Assembly: GCF_900111835.1 (NCBI RefSeq)
Contig: NZ_FOJP01000002.1
Span: 124,001 to 188,000, forward strand
From: Metapseudomonas otitidis
GTDB lineage: Bacteria; Pseudomonadota; Gammaproteobacteria; Pseudomonadales; Pseudomonadaceae
Length of the DNA: 64,000 bases
Direction: 5' to 3'
The notes under the pieces were generated by a model. The model made no database searches. It was not told the DNA's origin and was given only the letters and a program-made list of their open reading frames with translations. Position 1 is the first letter of the stretch. Each line of letters opens with the position of its first letter. A program made the position numbers and the translations under genes. Below are positions 1-64,000 of this stretch, one piece after another.

Positions 1-2
1 CC

Positions 3-278
3 CCCCTGGGCGAGCTGCTACCCACGCCAGCGACCCTGCTGCGCGAGCTGAAGAGCAGCGGCGAGCTGCACTTGCCGACGCTGCCGGCCGTGCCCAGCGA
101 GGCCTGGGCCACGTTGCTGGCCCGCGGATTGAACCTGGACAGCACCCTGCGGGTCAGTCTCGGCGGGGCCGGTGCGGAAGCCTGGCGCGAGGCGCTGGTG
201 GGGCAGGGCGTGCGTGCGGCTCGCCTGGAGCTGGGCACGTCCCGCGAGGCCGGCCTGCACCTGGAGTGGCTGCGCTGA
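3..278 (+). CDS. Partial CDS, 3' end of an unidentified protein
   Basis: The reading frame is open from the left edge and ends at a TGA 73 bases before the next gene. Ninety-one C-terminal residues are visible, rich in Leu, Ala, Gly and Arg, ending in LEWLR. No domain, membrane segment or catalytic motif is recognisable in this fragment. Third-position GC is high, as in the neighbouring genes, so I believe it is a real gene end. The start and the family lie outside the window. No function is proposed. Confidence 0.55.
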   Translation, partial: PLGELLPTPATLLRELKSSGELHLPTLPAVPSEAWATLLARGLNLDSTLRVSLGGAGAEAWREALVGQGVRAARLELGTSREAGLHLEWLR

Positions 279-351
279 GCTTCACCGTCCATGCTTTTCT
301 TCGTTCGTGGCGCCGGCTGGGCGCCACGCGCGCGTCAATCGGAGTGACTTC

Positions 352-1413
352 ATGCTGAACAACGACCGCCTGCTGGTGCAGATCCTCCTGCTCACCTTGC
401 TGGCTGCGTGCATCTGGGTGCTGGCGCCGTTCTGGTCGGCGCTGTTCTGGGCCGCCGTGCTGGCCTTCGCCAGCTGGCCGCTGATGCGCCTGCTGACCCG
501 TCTGCTGAACGGCCGCACCGCCACGGCCGCCGCCATCCTCAGTGCCGGCTGGATGGTGCTGGTGGCGGTGCCGCTGGTGTGGCTGGGCTTCAACCTGGCG
601 GACCACGTGCGCGACGCCACCGAGTTCGTCAAGAACGTGCAGGTCGAGGGCCTGCCCCGGCCGCCCGAGTGGCTGGGCGAGCTGCCCATGGTGGGCGACC
701 GCCTGGTGGCCCTGTGGGCGCGGGTGGACGAGCAGGGCGCGGCTTTTTTCAGCAGCCTCAAGCCCTACATGGGGCAGGCCGGCAACTGGCTGCTGGCGCG
801 TAGCGCGCAGATCGGCGGCGGCATGCTGGAACTGGCCCTGAGCCTGGTGCTGGTGTTCTTCTTCTACCGCGACGGTCCGCGTATGGCGCTGTTCGCCGAG
901 CAGGCCTTGGGGCGGTTGATCGGCGACCGCGCCCCGCACTACCTGGAACTGGTGGCGGGCACGGTACAGCGCGTGGTCAACGGCGTGATCGGTACCGCCG
1001 CTGCCCAGGGCCTGCTGGCGTTGATCGGCTTCTGGATCGCCGGCGTGCCCGGGGCCATCGTGCTGGGCCTGGTGACCTTCGCCCTCAGCCTCATTCCCAT
1101 GGGGCCGCCGCTGGTCTGGGTGCCGGCCGCCGCCTGGCTGTTCTGGCACGGCGAGTACGGTTATGGCGTGTTCCTGGCGATCTGGGGCTTCTTCGTCATC
1201 AGCGGCGTGGACAACGTGCTCAAGCCCTACCTGATCAGCCGGGGCGGCAATCTGCCGCTGGTGGTGGTCCTGCTGGGGGTGTTCGGCGGCATCCTGGCCT
1301 TCGGCTTCATGGGCCTGTTCCTCGGTCCGACCCTGCTGGCCGTGGCCTACAGCCTCATCTCCGACTGGATCGGCGCGCCCCAGACCCACACGGAGCAGGA
1401 CCCCGAGAGCTGA
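352..1413 (+). CDS. AI-2E family (PerM/YdiK-like) membrane permease
   Basis: A 353-residue polytopic inner-membrane protein. Hydrophobic segments start near residue 8 (LLVQILLLTLLAACIWVLAP) and recur to the C-terminus, with a soluble helical stretch around residues 85-150 between the N- and C-terminal membrane halves. That is the layout of the AI-2E exporter/PerM superfamily. The C-terminal motifs PYLISRGGNLPLVVVLLGV and GFMGLFLGPTLLA are typical of the family. The ATG at 352 is preceded by GGAGTGACTTC, a good ribosome binding site, so I prefer it to the upstream in-frame starts. Family members export autoinducer-2 or Na+/H+; the substrate here is unknown. It reads alone, in the same direction as the DUF945 gene downstream. 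Confidence 0.85.
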   Translation: MLNNDRLLVQILLLTLLAACIWVLAPFWSALFWAAVLAFASWPLMRLLTRLLNGRTATAAAILSAGWMVLVAVPLVWLGFNLADHVRDATEFVKNVQVEGLPRPPEWLGELPMVGDRLVALWARVDEQGAAFFSSLKPYMGQAGNWLLARSAQIGGGMLELALSLVLVFFFYRDGPRMALFAEQALGRLIGDRAPHYLELVAGTVQRVVNGVIGTAAAQGLLALIGFWIAGVPGAIVLGLVTFALSLIPMGPPLVWVPAAAWLFWHGEYGYGVFLAIWGFFVISGVDNVLKPYLISRGGNLPLVVVLLGVFGGILAFGFMGLFLGPTLLAVAYSLISDWIGAPQTHTEQDPES

Positions 1414-1561
1414 GCACCACCTCACAGAAACGCGGGGGAACTGCCAGAAAAGCGGCGCGAGGTGATAGCCTTGTGCCGCTTTTTTCCGCCCCGCCGGTCC
1501 ATGGCACCGCTTGCGGATGCAGGGAAGCAGCCCCACTACAAGGATCATCCGCGAGTCGACC

Positions 1562-3115
1562 ATGAAGAAATCCGCAGGAATCGTTATTGGCGCGGCCGTT
1601 GCCGTCGCCGTCGTCAGCACCGCAGGCGCCTGGTACACCGGCAAGCAACTGCCCGGCGTGCTGGACACCTCCATCAAGGAAGCCAACGAGCAGCTGCAGC
1701 AGGCCGCACCGTCCCTGGGCGTCAGCGCCCGTGCCGAGCTGGTCTCCCTGGAGCAGGGCCTGTTCAGCAGCACCGCCCATTACCGCCTGGTCATCGGCGA
1801 GTCCGAGCTGCTGTTCGTCGACCACATCGACCACGGCCCCTTCCCGCTGAACCGCCTCAAGCGCTTCGAACTGGCGCCGGTGATGGCCGCCAGCACCTAT
1901 GAGCTGGCCCCGAGCCCGCTGGTGCAGGGCTGGTTCGACGCCGCCAAGGGCGCCTCGCCGCTGGTCGGCACGGCCGCCATCGGCTACGACCGTGCCGTTT
2001 CCGGCAGCCTCGAACTCAAGCCGCTGGAAACCCAACTCGACGAGAAGAGCCACCTGGCCTTCTCCGGCCTTCGTCTGGACCTGCGCAGCAGCGCCGGTGG
2101 CGAGCGTGTGGCCGCCGTGGGCAGCATGGACAGCCTGCGCTTCGACTCCACCTCCGAAACCGGCCAGCCGGTGCAGGTGGAAATGAAGGGCCTGAGCCTG
2201 GACAGCGACCAGTCCCGCACCGAGTCCGGCCTGTACGTCGGCAAGGGTGATCTGGTGCTGAAGACCACCCGCATCCTCATCGACGGCGAACCGACGGTGA
2301 CCCTGGATGACCTGTCCCAACGCCAGGACACCCGCGCCAACGGCAGCAACATCGAAGGCAGCCTGACCTTCGCCGCCGGCGTTCGCTACAAGGACAAGCC
2401 GGTGGGCAACACCGAGATGGTGTGGAGCGTGAAGAACATCGACGCCGCCGCGCTCAAGTCCCTGTCCGAGCTGTACGCCAGCGTGGTGGAAAAGGCCGGT
2501 GCCGGCGCCGAGCCCAACCTGGATGCCCTCGACGAAGCCCAGCAGAAGCAGGCCCAGGCCGACCTGGTGCGCATGCTCGACGCCAAGCCGGCCATCGCCC
2601 TGGACAAGTTCAGCTTCAAGACCGCCAACGGCGAAAGCCGCCTGAGCCTGGGCGTGCAACTGGCCAAGCCCAGCTCCTTCGAGCAAGCGCCTGACCAGGT
2701 AGCCCGCGAGATCGTCACGGGCCTGGACATGGAGCTGAGCCTGTCCAAACCGATGATCAGCGACATCGTCAGCCTGAAAGCCGCCCTGGACGGCGAGGAA
2801 GACCAGGAGCTGATCGCCCAGCAGGCCTCCATGACCACCGAGATGGCCAGCGGCATGCTGCTGTCCACCAACCTGGTGGCGCTGGAGGGCGAGACCATCC
2901 GCTCCCGCCTGCACTACGCCGACGGCCAGGTGGACTTCAACGGCAAGAAGATGACCGTGGAAGAGTTCGCCGGCATGGCCATGGCCATGGCAGGCGGCCT
3001 GGGCGGTGCCCTGGGTGCCCAGCCCGAGATGGGCGGCATGGAGGGCATGGAAGGTATGGAGGGTATGGAAGGCATGGGCGAAGGCGAGGCCGAAGAGGCC
3101 GCTCCGCAGGAGTAA
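1562..3115 (+). CDS. DUF945 (YdgA-like) family protein
   Basis: A 517-residue protein. Its N-terminal hydrophobic helix (MKKSAGIVIGAAVAVAVVS, then AGAWYTGKQ) looks like a signal anchor or uncleaved signal peptide, followed by a long periplasmic beta-rich region. This is the pattern of the DUF945/YdgA family, whose role is poorly defined. The C-terminus is odd: after a Met/Ala/Gly-rich stretch (FAGMAMAMAGGLGGALGAQ) it carries tandem GME units, then an acidic tail (EGEAEEAAPQE). The ATG is preceded by CGAGTCGACC, a weak site; the family hallmark MKKS start decides the choice. A rho-independent terminator follows the stop. Confidence 0.85.
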   Translation: MKKSAGIVIGAAVAVAVVSTAGAWYTGKQLPGVLDTSIKEANEQLQQAAPSLGVSARAELVSLEQGLFSSTAHYRLVIGESELLFVDHIDHGPFPLNRLKRFELAPVMAASTYELAPSPLVQGWFDAAKGASPLVGTAAIGYDRAVSGSLELKPLETQLDEKSHLAFSGLRLDLRSSAGGERVAAVGSMDSLRFDSTSETGQPVQVEMKGLSLDSDQSRTESGLYVGKGDLVLKTTRILIDGEPTVTLDDLSQRQDTRANGSNIEGSLTFAAGVRYKDKPVGNTEMVWSVKNIDAAALKSLSELYASVVEKAGAGAEPNLDALDEAQQKQAQADLVRMLDAKPAIALDKFSFKTANGESRLSLGVQLAKPSSFEQAPDQVAREIVTGLDMELSLSKPMISDIVSLKAALDGEEDQELIAQQASMTTEMASGMLLSTNLVALEGETIRSRLHYADGQVDFNGKKMTVEEFAGMAMAMAGGLGGALGAQPEMGGMEGMEGMEGMEGMGEGEAEEAAPQE

Positions 3116-3135
3116 CCCACGCTGCAGTGCCAGAA

Positions 3136-3166
3136 GGCCGGCTCCCGAAAGGGGCCGGCCTTTTTT
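3136..3166 (+). terminator. Rho-independent terminator after the DUF945 gene
   Basis: GGCCGG/CCGGCC stem with a CCCGAAAGGG-type interior, followed by six T residues. It ends 10 bases before the convergent EF-hand gene's stop, so it may serve that side too. Confidence 0.85.
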
Positions 3167-3175
3167 GTCGCCGGC

Positions 3176-4000
3176 TCAGGCCGCCGTGGACAGCTGGCTG
3201 CCCACGCGGGTGGTGTAGGCGGTGTTGCTGCTCTCGTACTGCTTGAGCAGGGAGGCCACCAGCTTGGCGTAGACATCCTGGTCGCTGCTGCTGGTGCTGT
3301 TACCAGCGCTGCTGCTGTCGGACTGGCCGAACAGCGCGCTGAGCTCATGCTGGCTGACGCTGCCATTGCCGTCGGCATCCAGTTGCCCGAACAGTTCCTC
3401 GCTGTTGCCGTCCGCAGCGCGCGGACCACCCATGCCGCCTGGCGGGGGCGGCGGCGGGGCAAGGGCGGCGCTTTCCTTGGCGCTCAGGCTGCCGTCGCCG
3501 TCGCTGTCCAGGGCGGCGAACAGTTCGCTGCTGTCCACATCGCTGTTCTCGCCCAGGGCGCTGGTCAGCTCGTCCTGGCTGATGCTGCCGTTGCCGTCGG
3601 TATCCAGCTCGCCGAACAGGTCTTCCGGCTTGCCGCCACCGGCGCCCATCGGGCCTCCACCACCGCCCGGCGGGGGAGGTGGCGGGGCGAGGGCGGCGGT
3701 CTCGTCCTGGCTGATGGAGCCGTCGCCGTTGGCATCCAGCTGGCTGAACAGGTCATCGATGTCGATGGTGAGGCTGCTGTCGCTTTCCTTGGCGCTGTCC
3801 AGCGCCGTGCTCAGCTCGTCCTTGGCGACGCTGCCGTCGCCGTTGCTGTCCAGCAGGCTGAAGAGCTTTTCCTGCACCTTGTTGCCCTGGCTCGGGGCGC
3901 AACTGCCGGCGTTGCCGCTGGCGGTGCTCCGCGCGCTGAGCGTCGAGCCATAGCTGCTGTAGCTGCTGTAGCCCGAGTAACCACTGACGCCACTGATCAT
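3176..4000 (-). CDS. EF-hand calcium-binding protein with five canonical loops
   Basis: A 274-residue protein with five 12-residue EF-hand loops of the D-x-[ND]-G-[DN]-G-S-[VIL]-x-x-x-E type, at about residues 51-62, 89-100, 133-144, 165-176 and 208-219. All keep the acidic ligands at positions 1, 3, 5 and 12. The hands are separated by Pro/Gly linkers (APPPPPPGG). The N-terminus is Ser/Tyr/Gly-rich, without a classical signal peptide, but has one Cys at about residue 34. Ca2+ binding is therefore very likely. The biological role is not clear; similar multi-EF-hand proteins are sometimes labelled XopAW-like effectors, but no secretion genes are nearby. It lies 123 bp downstream of a two-component operon on the same strand. 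The start has a good site (CAGGAGTGATCCC). Confidence 0.85.
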   Translation of the reverse strand: MISGVSGYSGYSSYSSYGSTLSARSTASGNAGSCAPSQGNKVQEKLFSLLDSNGDGSVAKDELSTALDSAKESDSSLTIDIDDLFSQLDANGDGSISQDETAALAPPPPPPGGGGGPMGAGGGKPEDLFGELDTDGNGSISQDELTSALGENSDVDSSELFAALDSDGDGSLSAKESAALAPPPPPPGGMGGPRAADGNSEELFGQLDADGNGSVSQHELSALFGQSDSSSAGNSTSSSDQDVYAKLVASLLKQYESSNTAYTTRVGSQLSTAA

Positions 4001-4070
4001 GGGATCACTCCTGTGAGAGGGATGGCACGACCGGAAGAGGGTCCTCCGGTTCTCCCAGGCTCAGGGGCGG

Positions 4071-4110
4071 GCGTGTCGGCGGTGTGTGCGCTTTGTATCG
4101 GCGTTGCGAC
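4071..4110 (-). promoter_or_regulatory. Candidate response-regulator site upstream of the EF-hand gene
   Basis: On the + strand GCGTGTCGGC (4071-4080) is followed by CTTTGTATCG (4091-4100) and GCGTTGCGAC. The same two decamers recur at 6051-6069 upstream of the response-regulator gene. The duplication in front of both genes suggests a shared regulatory site. No -35/-10 assignment is made. Confidence 0.4.
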
Positions 4111-4123
4111 AGCGCGGCCGGGC

Positions 4124-5155
4124 TCAGTGACGGGGGATGCGCAGGGTGGCCAGCAGGCCGCCGCCGGGGTTTTCCCCCAGGGTCAGCTCGCCGCCCTGGC
4201 GACGCGCGGCTTCGCGGGCGATGGTCAGCCCCAGGCCGACGCCCCCGGAACTGCGGTTGCGGGAACCTTCCAGGCGGAAGAAGGGTTCGAACACCGCCTC
4301 GCGCTGCTCGGGGGCAATGCCGGGGCCGTGATCGCTGACCTTCACACGGACTTCGGCCGGGCTGTCCTCCAGGCGGATGACCGCGTGGCCGGCGTAGCGC
4401 AGGGCGTTCTCCACCAGGTTGCTGAGGCACGAGCGCAGGGCCATGGGCTGGGCGCGCAGGGGCGAGCAGCGGCCTTCGACGCGCACGTCGGCGCCCCGGT
4501 CCTGGGCATCCTCGGCCATGGATTCCACCAGGGCCTGGAGGTCGAACATCTGCAGCGATTCGTCGGCGCGTTGCTGGTGCAGGTAGCTGAGGGTGGCATC
4601 GAGCATGGCGATCATCTCGCCCAGGTCCTGCTCGATGCGTCCGCGCAGGTTGGCGTCCTCCACCTGTTCGACCCGCAACTTGACCCGTGCAATGGGCGTG
4701 CGCAGGTCGTGGGACACCGCAGCGAGCATGCGGCTGCGTTGGGCCACCTGTTCGCGGATGCGCGCCTGCATGCGGTTGAAGGCGTGGGCGGCCTGGCGGG
4801 TTTCCCAGGGGCCGCTTTCGGAGAGCGCGGGGCTTTCCAGGTCTTCGCTGAGGCGGTCGGCGGCGTTGGCCAGGCGGCGGATGGGGCGTGACAGCAGGCG
4901 TGCGCCGTACCAGGCGGCACCGATCAGGCAGACGAACTGGAAGGTCAGCGGCACCCAGGGGCCGCCGAACATCGGTGGGCGTGGCGGCGGGCCCTGGGTG
5001 TGAGTGGCGCCGGGTGGCGGCGGAGGAGGCGGGCCGTCGCGACCGGGGGGCTTGCCGTACTGGCTGAACCAGAGGAAGGCCAGCAGGTGGGCGAGCACGA
5101 TGGCCGCCAGGAACAGGCCGAACAGCCGGGCGAACAGCGTGTCGGCCTTGCGCAT
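4124..5155 (-). CDS. Two-component sensor histidine kinase
   Basis: A 343-residue inner-membrane kinase. Transmembrane helix 1 is near residues 10-30. A short periplasmic loop rich in Pro follows (about residues 35-65, including a run of seven prolines), then helix 2 (LTFQFVCLIGAAWYGARLL), a HAMP region, the H-box HDLRTPIARVK, the N-box NLVENALRYAG and G-boxes DHGPGIAP and GVGLGLTI. The sensory loop is too short to form a PAS fold and is unusually proline-rich. The start codon overlaps the stop of the upstream response regulator in an ATGA, so the two are translationally coupled. The signal is unknown; adjacency to a Ca2+-binding protein is suggestive only. Confidence 0.9.
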   Translation of the reverse strand: MRKADTLFARLFGLFLAAIVLAHLLAFLWFSQYGKPPGRDGPPPPPPPGATHTQGPPPRPPMFGGPWVPLTFQFVCLIGAAWYGARLLSRPIRRLANAADRLSEDLESPALSESGPWETRQAAHAFNRMQARIREQVAQRSRMLAAVSHDLRTPIARVKLRVEQVEDANLRGRIEQDLGEMIAMLDATLSYLHQQRADESLQMFDLQALVESMAEDAQDRGADVRVEGRCSPLRAQPMALRSCLSNLVENALRYAGHAVIRLEDSPAEVRVKVSDHGPGIAPEQREAVFEPFFRLEGSRNRSSGGVGLGLTIAREAARRQGGELTLGENPGGGLLATLRIPRH

Positions 5156-5904
5156 CAGCCGATCTCCCGGGCGTCGAACAGGTAGCCTTCGCCGCGCACG
5201 GTCTTGATCAGGCGCGGGGACTTGGGGTCATCCCCGAGCTTCTGTCGCAGGCGCGAGACCAGCAGGTCGATGCTGCGGTCGAAGGCCTCGATGGAACGAC
5301 CCCGGGCGGCATCCAGCAGCTGTTCGCGGCTGAGCACCCGGCGCGGGCGTTCGAGGAACACCCAGAGCAGGCGGAATTCGGCGTTGGACAGTGGCACCAC
5401 CAGCCCCTCGGGGGAGTGCAGCTGGCGCAGCACGCCGTTGAGGCGCCAGGCGTCGAAGCGGATGCTGGCGCGCTGGTCGGCGCGCAGGCCTTCGCGGTCG
5501 TCGCGCACGCGGCGCAGGATGGTCTGGATGCGCGCCACCAGTTCGCGGGGCTCGAACGGCTTGGCCATGTAGTCATCGGCGCCCAGTTCCAGGCCGATGA
5601 TGCGGTCGGTGGGTTCGCAGCGGGCGGTGAGCATGAGGATCGGGATGTCCGACTCGCTGCGCAGCCAGCGGCACAGGGAGAGGCCATCTTCACCGGGCAG
5701 CATCAGGTCCAGCACCACCACGTCGAACGGTTCGGCGGCCAGCGTCTCGCGCATGGCCTGGCCGTCGGCCACGCCCACCGCTTCGATGTTGAAGCGGGCC
5801 AGGTAGTCGCAGAGCAGGTCGCGGATCGGCACGTCGTCGTCCACCAGCAGGGCGCGGGTGCTCCAGCGGCGGGTCTCGGCAGGGGTGTTGGGCGGGTTGT
5901 GCAT
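5155..5904 (-). CDS. OmpR-family response regulator
   Basis: A 249-residue protein with an N-terminal receiver domain: acidic pocket DDD near residue 22, phospho-acceptor Asp in VVLDLMLPGEDG, conserved Thr in LMLTAR, Lys in MAKPFEP. The C-terminal winged-helix DNA-binding domain carries LSNAEFRLLWVF, LSREQLL and DLLVSRLRQKLG. It is phosphorylated by the kinase encoded immediately downstream. First gene of the two-gene operon. An inverted repeat GTATC-N6-GATAC lies about 160 bp upstream of its start and may be its own site. Confidence 0.93.
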   Translation of the reverse strand: MHNPPNTPAETRRWSTRALLVDDDVPIRDLLCDYLARFNIEAVGVADGQAMRETLAAEPFDVVVLDLMLPGEDGLSLCRWLRSESDIPILMLTARCEPTDRIIGLELGADDYMAKPFEPRELVARIQTILRRVRDDREGLRADQRASIRFDAWRLNGVLRQLHSPEGLVVPLSNAEFRLLWVFLERPRRVLSREQLLDAARGRSIEAFDRSIDLLVSRLRQKLGDDPKSPRLIKTVRGEGYLFDAREIG

Positions 5905-6050
5905 GGAAGGGCTGCCATCTGGCGGGGCGCCGGGCCCCGGTTGCTACGGGAGGGGCGTCGGCTCGGGGCTGGGTCGGCTGGCGCTCATGCTACTCCGCCG
6001 GGCGTGGGCCGGCCAACGCGGCGTGAGGCTCGCGCAGTGGCGTGTCCGGG

Positions 6051-6079
6051 GCGTGTCGGCTTTGTATCGTGCTTGATAC
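6051..6079. promoter_or_regulatory. Inverted repeat in the response-regulator/ZIP intergenic region
   Basis: CTTTGTATC-GTGCTT-GATACGAAAG: an inverted repeat with exact GTATC/GATAC arms (6064-6068 and 6075-6079), preceded by GCGTGTCGGC. The sequence is shared with the region upstream of the EF-hand gene. It sits between divergent genes and could act on either. Confidence 0.45.
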
Positions 6080-6191
6080 GAAAGGCGCCGCTCGTGAGGC
6101 CGAATCATTCCGCCGTGGGCTGCTTTCCTGCGGCGGATGGGGTAGTTATGGGCGCCTCGCGCGTTACCGCACCCCGATAGAAGGACGATCC

Positions 6192-6929
6192 ATGGAGCTT
6201 TCCACCACTCTGCTCGCCGGCTTCTGGGGCTGGCTCGCCGCCAGCAGCCTGTTGCTGGGCGCCGCCATCGGCTACTGGGTGACCCTGCCGCCGAAGGTGA
6301 CGGCGTCGATCATGGCCTATGGCAGCGGGGTGCTCATCGCCGCCTTGTGCTTCGGGCAGATTCCCGAGGCCGAGCGCCTGGGCGGGCTGGGCGCGACCCT
6401 GGGCGGGATGGTGGCGGGGGGCGTGCTGTTCGTCCTGGCCAGCCAGTGGCTGGACCGCTGGGAGGCGCATCATCGTGCCCGCAGCGGCGGTGCCAGTTCC
6501 ATGGCGGCGCTGTTGATCGCGGTGGGGGCTTTCCTCGACGGCATTCCCGAATCCCTCGGTCTCGGGCTTGGCCTGCTGGATGGCGGGCAGGTCAGCCTGC
6601 TGATGCTGGTGGCGATCTTCCTCTCCAACCTGCCGGAGGGCCTGGCCAGTGCCGCCGGCCTGCGCGAGGAGCAGCGCGGCGCGGGGTTCGTGTTCGGCCT
6701 GTGGGGCAGCATCGTGCTGCTGTCGGGCCTGGCGGCCATGGCTGGGCCAGGGCTGATGAGTGACCTGCCGCCGGTCTGGCTCGGCTTCGCCCTGGCGTTC
6801 TCCGCTGGTGCGGTGCTCTGCATGCTGGTGGATACGCTGATTCCCGAAGCCTTCGAGAGCACCCACGCCTGGACCGGGCTGATCACCCTGGCTGGTTTCA
6901 TGACTGCCTTCGCCCTCGACCACCTCTAG
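6192..6929 (+). CDS. ZIP-family divalent metal permease
   Basis: A 245-residue polytopic membrane protein. It has the two ZIP signature helices with metal ligands, [12 protein letters not shown] and [12 protein letters not shown], and a hydrophilic cytoplasmic loop containing His ([12 protein letters not shown], about residues 87-98). Proteins of this family take up Zn2+, Fe2+ or Mn2+ across the inner membrane. The ATG at 6192 has AAGGACGATCC in front of it. Earlier in-frame starts add an Arg-rich leader that is unlikely to be translated. No Zur or Fur box was recognised upstream, so specificity is open. Monocistronic. Confidence 0.88.
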
Positions 6930-6935
6930 GACACT

Positions 6936-7061
6936 TCTAAAAACTACCTGCGTTGTCATCGCGGCGTTAAAAACAGGCTCAAAATGCTCATTTACACCAC
7001 GTAAACTGCGCTTTTTCGCCTGTTTTTGCCTTGCGCTGACGGCCTCGCCTACGTTTTTAGA
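6936..7061. repeat. Imperfect inverted-repeat element of about 126 bp (MITE-like)
   Basis: The ends are TCTAAAAAC and its complement GTTTTTAGA. Internal matching blocks AAAAACAGGC / GCCTGTTTTT and a GTAAA/TTTAC centre make the whole element foldable into one long hairpin. It fills most of the gap between the ZIP gene and pyrF and contains no coding frame. I recognise this kind of sequence as a dispersed intergenic element of Pseudomonas genomes, but copy number cannot be tested here. Confidence 0.6.
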
Positions 7062-7149
7062 GGCGCCCTCTAGCGGGATCACCGGGGCAGCGGCGCGCGT
7101 GGGCTTCCGCTACAATGCGCGCCGTTTTGACTTGCCAGAGAGCCCGCCC

Positions 7150-7848
7150 ATGTCCGCCTGCCAGACGCCCATCATCGTCGCCCTCGATTTCCCCACCCGC
7201 GAAGCCGCGTTGAAGCTGGCCGACCAGCTCGACCCGACGCTGTGCCGGGTGAAGGTGGGCAAGGAGCTGTTCACCAGCTGCGCTTCGGACATCGTCGCCA
7301 CCCTGCGCGAGCGCGGCTTCGAGGTGTTCCTCGACCTCAAGTTCCACGACATCCCCAACACCACCGCCATGGCCGTCAAGGCCGCTGCCGAGATGGGCGT
7401 GTGGATGGTCAACGTGCACTGCTCCGGCGGCCTGCGCATGATGGCGGCCTGCCGTGAGACCCTGGACAAGTTCAATGGGCCCAAGCCGCTGCTGATCGGC
7501 GTCACCGTGCTGACCAGCATGGAGCGCGAGGACCTGGCCGGCATCGGCCTGGACATCGAGCCCCAGGAGCAGGTGCTGCGCCTGGCGGCCCTGGCGCAGA
7601 AGGCCGGCATGGACGGCCTGGTCTGCTCGGCCCAGGAGGCACCGGCCCTCAAGGCGGCGCACCCGTCGCTGCAACTGGTCACCCCCGGCATCCGCCCGGC
7701 GGGCAGTGCTCAGGACGACCAGCGTCGCATCCTCACGCCGCGCCAGGCGCTGGACGCCGGTTCCGACTACCTGGTGATCGGCCGCCCCATCAGCCAGGCC
7801 GCCGACCCGGCCCAGGCACTGGCCGCCGTGGTGGCCGAGCTGGCCTGA
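7150..7848 (+). CDS. pyrF: Orotidine 5'-phosphate decarboxylase
   Basis: A 232-residue protein, normal for bacterial PyrF. It catalyses OMP to UMP, the last step of de novo pyrimidine synthesis, in the cytosol. The catalytic Lys/Asp signature [11 protein letters not shown] is present near residue 60. So are the N-terminal IIVALDFP strand, the substrate loop VTPGIRPAG and the phosphate-binding DYLVIGRPI near the C-terminus. The start at 7150 fits the family's short N-terminus. It reads alone and is followed by a strong terminator. Confidence 0.96.
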
Positions 7849-7870
7849 GCCGGCACGAGGCGCTGATGTG

Positions 7871-7899
7871 AAAAAGCCCGGCTCAGGCCGGGCTTTTTC
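7871..7899 (+). terminator. Terminator after pyrF, possibly bidirectional
   Basis: AAAAAGCCCGGC-TCAG-GCCGGGCTTTTT: perfect stem with A- and T-runs on either side, between convergent pyrF and the DAHP synthase gene, so it can work for both. Confidence 0.9.
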
Positions 7900-7917
7900 A
7901 TGGGCGACTGCCAGCCG

Positions 7918-9279
7918 TTACCGCCTGATCTGCTTCAGCGTCTCGGCGATGAGGAAGGCCAACTCCAGGGACTGGTCGGCGTTCAGGCGCGGGTCGCAGT
8001 GGGTGTGGTAGCGGTCGGAGAGGCCGTCTTCGGTGATGGGGCGGGCGCCACCGATGCACTCGGTGACGTTCTGCCCGGTCATCTCGATGTGGATGCCGCC
8101 GGCATGGCTGCCTTCGGCCTGGTGCACCTGGAAGAACTGCTTGACCTCGGAAAGGATGATGGCGAAGTCACGGGTCTTGTAGCCGCTGGAGGCCTTGATG
8201 GTGTTGCCGTGCATCGGGTCCGAACTCCACAGCACCTTGCGGCCCTCGGCCTGCACGGTGCGGATCAGCCGCGGCAGGTGCTCGCCGACCTTCTCGGCGC
8301 CCATGCGCACGATGAGGTTGAGGCGGCCCGGGTCGTTGTCCGGGTTGAGGATGTCGATCAGGCGGATCAGGTCTTCGCTCGGCATGCTCGGACCGACCTT
8401 GACGCCGATGGGGTTGCCGACGCCGCGCAGGAACTCGACGTGGGCACCGTCCAGCTGGCGGGTGCGGTCGCCGATCCAGAGCATGTGGGCGGAGCAGTCG
8501 TACCAGCCGCCGGTGAGGCTGTCGCGGCGCACGAAGGCCTGTTCGTAGTTCAGCAGCAGTGCTTCGTGGGCGGTGAAGAAGCTCGCTTCGCGCAGTTGCG
8601 GGGCACTGTCCAGGCCGCAGGCGCGCATGAAGGCGAGGGTCTCGTCGATGCGGTCGGCGAGCTGGCTGTACTTCTCCGTCAGCGCCGAGTTGGCGATGAA
8701 GTCGAGGTTCCACTGGTGCACCTGGTGCACATCGGCGAAGCCGCCCTGGGCGAAGGCGCGCAGCAGGTTCAGGCTGGCGGTGGACTGGTGGTAGGCCTGC
8801 AGCAGGCGTTCCGGGTCGGGGATGCGGCTGGCTTCGTCGAAGCCGATGCCGTTGACGATGTCGCCCCGGTAGGCGGGCAGGGTGACGCCACCGATGGTCT
8901 CGTCATTGGCCGAGCGCGGCTTGGCGAACTGGCCGGCCATGCGCCCCACCTTCACCACCGGGCAGCCGGCGGCGAAGGTCATGACGATGGCCATCTGCAG
9001 CAGCACCTTGAAGGTGTCGCGGATCTTCGCGGCGGAGAACTCGGCGAAGCTCTCGGCGCAGTCGCCACCCTGCAGCAGGAAGGCGCGCCCTTCGGTGACC
9101 TCGGCGAACTGCCGGCGCAGTTCGCGGGCCTCGCCGGCGAACACCAGCGGCGGGTAGCTGGCCAGGGTCTGCTCGACTTGGGCCAGGCGGGCGGCATCGG
9201 GGTAGACAGGTTGTTGCAGGATGGGCCGGGTTCTCCAGCTGTCCGGGCTCCAGGGGGCGTGGTGCGAGGTGTCGTTCAT
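7918..9279 (-). CDS. Class II 3-deoxy-7-phosphoheptulonate (DAHP) synthase
   Basis: A 453-residue cytosolic enzyme condensing phosphoenolpyruvate and erythrose 4-phosphate, the first step of the shikimate pathway. The N-terminus [15 protein letters not shown], the metal/PEP motif [11 protein letters not shown] and the C-terminal SSDPMHGNT identify the class II (plant/PhzC-like) type rather than the AroFGH type. Pseudomonads carry such a primary-metabolism paralogue. No phenazine genes are near, so a dedicated PhzC role is not supported. It ends against the pyrF terminator. Confidence 0.93.
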
Positions 9280-9344
9280 CGAGGGCTCGAAAGGGGCGGG
9301 CGGGGCGATGGCGAATGGTAACCGAAAGCCCCGCCGGCCCGCGA

Positions 9345-10673
9345 TCAGGCCGGGGCGTGTCGCCCTTGCGGGGCATCGGCCAGGTCGCGGCGCAGGGCGT
9401 CGATGTGCTGGCGCAGGGCGGCGCGGTAGCTGTCCTTGTGTACGTAGTAGGCCATGCGCGCCAGGGGCAGGTAGGCGTAGCCGCCGTCCACGCGCTGGCC
9501 GGCTCGCTCGGCCTTGGTCCGGGCCAGGTGTTCGGCGGAGGCGGCGCCGGCCTGGCGCTGGCGGATGAACAGCGCCACCAGCTCGGCCTGCTCCGCGCGG
9601 CCCTGCCAGCCCAGGCCGGAGGCCTCGACCATGCCGAGCATGAACAGGTTGTCGTACCGGGGATGGAAGATGTTCAGGTACAGCGCCGGCGCGTCGGCGT
9701 CCTCGCGCCAGTTCAGCGCGTCGCGGCTGATGAAGGGGTAGTCCAGGCGGTAGCCGGTGGCTTGCAGGATGAGGTCGTAGTCGCCCCGCTGGCCGTCGCT
9801 GAAGGTGACGCCGTGGCCTTCGACCGCCTGCACGTCGGGGCGCGCACGGATGTCGCCATGGCCGAGGTGGTGCAGTACCAGAGAGTTCACCACCGGGTGC
9901 GCCTCGTAGAGCCGGTAGTCCGGGTCGGGCAGGCCGTAGTCCGAGGGCTTGCCGATCAGCGCGCGCACCAGGGCGGCGTCGAGGCGCTGCTTGAGCGGGC
10001 GAGGCAGCTTCACTGCGCCGCCGAAGGTGTCGATGGGCCGGCCGAGCAGGAATTTGGGCAGGAAGTAGTAGCCCCGGCGTACCGAGAGGTCCACCGAGCG
10101 GGCGCGGTGCACCGCGTCCACGGCGATGTCACAGGCGGAGTTGCCGCAGCCGATCACCAGCACGCGCTTGCCCTCGAATACCGCCGCCGAGCGGTACTGC
10201 GCCGAATGCAGCTGCTCGCCGGCGAAGTGGCCCGGCAGCGGCGGCTGGTTGGGGGTGTGCAGCGTGCCGCTGGCGATCAGCACTCCGTCCACCTGCCACT
10301 CCCGTGCCTGGCCCGCCTGGCGAGTGCGTACGCGCCAGCCTTCGCCCTGGGGCTCGATGCGTTCCACCGTGGTGCCGAACTGGTAGTGCCCATGCAGGCC
10401 GAAGTGCCGCGCGTAGTCGTGGAAGTAGCGGCGCATCTCGCGGTGGTGCGGGTAGGGCGCCACGTCGTCGGCCATGGGGAATTCGCTGAACTCGGTGGTG
10501 CGCTTCGAGGAGATCAGGTGCGCCGATTCGTAGAGCGTGCTGTGGGGGTTTTCGATGTCCCAGAGCCCGCCGACGTCCTGGTGCTGCTCGAAGCCGACGA
10601 AGGGAATGCCGTGGCGTTGCAGCTGGCGGGCCGCGCTCAGGCCGGCGGGGCCGGCGCCGATGATGGCGTACAT
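9345..10673 (-). CDS. Flavin-containing monooxygenase-like NAD(P)-binding protein
   Basis: A 442-residue FMO-type flavoprotein. It has the N-terminal FAD-binding Rossmann motif [15 protein letters not shown], the second nucleotide-binding motif [14 protein letters not shown] near residue 175, and [14 protein letters not shown] in place of the usual ATG-type motif. The strict FMO signature FxGxxxH is present in degenerate form ([15 protein letters not shown]). It probably oxygenates a small organic substrate using NADPH; the substrate is unknown. I use the ATG at 10673, which has AGAGGTGCTTTCC in front of it; the frame remains open for 28 further codons upstream. Monocistronic. Confidence 0.85.
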
Positions 10674-10830
10674 GGGGAAAGCACCTCTTGGCTGGTATTC
10701 TTCTCGGGCTTTTTTGCCGGGCCTTGGCCTGGACGGATTATGGCGAGGTGCGTGCACTTCGCTTCAATGGCAAACGGCGCCGTTGTGGCGCGACCCTGGT
10801 GCGAATTGTCACAGGGCGTGGGGAGAGGGG

Positions 10831-11577
10831 ATGCGCGAGGAGCGATTGCTCGCCGAGGTGCACGATGCCTTCGGCGTGATCCGGGTACTGGAAGTGGGCG
10901 ACTACCGCTTCCTCGAATTCGGCGAGGCGGTGGAGCAGAGCTGTGTCTTCACCGCCGATCCCAGTTGGCTGGAGTACGACTACACCCGCGCCATGCTGGT
11001 GGGGGCGCTGTGCCACGAGGCGCCGGAGAGCGCGCTGTTCCTCGGCCTGGGCGCTGGCACCCTGACCCAGGCGTGCATGAAGTTCCTGCCGCTGGATGAC
11101 GTGGAAGTGGTGGAGCTGCGCCCGGACGTGCCGCGCCTCGCCATGGAGTACCTGGGGCTGGACGACGACCCGCGCCTGACGGTGCGGATCGGCGATGCCC
11201 TGGAGCTGCTGCCGACGACCGAGACGGCCGACCTGATCTTCGTCGACCTCTACACCGACACCGGCCCGGGCGTTGGCCACCTGGCCTGGCGCTTCCTGGA
11301 GGACTGCCAGAAGCGCCTCAACCCGGGCGGCTGGTTGGTGATCAACCAGTGGGCCGGCGACGATGGCCGCCCGTTGGGAGCAGCGCTGCTGCGCGGGCTG
11401 TTCCACCGTCACTACTGGGAGTGTCCGGTGAAGGAGGGCAACGTGGTGCTGATCATCCCGGCGGACCTGGACCAGCACCTCGACCAGACGGCCCTCCGAG
11501 CCCGCGCCGAAGCCCTGGCGCCGCGCCTGGGCTACTCCCTGCAACCGCTGCTGGACGTGCTCCGCGAGGCCACCTGA
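10831..11577 (+). CDS. Spermidine synthase-like (SpeE fold) protein
   Basis: A 248-residue protein with a Rossmann-like SAM/dcSAM-binding core: LFLGLGAGTLTQ, then VEVVELRPDV (acidic residue binding the cofactor), RIGDALELLP and the active-site strand ADLIFVDLYTD. That is the polyamine synthase superfamily order. The N-terminal beta-domain is shorter than in true SpeE, and the canonical GGGDG loop is GLGAGT. It may therefore be a methyltransferase or aminopropyltransferase-like protein rather than a proven spermidine synthase. The ATG follows GGGGAGAGGGG. Monocistronic, with tpx 124 bp downstream. Confidence 0.8.
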   Translation: MREERLLAEVHDAFGVIRVLEVGDYRFLEFGEAVEQSCVFTADPSWLEYDYTRAMLVGALCHEAPESALFLGLGAGTLTQACMKFLPLDDVEVVELRPDVPRLAMEYLGLDDDPRLTVRIGDALELLPTTETADLIFVDLYTDTGPGVGHLAWRFLEDCQKRLNPGGWLVINQWAGDDGRPLGAALLRGLFHRHYWECPVKEGNVVLIIPADLDQHLDQTALRARAEALAPRLGYSLQPLLDVLREAT

Positions 11578-11701
11578 GCCGCGCGGGAGCCAGCGTCATG
11601 GCCGAGGGTGATCGAAAGTCTGACTTGCCGGTCGGAATTCATTATCCTGCGGCCTCCAACTTGCTGTGCCGTACAACCCATCACTAAGAAGGACAATCCA
11701 A

Positions 11702-12199
11702 ATGGCTCAAGTAACCCTCAAGGGCAACCCGGTTTCCGTCGACGGCCAACTGCCGGCCAAGGGCGCCCAGGCGCCGGCGTTCAGCCTGGTTGGCAGCAAC
11801 CTGGCCGACGTGACCCTGGCCAGCCTGGCCGGCAAGCGCAAGGTGCTGAACATCTTCCCGAGCGTGGACACCCCCACCTGTGCCACCTCCGTGCGCAAGT
11901 TCAACGCCGAAGCCAGCAAGCTGGCCAACACCGTGGTGCTGTGCATTTCCGCTGACCTGCCGTTTGCCCAGAGCCGCTTCTGCGGTGCCGAAGGCCTGGA
12001 GAACGTGATCAACCTGTCCACCATGCGTGGCGCCCAGTTCCTCAAGGACTATGGCGTGGCCATCTCCAGCGGCCCCCTGGCCGGCGTCGCCGCCCGTGCC
12101 GTGGTGGTGCTGGACGAGAACGACAAGGTGCTGCACAGCGAGCTGGTCGCCGAGATCGCCGACGAGCCGAACTACGCGGCTGCCATCGCCGCCCTCTGA
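11702..12199 (+). CDS. tpx: Thiol peroxidase (atypical 2-Cys peroxiredoxin)
   Basis: A 165-residue protein, standard for Tpx. The peroxidatic Cys lies in [14 protein letters not shown] and the resolving Cys in SRFCGAEG. The conserved Arg is in the loop around STMRG. It reduces lipid and other hydroperoxides with thioredoxin; in many bacteria it sits in the periplasm, but no cleavable signal is seen here. The start at 11702 has AAGGACAATCCAA upstream. Single gene closed by a strong terminator. Confidence 0.95.
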
Positions 12200-12218
12200 G
12201 CGTGCGGTGAATGAAGAA

Positions 12219-12243
12219 GGGAGGCCTTGGGCCTCCCTTTTTT
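12219..12243 (+). terminator. Terminator after tpx
   Basis: GGGAGGC-CTTGG-GCCTCCC stem followed by six T residues. Confidence 0.9.
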
Positions 12244-12295
12244 GTGGGTGCTCGCTTGGCGTTCGGGGCATTGCTGCCCCGGCAGCCGTGGGGCA

Positions 12296-13186
12296 TCAGT
12301 CAGCCAGGTTCTGCGCTTCCCGCTCGCGGTTGCGGGGCTTGGGGGCGAAGCGGGCGGCCAGGCGCATGGAGGTGGTGACCAGGCGCTGGTAGAGGGTCGG
12401 CAGCAGGCGCTGCATGCCGTCCAGGGCCCAGGCGTCGGCGCCGATGAGGATGCGTCGGCTGTCGCGCAGCACGCCGCGCAGGATCACCGAGGCGGCCTTG
12501 TCGGGGGTGGTGCGCAGCAGCTGGTCGTTGAACTGCTTGCGGGCCTGGTCGGCCTCCTGGCCGGTGACGCGGGCGAGGCTGGCGTTCATGCGCGCGGTCT
12601 TGGCGATGTTGGTCTTGATGCCGCCGGGGTGCACGCAGCTGGCGGAGACGCCGCAGCCTTCCATGTCCAGCTCCTGGCGCAGGGCTTCGGTGAAGCCGCG
12701 CACGGCGAACTTGGTGGCGTTGTAGGCGCTCATGCCCGGCTGGGCGAACAGGCCGAACACGCTGGAGACGTTGACCACGTGGCCTTCGCCGGTGGCCTTG
12801 ATGTGCGGCAGGAAGGCCTTGGTGCCGTGCATCACGCCCCAGAAGTTGATGTTCATGATCCATTCGTACTCGGCGTAGTCGCTGCCTTCGACGGTGCCGG
12901 CGTGGGCGACACCGGCGTTGTTGAAGATCAGGTTGACGTGGCCATGGTCGAGCACCACTTGGTCGGCCCAGGCGTGCATGGCTTCGCGGTCGGCGACGTT
13001 GACCGGGGTGTGGGTGACCGTGACGCCGAGCTTGCGGGCCTGATCGGCGGTTTCCGCCAGGCCTTCGACATTCACGTCGGACAGGGCCAGGTGGCAGCCC
13101 TGGCGGGCGAGGGCGTAGGCCAGGGCGCGGCCGATGCCGGAGCCGGCGCCGGTGATGGCGGCCACTTTGTTCTCGAAGGACTTCAT
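12296..13186 (-). CDS. Short-chain dehydrogenase/reductase
   Basis: A 296-residue classical SDR. It has the NAD(P)-binding TGAGSGIG motif near residue 12, the NNAG strand, catalytic Ser in VNVSSVFG and YNATK (Tyr-x-x-x-Lys). A C-terminal extension of about 40 residues is basic (RLAARFAPKPRNRERE). Its start overlaps the stop of the monooxygenase gene upstream (ATGA), so the two form one translation-coupled operon. In such pairs the SDR usually supplies or removes the ketone or alcohol handled by the monooxygenase; that coupling is inferred. It ends 53 bp from the tpx terminator. Confidence 0.9.
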   Translation of the reverse strand: MKSFENKVAAITGAGSGIGRALAYALARQGCHLALSDVNVEGLAETADQARKLGVTVTHTPVNVADREAMHAWADQVVLDHGHVNLIFNNAGVAHAGTVEGSDYAEYEWIMNINFWGVMHGTKAFLPHIKATGEGHVVNVSSVFGLFAQPGMSAYNATKFAVRGFTEALRQELDMEGCGVSASCVHPGGIKTNIAKTARMNASLARVTGQEADQARKQFNDQLLRTTPDKAASVILRGVLRDSRRILIGADAWALDGMQRLLPTLYQRLVTTSMRLAARFAPKPRNREREAQNLAD

Positions 13187-14742
13187 GCGGTCACCTCCTG
13201 CGGGGCGGCGTTCTGGAAGGCCAGGGGCCCCTGGCCGGCGTGGACCGGCTGCTGCCGGCTGAAGTGGTAGGCGGCGGGGTCGAAGTTGCGGGTCAGCAGG
13301 CGGAAGCGCCAGGTGAAGCCGGGCCAGACGGTGCAGTTGCGGCCGCTGACCGGGTGGATGTACCAGCTCATACAGCCGCCGGCGTTCCACACGGTGTTGC
13401 CGAGGCTGCCCTGGAGCTTGCCGTTGAAGCGGTCCTGGACGTCGCGCTTGACCTCCAGGCTCTGCAGGTGGCGGGTCTTGAGCAGGTCGAGGGCGCCGAG
13501 CACGTAGTGAATCTGCGATTCGATCATGTAGACCATGGAGTTGTGGCCAAGGCCGGTGTTGGGGCCCATGAGGAAGAACAGGTTGGGGAAGCCGGCGGTG
13601 AGGGTGCCCTTGTAGGCTTCCGGACCTTGCGGCCAGGTGTCGAGCAGGTCGACGCCGCCCCGGCCGAACACCACGCCGCGTGGCAGCGGGTCGCTGGGGG
13701 TGAAACCGGTGCCGTAGATGATGGCGTCCACGGTGCGCTCCTGGCCGTCACGGGTGACGATGCTGTTGGCGCGGATCTCCTGGATGCCGTCGGTGATGAC
13801 GTCGACGTTCGGCTGGTTGAGGGCCGGGTAGTAGTCGTTGGAGATGAGCACGCGCTTGCAGCCCATGGTGTAGTCGGGCGTGACCTTGGCGCGCAGGGCG
13901 GGGTCGTTGATCTTGCGCTTGATGTAGTGCTTGGCATACAGCTCGGCGAGCTTCATCACTTTGGGGGTCAGGGCGAAGCCGACCACGCGGCTTTCCAGCA
14001 CGGTGTAGATGAGGCCGCGCCAGAGCTTCTGCGCCAGGGGGAAGCTGCGGAAGCGGTTACGCTCGCGCTCGCTGATGGCGCGGTCCGGCTTGGGCATCAC
14101 CCAGGGGGCGGTGCGCTGGTAGAGGTCGAGGTGGGCGACCTGCTTCTGGATCTGCGGGACGAACTGGATGGCGGAGGCGCCGGTGCCGATCACGGCGACA
14201 CGCTTGCCGGTGAGGTCGTAGTCGTGGTCCCACTGCTGGGAGTGGAAGCTCTTGCCGGTGAAGTTCTCCATGCCCGGCAGGTGGGGAATGGAGGGAGTGG
14301 ACAGGGCGCCCATGCCGGACACCACGAATTGAGCGGTGTAGTGGTTGCCGGCAGCGTCTTCGATCTGCCAGATCTCCTGCTCGTCACTCCAGGCCAGGCG
14401 CTTGATCTCGGTTTCCAGCAGGGTCTTGTCCTGCAGGCGGTACTTCTCCCAGCAGCGTTCCAGGTAGGCCTTGATCTCGCCCTGCTTGGCGAACATGCGC
14501 GTCCATTCCGGGTTCGGCTCGAAGGAGAAGGAGTAGAGGTGGGATTGCACGTCGCAACCGCAGCCCGGGTAGTTGTTGACCCGCCAGGTGCCGCCGACGC
14601 CGGCCTCTTTCTCGAACATGAGGAAGTCGTTCTCGCCGGTCTGCTTGAGGCGGATGGCCATGCCGAGGCCGGAGAAGCCGGAGCCGATGATGGCGATCTT
14701 GCAGTGACGGGCAGGGGGTGTGGGCGTGACGGGCGCGTTCAT
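13183..14742 (-). CDS. Baeyer-Villiger-type flavin monooxygenase
   Basis: A 519-residue flavoprotein with FAD motif IIGSGFSGLGMAIRL near residue 15, the Baeyer-Villiger signature FTGKSFHSQQW (FxGxxxHxxxW) and the NADPH-binding motif VAVIGTGASAIQFVP after it. Family enzymes turn ketones into esters or lactones with O2 and NADPH. Start ATG 14742 follows CAGGAGCCTCTCC. First gene of a two-gene operon, divergent from a TetR regulator across tandem palindromes that probably control both. The substrate is unknown; neighbours suggest alkyl or fatty ketone metabolism. Confidence 0.9.
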   Translation of the reverse strand: MNAPVTPTPPARHCKIAIIGSGFSGLGMAIRLKQTGENDFLMFEKEAGVGGTWRVNNYPGCGCDVQSHLYSFSFEPNPEWTRMFAKQGEIKAYLERCWEKYRLQDKTLLETEIKRLAWSDEQEIWQIEDAAGNHYTAQFVVSGMGALSTPSIPHLPGMENFTGKSFHSQQWDHDYDLTGKRVAVIGTGASAIQFVPQIQKQVAHLDLYQRTAPWVMPKPDRAISERERNRFRSFPLAQKLWRGLIYTVLESRVVGFALTPKVMKLAELYAKHYIKRKINDPALRAKVTPDYTMGCKRVLISNDYYPALNQPNVDVITDGIQEIRANSIVTRDGQERTVDAIIYGTGFTPSDPLPRGVVFGRGGVDLLDTWPQGPEAYKGTLTAGFPNLFFLMGPNTGLGHNSMVYMIESQIHYVLGALDLLKTRHLQSLEVKRDVQDRFNGKLQGSLGNTVWNAGGCMSWYIHPVSGRNCTVWPGFTWRFRLLTRNFDPAAYHFSRQQPVHAGQGPLAFQNAAPQEVTA

Positions 14743-14771
14743 GGAGAGGCTCCTGTTATGATTGTTTTCGC

Positions 14772-14807
14772 GTATACAGCTGTATACCAATGTAGACATC
14801 TGTATAC
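14772..14807. promoter_or_regulatory. Tandem palindromic operators for the divergent TetR regulator
   Basis: GTATACAGCTGTATAC (14772-14787) is a perfect 16-bp palindrome. A second, imperfect copy GTAGACATCTGTATAC lies at 14792-14807, centre-to-centre 20 bp. They sit between the monooxygenase start and the TetR start. The size and placement fit a TetR dimer pair repressing both promoters; the link to this regulator is inferred. Confidence 0.75.
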
Positions 14808-14854
14808 TCGCCAGCAAGCCATTCCCGGACAACCAACCTAAGGTAGGGCCAGAC

Positions 14855-15568
14855 ATGGATTCAGTGGTCGATGAGGAGCAGCTGGCTCCGGATCGCACCC
14901 CTCCCGCCCCCGGCAAACGCCTGCTGATGGAGGCGGCGCTGCGACTGTCGTCCCAGAGCCGCAGCCTGAGCAGCCTGGGCCTGCGCGAACTGGCGCGCGA
15001 GGCGGGGCTCAACCCCAACACCTTCTATCGCCACTTCAAGGACGTGGATGACCTGGGGTTGGCGATCATCCGCAGCATTTCCAGCGAGCTGCGCCAACCT
15101 CTGCGCGACCTGCGCCGTGAGGCTGCGGAGCGTGCGGTGCAGGCGAGCGGGCCGGCATCGCCACAGTTGCTGGGCATCGACATGGGGCGGGGGCGGCGGG
15201 TCTGTCACGAGACGGTGGATCTGTTCTTCGATTTCGTGGCGGGGCACGCCGAGGCCTTCATCATCGGTGTGCGCGAATTGCACGGTGCCTCGCCGGTACT
15301 GCGCGAGGCGCTGCGGCAGGTAATGGACGAGTTCGCCGAGGACATGGCCGAGGACATCATCGAGTTCCGCCTGCTGCCGGCCCAGGTGAGCGAGGGGGTG
15401 GTGCGGCGGGTGTCCAGCCTGATCAGTCGCAACCTGTTCCAGATGTCCCTGGACTTCATCGGCGAGCCCGAGCGGCAGGCGGAGATTCGCCAGGAGGCGG
15501 AGGAGCAGATTCTCTACTTGTTCACCGGTGCAGCGGTGTTGCAGAGCCTGGAGGCGATGGGCCTCTGA
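14855..15568 (+). CDS. TetR-family transcriptional regulator
   Basis: A 237-residue protein. The N-terminal helix-turn-helix LSSLGLRELAREAGLNPNTF, followed by YRHFKDVDDL, is a textbook TetR recognition helix region at about residues 38-67. The C-terminal ligand and dimer domain is helical, with a motif FDFVAGHAEAFIIGVREL. It is divergent from the monooxygenase/SDR operon and presumably represses that operon and itself through the two palindromes between them; the effector is probably a lipophilic substrate. I use ATG 14855; an earlier in-frame start would place the operators inside the coding sequence. Confidence 0.9.
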   Translation: MDSVVDEEQLAPDRTPPAPGKRLLMEAALRLSSQSRSLSSLGLRELAREAGLNPNTFYRHFKDVDDLGLAIIRSISSELRQPLRDLRREAAERAVQASGPASPQLLGIDMGRGRRVCHETVDLFFDFVAGHAEAFIIGVRELHGASPVLREALRQVMDEFAEDMAEDIIEFRLLPAQVSEGVVRRVSSLISRNLFQMSLDFIGEPERQAEIRQEAEEQILYLFTGAAVLQSLEAMGL

Positions 15569-15587
15569 GTGGCTTGCGCTGAGACGG

Positions 15588-15614
15588 AAAAGCCCGGCGA
15601 TGCCGGGCTTTTTC
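15588..15614. terminator. Bidirectional terminator between the TetR gene and the Metal_hydrol gene
   Basis: AAAAGCCCGGC-GA-TGCCGGGCTTTTT; flanking A- and T-runs serve both convergent genes. Confidence 0.9.
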
Positions 15615-15630
15615 ATGGGCGGACGGTGGC

Positions 15631-16464
15631 TCAGCCGGTGAAGCCGAGGCGTTCCTTCCAGCGGCTTTCCAGGGCCTTGGTTTCATGGTCGAAGGGATGG
15701 AAGCCAGGACGGTAGTAGTCCAGGTAGGGCTTGATCATGCGCGGGAAGTAGCCGGTGCGCGGGCCGAACAGGGTCTTCAGGCCGCGGGCCCAGCTGCGCA
15801 GGTTGAACAGTTGGCCGTCCTTGCGCAGCAGGTGGAACTGGAAGGCGCCGATTACGCCGATGAACATCACGCTGGTGAGTGCCATGGTGATGACGCGCTC
15901 GAAGTAGCCGCCACCGACCGCCATGTAGGCGTCGTAGCACACGGCCTTGTGTTCGTTCTCTTCGACGGCGTGCCACATCCACAGTTGGTACATCCGGGTG
16001 TCGTCCATCTGGGTGCTGAGGTCTTCGCGGCGCAGCAACTGCTCGGCCATGGTGGCGGTGAAGTGTTCCAGGGCGCAGGTGGCTGCCAGTCGCTGGCGCT
16101 TGGTGGTGAAGCGGGTGACCCATTCGAGCAGCACCTTGATGCGCAGCTCAAGGCGCTCCAGGTCGATGCCGTGCTCGGCGGCGTAGTCGTTGTAGGTGGC
16201 ATGTTCCTTGGAGTGCATGGCCTCCTGGCCGATGAAGGCGCTGATGTCCTTTTGCAGCTGCGGGTCGCTGATCTGGTCGCGGACGGCGCGCACGCTGTCG
16301 ACGAAGAACTTCTCGCCATAAGGGAACAGCGAGGACAGGTTGTTCATGAAGTGGCTCATGAAGGGATCACCGCTCCACCAGTATTTCTGGGTCCTGGCGA
16401 AGCTGAAGTCCATGCGGCGGACGGGGAAGTTGGCCTTGGGCAGGTTGGCGGTTGCGGTGGTCAT
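15631..16464 (-). CDS. Metal-dependent hydrolase family protein (PF10118 type)
   Basis: A 277-residue protein resembling the predicted metal-dependent hydrolase family often found with lipid-oxidation genes. Conserved acidic and His motifs that could bind a di-metal centre are FIGQEAMHSKEHATYN (about residues 83-98), LEHFTATMAEQLL and WHAVEENEHKAVCYDAY. That is a ferritin-like ExxH pattern. A hydrophobic segment (ITMALTSVMFIGVIGAFQF) suggests membrane association. Start 16464 has a GAGAGGATCC site. It lies convergent to the TetR gene and probably belongs to the same metabolic neighbourhood. The biochemical activity is not established. Confidence 0.75.
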   Translation of the reverse strand: MTTATANLPKANFPVRRMDFSFARTQKYWWSGDPFMSHFMNNLSSLFPYGEKFFVDSVRAVRDQISDPQLQKDISAFIGQEAMHSKEHATYNDYAAEHGIDLERLELRIKVLLEWVTRFTTKRQRLAATCALEHFTATMAEQLLRREDLSTQMDDTRMYQLWMWHAVEENEHKAVCYDAYMAVGGGYFERVITMALTSVMFIGVIGAFQFHLLRKDGQLFNLRSWARGLKTLFGPRTGYFPRMIKPYLDYYRPGFHPFDHETKALESRWKERLGFTG

Positions 16465-16678
16465 GCGTGGATCCTCTCGATTGGGAGCCGTCCCATGTTG
16501 TTGTCTGGCTTTGGGTGACACGTTCGACTGTGTCATTGATCGATGTAACTGTTGAGGATTAACGCAGGTTTTGCCCGCTGGCGCGGACCAACTTTCGGCG
16601 GGTCGTGATGGGCTGAGGCGTAGGGGAGGGGATGCGGAGGTGGGAAGACGGGCCGCGCGAGGACGGCCCGGAGGGCGA

Positions 16679-17227
16679 TTACTTTTCGTCGAGGCGGAAG
16701 GCGGTGAGGGCGAAGGTGGGAATGCCGGCGTCCTGCAGGCGCTCGGAGCCGCCCAGTTCCGGCAGGTCGATGATGGCGGCGGCCTCGACCACCCTGGCGC
16801 CCATGCGGCGTACGAGGCTGGCGGCGGCGAGCAGGGTGCCGCCGGTGGCGATCAGGTCATCGAAGATCAGGACCTTGTCGCCGTCGCACAGGCTGTCGGC
16901 ATGCACTTCGAGGAAGGCTTCGCCGTATTCGGTCTGGTAGCCCTCGGCGAGCACGTCGGCCGGCAGCTTGCCCTGCTTGCGGAACAGCACCAGGGGCTTG
17001 TTCAGGGCGTAGGCGACGATCGAGCCGATCAGGAAGCCCCGGGCGTCCATGGCGCCGATGTGGCTGAAGTCCGCCTCCACGTAACGCTGGACGAAGCTGT
17101 CCACCACCAGGCGCAGGCCGCGCGGGGACTGGAAGAGCGGGGTGATGTCGCGGAACACCACGCCGGGCTTGGGGAAGTCCACCACGGGACGGATCAGGGT
17201 CTTGATATCGAGGGCGTCGAAGTTCAT
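16679..17227 (-). CDS. apt: Adenine phosphoribosyltransferase
   Basis: A 182-residue cytosolic purine salvage enzyme (adenine plus PRPP gives AMP). The PRPP-binding loop [14 protein letters not shown] and the N-terminal [15 protein letters not shown] motif are diagnostic. Start 17227 is preceded by GGAGGAGGTGAGAGG-like purine runs further upstream and CTGTTGCG immediately before it. Order anr-apt on the same strand, 63 bp apart, as in P. aeruginosa. Confidence 0.95.
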
Positions 17228-17264
17228 CGCAACAGCCTGCTGGAGGAGGTGAGAGGAAAGGAAC

Positions 17265-17284
17265 GTGCCGGCGGGCGCCGGCAC
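17265..17284 (-). terminator. Stem-loop in the anr-apt intergenic gap
   Basis: GTGCCGGC-GGGC-GCCGGCAC, a perfect 8-bp stem just downstream of the anr stop. There is no T-run after it on the minus strand, so it may attenuate or stabilise rather than fully terminate. Confidence 0.5.
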
Positions 17285-17290
17285 GGTGGA

Positions 17291-18025
17291 TCAGCCTTCG
17301 ATGCTGCCGCCGGCGAGGGCGCAGAGCTCGATGGGGTCGAGGATGTGGACTTCCTTGCCTTCGGCGGCGATCAGGTTGCCCTGCTGGAAGCGGGTGAACA
17401 CGCGGGAGACAGTCTCAACCGCCAGGCCGAGGTAGTTGCCGATCTCGTTGCGCGACATGGCCAGGCGGAACTGGTTGGCCGAGAAACCACGGGCGCGGAA
17501 GCGGGCGGACAGGTTGACCAGGAAGGTGGCGATGCGCTCGTCGGCGGTCTTCTTGGAGAGCAGCAGCATCATCTGCTGGTCGTCGCGGATCTCGCGGCTC
17601 ATCACGCGCATCAGCTGGCGGCGCAGTTGCGGCAGCTGGACGGACAGTTCGTCGAGGCGCTCGAAGGGGATCTCGCAGACCGAGGTGGTTTCCAGCGCCT
17701 GGGCGGAAACCGGGTACAGCTCGGTGTCCATGCCGGACAGGCCGACCAGTTCGCTGGGCAGGTGGAAGCCGGTGATCTGCTCTTCACCCGAGTCGGTCAG
17801 GCCGAAGGTCTTCAGGGCGCCGGAGCGCACGGCGAATACCGACTCGAAAGTGTCGCCCTGGCGGAACAGGAAGTCGCCTTTCTTCAGGGGGCGGCCACGC
17901 TTGACGATTTCGTCGAGCGAGTCCATGTCCTCCATGTTCAGCGAAAGGGGCAGGCACAGGGCGGCGAGGCTGCAGTCCTTGCAGTGGGCCTGGGGCAGGT
18001 TGCGCGCCTTGATGATCTCGGACAT
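17291..18025 (-). CDS. anr: Anaerobic regulator Anr (Fnr-type, 4Fe-4S)
   Basis: A 244-residue CRP/FNR-family oxygen sensor. N-terminal cysteines at residues 15, 18 and 24 ([11 protein letters not shown]), with a fourth in [12 protein letters not shown], are the 4Fe-4S ligands. The cyclic-nucleotide-like beta-roll and dimer helix follow, then a C-terminal helix-turn-helix with the FNR recognition helix [16 protein letters not shown]. The start at residue MSEIIK matches the known Anr N-terminus; in-frame upstream Mets exist at 18040 and 18049. It activates genes with TTGAT-N4-ATCAA boxes under low oxygen. Such boxes occur upstream of the distal ccoNOQP operon and, imperfectly, hemN. Confidence 0.96.
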
Positions 18026-18171
18026 CCAGGTTTCCTTCATGGCAAACACGTAGAAGGCGTAAGGGTAACGCAGGCCGGGGGCCGAGGGCCAGAAAAACGC
18101 CTCCTGCGAAACGACTCAAGTTCATCCGTGCAGTGCCGAAAACCTGGCGTGATTACGAGGGAGTGCATGTC

Positions 18172-18660
18172 ATGAGGATCGACATTTCCGGCTGGCCCTT
18201 CTCCAGCCAGCATGCCACGGCGCTCCGTAGCGCCAAGGCCGAGGGTGCGCAGGAGACGGCCCAGACGGAAGAGGCCAAGGCAGCCGGCAGTGCCACTGCT
18301 GCCGAGCAGCCTGGTGTGAAGGTAAGCCTCTCCAAGGAAGGGGTGGCGCGTTCCGAAGGGACGGGCAAGAACGATGACATCGACGAGAGCGGCCTGCCGG
18401 ATGTCATCAAGCAGATCCTCAAGATGATCCGCCGCTTGCGGGAGCAGGTGCAGGAGAAGCAGAAGGAGCTGCAGGAGGTGGCGACGGACAGCAGCCTGGA
18501 CGAGGAAACCCGCAAGCTGCGTCAGCAACAACTGCGTGGCGAATTGGCCAGCCTTAACTCCGCGCTGACCACGGCGCTGGTCAACCTGCGCAAGGCAATG
18601 AAGGAGTCGAAGCTCAGCGATGAGCAGTCGGTCAAGGCGATGAGCCTGGCCATGAAGTGA
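18172..18660 (+). CDS. Small coiled-coil protein of unknown function
   Basis: A 162-residue hydrophilic protein. The N-terminal half is Ala/Glu/Gly-rich and probably disordered. The second half (about residues 70-150: QILKMIRRLREQVQEKQKEL and the heptad-like stretch after it) should form a coiled coil, ending SVKAMSLAMK. No signal peptide. The start has GAGGGAGTGCATGTC upstream. It lies between divergent anr and convergent hemN, where P. aeruginosa also has a small uncharacterised gene, so it is a conserved locus rather than a chance frame. Function unknown. Confidence 0.8.
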   Translation: MRIDISGWPFSSQHATALRSAKAEGAQETAQTEEAKAAGSATAAEQPGVKVSLSKEGVARSEGTGKNDDIDESGLPDVIKQILKMIRRLREQVQEKQKELQEVATDSSLDEETRKLRQQQLRGELASLNSALTTALVNLRKAMKESKLSDEQSVKAMSLAMK

Positions 18661-18668
18661 GTCAAAGG

Positions 18669-18693
18669 CCCGCCCCGTTCGGGGCGGGTTTCT
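18669..18693. terminator. Terminator between the coiled-coil gene and hemN
   Basis: CCCGCCCC-GTTC-GGGGCGGG stem followed by TTTCTTC, touching the hemN stop. Convergent genes on both sides. Confidence 0.8.
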
Positions 18694-20076
18694 TCAGATC
18701 ACCCGGGAGAAACGCTGGGTGGTTTCCGGGGTGAGGTAGTGGTCGAACAGCATGCACACCGAGCGCACCAGCAGCCGGCCGGTGGGCTGGATGTCGATGC
18801 GGCGATCGGTGAGGCTGATCAGCCCGTCCCGCGCCATGGCTTCGAGCTGGGGCCACACGGCGTCGAAGTACCCCCTGAACTCGATGTTGTAGCGCGATTC
18901 GATCATCTCGAAATCCAGCTCGAACTCGCAGATCAGTTGCTGGATCACGGCGCGGCGGATGCGGTCGTCCTCATTGCATGACAGGCCCCGGCGAGTGGCC
19001 AGTTGATCGGCACCGAGGGTTTCCTGGTAGGTGTTGAGGTTGCTGTCGTTCTGGCAGTACAGGTCGCCGACCTGGCTGATGGCAGAGACGCCCAGGCCGA
19101 TCAGGTCGCAGTGGCCATGGGTGGTGTAGCCCTGGAAATTGCGTTGCAGGCGGCCGTCTTCCTGCGCGATGGAGAGCTCGTCGTCGGGCAGGGCGAAGTG
19201 GTCCATGCCGATGTAGCGGTAGCCGGCCCGGGTCAGCTGCTCGATGCTGCCCTGGAGCATTTCCAGCTTGTGGGCCGGGCTGGGCAGCTCTTCGCTGCGG
19301 ATGCGCCGCTGGGGCATGAAGCGTTCCGGCAGGTGGGCGTAGTTGAAGACCGAGAGGCGGTCGGGTTGGAGCGCGATCACCTCTGCGACGGTACGGGCGA
19401 AGCTCTCCGGAGTCTGTCGCGGCAGGCCGTAGATCAGGTCGATGTTCACCGAGCGGAACTGCAGGGTCCGGGCCGCTTCGATGATGCCGCGGGTCTCGGA
19501 CAGGCTCTGCAGGCGGTTCACCGCGAGCTGCACGGACGGATCGAGGTCCTGCACGCCCAGGCTGACGCGGTTGAAGCCCAGCTCACGCAGCAGGCCCATG
19601 GTGGACCAGTCGGCTTCGCGCGGGTCGATCTCGATGCCGTAGTCGCCCGAGTCGTCGTCCAGCAGGTTGAAGTGCTTGCGCAGATGGCCCATCAGGCGGC
19701 GCAGCTCGTCATGGCTGAGAAAGGTGGGGGTGCCGCCGCCGAAGTGCAGTTGTTCCACCCGTTGCTGCGGGTCGAGGTGGCAGGCGATGAGTTCGATCTC
19801 GCGCTCGAGCTTCTCCAGGTAGGGGAGGGCGCGGCCCCGGTCCTTGGTGATGACCTTGTTGCAGGCGCAGTAGTAGCAGATGTTCGCGCAGAACGGGACG
19901 TGGACGTAAAGCGACAGCGGGCGCTGCGCCTTGCGGCTGTCGCGCAGGGCGTGCAGCAGGTCGAAGGAGCCGATGCGATCGTTGAATTGCACGGCTGTGG
20001 GGTAGGAGGTGTAGCGGGGGCCTGCCGCGTCGTAGCGGCGGATCAGGCCGGAGTCCCAGCGGATATCGTCGAGCAT
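18694..20076 (-). CDS. hemN: Oxygen-independent coproporphyrinogen III oxidase
   Basis: A 460-residue radical-SAM enzyme that makes protoporphyrinogen IX precursors without O2. The SAM 4Fe-4S motif is CANICYYC (Cys-x3-Cys-x2-Cys) near residue 62, followed by the extra Cys in YCACNKV, which is typical of HemN. GGGTPTFL follows. Full family length. It supplies haem for the cytochromes encoded upstream under low oxygen. An imperfect Anr box lies 62 bp before the start. Confidence 0.96.
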   Translation of the reverse strand: MLDDIRWDSGLIRRYDAAGPRYTSYPTAVQFNDRIGSFDLLHALRDSRKAQRPLSLYVHVPFCANICYYCACNKVITKDRGRALPYLEKLEREIELIACHLDPQQRVEQLHFGGGTPTFLSHDELRRLMGHLRKHFNLLDDDSGDYGIEIDPREADWSTMGLLRELGFNRVSLGVQDLDPSVQLAVNRLQSLSETRGIIEAARTLQFRSVNIDLIYGLPRQTPESFARTVAEVIALQPDRLSVFNYAHLPERFMPQRRIRSEELPSPAHKLEMLQGSIEQLTRAGYRYIGMDHFALPDDELSIAQEDGRLQRNFQGYTTHGHCDLIGLGVSAISQVGDLYCQNDSNLNTYQETLGADQLATRRGLSCNEDDRIRRAVIQQLICEFELDFEMIESRYNIEFRGYFDAVWPQLEAMARDGLISLTDRRIDIQPTGRLLVRSVCMLFDHYLTPETTQRFSRVI

Positions 20077-20137
20077 GCGGGCAATCCAGGATCAGCAGTC
20101 AGTGGCGCGAGTCTAGGTGCCGCCCGGCCATGGCTTG

Positions 20138-20151
20138 TTGATCTGAGTCAT
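20138..20151 (-). promoter_or_regulatory. Imperfect Anr/Dnr box upstream of hemN
   Basis: TTGATCTGAGTCAT against the consensus TTGAT-N4-ATCAA: the left arm is exact, the right arm keeps TCA. It lies 62 bp upstream of the hemN start. hemN control by Anr is known in Pseudomonas; this exact site is my inference. Confidence 0.55.
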
Positions 20152-20200
20152 GCTGTCGCAGAGCCCCGCCGCATGGGGTTGAGCGGTTCTACAGGAGGGC

Positions 20201-20884
20201 TTAGTGCCCCATCAACCAGTGCTGGTGCGGACCGGGAAGCGTCCAGATGCCGAACAGGATCACCAGCACGCCGCCGGCGATGCGGATACCGCGCTTGCGC
20301 AGCAGGGCGGTCAGGCGTTCAGCGGCCAGGCCCGTTGCCAGCATCACCGGCCAGGTGCCGAGGCCGAAGGCGAGCATGAGCAGCGCGCTGTCGCTGGCCG
20401 AACCCTGGCTCGCCGACCAGAGCAGGGTGCTGTAGACCAGGCCGCACGGCAGCCAGCCCCAGAGCGCGCCGAGCAGCAGGGCGCGGGGCAGTGTGGAGAC
20501 CGGCAGCAGGCGGCTCGCCACGGGCTGGATGTGGCGCCAGAGGCCGCGTCCCAGTGCTTCGATGCGGGTCAGGCCGCTCCACCAGCCGGCCAGGTAGAGG
20601 CCCATGCACACCAGCAGCAGGCCGGCCACCACGCGCATTGCCAGTGCTGCCGGGCTGTTGGCCACGGCCCAGCCGGCCAGGCCGATGAGCAGGCCGGCCG
20701 TGGCGTAGCTGAGGATGCGTCCGAGGTTGTAGGCCAGCAGCAGGCGCAGGCGGCGGGCGCGCTGCTCCGGCGGGATGGCCAGGGTCAGAGCGCCCATCAG
20801 GCCGCCGCACATGCCGATGCAGTGACCACCGCCCAGTAGGCCGAGAATCAGTGCCGACACCAGTTGTGGGGCGAGTTCAGGCAC
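20201..20884 (-). CDS. Sulfite exporter TauE/SafE (DsbD-like transmembrane) family protein
   Basis: A 227-residue membrane protein with about six hydrophobic helices. The N-terminal motif GGGHCIGMCGGLMGALTLA carries paired Cys, and WGWLPCGLVYSTLLW carries another. The cysteine-bearing helices resemble the DsbD_2/UreH-like transmembrane family. I choose the GTG at 20884, which overlaps the stop of ccoS (GTGCCTGA); the frame continues upstream through a Arg/Thr-rich stretch without family similarity. Its position as last gene of ccoGHIS suggests a role in copper or thiol handling during cbb3 assembly. Not experimentally defined as far as I know. Confidence 0.8.
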   Translation of the reverse strand: MPELAPQLVSALILGLLGGGHCIGMCGGLMGALTLAIPPEQRARRLRLLLAYNLGRILSYATAGLLIGLAGWAVANSPAALAMRVVAGLLLVCMGLYLAGWWSGLTRIEALGRGLWRHIQPVASRLLPVSTLPRALLLGALWGWLPCGLVYSTLLWSASQGSASDSALLMLAFGLGTWPVMLATGLAAERLTALLRKRGIRIAGGVLVILFGIWTLPGPHQHWLMGH

Positions 20885-21095
20885 CGTCGCGGTCCTTGTC
20901 CTGCTCGGCGTTTTCGGCTTCGTCCGCCTCGGCGATGCCGGCCTTGTGGCTGGGGTCTTCATCATCGAAGAGGATGCTGTGGGCGGGGCCGTCGAGGTCG
21001 TCGTACTGGCCGCTGTCCACTGCCCAGAAGAACAACCAGATGGCGAAGCCCACCAGGCCGATGGCGACGGGAATGAGGATGTAGAGCGCAGGCAT
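20877..21095 (-). CDS. ccoS: Cbb3 oxidase assembly protein CcoS
   Basis: A 72-residue protein. One N-terminal transmembrane helix (ALYILIPVAIGLVGFAIWLFF) is followed by the conserved AVDSGQYDDLDGPAHSILFDD segment that defines CcoS, then an acidic tail. It is needed for maturation of cbb3 oxidase in relatives. Between ccoI and the TauE/SafE gene, overlapping the latter. Confidence 0.93.
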   Translation of the reverse strand: MPALYILIPVAIGLVGFAIWLFFWAVDSGQYDDLDGPAHSILFDDEDPSHKAGIAEADEAENAEQDKDRDGA

Positions 21096-21141
21096 CGGGA
21101 GTCTCGTTGTCAGGGCAGGGCGGAGGATGCCGGGCTGGCCG

Positions 21142-23541
21142 CTAGGTGCGCGCCAGCCGAAGGGCGTTGATCACGACCAGCAGTGAGCTGACCGACATGC
21201 CGAAGGCGGCCCAGAGCGGAGTGACCCAGCCCAGCGCGGCAAATGGCAGGACGCTGCCATTGTACAGCGTCGCCCAGGCGAGGTTCTGGATGATGATGCG
21301 GCGGGTGCGCGAGGCGACCGACAGCGCCTGGACCAGGCTTTCCAGCCGGTTCGAGAGCAGCACCGCATCCGCGCTGGTCTTGGCCAGGTCGGTGGCGCTG
21401 CCCATGGCGACGCTGATGTCGGCACCGGCGAGGACGGGGACGTCATTGACGCCGTCGCCCAGCATCAGCACACGCCGGCCTTGCTGGTGCAGATCCCGCA
21501 GCACGGCCAGCTTGGCGTCCGGGCTGAGGCCGCCGCGTGCATCGTCAATGCCGAGCTGGCGGGCGATCTCGTCGACCATCGGCGAGCTGTCGCCGGACAG
21601 CAGCATGATCCGCCAGCCTTTGGCCTTGCAGGCCTCCACCAGCAACGGAGCGTCTTCACGCAGGCGATCATCGAGCACCAGCCACGCCAGCGGCCCGTTG
21701 TCATCACCCAGCAGCAGCCACTGGCCCTGCTGGCCGGGAATGGCGGGCGCTGCCCAGCCACCGAGTTCGGCGACGAAGTCGGCCTGGCCAATGCGCAGGC
21801 GGCGCCCCTCCACAAGGCCTTCAAGCCCCTTGCCGGGGATGCTGCGCACTTCGTCGGCGGCCACCGGCGCACGGCCAAAGGCGCGGGCGATGGGGTGTTC
21901 GGAGCGGTTCTCGAGTGCAGCGGCCAGGGCCAGGCAGGCGTCGCCGTCCAGGCTCGCGAGGGGGTGGATGGCGCTCAGGGTCAGCCGGCCCTCGGTGAGA
22001 GTGCCGGTTTTGTCGAAGATCACGGTGTCGATGTGGTTCAGCCCTTCCAGCACATGGCCCCGGGTCAGCAGGAGCCCGAGCTTGTGCAGGCTGCCGGTGG
22101 CGGTGGTGAGGGCGGTGGGTGTGGCCAGGGCCAGGGCGCAGGGGCAGGTGGCGACCAGCAGCGACAGCACGACCCAGAAGGCGCGGGAGGCGTCGATTTC
22201 CCACCAGATCAGCCCGACTACGGCGGCCGCCAGCAGGACGAAGATGAGGAACCACTGGGCGACCTTGTCCGCCAGTTCGGCGAGGCGCGGCTTGTCGGCC
22301 TGGGCGCGTTCCAGCAGGCGCACGATGGCGGACAGCCGGGTCTTGTCGCCCAGGGCCTGGACTTCGAGGGTCAGTGGCCCTTCGACGTTGAGCGTGCCGG
22401 CAGTGACGGCATCGCCCGGGTTGCGCGGCAGGGGCAGGTACTCGCCGGTGAGCAGGGATTCGTCAACGCTGGAGCGGCCTTCCAGGATCACGCCGTCGGC
22501 CGGCATCAGGGCGCCCGGAGGCACCAGGACGCGGTCGCCCAGCTTCAACTCGTCGAGGAGGATGCGCTGGCCTTGTCCGGTGTCATCCAGCCGCAGGCAG
22601 GAGGCGGGCAGCAGGTTGACCAGTTGGGCGGTGGCGGCGGCCGTTCGCTCGCGGGCACGGCGTTCGAGGTAGCGGCCGGCCAGGAGGAAGAGGGCGAACA
22701 TGCCCACAGCGTCGTAGTACAGCTCGCCCGTGCCGGTGACCGTCGACCAGATACCGGCCACGTAGGCGCCGCCGATGGCGAGGGACACGGAGACGTCCAT
22801 GCTCAGGTGACGGGTGCGCAGGTCCCTGAGCGCGCCGCGGAAAAACTGGCCGCAGCAGTAGAAGACGATGGGGGTGGTGAGGAACAGGCTGACCCAGCGC
22901 AGGATCTTGTCCAGCTCCGGCGTCAGGTCGATGTTGAATTCGGGCCAGGTGGCCATCGCGGCCATCATCACCTGCATCCACAGCAGGCCGGCGACGCCCA
23001 GCTGGCGCATGGCACGGCGGTTCTCGGTGGCGAGTCGCTCGGCGGCTTCGTCGGCCTTGTAGGGGTGGCCGGCATAGCCGATGCGGCGCAGCTCCTTGAG
23101 CAGGCTGCTGAGGGGGATCTGGCTGTCGGCCCAGCGCACCTGGAGCCGGTGGTTGGACAGGTTGAGGCGCGCTTCGGCAACGCCTGGCAGGCCCCGCAGG
23201 TGCTTCTCGATCAGCCAGCCGCAGGCGGCGCAACTGATGCCTTCGATGAGCAGGCTGGTCTCGCTGAGTTCGCCTTCGTGCTGGACGAAGGGTTGCTGGA
23301 CGTCCGCGCGGTCAAACAGGGCCAGTTCGTCCGGCAGGGCGCCGGGGAGGGCATCTGGGTTGGCGGCGGTCTCGCTGCGATGGCGGTAGTAGCTCTCCAG
23401 GCCGCCGGCGACGATGGCTTCGGCCACGGCCTGGCACCCTGGACAGCACATGGCCCTCGTCTCTCCCAGCACGAGGGCCTCGTAGGGACTGCCGGCGGGA
23501 ACCGGCAAGCCGCAGTGGTAGCAGTTGAGTGGGGCGGGCAT
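21142..23541 (-). CDS. ccoI: Copper-transporting P1B-type ATPase CcoI (FixI-like)
   Basis: A 799-residue heavy-metal ATPase. The Cys-rich N-terminus (CYHCGLPV, CCPGC) is followed by a heavy-metal-associated domain with GISCAACGW at about residue 100. Eight hydrophobic helices include the CPC permeation motif VATCPCALALATPTA. Cytoplasmic motifs are LTGEYLPL (actuator), DKTGTLTEG (phosphorylated Asp), SEHPIARAF and MLGDGVNDVP. It exports Cu+ into the periplasm for the CuB site of cbb3 oxidase rather than for detoxification. It is the third gene of ccoGHIS, 9 bp after ccoH. Confidence 0.95.
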   Translation of the reverse strand: MPAPLNCYHCGLPVPAGSPYEALVLGETRAMCCPGCQAVAEAIVAGGLESYYRHRSETAANPDALPGALPDELALFDRADVQQPFVQHEGELSETSLLIEGISCAACGWLIEKHLRGLPGVAEARLNLSNHRLQVRWADSQIPLSSLLKELRRIGYAGHPYKADEAAERLATENRRAMRQLGVAGLLWMQVMMAAMATWPEFNIDLTPELDKILRWVSLFLTTPIVFYCCGQFFRGALRDLRTRHLSMDVSVSLAIGGAYVAGIWSTVTGTGELYYDAVGMFALFLLAGRYLERRARERTAAATAQLVNLLPASCLRLDDTGQGQRILLDELKLGDRVLVPPGALMPADGVILEGRSSVDESLLTGEYLPLPRNPGDAVTAGTLNVEGPLTLEVQALGDKTRLSAIVRLLERAQADKPRLAELADKVAQWFLIFVLLAAAVVGLIWWEIDASRAFWVVLSLLVATCPCALALATPTALTTATGSLHKLGLLLTRGHVLEGLNHIDTVIFDKTGTLTEGRLTLSAIHPLASLDGDACLALAAALENRSEHPIARAFGRAPVAADEVRSIPGKGLEGLVEGRRLRIGQADFVAELGGWAAPAIPGQQGQWLLLGDDNGPLAWLVLDDRLREDAPLLVEACKAKGWRIMLLSGDSSPMVDEIARQLGIDDARGGLSPDAKLAVLRDLHQQGRRVLMLGDGVNDVPVLAGADISVAMGSATDLAKTSADAVLLSNRLESLVQALSVASRTRRIIIQNLAWATLYNGSVLPFAALGWVTPLWAAFGMSVSSLLVVINALRLART

Positions 23542-23550
23542 GGGCGAGGC

Positions 23551-24048
23551 TTATTCGCCGAGCTGGGTTACGCCACCCGCCTCAAGGTTTTCTTCTTCGA
23601 AGAGACGCCAGTCCTGGCCGTCTTCCTGGCCGATCAGTTCAACGAAGCGGCGGCCGCTAATGTTGTCTTCCAGGTGTCCGGCGTAGAGGCCGGGTGCCTT
23701 GGGTTGGAGCACGACGCGGCGATCCTTCTCGGGCTGGGTAGGGGAGAGGAGGCTGAGCACCAGGTGCTGGGGCTGGCTCTTGCCGTCGAGGCGGACCTCG
23801 ACCTCGCCGCTGTCATTGTCGAAGCGAACCTCGGCACGCATGCCCAGGCTTTGGGCCAGGTTCTCGCGCTCCAGGGAGGTGTTGATGCCCTTGCCGACCT
23901 CGTAGTAGTTGTCTGCCACTAGGCTCGGCGGGTTCTTGATGGCGACTACCAGCATGGTGGTCCCCAGCACCACGGAGGTGCCGAGGATGCCGAGGATGAA
24001 CCACGGCCAGGGTTGCTTGTACCAGGGGCTTGGGGCTTCGGACTGCAT
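23551..24048 (-). CDS. ccoH: FixH-family cbb3 assembly protein CcoH
   Basis: A 165-residue protein. A single N-terminal membrane anchor (WPWFILGILGTSVVLGTTMLV) and a periplasmic beta-sandwich domain match the FixH/CcoH family; ADNYYEVGKGIN is its conserved segment. It associates with the oxidase subunits during assembly. It sits 12 bp after ccoG and 9 bp before ccoI. Confidence 0.93.
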   Translation of the reverse strand: MQSEAPSPWYKQPWPWFILGILGTSVVLGTTMLVVAIKNPPSLVADNYYEVGKGINTSLERENLAQSLGMRAEVRFDNDSGEVEVRLDGKSQPQHLVLSLLSPTQPEKDRRVVLQPKAPGLYAGHLEDNISGRRFVELIGQEDGQDWRLFEEENLEAGGVTQLGE

Positions 24049-24060
24049 GGTATTCCCGTT

Positions 24061-25476
24061 CTAGCGGACGCTGGGGCCGATGAAGCGGCTGTCGGCGTCG
24101 TTCTCGATGCTGGCGTCATCCACCGCGCGGACGCGGAAGACAATGGTGTTGGTGCTGGACGGCAGCTTGTCCGGGTCGATGGACAGTTCCACCGGTACGG
24201 ACAGGACTTCGCCTGCCTCGGCACGCACCTCGCGCTTGCCCTCGTAGACCAGGCCATCCAGGCCGTCGGCTTCGAGTACGAAGTCGATGTCCTTCTGGGC
24301 CTTGTTCATGATCTTCAGGGTGTAGACGTTCTCGATGCGGCCTTGCTCGTTTTCGCGATAGAGCACCCGGTCCTTGATGACGTCCAGTTCCACCAGGGAA
24401 CGGGCGCTGACGGCATAGCCGAACAGGCTGATCATCGCGACGAGGGCGGCAGCGTAACCGATCAGGCGGGGGCGCAGTAGGTGCGTCTGCTGGCCGTTCA
24501 GGTTGTGTTCAGTGGTGTAGCTGATCAGCCCCTTGGGATAGTTCATCTTCTCCATGATGCTGTCGCAGGCGTCGATGCAGGCGGCGCAGCCGATGCACTC
24601 GATCTGCAGGCCGTCACGGATGTCGATGCCGGTGGGGCAGACCTGCACGCACATGGTGCAGTCGATGCAGTCGCCCAGGCCCTGGGCCTTGTAGTCGACG
24701 TTCTTCTTGCGCGGACCGCGGGATTCGCCGCGACGCGGGTCGTAGGAAACGATCAGGGTGTCCTTGTCGAACATCACGCTCTGGAAGCGGGCGTAGGGGC
24801 ACATGTAGATGCACACCTGCTCGCGCAACCACCCGGCGTTGCCGTAGGTGGCCAGGGTGAAGAAGCCGACCCAGAAGTAGGCCCAGCCGTCCGCGTTGCC
24901 GGTGAAGAGGTCGGTCACCAGGTCGCGGATGGGGGTGAAGTAGCCGACGAAGGTCAGGCCAGTGACGAAGCCGATCAGCAGCCAGAGGCTGTGCTTGGCC
25001 GACTTGCGCAGGAATTTGTTGGCGCTGGCGGGGGCCTTGTCGAGCTTCATGCGCTGGTTGCGGTCACCCTCGGTGACTTTCTCGCACCACATGAAGATCC
25101 AGGTCCACACGCTCTGCGGGCAGGTGTAGCCGCACCAGACACGGCCGGCGAACACGGTGATGAAGAACAGGCCAAAGGCGCAGATGATCAGCAGCCAGGA
25201 CAGGAGGACGAAGTCCTGGGGCCAGAAGGTGGCGCCGAAGATGTAGAACTTGCGTTCCGGCAGGTTCCACCAGACGGCCTGTCGGTCGTTCCAGGTCAGC
25301 CAGACGGTGCCGAAGTAGAGCAGGAAGAGGAAGGCGCCCCCTGCCATTCGCAGGTTGCGGAAGAGGCCGGTGAAGGCTCGGGTGTAGATCTTTTCGCGGC
25401 TGGCGTAGAGGTCGGTGCTTTGACCGCCTTTTGCCGGGGGAGGGGTAATGTTCTGGACGGGGATCTGTTCGCTCAT
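24061..25476 (-). CDS. ccoG: Cbb3 oxidase accessory protein CcoG (RdxA/FixG-like)
   Basis: A 471-residue membrane ferredoxin-like protein. It has several transmembrane helices, the RVWCGYTCPQSVWTWIFMW motif, and two 4Fe-4S sites, CIDCTMCVQVCP and CIGCAACIDACD. A C-terminal periplasmic Ig-like domain follows. CcoG is thought to reduce Cu2+ for delivery to cbb3 oxidase. First gene of ccoGHIS, 139 bp downstream of the proximal ccoP. Confidence 0.95.
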   Translation of the reverse strand: MSEQIPVQNITPPPAKGGQSTDLYASREKIYTRAFTGLFRNLRMAGGAFLFLLYFGTVWLTWNDRQAVWWNLPERKFYIFGATFWPQDFVLLSWLLIICAFGLFFITVFAGRVWCGYTCPQSVWTWIFMWCEKVTEGDRNQRMKLDKAPASANKFLRKSAKHSLWLLIGFVTGLTFVGYFTPIRDLVTDLFTGNADGWAYFWVGFFTLATYGNAGWLREQVCIYMCPYARFQSVMFDKDTLIVSYDPRRGESRGPRKKNVDYKAQGLGDCIDCTMCVQVCPTGIDIRDGLQIECIGCAACIDACDSIMEKMNYPKGLISYTTEHNLNGQQTHLLRPRLIGYAAALVAMISLFGYAVSARSLVELDVIKDRVLYRENEQGRIENVYTLKIMNKAQKDIDFVLEADGLDGLVYEGKREVRAEAGEVLSVPVELSIDPDKLPSSTNTIVFRVRAVDDASIENDADSRFIGPSVR

Positions 25477-25567
25477 CTATCTCGTACCACGGCTGTTTGG
25501 CTTGCCCCGATCAGTGCTTGCCGAACGGGATCTTAGTGCCACATCACATATGGTACGCCTGATAGCT

Positions 25568-25604
25568 GCCCGCCATGTGCGACAGTGCGTCGCGCATGGC
25601 GGGC
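25568..25604 (-). terminator. Long stem-loop between ccoP and ccoG
   Basis: GCCCGCCATG pairs with CATGGCGGGC, and the inner TGCGAC/GTCGCG extends the stem to about 16 bp around a 5-base loop. No T-run follows on the minus strand. Candidate attenuator or mRNA-stability element separating ccoNOQP from ccoGHIS. Confidence 0.6.
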
Positions 25605-25615
25605 ATAGGTACTGC

Positions 25616-26590
25616 TTATTTGCCTTCGGCTTCGGTCGCACCCTTGTGGGAGAGACTGTACACGTAGGCGGCCAGCAGGTGGACCTTGTCGTTACCCAGG
25701 TGTTCTTCCTGCGCCGGCATCATGCCCTGGCGACCATAGCGGATGGTCTGCTGCAGTTGGGCAAAGCTGCTGCCGTAGATGAACGCGTTGGGGTGGGTCA
25801 GGTTCGGAGCGCCCATGGCCGGGGTGCCCTTGCCTTCCGGACCGTGGCAGGCCACGCAGTTGGCAGCAAAGATGGCTTTGCCGTTTTCCGGGTTGGCGTT
25901 GGCGTCCTTCGGCAGGTCGCGACCATCCAGGGTCTGGCGCACAAAGGCGGCGACGTCACGAACGCCTTGCTCACCGATTACTTCGCCCCAGGCCGGCATC
26001 ACGCCGTGACGGCCGCCGAGGATGGTGGTCTTGATGGTCTCGGGCTCACCACCCCAGCGCCAGTCGGCGTCGGTCAGGTTCGGGAAGCCGTAGGAGCCCT
26101 TGGCGTCGGAGCCGTGGCACACCGAGCAGTTGGAGGCAAAGAGACGACCACCCATTTTCAGGGCTTTCTCGTCCTTGGCCACTTCCTCGATGGGCATGGC
26201 GGCGTATTTCTTGAACAGCGGGCCGTATTGCTGATCGGCCTTGTCCATTTCCTTTTCCCACTGGTGGACACCGGTCCAGCCGCTTTCGCCGTTGGCGAAG
26301 GGCTTGCCTTCGGCCACTTCGTTGTAGCCGGGGAAGATGCCTTTCCAGTTGCCCATGCCCGGGTACAGAACCAGGTAGCCGACGGCGAACACGAGGGTGC
26401 CGACGAACAGCATGAACCACCACTTGGGCAGCGGGTTGTCGTATTCCTCGATGCCGTCGAAGGCATGGCCGAGGGTTTCTTCGGTGGTTTCCTGGCGCTG
26501 GCCCTTGCGGGTGGCAAAGATCAGCACCGCCAGTGCCACCAGGGTGGCGCTGGTCAGGAGGGTTACGTACCAACTCCAGAACGTGGTCAT
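25616..26590 (-). CDS. ccoP1: cbb3 oxidase dihaem subunit CcoP, proximal operon
   Basis: A 324-residue protein. Two N-terminal membrane helices include [22 protein letters not shown]. Two class I cytochrome c domains carry haem sites CSVCH and CVACH, with Met ligands supplied by GVMPAWG and GMMPAQE. It passes electrons from cytochrome c to CcoO. It overlaps ccoQ by ATGA. Numbered 1 by position, following the P. aeruginosa arrangement where operon 1 adjoins ccoG. Confidence 0.95.
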
Positions 26591-26775
26591 TCGCTCTTAC
26601 TCCTAGAAGCTTCGTCGTCGCGCTTGGTGTCCGCCGGCTTGTCATCAGCGAAGGGCAGGTTGGCAGCTTCGTCGAAGCTGCTCTTGCGCTTGCCGTTGTA
26701 GGCCCAGAGGACGACGCCGATGAAGGCGACGAACACCAGGATGGTTCCCAGCCCGCGGAGAGTCTGGATATCCAT
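26587..26775 (-). CDS. ccoQ1: cbb3 oxidase subunit CcoQ, proximal operon
   Basis: A 62-residue protein. One membrane helix ([19 protein letters not shown]) is followed by a charged tail with LPFADDKP, the typical CcoQ pattern. CcoQ stabilises the oxidase complex. It lies 5 bp after ccoO and overlaps ccoP. Confidence 0.92.
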
Positions 26776-26780
26776 CGTGC

Positions 26781-27391
26781 TTACCGTTTGTTCTTGATCG
26801 AGGTGCCCAGACCCTGAAGGAACGCCACCAGTGCGTCCATCTCGGTCTTGCCCTTGACCGCGTCACGTGCGCCGGCGATGTCATCGTCGGTGTAGGGGAC
26901 GCCGAGGGTACGAAGCGCTTGCATCTTGGCAGCGGTGTCTTTGCCGTCGAGCTTGTTCTCAACCAGCCAGGGGTAGGCAGGCATCTTCGACTCGGGCACC
27001 ACGTTGCGCGGGTTGTACAGGTGCGCACGGTGCCAGTCGTCGGAGTAGCGGCCGCCTACGCGGGCCAGGTCCGGGCCGGTCCGCTTGGAGCCCCACAGGA
27101 AGGGGTGGTCCCACACGCTTTCACCGGCAACGGAGTAGTGGCCGTAGCGCTCGGTCTCGGCGCGGAAGGGGCGAACCATCTGCGAGTGGCAGCCGACGCA
27201 GCCTTCGCGGATGTAGATGTCGCGGCCTTCCAGCTCCAGCGCGGTACGCGGCTTCATGCCTTCGACCGGGGTGTTGGTCACGTCCTGGAAGAACAGCGGG
27301 ACGATCTGCACGAGACCGCCGATGCTAACGGCGATCACCATGAACAGTGCCAGCAGACCGACGTTCTTCTCGACTAATTCGTGTTGCTTCA

Positions 27392-27392
<1 letters not shown>
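26781..27392 (-). CDS. ccoO1: cbb3 oxidase monohaem subunit CcoO, proximal operon
   Basis: A 203-residue membrane-anchored cytochrome c. The N-terminal helix ([20 protein letters not shown]) is followed by haem site [11 protein letters not shown] and the Met ligand region SKMPAYPWL. Start and ccoN stop overlap by one base (TAATG). A stretch of the gene is nearly identical at DNA level to the distal copy, see findings. Confidence 0.95.
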
Positions 27393-29132
<1,740 letters not shown>

Positions 29133-29149
29133 TATATATAAGGAGGGGT

Positions 29150-29167
29150 GGACACCTCCCTGTGTCC
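29150..29167 (-). other. Hairpin with an AGGGAG loop on the minus strand
   Basis: On the minus strand GGACAC-AGGGAG-GTGTCC: a 6-bp stem displaying the ANGGA element favoured by RsmA/CsrA. Confidence 0.45.
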
Positions 29168-29236
29168 GGTTTGCCCTTCTTGCGTCGGGCTGCCTTTGCG
29201 CGGCTTCCGTCAGGCGCCTTTCGGGCCGGGCGGGGT

Positions 29237-29258
29237 GGCGACGCCTCCTTGCGTCGCC
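29237..29258 (-). other. Hairpin with an AAGGAG loop just after the distal ccoP
   Basis: On the minus strand GGCGACGC-AAGGAG-GCGTCGCC, perfect 8-bp stem, 9 bp downstream of the distal ccoP stop. The loop is again of the ANGGA type. It is followed by no T-run. Confidence 0.55.
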
Positions 29259-29267
29259 GGTCTCGGG

Positions 29268-30206
29268 TTACTCCGCTGCGACTTTGTCGCCGCCCTTGCG
29301 GGACAGGCTGTACACGTAGGCGGCCAGGATGTGGACCTTGTCCTGACCCAGGTACTGGTCCTGGGCGGGCATCTGGCCGTTACGACCGTAACGGATGGTC
29401 TGTTGCAGTTGGGCCAGGCTGGAGCCGTAGATCCAGGCGGCGGGCTTGGTCAGGTCCGGAGCGCCCATGGCCGGGGTGCCATGGCCTTCGGGGCCGTGGC
29501 AGGCCACGCAGGTGCTGGCGAACAGGGCCTTGCCGGCGGCCACGTCGGCCTTGGCGTCTTCCGGCAGCTTCAGGCCGGCCAGGTCCTGGCGGACATAGGC
29601 GGCCACGTTCTTGACGCCATCCTCACCGAGTACCTCGCCCCAGGCCGGCATGGCAGCCATGCGACCGTGGAGGATGGTGGTCTTGATGGTTTCGGCGTCG
29701 CCGCCCCAGCGCCAGCTGTCGTCGGCCAGGTTCGGGAAGCCGACGGCGCCCTTGGCGTCCGAGCCGTGGCAGATGGAGCAGTAGGTGGCGAACAGGCGGC
29801 CGCCCATCTTCAGGGCCTGCGGATCCTGGGCAACGGCTTCGACCGGCATGGCCGAATACTTGGCGAAGATCGGGCCGTACATCGCGTTGGCCTTGTCCAC
29901 TTCGCGCTGCCATTGCTTGTCCTGGGTCCAGCCGTCGTCATAGCCCGGCAGCACGCCCTTCCAGTTGCCCAGGCCCGGGTAGAGCGCCAGGTAGCCGAAG
30001 GTGAAGATGATGGTGCCGACGAACAGCATGAACCACCACTTGGGCAGCGGGTTGTCGTACTCCTCGATGCCGTCGAAGCTGTGGCCCATGGTCTTGTCGA
30101 CCGTGCCCTTGGCTTCGCCCTTGCGGGTGGCGAAAACCAGCCAGAGCAGCGCCACCAGGGTGAACAGGGTGAGCAGGGAGATGTACCAGCTCCAGAAAGT
30201 GCTCAT
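29268..30206 (-). CDS. ccoP2: cbb3 oxidase dihaem subunit CcoP, distal operon
   Basis: A 312-residue homologue of the proximal CcoP with the same layout: two membrane helices, haem sites CSICH and CVACH, and Met regions AAMPAWG and GQMPAQD. It is 12 residues shorter than the proximal copy, the periplasmic linker after the second helix being shorter ([16 protein letters not shown]). It overlaps ccoQ2 by ATGA. Confidence 0.94.
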
Positions 30207-30385
30207 TCGAATGTGCTCCTAGAATCATTCCGGTCTTGCGGGCTTGGCAGGTCGTCGCCGAAGGGCAGCAGGGCGGCCTGGTCGAAATCGGCCTTGCGGC
30301 GCCCGCTGTAGGCCCAGCAGATAACCCCGATCATCGCGACCAGCACCATCAGGGTGCCCAGGCCGCGAAGCGTTCCGATGTCCAT
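30203..30385 (-). CDS. ccoQ2: cbb3 oxidase subunit CcoQ, distal operon
   Basis: A 60-residue single-span protein ([21 protein letters not shown], then LLPFGDDLP). Homologous to the proximal ccoQ but more divergent than the other subunits. Between ccoO2 (3-bp gap) and ccoP2 (overlap). Confidence 0.92.
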
Positions 30386-30388
30386 GCC

Positions 30389-31000
30389 TTACCTCTTGTT
30401 CTTCAGGCTGGTGCCGAGCACCTGCAGGTAGGCCACCAGGGCGTCCATCTCGGTCTTGCCCTTCACGGCATCGGAGGCACCGGCGATGTCTTCTGCGGTA
30501 TAGGGAACGCCCAGCGTGCGCATGGCCGAGAGCTTGGCGGCGGTGTCCTTGCCGTCCAGGGTGTGCTCGACCAGCCAGGGGTAGGCGGGCATCTTCGACT
30601 CGGGCACCACGTTGCGCGGGTTGTAGAGGTGCGCACGGTGCCAGTCGTCGGAGTAGCGGCCGCCTACGCGGGCCAGGTCCGGGCCGGTCCGCTTGGAGCC
30701 CCACAGGAAGGGGTGGTCCCACACGCTTTCACCGGCAACGGAGTAGTGGCCGTAGCGCTCGGTCTCGGCGCGGAAGGGACGGACCATCTGCGAGTGGCAG
30801 CCGACGCAGCCTTCGCGGATGTAGATGTCGCGGCCTTCCAGTTGCAGGGCGGTGTAGGGCTTCATGCCTTCGACCGGGGTGTTGGTCACGTCCTGGAAGA
30901 ACAGCGGGACGATCTGAACCAGGCCGCCGATGCTGACGGCCAGGATCATGAACAACGCCATCAGGCCGACGTTCTTCTCGATGACTTCATGCTTTTTCAT
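30389..31000 (-). CDS. ccoO2: cbb3 oxidase monohaem subunit CcoO, distal operon
   Basis: A 203-residue protein, same length as the proximal copy, with haem site [11 protein letters not shown]. The protein differs mainly at the N-terminal helix and the C-terminal end; the middle is virtually identical down to codon choice. Confidence 0.95.
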
Positions 31001-31011
31001 CTATCGGCTCC

Positions 31012-32436
31012 TCAGGCGATCTGGGCGATGGCGTCGTACTCGGCCGGCTTGGCGGCCTTGACGGTGCGGTAGGTGTTGTAGGCCATCAGCAGCATGCCGG
31101 AGAGGAAGATCGCGCCGCCGATCATGCGCACCACGAAGCCGGGGTGGCTGGCTTCCAGCGCTTCGACGAAGGAGTAGGTGAGGGTGCCGTCTTCGTTGAC
31201 TGCACGCCACATTAGGCCCTGGGCGATGCCGTTGACCCACATCGAGGCGATGTAGAGCACGGTGCCGATGGTGGCCAGCCAGAAGTGTGCGTTGATCAGG
31301 CCGACGCTGTGCATCTGCTCGCGACCGAACACCTTCGGGATCAGGTGGTACAGCGAGCCGATGGACACCATCGCAACCCAGCCGAGGGCACCGGCGTGTA
31401 CGTGGCCGATGGTCCAGTCGGTGTAGTGGGAGAGGGCGTTGACGGTCTTGATGGCCATCATCGGGCCTTCGAAGGTGCTCATGCCGTAGAAGGCCAGGGA
31501 GACCACCAGGAAGCGCAGGATTGGATCGTCGCGCAGCTTATGCCAGGCGCCCGACAGGGTCATCATGCCGTTGATCATGCCGCCCCAGCTCGGAGCCAGC
31601 AGGATCAGGGACATCACCATGCCCAGGGACTGCGCCCAATCCGGCAGCGCGGTGTAGTGCAGGTGGTGCGGACCGGCCCAGATGTAAACGGCGATCAGCG
31701 CCCAGAAGTGCACGATGGACAGGCGATAGGAGTAGACCGGACGGCCCGCCTGCTTCGGCACGAAGTAGTACATCATCCCCAGGAAGCCGGCGGTCAGGAA
31801 GAAGCCCACCGCGTTGTGGCCGTACCACCACTGGATCATGGCGTCGGTCGCACCGGCATACAGCGAGTAGGACTTGGTCAGGGTGACCGGGATTTCCAGG
31901 TTGTTGACGATGTGCAGAATGGCCACGGTCAGGATGAACCCGCCGAAGAACCAGTTGCCCACGTAGATGTGTTTGGTGCGGCGCTTCATCACGGTGCCGA
32001 AGAACACCATGGCGTAGGCCACCCAGACGACGGTGATGAGCAGGTCGATCGGCCATTCCAGCTCGGCGTATTCCTTCGAGCTAGTCCAGCCCATCGGCAG
32101 GCTGATCGCGGCGAGCACGATCACCAGTTGCCAACCCCAGAAGGTGAAGGCCGCGAGGCCATCGGACACCAGGCGGGTCTGGCAGGTACGCTGGACGGCG
32201 TAGTAAGAGGTTGCGAACAGCGCGCAGCCACCGAAGGCGAAGATCACCGCGTTGGTGTGCAGCGGGCGCAAGCGGCCAAAACTGGTCCAGGGAAGGTTGA
32301 AATTGAGCTCCGGCCAGGCCAGCTGAGCGGCAATGAGAACGCCGAGCCCCATCCCGACGATTCCCCAGACCACCGTCATGATGGCGAACTGGCGGACCAC
32401 CTTGTAGTTGTAGGCGGTACTGACTTCTGTGTTCAT
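31012..32436 (-). CDS. ccoN2: cbb3 oxidase catalytic subunit CcoN, distal operon
   Basis: A 474-residue subunit I with the same His-bearing segments as the proximal copy ([37 protein letters not shown]). Start ATG 32436 ([14 protein letters not shown]). First gene of ccoNOQP-2, with a perfect Anr box 72 bp upstream, so it is expected to be induced when oxygen falls. Confidence 0.95.
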
Positions 32437-32507
32437 GTGCTTGGGCTTCCGTACACGGTTTTTTAGGAATTGCCGCGAAAGCATGGTTAAACACCCGTTT
32501 TGCCCCA

Positions 32508-32521
32508 TTGATCTGGATCAA
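32508..32521 (-). promoter_or_regulatory. Perfect Anr/Dnr box upstream of ccoN2
   Basis: TTGATCTGGATCAA, an exact match to TTGAT-N4-ATCAA and a perfect palindrome, 72 bp from the ccoN2 start. It also lies 28 bp before the ATG of the divergent hydrolase gene, so it could affect both. Confidence 0.88.
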
Positions 32522-32548
32522 CAGCCAACAGCTAGCGGAGAAGTCCGA

Positions 32549-33166
32549 ATGTTCCTGTGGGAGAGGCCGTCAGGCCCGACTGATAGCACCCTGATACTGG
32601 CCCACGGCGCAGGCGCGCCGATGGACAGTCCGTTCATGGATGAAATGGCGCGGAGGCTTGCGCAGAGCGGCATTGCGACCGTGCGCTTCGAGTTTCCCTA
32701 CATGGCTGCGAGGCGCGAAGACGGGCGTCGCCGTCCCCCCAATCCGCAGGCCGTATTGCTCGATTGCTGGCGGGATGTGCATGCCCAGGTGCGACAGCAG
32801 GTCACGGGGCAATTGGCCATCGGTGGCAAGTCCATGGGCGGGAGGATGGCCAGTCTGCTGGCCGATGAGCTGAAGGCCGACGCCCTGGTCTGCCTCGGTT
32901 ATCCCTTCTACGCCGCCGGCAAACCCGAGAAGCCCCGGGTGGCGCACCTGGCGGATCTGCGCACCCGCACCCTCATCGTCCAGGGCGAGCGGGATGCCCT
33001 CGGCGACCGCGAAACCGTCGCCGGCTACTGCCTCTCCGACGCCATCCAGCTGCACTGGCTGGAAGCCGCCGACCATGACCTGAAGCCCCTCAAGGCGTCC
33101 GGCCACACCCATGCCGAGCACCTCCAGACTGCCGCCGAGCAGATCGCCCGCTTCCTCAAAGGGTGA
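32549..33166 (+). CDS. Alpha/beta-hydrolase family protein (KANL3/Tex30-like)
   Basis: A 205-residue small hydrolase. It has the oxyanion strand LILAHGAGAPMDSP, nucleophile elbow GGKSMGGRMAS, a late Asp (VQGERDALGD) and catalytic His in EAADHDLKP. That completes a Ser-Asp-His triad. I choose ATG 32549, preceded by GCGGAGAAG; two earlier in-frame ATGs (32429, 32483) would place the Anr box inside the coding region and one overlaps ccoN2. Substrate unknown. Confidence 0.85.
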   Translation: MFLWERPSGPTDSTLILAHGAGAPMDSPFMDEMARRLAQSGIATVRFEFPYMAARREDGRRRPPNPQAVLLDCWRDVHAQVRQQVTGQLAIGGKSMGGRMASLLADELKADALVCLGYPFYAAGKPEKPRVAHLADLRTRTLIVQGERDALGDRETVAGYCLSDAIQLHWLEAADHDLKPLKASGHTHAEHLQTAAEQIARFLKG

Positions 33167-33181
33167 GCGGAGGAGGGCGGG

Positions 33182-33652
33182 TCAGCGGCGCAGCAGGTCC
33201 AATGCGCCACCGCCTTCCTTCACCGTCTGCAGGATGATTTCCGAACGGATGTCGGTCACCCCGTGGGCCCGGTTCAGGCGCGTGACGATGAAGTCGGAGA
33301 ACTGCTTCAGGTTGCGCGCCTGCACCCGCAGCACGTAGTTGCTCGCCCCGGTCACGATGTAGGCGCTGACCACCTCCGGCCAGCCCTGCAGCTGCTCCAC
33401 GAAGCGCTCGTGCCAGTCCGCCTCGTCCTGGCGCATGGACACATGCACCAGCGCCTCCAGCTCCACCCCCAGGCGCTCCGCGTCCAGCACCGGTCGATAC
33501 CCCCGCACGATGCCGCTGTCCTCCAGGTTGCGCAGGCGCCGCAGGCAGGCCGACGGTGACAGCGAGACCCGTTCCGCCAGCTCCTGGTTGCTGATCCGGC
33601 CGTCGTGCTGCAGGCAATGGAGGATGCGGATATCGGTGCTGTCCAGGGTCAT
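33182..33652 (-). CDS. kynR: Lrp/AsnC-family regulator, probable KynR
   Basis: A 156-residue protein. The N-terminal winged HTH (ISNQELAERVSLSPSACLRRL) and C-terminal RAM/effector domain (VVSAYIVTGASNYVLRV) match Lrp/AsnC. Divergent from kynB, 130 bp apart. In P. aeruginosa the equivalent KynR activates kyn genes in response to kynurenine; the name is assigned from this arrangement. Confidence 0.85.
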   Translation of the reverse strand: MTLDSTDIRILHCLQHDGRISNQELAERVSLSPSACLRRLRNLEDSGIVRGYRPVLDAERLGVELEALVHVSMRQDEADWHERFVEQLQGWPEVVSAYIVTGASNYVLRVQARNLKQFSDFIVTRLNRAHGVTDIRSEIILQTVKEGGGALDLLRR

Positions 33653-33782
33653 GAGAATAAAATTTCAGGAAAATGGAGTTTCATAGAATTTACTGCGACT
33701 GGATGACGCAAGCGTCGCAAAGATAGCACGATAATTCGAAGGCCTTTGCAGCATGATTTTTTCGCCCAACGAGGAGAAGACC
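33653..33782. promoter_or_regulatory. Divergent kynR-kynB promoter region
   Basis: An AT-rich stretch (33655-33700, with AATAAAATTTCAGG and ATAGAATTTAC) in otherwise GC-rich DNA. It is likely to hold both promoters and the Lrp-type binding sites. Short symmetrical elements such as TTTCAGGAAA occur, but I cannot define the operator. Confidence 0.5.
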
Positions 33783-34424
33783 ATGCGCAATGAGCCGTTG
33801 CTGTGGGACATCAGCCCACCCCTGAACAGCCAGACCCCCACCTGGCCTGGCGACACCCCTTTCCAGCAGCACGCCACCTGGCAGATCGACGCGCACTGCC
33901 CGGTCAACGTCGGGCGCATCACCCTCTCGTCCCACACCGGCGCCCACGCCGACGCCCCGCTGCACTACGACCCGGCCGGCGCCGCCATCGGCGCCGTCTC
34001 GCTCGCGCCCTACCTCGGCCCCTGCCGCGTGATTCATTGCCTGGACGCCGAGGGCCTCGTCGAACCCCATCACCTGCAGCCTCACCTCGCCGGCGTCCCG
34101 CCCCGGGTGCTGATCCGCACCTGCCAGGTCGCCCCGCAGGACCGCTGGCCCGACACCTTCACCGCCATCGCCGCCGACGCCATCGCGCTGCTCGCCGCCC
34201 ATGGCGTCTGCCTGGTGGGGACCGACACCCCGTCCCTCGACCCCCAGCACAGCAAGACCCTCGACGCCCACCACGCCGTTGCCGCCCACGGCATGGCGAT
34301 CCTCGAAGGCCTGGTGCTCGACGAGGTACCCCAGGGCGATTACGAACTCATCGCCCTGCCGCTCAAGTTCACCCAACTCGATGCCAGCCCGGTCCGTGCC
34401 GTGCTGCGTCGCCTGTCGACCTAG
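33783..34424 (+). CDS. kynB: Arylformamidase (kynurenine formamidase)
   Basis: A 213-residue enzyme hydrolysing N-formylkynurenine to kynurenine and formate. The metal-binding signature [11 protein letters not shown] is present near residue 51, and GTDTPSLDP further on is typical of bacterial KynB. Start 33783 follows GAGGAGAAGACC. First gene of kynB-kynU-porin-permease; no kynA (tryptophan dioxygenase) is in the window. Confidence 0.95.
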
Positions 34425-34433
34425 GAGCCGACC

Positions 34434-35684
34434 ATGACAACAAGACAAGCCTGCCTCGACCTCGACGCCCGCGATGCCCTCGCGCCCCTGCGCGACGCCT
34501 TCGCCCTGCCCGATGGGGTCATCTACCTCGACGGCAACTCCCTCGGCGCGCGCCCCAAGGCCGCCCTCGAACGGGCCCGGCAAGTGGTAGAGGACGAATG
34601 GGGCACCGGCCTGATCGGCAGCTGGAACGAAGCCGGCTGGCGCGGCCTGCCCGAGCGCCTGGGCAACCAGCTCGCCGGGCTCATCGGCGCCGGCCAGGAC
34701 GAAGTGGTGATCACCGACACCACCTCCATCAACCTCTTCAAGGTGCTGGTCGCCGCCCTGCGCGTGCAGGCCCAGCGCGACCCCGCTCGCAAGGTCATCG
34801 TCACCGAGAGCAGCAACTTCCCCACCGACATCTACATGGTCGAAGGCCTCGCCGACCTGCTCCAGCAGGGCTACAGCCTGCGCCTGGTGGACACCCCCGA
34901 GGAACTGCCCGCCGCCATCGGCACCGACACCGCCGTCGCCCTCATCACCCAGGTCAACTACAAGACCGGCTACCTGCATGACATGCAGGCCCTCACCGCC
35001 CTGGCCCACGAATGCGGCGCGCTGACCATCTGGGACCTCTGCCACTCCGCCGGCGCCGTGCCCATCGACCTCACCGCCGCCAAGGCCGACTACGCCATCG
35101 GCTGCACCTACAAGTACCTCAACGGCGGCCCCGGCTCCCCCGCCTTCGTCTGGGTCGCCCCCGCCCTGCGCGAGCTGGTCTGGCAACCGCTGTCCGGCTG
35201 GTGGGGCCACGCCCGCCAGTTCGGCATGGAGCCCGCCTACGAGCCGGCACCCGGCATCGGCCGCTACCTCTGCGGCACCCAGCCGATCACCTCCCTGGCC
35301 ATGATCGAATGCGGCCTCGAGGTCTACGCCCGCACCAGCATGGAGGCCCTGCGGGAGAAGTCCCTGGCCCTCACCGACCTGTTCATCGAGCGCGTCCAGG
35401 CCCGCTGCGGCCAGCACCCGCTCACCCTGGTCACCCCCCTGGAGCACGCACGCCGTGGCAGCCACGTCAGCTACGAGCACCCCGAGGGCTACGCCATCAT
35501 CCAGGCGCTGATCGACCGGGGCGTGGTCGGCGACTACCGCGAGCCGCGCATCATGCGCTTCGGCTTCACCCCCCTCTACACCCGCTTTGTCGACGTCTGG
35601 GACGCCGCCGAAACCCTCGGCGAGATCCTCGACAGCGAGGCCTGGCGCCAGGAGCGCTTCATGGCCCGCAAGCAGGTGACCTGA
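34434..35684 (+). CDS. kynU: Kynureninase
   Basis: A 416-residue PLP enzyme cleaving kynurenine to anthranilate and alanine. The N-terminal [11 protein letters not shown], the Asp in [13 protein letters not shown] that contacts the PLP pyridine ring and the Schiff-base Lys in [12 protein letters not shown] are all present. Nine bases separate it from kynB. Confidence 0.96.
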
Positions 35685-35753
35685 CCCCAAGCACCCGGCG
35701 CCCACCCGGGCGCCTCCACCTCTCACCCATAACCACAACAAGAGGTCGATGAG

Positions 35754-37064
35754 ATGAACACCCCGCGATTGGCCCGCGCCGCCTTGCTCCTGAGCGGCAT
35801 CGCCGCCAGCCCGCTGATGGCCGCCGACAGCCCCGAAGGCTTCCTCGAAGGCAGCCGCCTGCAGCTCAACCAGCGCAACTTCTACTTCCACCGCAACCTG
35901 CTCAACAACCCGGGCGGGCAGAACTACCGCGAGGAGTGGGCCCACGGCTTCACCCTCGACTACCAGTCCGGCTACACCCAGGGCACCGTCGGCTTCGGCC
36001 TGGACGCCTACGCCAACCTCGGCCTCAAGCTCGACAGCAACCGCGCCCGCACCGGTACCGACCTGCTGCCGATCGACTCCCGGGGCCGCCCCGAAGACAG
36101 CCAGGCCGAAATCGGCGGCGCCCTCAAGCTGCGCGTCTCCCGCACCGAGCTGAAGTACGGCAGCCAGGCCCCCATGAACCCCGTGTTCGGCACCGGCAAC
36201 GCGCGGCTGTTCGCCCCCATGCCCATCGGCTTCTCCCTCGGCAGCCGCGAGGTGGAGAACCTGCTGCTGGAGGCCGGGCATTTCACCGCCGGTAACGACG
36301 GCAACTCCACCAACCGCGACGGCGCCCTCAAGGCTCTGTTCGCCCAGGTTGAAACCCGCCGCGCCGACTACCTCGGCGGCCAGTGGACCCCCAGCGACGC
36401 GACCCACGTGTCCGCCTACGCCTCGCGCTATGAGGACATCTGGCGCCAGTACTACCTCGGCGCCGGCCAGCGCCTCGACCTGGCCGACCAGCAGTCCCTG
36501 ACGCTCGACGCCAGCTTCTACCGCACCCTCGACCAGGGCCGCAGCCTGGCCGGCCGGATCGACACCACCGCCTGGTCCGCCTCCGCCCGCTACCGCTTCG
36601 GCGCCCACGCCCTGACCCTGGCGCACCAGCGGGTGAACGGCGACCAGCCCTTCGACTACCTCGGCTTCGACCGCCAGCCCGGCACCTCCATCTACCTCGC
36701 CAACTCCGTGCAGGTCCTCGACTTCAACGCCCCCAACGAGCGCTCCTGGCAAGTGCGCTACGACCTCGACTTCGCCCCCTTCGGCGTGCCCGGGCTCAGC
36801 TTCATGAGCCGCTACATCCGGGGCGACCACATCGACGACAGCCACCGCAGCAGCCCCAGCGCCTACCAGCGCTACGGCGAGGCCGGCAAGCGCTGGGAGC
36901 GGGACATCGAACTCGGCTACGTCGTCCAGGGCGGCAGCGCCAAGGACCTCTCCATCCGCCTGCGCCAGGCCAGCATTCGCTCCACCGCCCAGGTCGGCCG
37001 GGCCGATACCGCCGACAACAACGAACTGCGGGTGATCATCGACTACCCGCTGCAACTGCTCTGA
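35754..37064 (+). CDS. OprD-family outer-membrane porin
   Basis: A 436-residue protein with a cleavable signal peptide (ARAALLLSGIAASPLMAAD, cleavage expected after LMA) and alternating beta-strands ending in a final aromatic-poor strand IIDYPLQLL. Segments such as EEWAHGFTLDYQSGYT and VGFGLDAYANLGLKLD mark the OprD/OpdK substrate-specific channel family. It is within the kyn operon (70 bp after kynU, 33 bp before the permease), so it probably passes tryptophan, kynurenine or a related aromatic. This gene is not part of the P. aeruginosa kyn cluster as I know it. Confidence 0.9.
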   Translation: MNTPRLARAALLLSGIAASPLMAADSPEGFLEGSRLQLNQRNFYFHRNLLNNPGGQNYREEWAHGFTLDYQSGYTQGTVGFGLDAYANLGLKLDSNRARTGTDLLPIDSRGRPEDSQAEIGGALKLRVSRTELKYGSQAPMNPVFGTGNARLFAPMPIGFSLGSREVENLLLEAGHFTAGNDGNSTNRDGALKALFAQVETRRADYLGGQWTPSDATHVSAYASRYEDIWRQYYLGAGQRLDLADQQSLTLDASFYRTLDQGRSLAGRIDTTAWSASARYRFGAHALTLAHQRVNGDQPFDYLGFDRQPGTSIYLANSVQVLDFNAPNERSWQVRYDLDFAPFGVPGLSFMSRYIRGDHIDDSHRSSPSAYQRYGEAGKRWERDIELGYVVQGGSAKDLSIRLRQASIRSTAQVGRADTADNNELRVIIDYPLQLL

Positions 37065-37096
37065 CGCCCCGCATAACGACAACACCGAGGCACACG

Positions 37097-38515
37097 ATGA
37101 ACGACAAGACAGGATTCGCCGCCATCACCGCGCGCGAGCAGGGGCTCAAGCGCCAGCTCACCTCCGGCCAGATGGCCATGATCGCCATTGGCGGTGCCAT
37201 CGGCACCGGCCTGTTCATGGGCAGCAGCTTCGCCATCGGCTTCGCCGGCCCCGGCGTGCTGGTCAGCTACGCCATCGGCGCCCTGATCGCCCTGCTGCTC
37301 ATGGGCTGCCTGGCCGAAATGACCGTCGCCCACCCCACCTCCGGCTCCTTCGGCGCCTACGCCGAGTTCTACATCAGCCCCCTGGCCGGCTTCCTGGTGC
37401 GCTACGCCTACTGGGCCGCCATCGTCCTGGCGGTCGGCACCGAAGTGACCGCCATTGCCGTGTACATGAAGTACTGGTTCCCCGCCGTCGCCGGCTGGGT
37501 CTGGATCCTGCTGTTCTCCGCCGCCCTGGTGGTCACCAACGCCATCAGCGTCAAGGCGTTCGGCCACTTCGAATACGGCTTCTCGGCGATCAAGATCGGC
37601 GCCATCGTCGCCTTCATCCTGCTCGGCGCCTGGCTGGTGTTCGGCGGCGGCGACCCCGCCTACGGCTTCCACCACTACGTCGCCCACGGCGGCTTCATGC
37701 CCCACGGCGTCTCCGGCGTGTGGATCGCCGTGATCATCTCCATCTTCAGCTACCTCAGCATCGAGATGATCGCCGTCGCCGCCGGCGAGGCCGAGCAGCC
37801 GGAGGTGGCCGTCAAGCGCGCCTTCCGCGTCACCATGGCGCGCCTGCTGGTGTTCTACATCCTCACCCTCGCGCTGATCCTCGCCCTGGTGCCGTGGAAC
37901 CAGTCGGGGCAGGGCGCCCAGAGCCCCTTCGTGATGGTGATGGAGCAGGTGGGCATCCCTGGCGCCACCGGGCTGATCAACTTCGTCATCCTCGTCGCCG
38001 CCCTGTCGGCCATGAACAGCCAGCTCTACACCACCACCCGGATGATGTTCAGCCTCGCCCGTGCCGGCCACGCCCCGCGCCTGATGGGGCGCCTCGGCAG
38101 CAACGGCGTCCCGCTCAATGCCCTGGCCCTGTCCTGCACCGGCATCGCCCTGGCCACCCTGGTCAACCTGGTGTTCCCCGAGGAGTCCTTCATGCTGATG
38201 ATGGCCATCTCCATCTTCGGCGCGCTGTTCGCCTGGATGATGATCTTCCTCACCCACTACCGCTTCCGCCGCTACCACGCGCGCAACGGCGGCCTGCAGC
38301 TGTCCTTCCGCATGTGGGGCTTCCCCTGGGCGACCCTGCTGGGCTTTGGGCTGATGGTGGCCATCCTCATCACCACCGCCTTCGTCCCGGCCTTCCACAT
38401 GACCCTGGTGTTCGGCATCCCCTTCCTGCTCGTGCTCTGGGGCGCCTTCCACCTGCTCACACGGCGCGCCAGCCTGCTGGTGGAGGCCGAACAGGCGCCG
38501 GTAGGGGAGAGCTGA
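37097..38515 (+). CDS. Amino-acid permease (APC superfamily, AAT type)
   Basis: A 472-residue, 12-helix inner-membrane transporter. The N-terminal GGAIGTGLFMGSS motif binds substrate in this family; the conserved EMTVAHPTSGSFG is in helix 3. P. aeruginosa has an aromatic-type permease in the same place after kynU, so import of kynurenine or tryptophan is likely. Last gene of the operon, closed by a strong terminator. Confidence 0.92.
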   Translation: MNDKTGFAAITAREQGLKRQLTSGQMAMIAIGGAIGTGLFMGSSFAIGFAGPGVLVSYAIGALIALLLMGCLAEMTVAHPTSGSFGAYAEFYISPLAGFLVRYAYWAAIVLAVGTEVTAIAVYMKYWFPAVAGWVWILLFSAALVVTNAISVKAFGHFEYGFSAIKIGAIVAFILLGAWLVFGGGDPAYGFHHYVAHGGFMPHGVSGVWIAVIISIFSYLSIEMIAVAAGEAEQPEVAVKRAFRVTMARLLVFYILTLALILALVPWNQSGQGAQSPFVMVMEQVGIPGATGLINFVILVAALSAMNSQLYTTTRMMFSLARAGHAPRLMGRLGSNGVPLNALALSCTGIALATLVNLVFPEESFMLMMAISIFGALFAWMMIFLTHYRFRRYHARNGGLQLSFRMWGFPWATLLGFGLMVAILITTAFVPAFHMTLVFGIPFLLVLWGAFHLLTRRASLLVEAEQAPVGES

Positions 38516-38534
38516 CGCCGCCGCAATCCACCTG

Positions 38535-38562
38535 GAAAAAGACACGCTTCGGCGTGTCTTTT
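38535..38562 (+). terminator. Terminator of the kyn operon
   Basis: AAAAAGACACGC-TTCG-GCGTGTCTTTTT, perfect stem with a stable tetraloop. Confidence 0.92.
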
Positions 38563-38738
38563 TCGTTGCGGTGTCGAAGCACACGCGCGCCCATCTGCGA
38601 ACCCATCGACAGGAACCCATCCCGGGGATTGACCTGGCCCGCGCCCCGTCGAAGATGGCGCCCTGGGCACGCCCATCCGCAGGCAGGGAAGCCGCCTCGC
38701 CGGGCGTCGAGGATGACCCATACAAGGAGGTCGGCAAC

Positions 38739-39182
38739 ATGCAGGGCATGGCATTGATCGGGATGCTGCTGGTGGACACGCTGCCCGCGCTGCTCCCCGG
38801 GCGGCGAGCGTTTCTGGTGGCCCTGGCCGGGGTGGCCGTGCTCTACGGGGCGCAAGTCGCCTGGTTCTTCTGGGCCGTGGAGCGGGATGCGACCGAGGGG
38901 CCCTCGTTCATGGCCCGTATCGCCATCCTGGGCGTCGAGCAGGTGCTCGTCGTTGCCTCGATCATCGGGCGGCTCATCGCCCACTTCCTGGCCCGCCGAC
39001 TGGGCCGGTACGCGCGGGCCGGCCCAGTCGGCGGGCTTGCCCTGCTGGCGGCCAGCCTCTGTGCCTTCTCGCTGAGCGGTTACGCCGCGCCCATGCTCAT
39101 GGGCGCTGCAGCGCCGTTCGTCTGGTTCTGCATGGCCTTGCTGCTGGCGCCTCGTCCAGATCGGGGCCTGTCATTCGCCTGA
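38739..39182 (+). CDS. Small polytopic membrane protein of unknown function
   Basis: A 147-residue protein with about four hydrophobic helices (ALIGMLLVDTLPALL, FLVALAGVAVLYGAQVAWFFWA, IAILGVEQVLVVASIIG and a C-terminal pair). I place the start at 38739, because an excellent AAGGAGG site lies 7 bp before it and the upstream in-frame extension is hydrophilic. No family recognised. Monocistronic. Confidence 0.65.
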   Translation: MQGMALIGMLLVDTLPALLPGRRAFLVALAGVAVLYGAQVAWFFWAVERDATEGPSFMARIAILGVEQVLVVASIIGRLIAHFLARRLGRYARAGPVGGLALLAASLCAFSLSGYAAPMLMGAAAPFVWFCMALLLAPRPDRGLSFA

Positions 39183-39499
39183 CCCGAACGTGCGGGAGGC
39201 TTCAGATGGGGGCTTTGCGGCCCTCGACCTTCTGCCTTGTGTATTCATCAAGCGCAGCGGCATTTGGGTCGCTAAGGATTTCCCTACAGAAAATCGGGAA
39301 GTGCCGATAACCATTGAGTCCGGATCACAGGAAGATGAAGCGGAACTGAAGGCAACCCCCAAGCCGATGGGCTCGTTGTTGCATCAGCCTCTCATTCCGT
39401 TTGGCTTGGCTACTCTGAGGAAGGTCGCTCCGGCTACCGGACGACCACTGCGGGCAGTAAGGGCAAAACGTTTCGACCCCATACCGCGAGGAGCTCATC
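39183..39499 (+). promoter_or_regulatory. Leader of the PAS chemoreceptor gene
   Basis: 317 bp without a supported gene. It contains GCCGATAA (39303-39310), identical to the FliA (sigma28) -10 consensus, 190 bp before the start. The expected -35 (TAAA) at 15-bp spacing is only CTAC, so the promoter call is weak. Confidence 0.35.
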
Positions 39500-40790
39500 A
39501 TGCTGTTCAGAAAGAGCCGAGTCAGCCCTGACATCAAGACCCCCCAGGACGAAGAAAACCTCCAGCGGCTGCGCGCCATCGAGGACAACGTCGCGTCCAT
39601 CTCCTTCACCCCCCGGGGCGACATCATCACCGCCAACCCCCTGTTCCTCCAGGTGGTCGGCTACACCGAGCAGGAACTCGTCGGCAAGCACCACCGCATC
39701 TTCTGCGAGGACAGCTTCCGCAACTCCAGCGCCTACGAACGTTTCTGGACGTCTCTCGCCAACGGCATCTCCCAGCGCGGCGTGTTCAAGCGCATTGCCA
39801 AGAACGGTGCGGTGATCTGGCTGGAGGCGACCTACTTCCCGGTCAAGGACGCCTCCGGCCGCGTGGTGGAGGTGCTGAAGATCGCCAGCGACGTCACCCA
39901 GAAGCACTCCGACCTGCTGGTGCTCGGCGCGCTGAGCGACGCGCTCCGCCGCTCCATGGCCATGATCGAGTTCACCCCCGATGGCGAGATAATCGACGCC
40001 AACGACAATTTCCTGCGCCTGATGGGCTACGGCCTCGGCAGCCTCAAGGGTCGCCACCACCGCATGCTCTGCCTCGACGCGTTCTACAAGGAGAACCCCG
40101 ACTTCTGGGCCAACCTCAAGGCCGGCAACTTCTACCGTGGCCACTTCGAGCGCAAGACCGCCTCCGGCAGCACCGTGCACATCGAGGCCAGCTACAACCC
40201 GGTGAAGGACGAGTCCGGCACCGTGTTCAAGGTGGTCAAGTTCGCCATCGACGTCACCGAACAGGTGCGCCGCAACGAAGAGGTCCGGCGGGCTGCCGAA
40301 CTGTCCTTCGCCACTGCCGAGGAGACCGCGCAGATCTCCAACCGGGGCATGGATTCGCTCGACCAGTCGGTGGCCATCTCCGCCACCACCCTGACCATGG
40401 TGAACACCGCCGTGGACCTCATTTCCAAGCTGAGCCTGCAGGCCAAGGACATCGAGAACATCGTCACCACCATCCAGGGCGTCGCCGAGCAGACCAACCT
40501 GCTGGCCCTCAATGCCGCCATCGAAGCGGCGCGGGCAGGGGACATGGGGCGCGGCTTCGCCGTGGTGGCCGACGAAGTGCGGCAACTGGCCGGGCGCACC
40601 AGCGGCGCCACCATCGAGATCAAGAGCGTGGTCACCGAGAACGTGAAGATGACCCAGCAGATCGACGACTACATGAAGAGGATCGAAGCCAGCGCCAAGG
40701 ACAACAACGCGCAGATCTCCACCGTCGCCTCCATCATGGGCGAGATCAGCCGGGGCGCCGAACACGTCGCCAAGGTGGTCTCGGCGCTCT

Positions 40791-40798
<8 letters not shown>
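39500..40798 (+). CDS. Cytosolic PAS-PAS methyl-accepting chemotaxis protein (BdlA/Aer-like)
   Basis: A 432-residue protein without transmembrane helices. Two PAS domains (about residues 30-140, with [20 protein letters not shown], and 155-262, with [19 protein letters not shown]) precede a short MCP signalling helix pair; its tip [19 protein letters not shown] and [12 protein letters not shown] are canonical. The organisation equals BdlA, the biofilm dispersion sensor of P. aeruginosa, which is of similar length. Such proteins sense oxygen or redox through the PAS units. Its last 8 bases overlap the convergent acoR end. Confidence 0.88.
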
Positions 40799-42692
<1,894 letters not shown>

Positions 42693-42785
42693 GGGGCCTC
42701 CACGGCTCGTGTCGTTGTTCTTGTGCCGGTCATTTAAGCGCCGGCCCGGAGGGCGGACAAGCACGGCGGCGCGCCGCCCGGCGGA

Positions 42786-42845
42786 TGAGACGCCGCGTCT
42801 CAGCGTCTCGCCGGCGCCCCGTGCAGGCTGACATGGCGCGTCTCA
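42786..42845 (+). promoter_or_regulatory. Probable AcoR enhancer sites
   Basis: TGAGACGCCGCGTCTCA (42786-42802) is a palindrome with 7-bp arms. The half-motif GCGTCTC recurs right after it and GCGTCTCA again at 42838-42845. They lie about 80-140 bp upstream of the -24 element, the usual spacing for a sigma54 activator. Confidence 0.65.
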
Positions 42846-42924
42846 GATCGCGCTGCACACGGCGCGTCGACAAATCCCTCGCGGCCGCTCTGACCTGCAC
42901 CTTTGCGCCCCGCCTGCGCCGTCC

Positions 42925-42940
42925 TGGCACCGCCCTTGCT
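42925..42940 (+). promoter_or_regulatory. Sigma54 (-24/-12) promoter of the acetoin operon
   Basis: TGGCACCGCCCTTGCT matches TGGCAC-N5-TTGC[AT] exactly, 61 bp before the SDR start. It agrees with the divergent AcoR-type activator. Confidence 0.92.
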
Positions 42941-43000
42941 CCTGTCCTGGCGACACCGGGACGCCGTCCCGCACCCACAACAACAATTCAGAGGTGCGTC

Positions 43001-43801
43001 ATGACCCTTGTTGCCCCTGCGCCATTTTCCCTTTCCGGCCGGATCGCCCTGGTCACCGGCGGCGGCCGTGGCATCGGCCTCGGCATTGCCTGCAGCCTGG
43101 CACAGGCCGGTGCCGAACTGGTGATCGCCGACCTCGACCCGGCCCTGGCCGAGGAGGGCGCCGCCCAGGTCCGCGCCCTCGGCGCCCGCGCCACGGCCCA
43201 CGCGGTGGACGTCGCCGAGCCGCAGAGCGTCCAGGCCCTGGTGGACGCCATCGCCCGCCAGCACGGCCGGCTCGACGTGGCGGTGAACAACGCCGGCGTC
43301 ATCAGCATCCACAAGGTCCGTGAACTCAGCGTCGAGGACTGGGACCGGGTCATGACCATCAACGCCCGCGGCGTGTTCCTCTGCTGCCAGGCCGAACTGG
43401 CCCTCATGCAGGCCCAGCGCTGGGGGCGGATCATCAACGTCGCCTCCATCGCCGGGCGGGTCGGCTTCCCGGACCTGGCCCACTACAGCGCCTCCAAGTT
43501 CGCCGTCATCGGCTTCAGCAACGCCCTGGCCAAGGAGGTTGCGCGCGAGGGCATCACCGTCAACGCCCTGTGCCCCGGCATCGTCGGCACCGGCATGTGG
43601 CGCGGCGAGGCCGGGCTCTCCGGGCGCTGGGCGCAGCCGGGGGAGAGCGAGGCGCAATCCTGGGAGCGCCACCAGGCCAGCCTGCTGCCACAGGGCGAAG
43701 CACAGACCGTGGAGGACATGGGCCAGCTCGCCGTCTACCTCGCCTGCGCGCCCCACGTCACCGGCCAGGCGATCGCCGTCGACGGCGGCTTCTCCCTGTG
43801 A
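43001..43801 (+). CDS. SDR dehydrogenase, first gene of the acetoin/butanediol operon
   Basis: A 266-residue classical SDR: TGGGRGIG (cofactor), NNAGVISI, NVASIAGR (catalytic Ser), YSASK, and a C-terminal ITGQAIAVDGGFSL-type end (here VTGQAIAVDGGF). In this context it is most likely an acetoin/diacetyl or 2,3-butanediol dehydrogenase feeding acetoin to AcoABC; that is inferred from position. The ATG follows GAGGTGCGTC. It ends 8 bp before acoX. Confidence 0.9.
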   Translation: MTLVAPAPFSLSGRIALVTGGGRGIGLGIACSLAQAGAELVIADLDPALAEEGAAQVRALGARATAHAVDVAEPQSVQALVDAIARQHGRLDVAVNNAGVISIHKVRELSVEDWDRVMTINARGVFLCCQAELALMQAQRWGRIINVASIAGRVGFPDLAHYSASKFAVIGFSNALAKEVAREGITVNALCPGIVGTGMWRGEAGLSGRWAQPGESEAQSWERHQASLLPQGEAQTVEDMGQLAVYLACAPHVTGQAIAVDGGFSL

Positions 43802-43809
43802 GTGCCGCC

Positions 43810-44874
43810 ATGCCCCTGCGCGTCGGCATCATCGCCAACCCCGCCTCCGGCCGTGACGTGCGCCGCCTCACCGCCAACGCCGGGCTGTACTCCAGCACCG
43901 ACAAGGCCGCCGTGGTGCAGCGCCTGCTCGGCGCGTTCGGCGCCACCGGTGTGGACGAGGTGCTGATGCCGCCGGACATGACCGGCATCGCCGCCGCCGT
44001 GCTCAAGGCCAGCGCCAGCCGCCACGCCCACGACAGCCGCTGGCCGCGCCTGGAGTTCCTCGACCTGCCGCTGCGCCAGAGCGTGGAAGACACCCGCCAG
44101 GCCGCGCGCCTAATGGTCCGGCGCGGCGTCGCCCTGGTGGCGGTGCTCGGCGGCGACGGCACCCACAAGGCCGTGGCGGGGGAGGTGGGTGACATTCCGC
44201 TGTTGTGCCTCTCCACCGGCACCAACAACGCCTTCCCCGAGCTGCGCGAAGCCACCGGCGCGGGCCTGGCCGGCGGGCTCTACGCCAGCGGCCGCATCCC
44301 GGCGGAGGTGGCGCTGCGCCGCAACAAGCGCCTGCGGGTGCGCATCGCCGTGCGTGGCATCGACGAAATCGCCCTGGTGGAGGTGGCCGTCTCGCCGCTC
44401 ACCTTCACCGGGGCCCGCGCCATCAGCCGCGCGGAGGACCTGGCCGAGGTCTACGCCGCCTTCGCCGAGCCCCACGCCATCGGCCTCTCGTCCCTCTGCG
44501 GGCTGTGGAACCCGGTGTCGCGGCGCTACCCCCGTGGCAGCTGGGTGCGCCTCGCCCCCGGTGCCGAACACACCCTGCTGGCGCCGCTCGCCCCCGGCCT
44601 GCTGCAGGCCTGCGGCATCGTCGCCAGCGGCAGCCTGGAACCCGGCATCCCCCGGCTGCCGCGCCTGGCCGCCGGCACCCTGGCCCTGGACGGCGAACGC
44701 GAGATCGAGTTCGCCGCCGCCGACCGCCCCAGCATCACCCTCGAACTCGACGGCCCGCTGAGCATTGACGTCGAGGCCGCCCTGGCCTTCGCCGCCTGCC
44801 ATCGCCTGCTGGCCGTCCCTGGCAAGCCCGTGAACCACCCTGGAGAACAAGAAGATGTCCACGCTTTCGACTGA
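43810..44874 (+). CDS. acoX: AcoX family protein (NAD kinase-like fold)
   Basis: A 354-residue protein. IIANPASGRD at the N-terminus and the LGGDGTHKAVA motif near residue 120, with STGTNNAFP after it, are ATP-NAD kinase superfamily motifs. AcoX accompanies acoABC in Pseudomonas and Cupriavidus; its exact role in acetoin degradation is undefined. Its last 20 bases overlap the start of acoA. Confidence 0.9.
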   Translation: MPLRVGIIANPASGRDVRRLTANAGLYSSTDKAAVVQRLLGAFGATGVDEVLMPPDMTGIAAAVLKASASRHAHDSRWPRLEFLDLPLRQSVEDTRQAARLMVRRGVALVAVLGGDGTHKAVAGEVGDIPLLCLSTGTNNAFPELREATGAGLAGGLYASGRIPAEVALRRNKRLRVRIAVRGIDEIALVEVAVSPLTFTGARAISRAEDLAEVYAAFAEPHAIGLSSLCGLWNPVSRRYPRGSWVRLAPGAEHTLLAPLAPGLLQACGIVASGSLEPGIPRLPRLAAGTLALDGEREIEFAAADRPSITLELDGPLSIDVEAALAFAACHRLLAVPGKPVNHPGEQEDVHAFD

Positions 44875-45829
44875 GCAATTGCTCCATGCCTACCGCGTGA
44901 TGCGCACCATCCGCGCCTTCGAGGAACGCCTGCACGTGGAGTTCGCCACCGGCGAGATCCCCGGCTTCGTCCACCTGTACGCCGGCGAGGAAGCCTCCGC
45001 CGCCGGAGTGATGGCGCACCTCGACGACGAGGACTGCATCGCCTCCACCCACCGTGGCCACGGCCACTGCATCGCCAAGGGCGTGGACGTGTACGGGATG
45101 ATGGCCGAGATCTACGGCAAGAAGACCGGCGTCTGCCACGGCAAGGGCGGCTCCATGCACATCGCCGACCTGTCCAAGGGCATGCTCGGCGCCAACGGCA
45201 TCGTCGGTGCCGGCGCGCCGCTGGCTGCCGGTGCCGCCCTGGCCGCCAAGCTCAAGGGCAACCGCGCGGTGGCCGTGGCCTTCTTCGGCGACGGGGGCTC
45301 CAACGAGGGCGCCGTGTTCGAGGCCATGAACCTCGCCTCGGTGTGGAACCTGCCGTGCATCTTCGTCGCCGAGAACAACGGCTACGCCGAGGCCACCGCC
45401 TCCAACTGGTCCGTCGCCTGCGACCACATCGCCGACCGCGCCGCCGGCTTTGGCATGCCCGGCGTCACCGTCGACGGCTTCGATTTCTTCGCCGTGCACG
45501 AAGCCGCCGGCGCCGCCATCGAGCGGGCCCGGGCCGGGGAGGGGCCCTCGCTGATCGAAGTGAAGCTGACCCGCTACTACGGCCACTTCGAAGGCGACGC
45601 CCAGACCTACCGCGCCCCCGACGAGGTCAGGCACTACCGCGAAACCCGCGACTGCCTCATGCAGTTCCGCGAGCGCACCACCCGTGCCGGGCTGCTCCAG
45701 GCCAGCGCGCTGGACGCCGTCGACGCCGAGGTCGAGGCCTGCATCGAAGAGGCCGTGGTGCGCGCCAAGGCCGACCCCAAGCCATCCCCCGCCGACCTGC
45801 TCAGCGACGTCTACGTCGCCTACCCGTAA
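44855..45829 (+). CDS. acoA: Acetoin dehydrogenase E1 component, alpha subunit
   Basis: A 324-residue thiamine-diphosphate enzyme subunit. The TPP-binding motif begins GDGGSNEGAVFEAMNL and ends AENN, as in E1-alpha proteins; the phosphorylation-loop-like YYGHFEGD is conserved. It cleaves acetoin and passes the acetaldehyde unit to AcoC. It starts within the end of acoX. Confidence 0.95.
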   Translation: MSTLSTEQLLHAYRVMRTIRAFEERLHVEFATGEIPGFVHLYAGEEASAAGVMAHLDDEDCIASTHRGHGHCIAKGVDVYGMMAEIYGKKTGVCHGKGGSMHIADLSKGMLGANGIVGAGAPLAAGAALAAKLKGNRAVAVAFFGDGGSNEGAVFEAMNLASVWNLPCIFVAENNGYAEATASNWSVACDHIADRAAGFGMPGVTVDGFDFFAVHEAAGAAIERARAGEGPSLIEVKLTRYYGHFEGDAQTYRAPDEVRHYRETRDCLMQFRERTTRAGLLQASALDAVDAEVEACIEEAVVRAKADPKPSPADLLSDVYVAYP

Positions 45830-45872
45830 CTAGCCGGCGAGCCGCCAGAAGAACAATCAAAGGAGAGCCATC

Positions 45873-46892
45873 ATGGCCAGAAAGATCAGCTACCAGCAGG
45901 CCATCAACGAGGCGCTGGCCCAGGAAATGCGCCGCGATCCCAGCGTCTTCATCATGGGCGAGGACAATGCCGGCGGCGCCGGCGCACCCGGCGAGGACGA
46001 CGCCTGGGGCGGCGTGCTCGGGGTCACCAAGGGCCTCTACCACCAGTTCCCCGGCCGCGTGCTGGACACCCCGCTGTCGGAGATCGGCTACGTCGGCGCC
46101 GCCGTGGGCGCGGCCACCCGGGGCCTGCGCCCGGTGTGCGAACTGATGTTCGTCGACTTCGCCGGCTGCTGCCTGGACCAGATCCTCAACCAGGCCGCCA
46201 AGTTCCGCTACATGTTCGGCGGCAAGGCCGTCACCCCGCTGGTGATCCGCACCATGGTCGGCGCCGGCCTGCGCGCCGCCGCCCAGCACTCGCAGATGCT
46301 CACCGCGCTGTGGACCCACATCCCCGGGCTCAAGGTGGTCTGCCCCTCGTCCCCGTACGACGCCAAGGGCCTGCTGATCCAGGCCATCCGCGACAACGAC
46401 CCGGTGATCTTCTGCGAGCACAAGCTGCTCTACTCCATGCAGGGCGAGGTGCCGGAAGAGCTCTACACCGTGCCCTTCGGCGAGGCCAACTTCCTCCGCG
46501 ACGGCGACGACGTCACCCTGGTGACCTACGGCCGCATGGTCCATCTGGCTATGGACGCCGCCGCCAGCCTCGCCCGCCAGGGCATCTCCTGCGAGGTGCT
46601 GGACCTGCGCACCACCAGCCCGATGGACGCCGACAGCATCCTCGAGAGCGTGGAGAAGACCGGCCACCTGGTGGTCATCGACGAAGCCAACCCGCGCTGC
46701 TCCCTGGCCACCGACATCGCCGCGCTGGTGGCCGAGCTGGCCTTCCACGCCCTCAAGGGGCCGATCCGCCAGGTCACCGCCCCGCACACCCCGGTGCCGT
46801 TCTCCGACGCCCTTGAAGACCTCTACATCCCCAGCGCCGCGAAAATCGAAGCCGCCGTGCTGGCGCTGCTGCAAGGGAGAAACGCCGCATGA
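45873..46892 (+). CDS. acoB: Acetoin dehydrogenase E1 component, beta subunit
   Basis: A 339-residue protein of the transketolase pyrimidine/C-terminal type: INEALAQEMRRDP, the Glu in DTPLSEIGYVGAAVG that activates TPP, and the C-terminal VIDEANPRCS. Partner of AcoA. It overlaps acoC by 4 bases (ATGA). Confidence 0.95.
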   Translation: MARKISYQQAINEALAQEMRRDPSVFIMGEDNAGGAGAPGEDDAWGGVLGVTKGLYHQFPGRVLDTPLSEIGYVGAAVGAATRGLRPVCELMFVDFAGCCLDQILNQAAKFRYMFGGKAVTPLVIRTMVGAGLRAAAQHSQMLTALWTHIPGLKVVCPSSPYDAKGLLIQAIRDNDPVIFCEHKLLYSMQGEVPEELYTVPFGEANFLRDGDDVTLVTYGRMVHLAMDAAASLARQGISCEVLDLRTTSPMDADSILESVEKTGHLVVIDEANPRCSLATDIAALVAELAFHALKGPIRQVTAPHTPVPFSDALEDLYIPSAAKIEAAVLALLQGRNAA

Positions 46893-48001
46893 GCCGCATC
46901 CATACCCTGACCATGCCCAAGTGGGGCCTCTCCATGACCGAAGGCCGCGTGGCCGACTGGCTCAAGCAGGACGGCGACACCATCGAGAAGGGCGACGAAG
47001 TGCTCGACGTGGAGACCGACAAGATCAGCAGCAGCGTCGAGGCGCCGTTCTCCGGCGTGCTGCGGCGCCAGGTGGCGCGCCCCGACGAGGTGCTGCCGGT
47101 GGGCGCGCTGCTCGGCATCGTGGTGGAGGGGGAGGCCAGCGAAGCGGAGATCGACGCTGTGGTCGAGCGCTTCCTCGCCGAGTTCGTGCCCGGTGGCGAC
47201 GGCGAGGCCGACAACGGCCCCAGCCCACAGAAGGTCGAGCTGGACGGCCGCACCCTGCGCTACTTCGAGCGCGGCGAAGGCGGCGTGCCGCTGGTGCTGA
47301 TCCACGGCTTCGGCGGCGACCTCAACAACTGGCTGTTCAACCACGAGGCCCTGGCCGCCGAGCGCCGCGTCATCGCCCTCGACCTGCCCGGCCACGGCGA
47401 ATCCGCCAAGCAGCTGGCCCGGGGCGACCTGGACGAGTTGAGCGAGGCCGTACTCGCACTACTCGACCACCTCGACATCGAGCACGCCCACCTGGCCGGC
47501 CACTCCATGGGTGGCGCCGTCGCCCTCAACACCGCTCGGCTGGCTCCGCAGCGGGTGCGCAGCCTCAGCCTGCTGGCCAGCGCCGGGCTCGGCGCCGAGA
47601 TCAACGGCGCCTACCTGCAGGGCTTCGTCGAGGCCGGCAACCGCAACGCCCTCAAGCCGCAGCTGGTGCAGCTGTTCTCCGACCCCGCGCTGGTCACCCG
47701 GCAGATGCTCGAAGACATGCTCCGCTTCAAGCGCCTGGAAGGGGTGGACGCCGCCCTGCGCCAGCTCGCCGACACCCTCAACGACGCGGGCCGCCAGCGG
47801 CTCGACCTGCGCAGCGTGGTGGAGAGCGGCCAGCACCCGGTGTTGGTGGTCTGGGGCGAGGCCGACGCCATCATCCCCGCCCACCACGCCGAGGGCCTGC
47901 CGGCCGAGGTGCACATCCTCCCCGGGCAGGCCCACATGCTGCAGATGGAGGCCGCCGACGCGGTCAACGCCCTGCTGCAGGCCTTCCTCCAATGCCACTG
48001 A
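46889..48001 (+). CDS. acoC: Acetoin dehydrogenase E2 component: lipoyl domain fused to alpha/beta hydrolase
   Basis: A 370-residue protein. The N-terminal lipoyl domain (about residues 1-80) has the modified Lys in DVETDKISSSVEA. The remainder is an alpha/beta-hydrolase fold with LIHGFGGDLNNW, nucleophile GHSMGGA, the Asp in VWGEADAIIP and His in GQAHMLQ, instead of the usual chloramphenicol-acetyltransferase-like E2 core. This is the known structure of Pseudomonas AcoC. It releases acetyl-CoA. No gene for E3 (dihydrolipoamide dehydrogenase) is in the operon. Confidence 0.94.
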   Translation: MSRIHTLTMPKWGLSMTEGRVADWLKQDGDTIEKGDEVLDVETDKISSSVEAPFSGVLRRQVARPDEVLPVGALLGIVVEGEASEAEIDAVVERFLAEFVPGGDGEADNGPSPQKVELDGRTLRYFERGEGGVPLVLIHGFGGDLNNWLFNHEALAAERRVIALDLPGHGESAKQLARGDLDELSEAVLALLDHLDIEHAHLAGHSMGGAVALNTARLAPQRVRSLSLLASAGLGAEINGAYLQGFVEAGNRNALKPQLVQLFSDPALVTRQMLEDMLRFKRLEGVDAALRQLADTLNDAGRQRLDLRSVVESGQHPVLVVWGEADAIIPAHHAEGLPAEVHILPGQAHMLQMEAADAVNALLQAFLQCH

Positions 48002-48043
48002 CGATCACCGGGCCCGGCACCCGCCGGGCCCCAGGAGAACCCC

Positions 48044-49129
48044 ATGAGCATCCTCCCCAACAGCATGCGTGCCGCGGTGTGGCACGGTCGCAACGACATC
48101 CGCGTGGAAGACGTGCCCCTGCCCGGCGACCCGGCCCCCGGCTGGGTGCAGATCCGCGTGCACTGGTGCGGCATCTGCGGCTCCGACCTGCACGAGTACG
48201 TCGCCGGCCCCGTGTTCATCCCCGTGGAAGCGCCGCACCCGCTCACCGGCATCAAGGGCCAGTGCATCCTCGGCCACGAGTTCTGCGGCGAGATCGTCAA
48301 GCTCGGCGACGGCGTGCAGGGCTTCGCCCCGGGCGAAGTGGTCGCCGCCGACGCCTGCCAGCACTGCGGCACCTGCTACTACTGCCGCCACGGCCTCTAC
48401 AACATCTGCGAGAACCTCGCCTTCACCGGGCTGATGAACAACGGCGCCTTCGCCGAATGGGTCAACGTCCCCGCCAACCTGCTGTACAAGCTCCCGGCCG
48501 GCTTCCCCGCCGAGGCCGGCGCCCTGATCGAACCGCTGGCCGTGGGCATGCACGCGGTGAAGAAGGCCGGCAGCCTGCTCGGGCGCAACGTGGTGGTCGT
48601 GGGGGCGGGCACCATCGGCCTGTGCACCATCATGTGCGCCAGGGCCGCCGGCGCCGCCCAGGTCATCGCCCTGGAGATGTCCAGCGCGCGCAAGGCCAAG
48701 GCCCGCGAAGTGGGCGCCAGCCACGTGCTGGACCCGAACGAATGCGACGTGCTCGCCGAGATCCGCACGCTCACCCAGGGCCTGGGCGCCGACGTCAGCT
48801 TCGAATGCATCGGCAACAAGCACACCGCCAAGCTCGCCATCGACGCCATCCGCAAGGCCGGCACCTGCGTGCTGGTGGGCATCTTCGAAGAGCCCAGCTC
48901 GTTCAACTTCTTCGAACTGGTGGCCACCGAGAAACAGGTCCTCGGCGCCCTGGCCTACAACGGCGAATTCGCCGACGTCATCGCCTTCATCGCCGACGGC
49001 CGCCTCGACATCACGCCCCTGGTCACCGGCCGAATCGAGCTGGAGCAGATCGTCGAAAAGGGCTTCGAAGAACTTGTGCACAACAAGGAACACAACGTGA
49101 AGATCATCGTCTCCCCGCGTGCGGCATAA
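48044..49129 (+). CDS. bdh: 2,3-Butanediol dehydrogenase, zinc-dependent
   Basis: A 361-residue MDR-family enzyme. Catalytic zinc ligands are in CGICGSDLHEY and GHEFCGE; structural zinc Cys are CQHCGTCYYCRHGLYNIC; the cofactor motif is VVVGAGTIGLCTI. It oxidises 2,3-butanediol to acetoin for AcoABC. Start 48044 has CCAGGAGAACCCC. The 3' 450 bp or so plus terminator are duplicated about 5 kb downstream as a decayed copy. Confidence 0.95.
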   Translation: MSILPNSMRAAVWHGRNDIRVEDVPLPGDPAPGWVQIRVHWCGICGSDLHEYVAGPVFIPVEAPHPLTGIKGQCILGHEFCGEIVKLGDGVQGFAPGEVVAADACQHCGTCYYCRHGLYNICENLAFTGLMNNGAFAEWVNVPANLLYKLPAGFPAEAGALIEPLAVGMHAVKKAGSLLGRNVVVVGAGTIGLCTIMCARAAGAAQVIALEMSSARKAKAREVGASHVLDPNECDVLAEIRTLTQGLGADVSFECIGNKHTAKLAIDAIRKAGTCVLVGIFEEPSSFNFFELVATEKQVLGALAYNGEFADVIAFIADGRLDITPLVTGRIELEQIVEKGFEELVHNKEHNVKIIVSPRAA

Positions 49130-49152
49130 GCCCCGACTGAGGCCGCGAACTG

Positions 49153-49187
49153 CGGCCTGACCCCGGCGCCAGGCCGGGGTTTTTTTG
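49153..49187 (+). terminator. Terminator of the acetoin operon
   Basis: A GGCCGCG-AAC-TGCGGCC stem is followed by CCCCGGC-GCCA-GGCCGGGG with seven T residues. The same double structure ends the decayed bdh copy. Confidence 0.88.
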
Positions 49188-49294
49188 TGGGGGAGGGGGG
49201 AAGGGCTGTTATCGGCGCGAAGCTGCCACAGGAATGTGGCAGCTTGCCACGCGGTTCTGAATCCAGGCGTGGATGCAGTTCAAATTGGAGCGAC

Positions 49295-49696
49295 TCAGCA
49301 GGATGACCTGCCATCCTTCCGAAGCAGTTCGTTGGCCATTTCAATGGCCTCTTCATGTGAGGCGGCAAACAGCAGCGGGTAGCCCCAGACTTTGGCGAAC
49401 AGCCCTGCGAATGCCTTGAAGCCGAGGCGTTTTGCCACGCTGGGTTCGACCATGATCAGGGCCAGAACCAGGCTGCGTAATTGCGCCTTGTGCTTCTTCA
49501 TCCAGAGCGCGGTGCGTTTCTTTTCTTCCGGTGAGTGGTCGTGGTCGTCGCCGGGTGGTGTATCGCTCAGCAGCACGAAGGGCTCGCCGCGCTGCAGGTT
49601 GGCCGCAAACTTGTCGAAGTCCTCCTGGGGGTCGTGCCCGTGCTCTTGGGCGAAACTCATCCAGACCAAGGGGAAGTCAGTGCTATTCATCGACAT
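49295..49696 (-). CDS. Small soluble protein of unknown function, TonB-receptor module
   Basis: A 133-residue, hydrophilic protein. It starts MSMNSTDFPLVWMSF and contains a charged segment DDHDHSPEEKKRTALWMKKHK. No signal peptide or known domain. Start 49696 has AAAGGAACCCACC; the frame is open much further upstream but that part overlaps the next gene and reads as an antisense-type Ser/Arg string. It overlaps the stop of the membrane protein gene by 14 bp, so the two are co-transcribed. Function unknown. Confidence 0.7.
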   Translation of the reverse strand: MSMNSTDFPLVWMSFAQEHGHDPQEDFDKFAANLQRGEPFVLLSDTPPGDDHDHSPEEKKRTALWMKKHKAQLRSLVLALIMVEPSVAKRLGFKAFAGLFAKVWGYPLLFAASHEEAIEMANELLRKDGRSSC

Positions 49697-50129
49697 GGTG
49701 GGTTCCTTTGCTGTTGAGTTGACGCCAACTGGCGGTGATCGCGAATACGCCGGGCAGCGTGATGAAGAAAACCGCCGAGAAGGCGACGTGCCAGCCGTCG
49801 CGCAATCCATCGCTGATTCCCCCGAGGGTATTGAGTACGACGAGCAGGCTGCCGACGACCAGGACAGCCCACTTGGCTTTGCGGGTTTCGATCTGGGCGA
49901 GGAGGACCGTGACGATCCAGGAGCCGTAGAAAACGGGAAACACCCACAGCACGCCGGGCTCGAAGGTGATCGTCGGGGCCGAGCCATGTGCCCTCACGAA
50001 GTCGTTTACGTAGAAGAACAACTGGAAGGTCACGAACAGCACTGCGCCAACGGCGGTCGTCAACCAGAACAGGGTGACCTTGTTCTGGTTGTGTAACTCC
50101 AGTGCTTGAAACGGGTTTTGGGTGTGCAT
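49683..50129 (-). CDS. Four-helix membrane protein of unknown function
   Basis: A 148-residue protein with about four membrane helices (VTLFWLTTAVGAVLFVTFQLFF, VFPVFYGSWIVTVLLA, WAVLVVGSLLVVLNTLGG and VAFSAVFFITLPGVFAI). Start M at 50129 (MHTQNPFQALEL) is preferred; an in-frame alternative exists at 50150. It follows the TonB-dependent receptor on the same strand and may assist uptake through the inner membrane, but no transporter family is recognised. Confidence 0.75.
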   Translation of the reverse strand: MHTQNPFQALELHNQNKVTLFWLTTAVGAVLFVTFQLFFYVNDFVRAHGSAPTITFEPGVLWVFPVFYGSWIVTVLLAQIETRKAKWAVLVVGSLLVVLNTLGGISDGLRDGWHVAFSAVFFITLPGVFAITASWRQLNSKGTHHVDE

Positions 50130-50194
50130 GAGCGCGTTCTCGATGTGCAAGGCCAGGTGCGAGTCACTGCAGGCGACTCGCGTCTCGTGGGCGA

Positions 50195-52507
50195 TCAGTA
50201 CCGGTAGTCCAGCGTGGCCATCAGGTTGCGCGGGGCGCCATAGGTCACGGTGTCGAAGTCACCCTTCTGCAGGGCGTACTTCTTGTCGAACAGGTTGTTG
50301 ACGTTGAGGCCCAGGTCGATGTCCTTGCTGAGGGCGTAACGTCCCATCACCGAGGTCAGGGCATAGGCACCCTGCTCGCCGCCCAGTGTGCTGGTACCGA
50401 CTCCCGGCGCCTGGTAGAAGCGGCTCTGCCATTTCACGCCCGTTCCCAGGGTCAGCTTGTTCCACGCGCCGGGCAGCCGGTAGGTGGTAAAAAGCTGGGC
50501 TGTGGTGCGCGGCAGCTGAGCGTTCAGACGCACACCGTCGCCATCCTCGGCGGTGAAGTGGGCGATACCGGCGTAGATGTTCCACCCATTGGCCAACTCG
50601 CCCTGCAGGTCGAACTCGATACCGCGAGACCGGGTGCCGTCGGTGCCGGTATAGGCATTGGCTCCACCCGGGGTGAAGGCTCCGGGGATCAGCTGCGCCG
50701 CGTTGTCCAGCTCGGTCTCGAACACCGCGATGGCGGCATTCAGACGTCCCTCCAGATAAGCCGCCTTGAGGCCGACTTCCTTGGTTTTGCCCTTGGACGG
50801 GGTGAGCACGTTGCCGGTCGTGTCGCGGAAGTCGGTTTGCGGGTTGAAGATGCCGGTATAGCTGACGTAGGCCGAGTAAGTGTCGTCGATGTCGTAGACC
50901 AGGCCGGCGTACGGGGTGAATTCGTTGTTCTTCTTGTAGTGCAGCGTCGTGCCGTTGGCATCGTCGTCGATCTGGTAATAATTCAGGCGTCCGCCAACGA
51001 TGAGTTTCAGCGGTTCGGCCAGAGAGAGGCGGGCCGCGCTGTAGACGCCGCTCTGCTTGACCTGGGTGCGGGTCGGGATACGCGGTATCGAATCGAAGTC
51101 GGGCCGGGCAAGGCCTGGGCTCAGGGAATAGACGTTGACCGGCGTAAAGCCTGCGAAGAAAGGCGCCACATCGTCCTGGCCGGCCTTGCGGCGTGAATTC
51201 GTCGCGCCTACCACCAGGTCGTGCTGGCGGCCCAGCAGTTCGAAGGGACCGCTGGCCATCACGTCGAACGTGTTCTGGCGGCTGCGCCCCTCGGACGCCA
51301 ACGCCACCGGAAAGGCTCCGCTGGGGAAGGTACCCAGCCCCGTTGCACGATCAGGGCGACCGCTCAAAGAGACCAGTTGGGCTTCGCTTTCGGTGCGGTA
51401 CTGGTTGGCCACGGCCTTGAGCTTCCAGCCGTTGTCGAAGCGGTGCTCGACTTCGGCAAACGCCGTCTTGAGGGTATTGTCGAAATGACTCCAGTTCTGT
51501 CCGTAGCTCTTGGAACGGGAGTACTCGATCTGCGTACCGTCGCTGAACCATAGCGGCAAGCCGCCCCAGGTGGCGCCCTTCGGTGTGATGTCCTGGTAGT
51601 CGTAGCCCAGGCTCACCGTGGTATCGGAGGTCAGGTCGGCTTCGATGATGCCGTAGAACGCCTTGCGCTCGGGCTTGTAACCGTCCAGGTATGAGTTCCC
51701 GTCCTGATAGGTGCCCACCAGGCGTGCGCGGATGCGGCCGTCCTCAGTAAGCGGTGTCGATACGTCCGCCATGCCTCGGTGAGTATCCCAGCTCCCCGCG
51801 CCGAGAGAGGCGGACGCGGCGAACTCAGGTGTCGGCCGTTTACGCACCAGATTGATGGCGGCCGAAGGATTGCCGGTTCCGGTCAGCAAGGCCGAGCCGC
51901 CGCGCACCACCTCGACACGGTCGTAAAACGCAGTGTCCAGGGCGTTGATGCCGCTCCCGTTGACGGCGTTGCCGACCACGGTAGGGATGCCGTCGTACTG
52001 CAGGTTGTTGATCAGCAGGCCACGCGAATAAAAACTGGTGCGCTCGGTATCGGCCTGGCGCGCGGTGACGCCCGTGGTGTTCTCCAGCACGCTCTGCACC
52101 GTATTGAGCTGCTGGTCGTCCATGCGCTGGCGCGTAATCACGGTCACCGCCTGGGGCGTTTCCTTCAACGACAGCGGCAGGCGTATCGCCGCTGCCGTCT
52201 CTCCCGTGGTGTAGGAGCCGGTACCCTCGGTGGTCGCCATGCTCATGCGGTCCGTCACGCTGATCGCCGGTAAGACCACTTCCTCGTGGGCGGTACCCGC
52301 TTCCCTGTCCTTTGGCTGAGTTGCCTCGGCGGCGGCTGCGCCCTGAGCACCGATGAGGATCGCCGCCGCAGCTGTCGGGCCCAACAGGCTGAGTGGCGCG
52401 CCCCACAAGCCATATCTATATGGGGCCACGCGGCGAGAGCTGGCGGCTAGCCGTACGTGCATGGCGAGAGCCCAGCGGGACTTCTCTACAGTCGTGAAAG
52501 TGCGCAT
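50195..52507 (-). CDS. TonB-dependent siderophore receptor
   Basis: A 770-residue outer-membrane receptor. A Ser/Arg-rich N-terminus is followed by a signal-like hydrophobic stretch (PLSLLGPTAAAAILIGAQGAAAA), a TonB-box-like EEVVLPAISVTDR and a plug domain (LKETPQAVTVITRQRMDDQ, RGLLINNLQYDGIPT, VRGGSALLTGTGNPSAAINLVRK-type). The 22-strand barrel ends with LMATLDYRY (terminal aromatic). It is the FpvA/FoxA/FhuA ferri-siderophore class without the FecR-signalling N-terminal domain. The ligand is unknown. I use ATG 52507. An AraC regulator lies upstream on the same strand. Confidence 0.88.
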   Translation of the reverse strand: MRTFTTVEKSRWALAMHVRLAASSRRVAPYRYGLWGAPLSLLGPTAAAAILIGAQGAAAAEATQPKDREAGTAHEEVVLPAISVTDRMSMATTEGTGSYTTGETAAAIRLPLSLKETPQAVTVITRQRMDDQQLNTVQSVLENTTGVTARQADTERTSFYSRGLLINNLQYDGIPTVVGNAVNGSGINALDTAFYDRVEVVRGGSALLTGTGNPSAAINLVRKRPTPEFAASASLGAGSWDTHRGMADVSTPLTEDGRIRARLVGTYQDGNSYLDGYKPERKAFYGIIEADLTSDTTVSLGYDYQDITPKGATWGGLPLWFSDGTQIEYSRSKSYGQNWSHFDNTLKTAFAEVEHRFDNGWKLKAVANQYRTESEAQLVSLSGRPDRATGLGTFPSGAFPVALASEGRSRQNTFDVMASGPFELLGRQHDLVVGATNSRRKAGQDDVAPFFAGFTPVNVYSLSPGLARPDFDSIPRIPTRTQVKQSGVYSAARLSLAEPLKLIVGGRLNYYQIDDDANGTTLHYKKNNEFTPYAGLVYDIDDTYSAYVSYTGIFNPQTDFRDTTGNVLTPSKGKTKEVGLKAAYLEGRLNAAIAVFETELDNAAQLIPGAFTPGGANAYTGTDGTRSRGIEFDLQGELANGWNIYAGIAHFTAEDGDGVRLNAQLPRTTAQLFTTYRLPGAWNKLTLGTGVKWQSRFYQAPGVGTSTLGGEQGAYALTSVMGRYALSKDIDLGLNVNNLFDKKYALQKGDFDTVTYGAPRNLMATLDYRY

Positions 52508-52530
52508 TAACAATACTCATTTGTATTTAG
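52505..52530 (-). promoter_or_regulatory. Possible Fur box at the receptor start
   Basis: AACAATACTCATTTGTATT resembles the 19-bp Fur consensus in about ten positions. It overlaps the receptor start region. The match is modest; iron control is plausible for this gene class but not shown. Confidence 0.3.
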
Positions 52531-52730
52531 AGGGCGCATTTAACGACAGAGGGGAGAGGGGAGGATGGCGAAATCAGGCCAGACTATTATTCGCTCAGGC
52601 CAAATATTCCCGATTTCATCGCATTGACCGTTTTGAGAAAGAAACTCGCGCAATGCGCAGTTCCGCCAGTGATATGGGCGGCCTGAGCGGCACATGGTGT
52701 GCGGCGGCCATACAGGTCAGCAGGACCAGT

Positions 52731-53582
52731 TCAGAGGCAGATGGGGACGGGGTGCGTGACGCCGGGGAGCGGAGCAGCCCCTGCTCCGCTGGTGCGATCC
52801 GACAGGTAGCGAGCTGGAGGCTTGCCCACCGTCTTGCGGAACATGGTGACGAATCCGCTGGCGTTTTCGTACCCCAGTTCCAATGCCACCGATTGCACGC
52901 TTTCTCCCTTGGTCATCCGTTGCAGCGCGAGGGTCACATGCAGCTGTCGACGCCAGCGGCTGAAGCTCATGCCAATCTCATGCAATAGGAGACGGCTCAT
53001 GCTTCGCTCACTCATACCGATACGCCTGGCCCAGGCGGCTTTCGAGGTCTTGTCGGCAGGGGCGGCCAGGAGCATTTCTGCGAGGCGACGCAATCGGGGG
53101 TCGTACGGCATGGGCAGATGCAAATCTTCTACTGGAGCCGCCACCAGTTCGTCGAGCAATACGGCGAGCAGCCGCTCCTCCCGCCCGCCCGGCTCATACA
53201 GCTCGGGAACAGTTGTTGCCTTCAGCATCAACTCCCGTAGAAATGGCGACACCGATATCGTGCAACAGCTGCTTGGAAGATCTGGCGCAGCATCGGGCTC
53301 GATGAACAGGCAGTGACACTCGACTTCCCCCGAGCCCCAAGCCGAGTGGGGCAGGTCTCCCGGGATCCACAAGGCGCACTGCGGCGGCACGATCCAGACA
53401 CCGTCCTCGATTTCGCAGTTGAGGATGCCTCGTACCGAGTAGATCAGTTGCGCCTTGCGGTGCTGATGCGTGGCATTTTCCCAGTCCTTGCCGGCCAGCG
53501 TTGCACTCAGTGCCATGACGGGGCGCGAGACGCTGTCGACGTCCCTGGGGGCGCTTTGATCGGTGATGGCAATGCTCGACAT
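52731..53582 (-). CDS. AraC-family transcriptional regulator
   Basis: A 283-residue protein. The N-terminal cupin-type ligand domain (QLIYSVRGILNCEIEDG, ALWIPGDLPHSAWG) is followed by the double HTH of the AraC family (TSKAAWARRIGMSERSMSRLL and VQSVALELGYENASGFVTMFRKTVGKPPARY). It probably activates the receptor gene that follows, as PchR-like and AlcR-like regulators do for siderophore systems. Upstream, after about 100 bp, comes the junction with the duplicated bdh fragment. Confidence 0.9.
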   Translation of the reverse strand: MSSIAITDQSAPRDVDSVSRPVMALSATLAGKDWENATHQHRKAQLIYSVRGILNCEIEDGVWIVPPQCALWIPGDLPHSAWGSGEVECHCLFIEPDAAPDLPSSCCTISVSPFLRELMLKATTVPELYEPGGREERLLAVLLDELVAAPVEDLHLPMPYDPRLRRLAEMLLAAPADKTSKAAWARRIGMSERSMSRLLLHEIGMSFSRWRRQLHVTLALQRMTKGESVQSVALELGYENASGFVTMFRKTVGKPPARYLSDRTSGAGAAPLPGVTHPVPICL

Positions 53583-53681
53583 GATGAACCGGGTCTTGGA
53601 TGGAGGATGAGGTGATGGCCTGGCCGGAAAATACTATGGGCAACTTGCTCAATTACTTCTAGCCATTCCTCTTGTTTTGCG

Positions 53682-54257
53682 CTGCGGCTCCGACCTGCAC
53701 GAGTACGTCGCCGGCCCCGTGTTCATCCCCGTGGAAGTGCCGCACCCGCTCACCGGCATCAAGGGCCAGTGCATCCTCGGCCACGAGTTCTGCGGCGAGA
53801 TCGTCAAGCTCGCCGAATCCGCGCGCTCACCCAGGACCTGGGCGCCGACGTCAGCTTCGAATGCATCGGCAACAAGCACACCGCCAAGCTCGCAATCGAC
53901 GCCATCCGCAAGGCCGGCACCTGCGTGCTGGTGGGCATCTTCGAAGAGCCCAGCTCGTTCAACTTCTTCGAACTGGTGGCCACCGAAAAACAGGTCCTCG
54001 GCGCCCTGGCCTACAACGGCGAATTCGCCGACGTCATCGCCTTCATCGCCGACGGCCGCCTCGACATCACGCCCCTGGTCACCGGCCGCATCGAGCTGGA
54101 GCAGATCGTCGAAAAGGGCTTCGAAGAGCTGGTGCACAACAAGGAGCACAACGTGAAGATCATTGTTTCCCCGCGTGCGGCATAAGCCCCGACTGAGGCC
54201 GCGAACTGCGGCCTGACCCCGGCGCCAGGCCGGGTTTTTTTGTGAGGGAGGGGGAGT
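53682..54257 (+). pseudogene. Decayed second copy of the bdh 3' part with its terminator
   Basis: Homology to the intact bdh begins at its CGSDLHEY codons (intact position about 48175) and ends after the terminator (about 49205). Only scattered mismatches are seen between copies. The 5' part of the gene is missing. An internal segment of 450 bp (intact 48301-48750) has been deleted at a GCTCG microhomology, which alone would keep frame; an additional one-base loss (GAGATCC to GAATCC) shifts it. The zinc-site residues after GHEFCGE and the cofactor-binding region are lost, so no enzyme is made. The duplicate terminator is intact (54193-54241). Confidence 0.92.
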
Positions 54258-54419
54258 AGGTGGACCTTTGATGGGTAGGTATCGGCCGGATGCAGTCATT
54301 GTGGTTCTATGAGCGTCGAGTCGATTTGACCTCCCTAAGCTGGTTTCAAAAGTGGCAATTGGCCACGCACTGATTAGTATTTCTCCTGAAGGACATGTCC
54401 TGGTCAAGGAGAGACGCTA
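54258..54419 (+). promoter_or_regulatory. Upstream region of the DUF6119-like gene
   Basis: 162 bp where base composition drops sharply compared with the flanking Pseudomonas genes. It contains a perfect 12-bp palindrome AGGACATGTCCT (54390-54401), directly before the ribosome binding site AAGGAGAG. The palindrome could be an operator. No promoter elements are assigned. Confidence 0.4.
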
Positions 54420-56090
54420 ATGCCAAATCCAGAGAAGACTAGAACTCTTTCAGTGCGGCTCTTACGAGACGCGCAGAGGCCAGATGCTGCGTTGAAGCTT
54501 GCCTATGTACCTGGCAGTGAAAAAGGAGCATTGCGGAAGTTCGCTTGGACGGGAATCGACGATGCGGTTCTCTTCGTTGGTCAGCTCTACACGAACCCAC
54601 CATCTTGGCTTCCCTTTGTCGAGGAGCACTTGGATGGCGAAGTGGGGCGAGTCATCTCTAGTGGCGCGGGTGCAATTCTAATACTCCCCATACGTAATCG
54701 TCTTATGGCGATCTGTTTCGGCCATATCCACTTGGCATTGAATGACGATGCATTCGAGCGCCACTTCGGTCTGAAAGTAACGCTGAACTCCGTACCTCGC
54801 GATGGGATCCGGTCTCTGGACTTAGCTACTCCCGACGCAGTTACCTTTCAGAAACGAGTACAGGCCAGCCGTGACAGTGACGTCCAAGACTTCGGCGTGG
54901 ACATGCTCCGAGATCTAGCACGCGTCGCTGGGGGCACACCTACCGATCAAAATTTTGCCAAGTTCTTGGCGGGGAGTGACAGCCTGTCTATTACCTGTCG
55001 GGTAGGCTCAGACGATCTTCAGGAGAAGTGCGAGGAGATCTTGGCCGCGTACAACGCCGAAACGTACAAGGCGGATTTTGCATGGGTCGACAACATGCAA
55101 ACTGTCAGAGACAGCGACACGATCCTGGCATTGGACGAGCGTCTGTTTGAAGCGTTGCAGATCCTCCGGCAAGGTGGTGAGAGCGATCTTCATATGGCTC
55201 CGCCTGAGGTGCTGGACTACGAAGAAGGCTGTCTATTGCACTACAACGGGTTTGGAGGTGGCGGCACTCAATTTCATAGTCTCTCCATTGAGGACTATGT
55301 CGAAGAGCTTAATCGCTGCGGTTTCAAAGGCGATATCAATCAGGTGCGCGAAAAACACTACATCCGGGCGAAGACCGGCTCCTCTGAGGTCTTCAATACT
55401 CAATGGAAGGTCTATCAATGCTTCACGTTCGAAACCACTTTGGGCAAAGGAGGCGAGGAAATAAGCTACGTCCTCTTTTCTGGAAATTGGTACTGCATCG
55501 AACGCAACTTCAAACAGAAGGTTGAGCGGCGATTCCAGCAGATCCGCAAGATCACAATCATCGGACCTACTCACTGCAAGAACGAAAGGGATCTGATTGC
55601 TCATCTAGTGGAGACCAGGCCCGATTTGTTGTGCCTCGATCAAGTGAAGATCAATCCTCAAGGCGTGAGGTACGCGAACATAGAGCCTTGCGATTTTTTG
55701 TCAGATACCAAGCAGTTCATCCATCTGAAAGATGGCCATTCCTCTGGCCCCATCAGCCACCTTTGGTCGCAGGGAGTCGTCAGCGCTGAAGCGCTAATTG
55801 GGGATGAAGCATATAGAAAGAAACTTCGCCAAGAGGTCAGGCAGCGTCGAGCAGGGGCTCTAGCCCTGCTGCCAGCGATCAAAGGAAAAGTGTCTCGATC
55901 AGAGTACACCGTTGTGTATGGCGTAATGCGAAAGCCTTACAAGGATGGAAGCGTGGATCTCCCATTCTTTAGCAAAGTGAGTCTGCAGGCGGCGGCAGAT
56001 CGTTTGGAGCAACTCGATATACCAATGGCACTGGAGATCATTGCTAAGCCGGCTGGTGAACTTGGTGCTGAAGAAGGTGATGGAGAGTAA
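54420..56090 (+). CDS. DUF6119 (TIGR04141-like, sporadically distributed) protein
   Basis: A 556-residue soluble protein with no signal peptide or membrane helix. Overall pattern fits the sporadically distributed DUF6119 family as I remember it: an N-terminal SVRLLRDAQRPDAALK segment, GSGDS-like FLAGSDSLSITC near the middle, and a C-terminal IVYGV/LPFFSKVSL block (TVVYGVMRKPYKDGS, LPFFSKVSLQAAADRLEQL). No catalytic motif could be assigned with confidence. GC near one half in the lines checked, versus two thirds for neighbours, indicates transfer. The start has AAGGAGAGACGCTA. It faces the STAND NTPase gene, 109 bp apart. Family assignment by eye, moderate certainty. Confidence 0.7.
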   Translation: MPNPEKTRTLSVRLLRDAQRPDAALKLAYVPGSEKGALRKFAWTGIDDAVLFVGQLYTNPPSWLPFVEEHLDGEVGRVISSGAGAILILPIRNRLMAICFGHIHLALNDDAFERHFGLKVTLNSVPRDGIRSLDLATPDAVTFQKRVQASRDSDVQDFGVDMLRDLARVAGGTPTDQNFAKFLAGSDSLSITCRVGSDDLQEKCEEILAAYNAETYKADFAWVDNMQTVRDSDTILALDERLFEALQILRQGGESDLHMAPPEVLDYEEGCLLHYNGFGGGGTQFHSLSIEDYVEELNRCGFKGDINQVREKHYIRAKTGSSEVFNTQWKVYQCFTFETTLGKGGEEISYVLFSGNWYCIERNFKQKVERRFQQIRKITIIGPTHCKNERDLIAHLVETRPDLLCLDQVKINPQGVRYANIEPCDFLSDTKQFIHLKDGHSSGPISHLWSQGVVSAEALIGDEAYRKKLRQEVRQRRAGALALLPAIKGKVSRSEYTVVYGVMRKPYKDGSVDLPFFSKVSLQAAADRLEQLDIPMALEIIAKPAGELGAEEGDGE

Positions 56091-56133
56091 AGGACGGTAC
56101 ATGCTTAGGGCGGGGATTAGTCGGCCACGAGAG

Positions 56134-56183
56134 GCAGTTACCGGCCAATAGCTGCCGGTTAGGACGAGCAGTTACCGGCCAAT
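56134..56183 (+). repeat. Two direct copies of a GCAGTTACCGGCCAAT motif
   Basis: Exact 16-bp copies at 56134-56149 and 56168-56183, 34 bp apart, with an inverted AGCTGCCGGT between them. They occupy the convergent spacer between the two low-GC genes. A one-mismatch copy in inverted orientation lies at 60303-60317, on the other side of the NTPase gene. Confidence 0.75.
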
Positions 56184-56199
56184 GGAGCGTCGGGCTAGC

Positions 56200-59100
56200 C
56201 TATTCGAAGCTCCCAGTACGCTCGCGCTCCTCTTCGTCCTCTCGAAGCTCCTCCGCTGCGATTCTTCGTTCGAGGCTCGCTCTAGCTGTCGCCAATACTG
56301 GTTTCAGCTGTTCTTCGTTACCGAGACTCAGAGCATCGAGAAGCGGAATCCGTTTCTTCAGGATTTCGGCCAAAGACCCGGACCAGCCTGAAGGCGTAAA
56401 TCGCTTCAAATAGGCTTCGATTACAGCCTTCTTATCAGGAGCATTAGCTAGCACAGCCAGCGCGGCATCCGAAATAACCAACTCAGAATCGTCCACAGAG
56501 TCGATATTGGTATGCCCTTCACTTGCTCGCCTTCGCGTGTCGAATAGCTTACAGCTCCGCGCCGCGAACACGTAACGATCAGGCGGCGAGTCATTACACC
56601 AATCGATCAATGCCTCCGGTGGGACTATGCTCAGGGCTGTCTCCCTCCGATCATTGTAAGGGTGCCCAATCACCGGCAACATCTGACGGTAGTAACCTTC
56701 ATCTCCGGGAACATAGATCGCGTCAAGAGTTAGTCGCGGCATGTGCCTCAGGAATGGAGAAATTGCGTCTTTGACGGCATCTCTATCGGAATAACCACCC
56801 TCCATCGTGCGCGCAAAGGTAACCAGACCGTTCAAGACCTCCAGCGCTGCTTCGGAAGAAGCTAATCGCTTCAGTGAAAACTCCAATACGCCCTCAATGT
56901 GGTAACCGCTATTGGCGCGATCCCCAAGAACCTGTCCCCAGTCGGCTGAGCGCAAAAGATTCAGGCAGGTTGTCGCCAGAGACTCCTTGTACGCATCATC
57001 GTGATCTGACGCACAGTGGACGACCATTGAAAGAACGTCGAGAAACACTCCCCCACCATCAGGCAGCAGTGCTATTGCAGCAAGCAACTCACCAATCTCT
57101 GCAACAGAGAATGCGTCGGTTTGTCTCCCCATCCCGAGATAGGAGTATTGCCAGGCAGGGGTAGCCCCAGCCTTAATTGATTGGAGGATACGAGCGTAAG
57201 CCGCTTGGTTCAGCGGTATGCAATGAAGGTCCATGATCCACTTGACCCAAATTGCATCAGTCACCGCGCTGTCGAGGAACTCCTCGGCACAAGCGGGAGA
57301 TGCATGATGCCAGCCGTTGATCAATCCGCGTAGGAACAAGACACCTACTGTTCCGGGAGTGGCAGTGGCGATATGTACCTTAGCCGCATCCAAAATCCAT
57401 CTCGGGTCCGCAATCTTCTTTCCAACACCAACCCCCAAAGGAAATGCGTTGGCCCCTGACTTGGTTGAGATCAATTGCGGGAGTAACTCCAAGATTAGGC
57501 CGTCAATGGTGGCAGCGGCCTCCCCAAGCTCTTCCAAGGCCTGGTTTGAGTTGCGGATTCGCTCACCAGTTGTTTTATCAAGCTGATCTGCATCATCGCC
57601 ATCAAGATCTAGGTCGAAATTGTTCGAGTCTAGAAGTCGAGCTCGAATCATGTCTGGTATAGCCTTCGGTTTGAGAAACTTCTCCAACTCGCGCAGCTCG
57701 TTCTGAACTGCCTCATCGCATTTGCTCGAGTCATAGCGAAGGATGCTTTTGACTCCAAACCAACCTTGAGGCCAGCTCACGACAGAAGCCAGTTCTTTTA
57801 CGGCTGCACACACTTCTGGCCTCAGACTCGTGCCAAGCCAAAGCCCTCTTAAGCGGCGACCCAAAATAGATCTGCAACTTTCAGCAAGGTCGGACTTCTG
57901 CTTACCAATGTCGCGTGCCATGCGGAGGAACGGCATAAACCACGACTCAACATCTGATCGGGATTCCGGAGCCCATCCCTCGCTCCGCTTTCGAGCTCCG
58001 AAATCGAAACTGCTCACAGAGGTAAAGTGCATTGCCTCAAGCGCGGCATCGAGCAGCAACAGCCCCAACTGCTCTCGCTTAGGATCGGCGGATTCAAGCA
58101 ATTTTCTGACGAACTCTGACCTGAGATTGGGAGGGGCATTCGTCCCGGATAGTACGCAGAAAAACAGAGACTTCAGAAGTTCCACAGATTCGTGCCGCCC
58201 CTTTTCCTGGGGGGCTGCCAAGGCGAATTTCACAAGAATATCGGCGGCCATCTCGAAGTCTTCTTCTTCGAACGCGATGGCTTTCAACGTGTGCGCATAC
58301 TGAGCACGTTGTCTGTTTTCGTCCGAAAGAAAGCTAGGGATATTGGCAGCCCGCCCAATTGCCGCTAGGGCGACCTTTGGAGATACAGGCGCAATGTTGT
58401 GAAAAATCTCATGGCCAATGTCATTGAGAGCCGTTAGATCTCCCAAACGGCCGGATGGCGAGAGCCAGTCCCGTACAAGCTCGGCGGCTTTTGCGCTTTC
58501 ATGTAGGTAACCAAGTCGCCGCGAGAACGACCGGGCAACACGGTCGGTCGCGGTATCGACAAAGATACTCACGATCTGCGATTTGGGTATCGCTTCTAGT
58601 GCCTGGGCTGCAAGTCGATTAGCAATCGCGTGTGGCAAAACAGCACGCCATTTTCCCCGCGCCTGTACAAGACCTCTTCGCTGTAGATCAACCACTTTTC
58701 GCTGTAGGGTGATCAATGAAACGTCAGCAACAGCGGCAATTTTGTTGAGCTCTGAACTAGGGCCATCGTCCTCGCCGTCGAACGAGTACAAGATACTGGC
58801 CGCTTCCGCGCAGCTGAGGAGATCTTCATTCTCGGCGTTTTTCTGATGAAATAGGCGCTTGAACAAGTCAGAGTCTCGCAACCGCGCCAGCTCACCAGTC
58901 GTCGTAACCGTCGCTGCCAACGCAAACGCGACGCGAGCATTACCGTCTGAGAATGCGGTGATCGTATCGACATCACTGAGCGATAGGACTGGATAACGAC
59001 GCTGAAGAAGCTTCTTGATTACGTCATCGGAGGAGCCTTCGAGACGGTAGCACTTCGTGGCGTCTGGTAAGTCGTCTCGAACGTCGTACTCAACAGTAAC

Positions 59101-60075
59101 CAAGCCTATCTTGCTGCCAGATTTTTTCAGTAGCTCGGTGAGCCTCTGATGAGTGTCGGCTCCGCAGTTGTCCACGACGAGAACACAGTGATTTCCGTCT
59201 TCAATTAGCGCTTCGAGCATCGCTGAAGGTTGAGGCGAAGGCCCATCTGATAGGTCCGTGTACAGCACGTCATCAGCACTCAGCGCAGCTTGGTTCGTCT
59301 GTATACGCGGATCGAAAAGAGCCTGTACCAATCTAGTTTTGCCGACGCCAGATAAGCCGACAATGCGTACACTTGCCCCCTTCGACAGGTCGAGACGCAG
59401 GCGATCAATGGTGGCCGAGACATTAATGCCTTTCTCTGCGTCAGGCGTGAACACTTTGACTCGATCATCAAGCAGATATTCTGAGTCGACGGTCGTCTCC
59501 TGGTAGGCCCAGCCCGAGTATGGGCGCCAACCCACAAGTGGCTTGCCTAGCTGGTGTTTCACCCATGCTGCGATCGCAGGGTGTTGCTCGACCCAGTCTG
59601 CGATCTTTCTTGCGTCATAGAAGTCAAAATGCGGCGAGGAGCCGAGGCCGTTGGCCGACAAGCAAGCTCTCATTGCATTGAGTCGAAGATCGAGAGCGGA
59701 TTCGGAGGTATCGTCTCGCGTCGCGGCGATGACGTAACTTCCTTTGGTCGTAGCAAGGTCGCGTATTGCTTGTCTTAGCACTCCATTGGGCACCATTTCC
59801 CCAGGTATCTTGCTGGGGGGGAACACCTCGGCCTTTACCTGAAAAGCTGTGTTGTCATTGGGTAGATAGCCAGATATCCCCAGTGGCGGATTTATCTCTA
59901 CCCTGACGTCCACCCCTCCATCTTTTGCTCTTTGATCGCCACCCCAGGTGACGGCCGACTCGGAGCCACCGTACTTTCGAATCTCAGCCCGGCACAATCT
60001 TGCGATCAGTTCGCGCGCTTGCTCGTCGTTCAGGGCTTTTATGTCCGCAGTATCTACGTGAAATAGTGTGTGCAT
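56200..60075 (-). CDS. STAND-type NTPase with N-terminal PD-(D/E)XK nuclease-like domain
   Basis: A 1291-residue cytosolic protein. Residues 30-120 look like a Mrr/Cap4-type nuclease: WGGDQRAKDGGVDVRVE (Asp52/Asp56, Glu60) and AFQVKAE (Gln79-x-Lys81), then a long beta/alpha stretch with SYVIAATRDD. A STAND NTPase module follows, with Walker A GLSGVGKTR at 240-248 and Walker B CVLVVDN at 297-303. A winged-helix-like part (VSLITLQRKVVDLQRRGLV) is near residue 480. The remaining 750 residues are helical and probably form the sensor/repeat region. This order (effector nuclease, STAND, long sensor) is that of Avs-like antiphage proteins. Low GC. No clear ribosome site. Function inferred, not proven. 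Confidence 0.8.
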   Translation of the reverse strand: MHTLFHVDTADIKALNDEQARELIARLCRAEIRKYGGSESAVTWGGDQRAKDGGVDVRVEINPPLGISGYLPNDNTAFQVKAEVFPPSKIPGEMVPNGVLRQAIRDLATTKGSYVIAATRDDTSESALDLRLNAMRACLSANGLGSSPHFDFYDARKIADWVEQHPAIAAWVKHQLGKPLVGWRPYSGWAYQETTVDSEYLLDDRVKVFTPDAEKGINVSATIDRLRLDLSKGASVRIVGLSGVGKTRLVQALFDPRIQTNQAALSADDVLYTDLSDGPSPQPSAMLEALIEDGNHCVLVVDNCGADTHQRLTELLKKSGSKIGLVTVEYDVRDDLPDATKCYRLEGSSDDVIKKLLQRRYPVLSLSDVDTITAFSDGNARVAFALAATVTTTGELARLRDSDLFKRLFHQKNAENEDLLSCAEAASILYSFDGEDDGPSSELNKIAAVADVSLITLQRKVVDLQRRGLVQARGKWRAVLPHAIANRLAAQALEAIPKSQIVSIFVDTATDRVARSFSRRLGYLHESAKAAELVRDWLSPSGRLGDLTALNDIGHEIFHNIAPVSPKVALAAIGRAANIPSFLSDENRQRAQYAHTLKAIAFEEEDFEMAADILVKFALAAPQEKGRHESVELLKSLFFCVLSGTNAPPNLRSEFVRKLLESADPKREQLGLLLLDAALEAMHFTSVSSFDFGARKRSEGWAPESRSDVESWFMPFLRMARDIGKQKSDLAESCRSILGRRLRGLWLGTSLRPEVCAAVKELASVVSWPQGWFGVKSILRYDSSKCDEAVQNELRELEKFLKPKAIPDMIRARLLDSNNFDLDLDGDDADQLDKTTGERIRNSNQALEELGEAAATIDGLILELLPQLISTKSGANAFPLGVGVGKKIADPRWILDAAKVHIATATPGTVGVLFLRGLINGWHHASPACAEEFLDSAVTDAIWVKWIMDLHCIPLNQAAYARILQSIKAGATPAWQYSYLGMGRQTDAFSVAEIGELLAAIALLPDGGGVFLDVLSMVVHCASDHDDAYKESLATTCLNLLRSADWGQVLGDRANSGYHIEGVLEFSLKRLASSEAALEVLNGLVTFARTMEGGYSDRDAVKDAISPFLRHMPRLTLDAIYVPGDEGYYRQMLPVIGHPYNDRRETALSIVPPEALIDWCNDSPPDRYVFAARSCKLFDTRRRASEGHTNIDSVDDSELVISDAALAVLANAPDKKAVIEAYLKRFTPSGWSGSLAEILKKRIPLLDALSLGNEEQLKPVLATARASLERRIAAEELREDEEERERTGSFE

Positions 60076-60369
60076 TTTAGGGGGAGCGTCAGGCTGACTG
60101 AGGCCTTAGCTTATAGCCTGAAGGCCTTTTGACACAGCAAGGACTGGCAAGACGAAATAGTTTAGGGTTGGTTCCATCCGGCCAGCATGGCCGCAAACCA
60201 AACTGGGAAATCCACAGTCCTCCGGGTATTCATCTCTGGCCGTTAGAACCCTCCACGTGGTTGTCTTCGGTGCCACTGCTTGGAAACCTGGATGACTGCT
60301 TCTGGCCGATAACTGCCATTCCCACCAAAAAACGCCGCACTCCCATGCGGCGTTTCCATTTCCACCTCC
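60076..60369. other. Intergenic region between the STAND NTPase and the Bro-N gene
   Basis: 294 bp. It presumably contains the NTPase promoter. It carries the inverted copy TGGCCGATAACTGCC (60303-60317) of the spacer repeat and the Bro-N terminator. A short open frame on the + strand lacks a start context and family similarity, so nothing is called. Confidence 0.5.
60326..60354 (-). terminator. Terminator of the Bro-N gene
   Basis: On the minus strand AAACGCCGCA-TGGGAG-TGCGGCGTTTTTT: perfect stem and T-run. Confidence 0.88.
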
Positions 60370-60867
60370 CTAGAAAAACCGCCTCCAACTCGGCCCATCC
60401 CCCAACAACGGGTCGTCATGCACCGCCATGAAACGCGGCAGGTCTTGCCGGGCGATCCAGGTTTCGCTTTGCCAGTGCAGCGCGGCGATGCGTTGGTTGG
60501 CCCAGGTCATGAGAATGCGTCGCGGGCTGGCCTGCGGGTCGCGGTGGTAGTCGTGGAGGGTGGGAATCACTTCGTCGCTGAGCCATTGGCTGAGGGCGCA
60601 GTGTTCGGGGTGGCCGAAGCGGTAGAGGGCGCGGTAGAGGCCGGCGTCACTGACCAGTTCCACTTCTTCGCAGCGCCCTGTGCTGTAGCGGAGAAAGGCG
60701 AAGCGGAATTGGTGGGGGTAGAGGCGTTTGGTCAGGCGGTAGGGCCGGGTGGCGGCGATCATCAGGGCGAAGTCGAGGGCGACGAACCAGGGGCGGTTGT
60801 CGATCATGACGGCGCGCAGTTGATGGCAGTGGCGTTGGAAGGTGATGGGGGTGAATGCGTCATGCAT
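60370..60867 (-). CDS. Bro-N (phage antirepressor-type) domain protein
   Basis: A 165-residue protein. The Bro-N domain occupies most of it: ITFQRHCHQLRAVMIDNRPW, FVALDFALMIAATRP, SDAGLYRALYRFGHPEH and LSQWLSDEVIPTLHDY are the family blocks. A divergent tail of about 40 residues follows. Bro-N proteins bind DNA in phages and prophages as antirepressors. GC is again high here. No other phage genes are nearby, so this is an isolated copy. The 604 bp upstream is unusually structured. Confidence 0.82.
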   Translation of the reverse strand: MHDAFTPITFQRHCHQLRAVMIDNRPWFVALDFALMIAATRPYRLTKRLYPHQFRFAFLRYSTGRCEEVELVSDAGLYRALYRFGHPEHCALSQWLSDEVIPTLHDYHRDPQASPRRILMTWANQRIAALHWQSETWIARQDLPRFMAVHDDPLLGDGPSWRRFF

Positions 60868-61471
60868 GGTGTTGCTCCAATGTCGGTTAAGGAGCTGCCA
60901 CCTACGTCGCTAAACGAAAGGGTGGCAGACCGCGCAGGGTTAGCGAACCGGAGACATTGGAATCCGGCAGACCCGAGGGTCTCCCCACGCGATCTGCCAT
61001 AGAGCGGTGCAGTAAAAACTGCATGCGTGCCAATGCCTGCAAGAAACATCCGCCGTTTCTCGCATGCACCAGCTGGCGCAATCGCGCCAATGTCTTTCGG
61101 GTCGCTAAACCCGGCCACGGGATTGACCGTGGCCGGCGCAGGATAGGGACGGCCGAGCCCGAGGGCAAGGGGAGGAGGGGGCCGGCACGGCGACAGGCTG
61201 CCGTCTTGTCTGGGAGAAAGTAGCGGGTCTTGGGGCGGAAAGCGTTACGTCAGGCCGAGCCCACGATCTGCCGCTGACCGAGTGAGGCGGTTGCTTGAAT
61301 AACCGCCTTGGGTGCTCTCAGTGGTGTGGTTGCAGGTTGGGCTGATCGGCACGTTCACCCTTCGATTCGGGATGAACGTGCCGGGGGGCACGGCCCTTCA
61401 CGGTTGGCGTGGACGTGGCCGCTTTCGATCCGCCGCGCGCCACCTTTGCCACGCCCTTGTTCAAGGCCTCG
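60868..61471 (-). other. Structured non-coding region upstream of the Bro-N gene
   Basis: 604 bp without a supportable gene. CCAATGTC (60877-60884) pairs with GACATTGG (60953-60960) around an inner hairpin GCTGCCACC / GGGTGGCAG. CCAATGTC recurs at 61087 and GTCGCTAAAC occurs twice (60906-60915, 61101-61110), with an inverted relative TTAGCGA at 60940. Further perfect hairpins are CCGGCCACGG-N6-CCGTGGCCGG (61111-61136), GGCGGTT-N8-AACCGCC (61286-61307) and CGGCACGTTCA-N15-TGAACGTGCCG (61347-61383). The density suggests a structured leader, ncRNA or operator array. Confidence 0.55.
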
Positions 61472-62230
61472 TCAACCTGGGCGGCGTGCTTCGAAGCTGA
61501 TGATGGGATCGCTCTGGCAAGGGGAGCGGCCATGCTGGTAGCCGCCTGACGCCACCACCTCTACAAAGCCCGCTTCGCGCAGTGCGAATGCCAGTTCGTC
61601 GACGCCCCACCAGCGCAAGTGGAACAGATCCAGTTCGGCGGACTGCAAGGTGCCGTCTTGCCAATGCTGGTAGTGCAGATGGGACAGCGTGGTTTGCTTG
61701 CGGTAGTCCACTTCGGCCCGGTGGCTGGTCAGCGTGAGGAGGTTGTTGCCATCCACTTTCCAACTCCGTGCCGCCTGTGCCTCCCCGATGATGCTCTCGA
61801 TGGGGTCGATATCGATGATCAACCGCCCGCCGGGCTGCAAGTGATTCCAGAACCGCTTGAGCACGGCCATTGCGGAGGCAGTTTCGGTAATCAGCTGGAA
61901 TGACCCGGCGGGCATGATGATGGCCGCGAATCGCTGGTCATAGCGGAACTGCTCGAACGTCTGCTGTGTGAGGGGCGCGGGCAGCCCTCGCGCCCGGCAT
62001 TCCTGCCGGCAGTATTCGAGCATCTCGTGGGAGGCATCGAAGCCCTCGATGGCCAGGCCCCTCTCCAGCAGCGGTATGAAGATCCGCCCATTGCCCACTG
62101 CGGGCTCCAGTACCGGGCCATCAACGTCCGCCAGGCGCTGCTGGTAGTACTCCAGGTCTCCAAATGAATGGCCGATGGGTTTATCCAGGTGATAAATCCA
62201 CGAGGCGAGTCGTCCGTATCGGTTTTGCAT
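61472..62230 (-). CDS. Class I SAM-dependent methyltransferase
   Basis: A 252-residue enzyme. SAM-binding motif I is VLEPAVGNGRIFIPLL near residue 43, acidic motif II IEGFDASHEML, motif post-I AAIIMPAGSFQLI and motif III LQPGGRLIIDI. I use ATG 62230 because GGAGAGTGAT lies just before it; an in-frame ATG at 62242 adds four residues. Substrate unknown. Monocistronic. Confidence 0.88.
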   Translation of the reverse strand: MQNRYGRLASWIYHLDKPIGHSFGDLEYYQQRLADVDGPVLEPAVGNGRIFIPLLERGLAIEGFDASHEMLEYCRQECRARGLPAPLTQQTFEQFRYDQRFAAIIMPAGSFQLITETASAMAVLKRFWNHLQPGGRLIIDIDPIESIIGEAQAARSWKVDGNNLLTLTSHRAEVDYRKQTTLSHLHYQHWQDGTLQSAELDLFHLRWWGVDELAFALREAGFVEVVASGGYQHGRSPCQSDPIISFEARRPG

Positions 62231-62405
62231 ATCACTCTCCATGGCAAGCGCGGGATGCTACCGCAACTCGGGGGCCGTGCCTGCCTGTGAAGTCATCGCT
62301 GTTACAGCGTGCAGCCCCTGCCCATTCGGCCGTGCGTGGGGCGCGTGCGAATGGCTTGGGTTGATTGCAGCGTTCCGGTGTGGGGTGGAGGGCTCTGGAG
62401 CGATG

Positions 62406-63242
62406 TCAGTGCTGGCGCCGATACCGACGTTGCCGCCGCTTTGGCCTGCTGAACAATCCCGCGCCCAGCAACTCGCCCATGAAAAGCCCGAAGAGTTGCG
62501 CCTGGCTGTCCACTTCCAGCTTCTCGTACAGGTTGCGCCGGTGGACCTTCACGGTGCTCCAGGCGATGCGCAGTTGCTTGGCGATCTCCAGGCTGGAGTA
62601 GCCCTGCAGCATCAGCTGGGCAATCGTGTGCTCCCGCCGCGTCAGCAGTTCCTCCCCAAAGCTGCTGAATACCGCGCGCACATGCTCGGTCGGCCGCAGG
62701 GCACCCGCCGGTGGCTGGCTCCTTGCCGCCCAGGCCAGGCGCACCACGTCCTCCACGACCGGCATGGCGACATGCAGCAGCCGCAGCGTTGCGTCGTCGT
62801 ACGCACCCTTGCCTGTGGCCCTCATCAGCGAAAGCACTGCTCGGCAGCCTGGCTCCGGGGTGGTGAAGAAGCCCACCTGATCACTCAGCCGCAGGCGGTG
62901 GTAGTAGGTGAGGAAGTAGTGGCCGCTTTCGAAGCCTTCCCGCGCCAGGTCCCGCAGGCTGTAGAGCCCATCGACCTTGTCGAAGAGGCTGCTGAGGTAG
63001 AAGGGGTCGAGCAGGTAGGGGCCGCTTCTGTAGTCATCGATGAGGCGCCGTCGCCGTTCGGGCGGCAGGGCGTAGTAGAGAGGCTGCGGCGGGTAATGGC
63101 CTTCGTTGACGAACAGTACGACGTGGTCGGTCGGGGCAAGGCTCTGGAGCCAGTGGGTGACGGCCTGCAGCTGAGGCTCGCCGGGTGGCTGGGCGAGGAC
63201 GCGCGTGATGTCGCGGGTCCATGTGTTCGGGAGCAGGTGCAT
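62406..63242 (-). CDS. LuxR-family transcriptional regulator
   Basis: A 278-residue protein. The C-terminal LuxR HTH is clear: LTRREHTIAQLMLQGYSSLEIA with the recognition helix after it (TVKVHRRNLYEKL) near residues 200-250. The N-terminal domain is not a receiver: there is no Asp phosphorylation pattern and no autoinducer-binding signature that I recognise. It reads away from the XRE gene, with a palindrome between them. Similar orphan LuxR proteins in Pseudomonas control catabolic genes; the targets here are not evident. Confidence 0.82.
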   Translation of the reverse strand: MHLLPNTWTRDITRVLAQPPGEPQLQAVTHWLQSLAPTDHVVLFVNEGHYPPQPLYYALPPERRRRLIDDYRSGPYLLDPFYLSSLFDKVDGLYSLRDLAREGFESGHYFLTYYHRLRLSDQVGFFTTPEPGCRAVLSLMRATGKGAYDDATLRLLHVAMPVVEDVVRLAWAARSQPPAGALRPTEHVRAVFSSFGEELLTRREHTIAQLMLQGYSSLEIAKQLRIAWSTVKVHRRNLYEKLEVDSQAQLFGLFMGELLGAGLFSRPKRRQRRYRRQH

Positions 63243-63310
63243 TGGCCGGAAACTTCCCTTTCAGAGCCCCGGAGCTAGAGGGCGTAAGAGGTGCTCTCAT
63301 TCGGCAAATA

Positions 63311-63326
63311 ATACTCTATAGAGTAT
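63311..63326. promoter_or_regulatory. Palindromic operator between LuxR and XRE genes
   Basis: ATACTCTATAGAGTAT, a perfect 16-bp palindrome, followed by the half-motif GGAGTAAT. Placed 69 bp from the LuxR start and 53 bp from the XRE start. Probably bound by the XRE dimer. Confidence 0.7.
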
Positions 63327-63378
63327 GGAGTAATGGCCAGACGAAAGGCTTCATCGTTCCTTTTTGCGAGTAGGTGGA

Positions 63379-63648
63379 ATGGAACTGAAGCAAGCCCTCG
63401 GGAAGGCCATCAAGGAGTTGAGGCTCAGCAGCGATCTTTCCCAGGAATCGGTGGGGGCAAGCCAGAGCTACATCAGCGATGTGGAGCGCGGCATCAAAAG
63501 CCCTTCGGTCATCAAGCTGGCAGAGCTGGCGGAGAACATGGGCGTGCATCCGTTGACGATCCTGGCCAAGAGCTACCTGCTGGCAAACCCCGAACTGACG
63601 GTGCAGGCACTGCTGGAGCAATTGCGCCAGGAGTTGGAACAGCACTGA
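63379..63648 (+). CDS. Small XRE-family regulator
   Basis: An 89-residue HTH_3 protein, about the size of phage Cro or R-M controller proteins. The HTH is IKELRLSSDLSQESVGASQS, then YISDVERGIKSPSVIKL. I use ATG 63379; an alternative TTG start lies 15 bases upstream. A C-terminal helix (VQALLEQLRQELEQ) may mediate dimerisation. No restriction-modification genes are adjacent. Confidence 0.85.
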   Translation: MELKQALGKAIKELRLSSDLSQESVGASQSYISDVERGIKSPSVIKLAELAENMGVHPLTILAKSYLLANPELTVQALLEQLRQELEQH

Positions 63649-63721
63649 TCGACTGGGGCAACCCAACTGCCAAGCCCTCTGCACGGGGGCTTTCATCATC
63701 CGCGCACGGACAAGGATCGCC

Positions 63722-64000
63722 ATGCGGCTGCTTACGCACCTCGCCACTCACTCCCGCTGCCAGCCACGCCTGGCCCGCCTGCTCGCAGCCCTGCTGCTGC
63801 TCCAGGCCATTCCCGCCCTTTGCCTCGCCGAACCCACCTTCACTGGAAGCTGGTACCTGGACCTGCGCACGCCCGAGCAACAGGCCGCCCAGGCCGAGTG
63901 CGGAGGCGCCGGCTTCGATCTGACCCAGCAGGGCAACACGGTGCTCGGGACGCACTACCTCGCCACGGTCAACTGCGGCAAGCTCAACGATGGCGGCGAA
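63722..64000 (+). CDS. Partial exported protein, runs off the right edge
   Basis: The first 93 residues are visible. A signal peptide is clear: basic start (MRLLTHLATHSRCQPRLAR), hydrophobic core LLAALLLLQAIPALCLA and a probable cleavage before EPTFTG. The mature start has SWYLDLRTPEQQAAQAECGG and FDLTQQGNTVLGTHY, reminiscent of small lipocalin-like or META-type beta domains, but this is not a firm match. Function unknown. Confidence 0.7.
   Translation, partial: MRLLTHLATHSRCQPRLARLLAALLLLQAIPALCLAEPTFTGSWYLDLRTPEQQAAQAECGGAGFDLTQQGNTVLGTHYLATVNCGKLNDGGE

Follow-up and report, generated by a model that had tools for sequence, protein, structure and literature searches.

The low-GC segment at 54-60 kb of the window, i.e. 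the whole 64,000-nt stretch of Metapseudomonas otitidis analysed here (GCF_900111835.1, contig NZ_FOJP01000002.1, positions 124,001-188,000, forward strand), probably consists of two independent single-gene cassettes, lying side by side in an accessory site, with copies or half copies of a ~60-nt palindromic repeat on both sides of each. One would carry an orphan PD-lambda-4A-like protein, the other a DUF6119 protein. A preliminary description had proposed the two genes as a new defence system; this tempting but unsupported pairing is corrected here, and the STAND gene is placed in an experimentally found phage-defence family. The STAND family itself is already known, and the integron-like single-gene layout between repeats is the novel lead.

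Features of the segment are collected in Table 1. The two convergent open reading frames, their strands and the 109-bp spacer between them (56091-56199) lie exactly where previously reported, and the low GC content was confirmed (about 53% at 54-60 kb versus 61-73% in 2-kb windows elsewhere).

Table 1. Features of the accessory segment, in window coordinates
Feature	Position	Strand	Evidence or remark
Decayed partial duplicate of gene at ~48.2-49.2 kb	53682..54254	+	left edge of accessory site
Half copy of palindromic repeat, 5' of DUF6119, left edge of low-GC segment	54274..54306	.	inverted match to 60285-60317
DUF6119 / TIGR04141 protein, 556 aa	54420..56090	+	PF19614, TIGR04141
Palindromic repeat, 3' end of STAND cassette, within convergent spacer	56132..56190	.	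model R1, 31.9 and 25.8 bits, two strands
PD-lambda-4A-like nuclease-STAND protein, 1291 aa	56200..60075	-	PADLOC PDLC03991
C-terminal region, residues ~561-1291, presumed sensor	56203..58395	-	full-length alignment in homologues
STAND NTPase core, residues ~205-410	58846..59463	-	Walker A 240-247, Walker B D302
N-terminal PD-(D/E)XK-like domain, residues ~1-175	59551..60075	-	invariant D52, D56, Q79, K81
STAND upstream region, part of the cassette at each of the five loci	60076..60290	-	alignment
Half copy of repeat, 5' end of STAND cassette, right edge of low-GC segment	60293..60337	.	model R1, 21.5 bits, E 0.06, weak
Bro-N gene	60370-60867	-	PF02498, E 2.2e-4
C4 antisense RNA	60918-61004	-	RF01695, 85 bits
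Target of C4 antisense RNA	61094-61146	-	RF03163, 53 bits

The STAND protein is an orphan relative of PD-lambda-4A

The suggestion that the STAND protein represents a new family was abandoned, because a PADLOC search matched it over its full length to the PD-Lambda-4_A model PDLC03991 (E 3.3e-260, residues 4-1285 of 1291 on model positions 3-1280 of 1283). At E up to 1, the remaining PADLOC matches were three weak ones to other models, and none of the Avs models was matched. PD-lambda-4 is an experimentally found phage-defence system (Vassallo et al. 2022, PMC9519451). The large protein of the E. coli system is 30.2% identical to the STAND protein over 1258 alignment positions, with the nuclease-motif and P-loop regions both aligned. 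No relative of the STAND protein was found in the phage collection at E up to 1e-5.

PD-lambda-4 also comprises a B gene, encoding 303 aa in E. coli FEX669, whereas no B gene lies beside the STAND gene of the window. A tblastn search with E. coli B as the query (E 0.01), covering the window, L004-L009 and L073-L111, gave matches only in L110 and L111; the E. coli locus L109 contains A without B, and relatives of the large protein are frequently found with no B beside them. Since B is absent from the window, the STAND protein was filed as an orphan A relative rather than as a PD-lambda-4 system. The DUF6119 protein was considered as a B protein and rejected, as PADLOC yielded nothing for it at E up to 1 and B is a different, 303-aa protein. 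The unit also differs from PD-lambda-4 in having its own upstream region and flanking repeats, and Pseudomonas and Corticimicrobacter as hosts. The gap between A and B in PD-lambda-4 is 45 bp.

The nuclease-STAND architecture, Avs-like build and defence context proposed earlier were borne out, the nuclease by motif only. Residues D52, D56, Q79 and K81 are invariant in 11 sequences, ten of which are 37-93% identical to the protein of the window, while Glu60, previously listed among the motif residues, varies (S in L074, R in L073). The proposed Walker residues also held: G240, S242, G243, G245 and K246 of Walker A and D302-N303 of Walker B are invariant in 7- and 11-sequence alignments alike, T247 in the 7-sequence alignment only. 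In an AlphaFold2 model confined to the part before residue ~561, with low confidence around residues 47-52, the N-terminus is ordered as helix 17-34, strands 42-44, 57-60 and 75-81, helices, strand 113-118, a helix and strand 149-153, an order fitting a PD-(D/E)XK nuclease. An N-terminal nuclease of this type is predicted from motifs and secondary-structure order. Comparisons of the N-terminus by hhalign fell below significance, both with one Mrr_cat domain (E 0.011, probability 4%) and with the N-terminus of Avs3a (probability 0.2%).

Foldseek retrieved Avs4 (8dgf) as the best PDB match of the model, along with NLRC4, NOD2 and NRC2. VIA matched EfAvs5 and 6mfv, with further AAA proteins scoring similar Z values; this comparison covered mainly residues 178-487, so that the absence of a nuclease match in it is uninformative. 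A sequence search of the PDB detected a weak match to the TnsC P-loop (E 7e-4, residues 208-326) and no other better than E 0.1.

In Avs4 and other Avs proteins an N-terminal nuclease (predicted by motif in the present protein) is likewise followed by a STAND NTPase and a long C-terminal region; the Avs4 chain is 1534 aa long, compared with the shorter 1291 aa found here. Avs and related STAND proteins sense phage proteins and cleave DNA. By analogy with these relatives, the C-terminal region of the orphan protein would most likely bind a conserved phage protein, ATP binding may drive assembly, and the nuclease would then cut DNA, so that either the phage is stopped or the cell dies. The protein would have to work without the E. 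coli B protein, or with a chromosomal stand-in.

That the STAND gene is a decaying, functionless remnant is very improbable. Decay is seen in the adjacent duplicate gene, and in L007 the first 50 codons are in a different frame from the remainder; against this, the 1291-codon frame is open in the window, and L006, L008 and L009 retain the full frame and all motifs.

The DUF6119 gene is a recurrent neighbour of defence genes

The other gene, called DUF6119-like in the preliminary description, is a member of the family proper, matching PF19614 (E 2.9e-137, 459 bits against a curated cut-off of 27) and TIGR04141 (E 3.4e-135) over nearly its full length. Residues E422, D425, H435, K437, S446, H447 and Q451 are invariant in 9 sequences, and the E..D...H-x-K motif might possibly form a nuclease-like site.

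Eight of 23 plasmid matches were inspected. In the 7 annotated regions the gene is located inside a type I restriction operon (4), beside one (1) or downstream of Avs3a (1), and in the last region no defence genes accompany it; this is in line with the earlier view of it as defence-associated. A 59%-identical DUF6119 comes after the Avs3a gene in Agrobacterium. While plasmid members mostly accompany type I restriction operons, the member in the window adjoins a PD-lambda-4A-like gene. DUF6119 thus emerges as a repeated companion of type I restriction and Avs loci, and its presence beside several kinds of defence system would suit an interchangeable accessory or effector, which it probably is. 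One viral scan revealed one partial relative and three further scans none; a limited literature search found no paper on the function of DUF6119/TIGR04141.

The two genes are probably neighbours by chance

A conserved pairing did not hold up, as DUF6119 was absent from all 14 other STAND loci or genomes inspected; on viral contigs the check covered 0.3-8 kb on each side of the STAND gene. Of the 44 STAND plasmid rows, 30 were inspected. In a sample of 369 genomes of the class, the STAND model was found in 13, DUF6119 in 4 and both in 2, namely the genome of the window and G385, where they are on separate contigs. The STAND gene being a single-gene cassette between repeats with an unrelated gene adjacent, a chance neighbourhood is the probable explanation.

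It is unlikely that the two form a system, in which DUF6119 would regulate or complete the nuclease-STAND protein and replace PD-lambda-4B. Such a system would account for two adjacent, convergent and equally low-GC genes, enclosed together by half repeats at 54274-54306 and 60285-60317, and the Agrobacterium arrangement is compatible with it. Against it speak the lack of co-occurrence, the movement of the STAND gene without DUF6119, the palindromic repeat separating the genes and their convergent orientation, owing to which they are not one operon.

A palindromic repeat at the ends of the proposed STAND cassette

DNA homology between the STAND gene of the window and four other loci extends over ~4.15 kb only and ends at copies of the ~60-nt palindromic repeat, which indicates that the gene moves alone, as a unit of this size without DUF6119. 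At the 5' side, the homology blocks end at window positions 60297-60324. Repeats at the same (3') end were detected with covariance model R1 in L006 (11892-11994), L007 (11890-11948) and L008 (11890-11951); no R1 match was obtained at either STAND end of L009, nor in L006 and L008 at the 5' end; nhmmer matches there were weak only. Because their ends are inherited from a common ancestor, the five STAND loci are not independent.

The half copy at 60293..60337 has 1 mismatch in 25 to a motif which was itself derived from that copy. The outer halves form a 33-nt inverted match of 79%, the longest inverted repeat of the 53400-61500 region; R1 did not match the left one. A half repeat of the left edge is also located at L065 2571-2595 in genome G004. 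These flanking half repeats are the basis on which DUF6119 is proposed as a moving cassette. The STAND cassette would have moved between sites and also reached a Corticimicrobacter genome, the exchange taking place close to the repeat's 3' end.

The repeat, belonging to Pseudomonadaceae, was found in 50 of 115 genomes searched and is spread over 49 genomes of one family, with copies at gene-sized spacing and sometimes around defence genes. Two unrelated cargoes begin at an identical point within the repeat; junctions differ, being full, half or none. A known RNA family at the repeats was rejected, as Rfam matches were confined to the C4 RNA with its target in the window stretch and to a single C4 RNA among five array loci. 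A limited literature search found no published description of it.

Comparison with integrons

Arrays of integron cassettes are similar in consisting of small gene units with palindromic ~60-nt sites between them, and in cargo homology that sets in close to the 3' end of a site. The attC core is GTTRRRY, and defence genes are reported in chromosomal integrons. By eye, this core and its inverse are absent from the consensus of 21 repeat copies; the palindrome is also nearly symmetrical, with cargo in either orientation. An integron integrase was above cut-off in 3 of 20 repeat-bearing genomes, the genome of the window not being one of them. A canonical integron was ruled out by the missing attC core and the scarcity of IntI.

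A tentative extension of the two-cassette reading is that an integron-like system has gone unrecognised in Pseudomonadaceae, in which cassettes of one gene or a short operon, often with an anti-phage role, would lie between ~60-nt palindromic non-attC sites and be shuffled singly between arrays and genera by a recombinase, near the 3' end of the site (after GGCCRRAAGC); the window would contain a B-less PD-lambda-4A cassette and a DUF6119 cassette side by side. One candidate for cassette movement is a solitary tyrosine recombinase of 220 aa, encoded 0.2 kb away from a G053 repeat (Phage_integrase E 4e-19) and present in 19 of 50 repeat-bearing genomes against 6 of 65 others, a difference which kinship alone could explain.

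About equal odds are given to the repeats being ordinary dispersed intergenic palindromes, with cassettes arising by chance homologous or illegitimate recombination and no dedicated machinery. The spread of the repeat within one family, the variable junctions, the rarity of the integron integrase, the absence of the solitary recombinase from 31 of the 50 repeat-bearing genomes and the high-GC chromosomal genes occupying some of the bounded intervals are all consistent with this; the common starting position of two unrelated cargoes and the gene-sized spacing are not readily accommodated.

Cargo was compared by using PADLOC on 30 intervals, picked by choice and not at random out of 39, and on 20 of 34 control ORFs. 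Matches at E up to 1e-5 were obtained for 11 of 30 repeat-bounded intervals (one, to an amino-acid-transporter model, counted as spurious) versus 3 of 20 controls, and at E up to 1e-20 for 8 of 30 versus 1 of 20. The repeats sit in accessory stretches, which are defence-rich in any case. If they truly delimit mobile cassettes, they would provide a simple handle for finding unknown Pseudomonas defence genes, and a new route for shuffling single immune genes.

The insertion site

The decayed duplication noted earlier was verified: segments 48175-48309 and 48751-49199 have second copies, 97-98.5% identical, at 53682-53816 and 53808-54254. By eye, the duplicated gene resembles a Zn-dependent dehydrogenase. 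Locus L065 of G004 has the same left edge (93% identity through window position 54299) and, from its position 5666 on, the same right edge. The window is without any tRNA, which rules out a tRNA-bounded island.

The Bro-N gene named in the preliminary description is weak in Pfam, below cut-off, but the C4 antisense RNA and its target upstream support an Ant/Bro-N antirepressor unit. This stretch (60370..61146) is part of the insertion site and outside the defence system.

Gene organization and association of the two families

ORF calling and the GC profile of the window confirmed the preliminary description of two convergent genes, with the positions and strands reported in the table, a spacer of 109 bp and a low GC content, which dips to about 53% at the pair. 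The smaller product, previously described as DUF6119-like, was assigned to DUF6119/TIGR04141 by Pfam and NCBIfam profile searches. The STAND protein matches the PADLOC model PD-Lambda-4_A along its whole length (E 3.3e-260), while Pfam and NCBIfam returned solely sub-threshold matches, located near the P-loop.

Avs proteins sense a phage component, assemble with ATP and cut DNA by means of a nuclease. The same order of sensing, assembly and cleavage is proposed for the STAND protein by analogy: most likely, its C-terminal region would sense a phage component, the protein would then assemble with ATP, and its putative N-terminal nuclease would then cut DNA.

Location of the features discussed in the text. 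Coordinates refer to the window, unless a locus (L) or a genome (G) is indicated.
Feature	Location	Strand	Notes
DUF6119/TIGR04141 gene	54420-56090	+	ORF call, 556 aa
STAND gene	56200-60075	-	ORF call, 1291 aa
Bro-N gene, upstream C4 antisense RNA and its target	60370-61146		
Gene and its partial, internally deleted duplicate	48175-49199 and 53682-54254		
Direct duplication	25641-28843 and 29293-32450		3.2 kb, 82% identity
Avs3a-type NACHT gene, then DUF6119	L090 1339-9653		Agrobacterium CG920 plasmid
Three repeats framing two cassettes	L112 8507-17209		genome G005
Solitary tyrosine recombinase	L161 4468-5130		genome G053, 220 aa
Own-genome tyrosine recombinase copy	G000:C32:21062-21718		~12 kb from repeat

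The two genes had been proposed to form a new paired defence system. DUF6119 is missing within 8 kb of the STAND gene in the four loci carrying close STAND relatives (L006-L009, 87-93% identity), from the whole genomes G118, G079 and G013, and from the eight viral-contig loci L099-L106 (29-39% identity), where flanks of 0.3-8 kb per side were covered. Counting L006 and the hit of G118, which lie on the same contig, once, it is lacking in all 14 distinct STAND loci or genomes. In a class sample of 369 genomes, 13 gave a match to the STAND model and 4 to DUF6119. Two gave both: the window's own and G385, whose DUF6119 is a fragment running into a contig end, with the STAND gene on a separate contig. 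The other 11 STAND-bearing genomes of the sample gave no DUF6119 match. STAND relatives were found in 44 plasmid records and DUF6119 relatives in 23; among 30 of the former and the 23 latter, a single record holds both, more than 1 Mb apart. The observation of the two genes holds, their reading as a new paired system fails, and it is the cassette architecture that offers a new lead.

Of the 23 plasmid regions with DUF6119, eight were inspected, seven of which carry annotation. DUF6119 lies between hsdS and hsdR of a type I restriction operon in four, adjoins such an operon in one, immediately follows a gene for a 2146-aa NACHT protein in another (Avs3a by PADLOC, E 1.3e-165, residues 11-997), and has no defence genes nearby in the last. 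DUF6119 is therefore a recurrent defence-associated gene, whose partners vary. The copy following the Avs3a-type gene in Agrobacterium CG920 is 59% identical to that of the window; in another locus (L088, genome G287) DUF6119 lies inside an 841-residue open frame, possibly as a fusion to another domain. Residues E422, D425, H435-x-K437, S446-H447 and Q451, invariant in an alignment of nine DUF6119 sequences, could be a putative PD-(D/E)XK-like active site.

The STAND gene as a moving unit

Similarity between the window and L006-L009 (89-93%) is confined to a block from 56133/56173 through 60297/60324, which carries a palindromic motif at its ends, and the flanks differ in all four loci. The neighbours differ likewise; they include a TIR protein and an Mrr-ATPase in L007, Lamassu-like proteins in L008 and, in L009, two large proteins that match STAND/NACHT weakly. 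As L007 belongs to Corticimicrobacter populi, the unit has crossed genera; its STAND frame is broken there past codon 50. In G004, of the same genus as the window, the left edge (through 54299) and the right edge (from 60303) are as in the window, and enclose another gene pair, encoding a PhoD-like phosphatase and a TPR protein.

Of the 18 genomes in the genus, 17 hold matches to DNA of the adjacent Bro-N unit (60318-61500), at 1-22 places each and with fragments counted. The duplicate copies at 48175 and 53682 flank a pair of TonB-receptor-like and AraC-like genes, named by eye.

The palindromic repeat

In a search of 76 genomes the motif was matched 34 times, in 21 of them, and its reversed control twice. 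The aligned copies form a palindrome of ~60 nt, with consensus TGACCGCTTTTGGCCGATTGCTGCC...GGCAGC.ATCGGCCA.AAGCGG and 11 predicted pairs, two of them showing compensatory changes. The derived covariance model detected the repeat in 50 of 115 genomes, the window's own included; 49 of these belong to its family, and the one outside gave a weak match. No repeats were found in 17 control stretches at E up to 0.1. Copies are spaced at gene-sized intervals, as in G005, where the framed cassettes are single genes of ~1265 aa, Tmn-like and Dsr1-like by PADLOC.

Of the ten block ends in the five STAND loci, six are no more than 30 bp from a model hit and four have none; random placement brought at most three ends near a hit in 20,000 trials. 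Since the five loci inherit their ends by common descent, this shows that the repeat belongs to the moving STAND unit, and does not amount to five independent events. An independent case is the cargo common to G009 and G060 (L157 and L159), PDC-S35 by PADLOC in L157, whose homology starts directly after GGCCAGAAGC of different repeats. The STAND cassette starts at the same repeat position (GGCCAAAAGC|AGTCATC in L006 and L007). At the other end of the shared cargo, the L159 copy is shorter and ends 70 bp short of a repeat.

Cargo and possible means of movement

The largest ORF was compared with PADLOC (E up to 1e-5) in 30 of 39 repeat-bounded intervals. Matches were obtained for 11 of the 30, against 3 of 20 control ORFs: Tmn, Dsr1, Drt3b, Agao, mad3, PDC-S35, PDC-M36A, PDC-S59 (weak), a BREX/DISARM-type helicase, Hp2 and a transporter model, the last taken as spurious. 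As the remaining cargo is mixed, several intervals holding ordinary high-GC genes, the repeat lacks specificity for defence genes, which are in modest excess.

GTTRRRY, the core of integron attC sites, is absent from the repeat, and Rfam gave no match to it in the five array loci searched. Of 20 repeat-bearing genomes, 3 hold an integron integrase that scores over the cut-off; the window's own genome does not. The weak matches of this search include the G053 tyrosine recombinase (Phage_integrase, E 4e-19), 0.2 kb from the nearest repeat. Relatives (E up to 1e-20, fragments included) occur in 19 of the 50 genomes with the repeat and in 6 of the 65 others, counts uncorrected for kinship, and share a contig with a listed repeat, at most ~13 kb away, also in G000, G008, G060 and G063. 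Because of this lack of correction, and because 31 of the 50 repeat-bearing genomes are without it, the recombinase is a candidate only as cassette mover. Movement by a dedicated recombinase is rated as rather unlikely; plain recombination between the dispersed palindromes has about an even chance of being the means.

Relation to PD-lambda-4

By the naming rule of PMC9519451, PD-lambda-4 derives from lambda-vir selection; the main text of that paper nowhere names it in words, and hence makes no statement on its working. A P-loop entry in a table of PMC10952713 is the sole domain statement found for the system.

A search begun from an Enterobacter relative detected related DNA in 173 of 5426 E. 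coli genomes. In strain FEX669 the match of the A gene to PDLC03991 spans 1283 of 1283 positions, and PD-Lambda-4_B (match over 303 of 303) comes next, 45 bp behind it; B is split in two pieces in EC71 and was not found beside A in STEC434. In a tblastn search covering the window, L004-L009 and the loci from L073 on, B was found in L110 and L111 and in none of the others, so that the window carries an orphan relative of PD-lambda-4 A. In the STEC434 locus (L109), PD-lambda-4A without B is followed by a reverse transcriptase gene.
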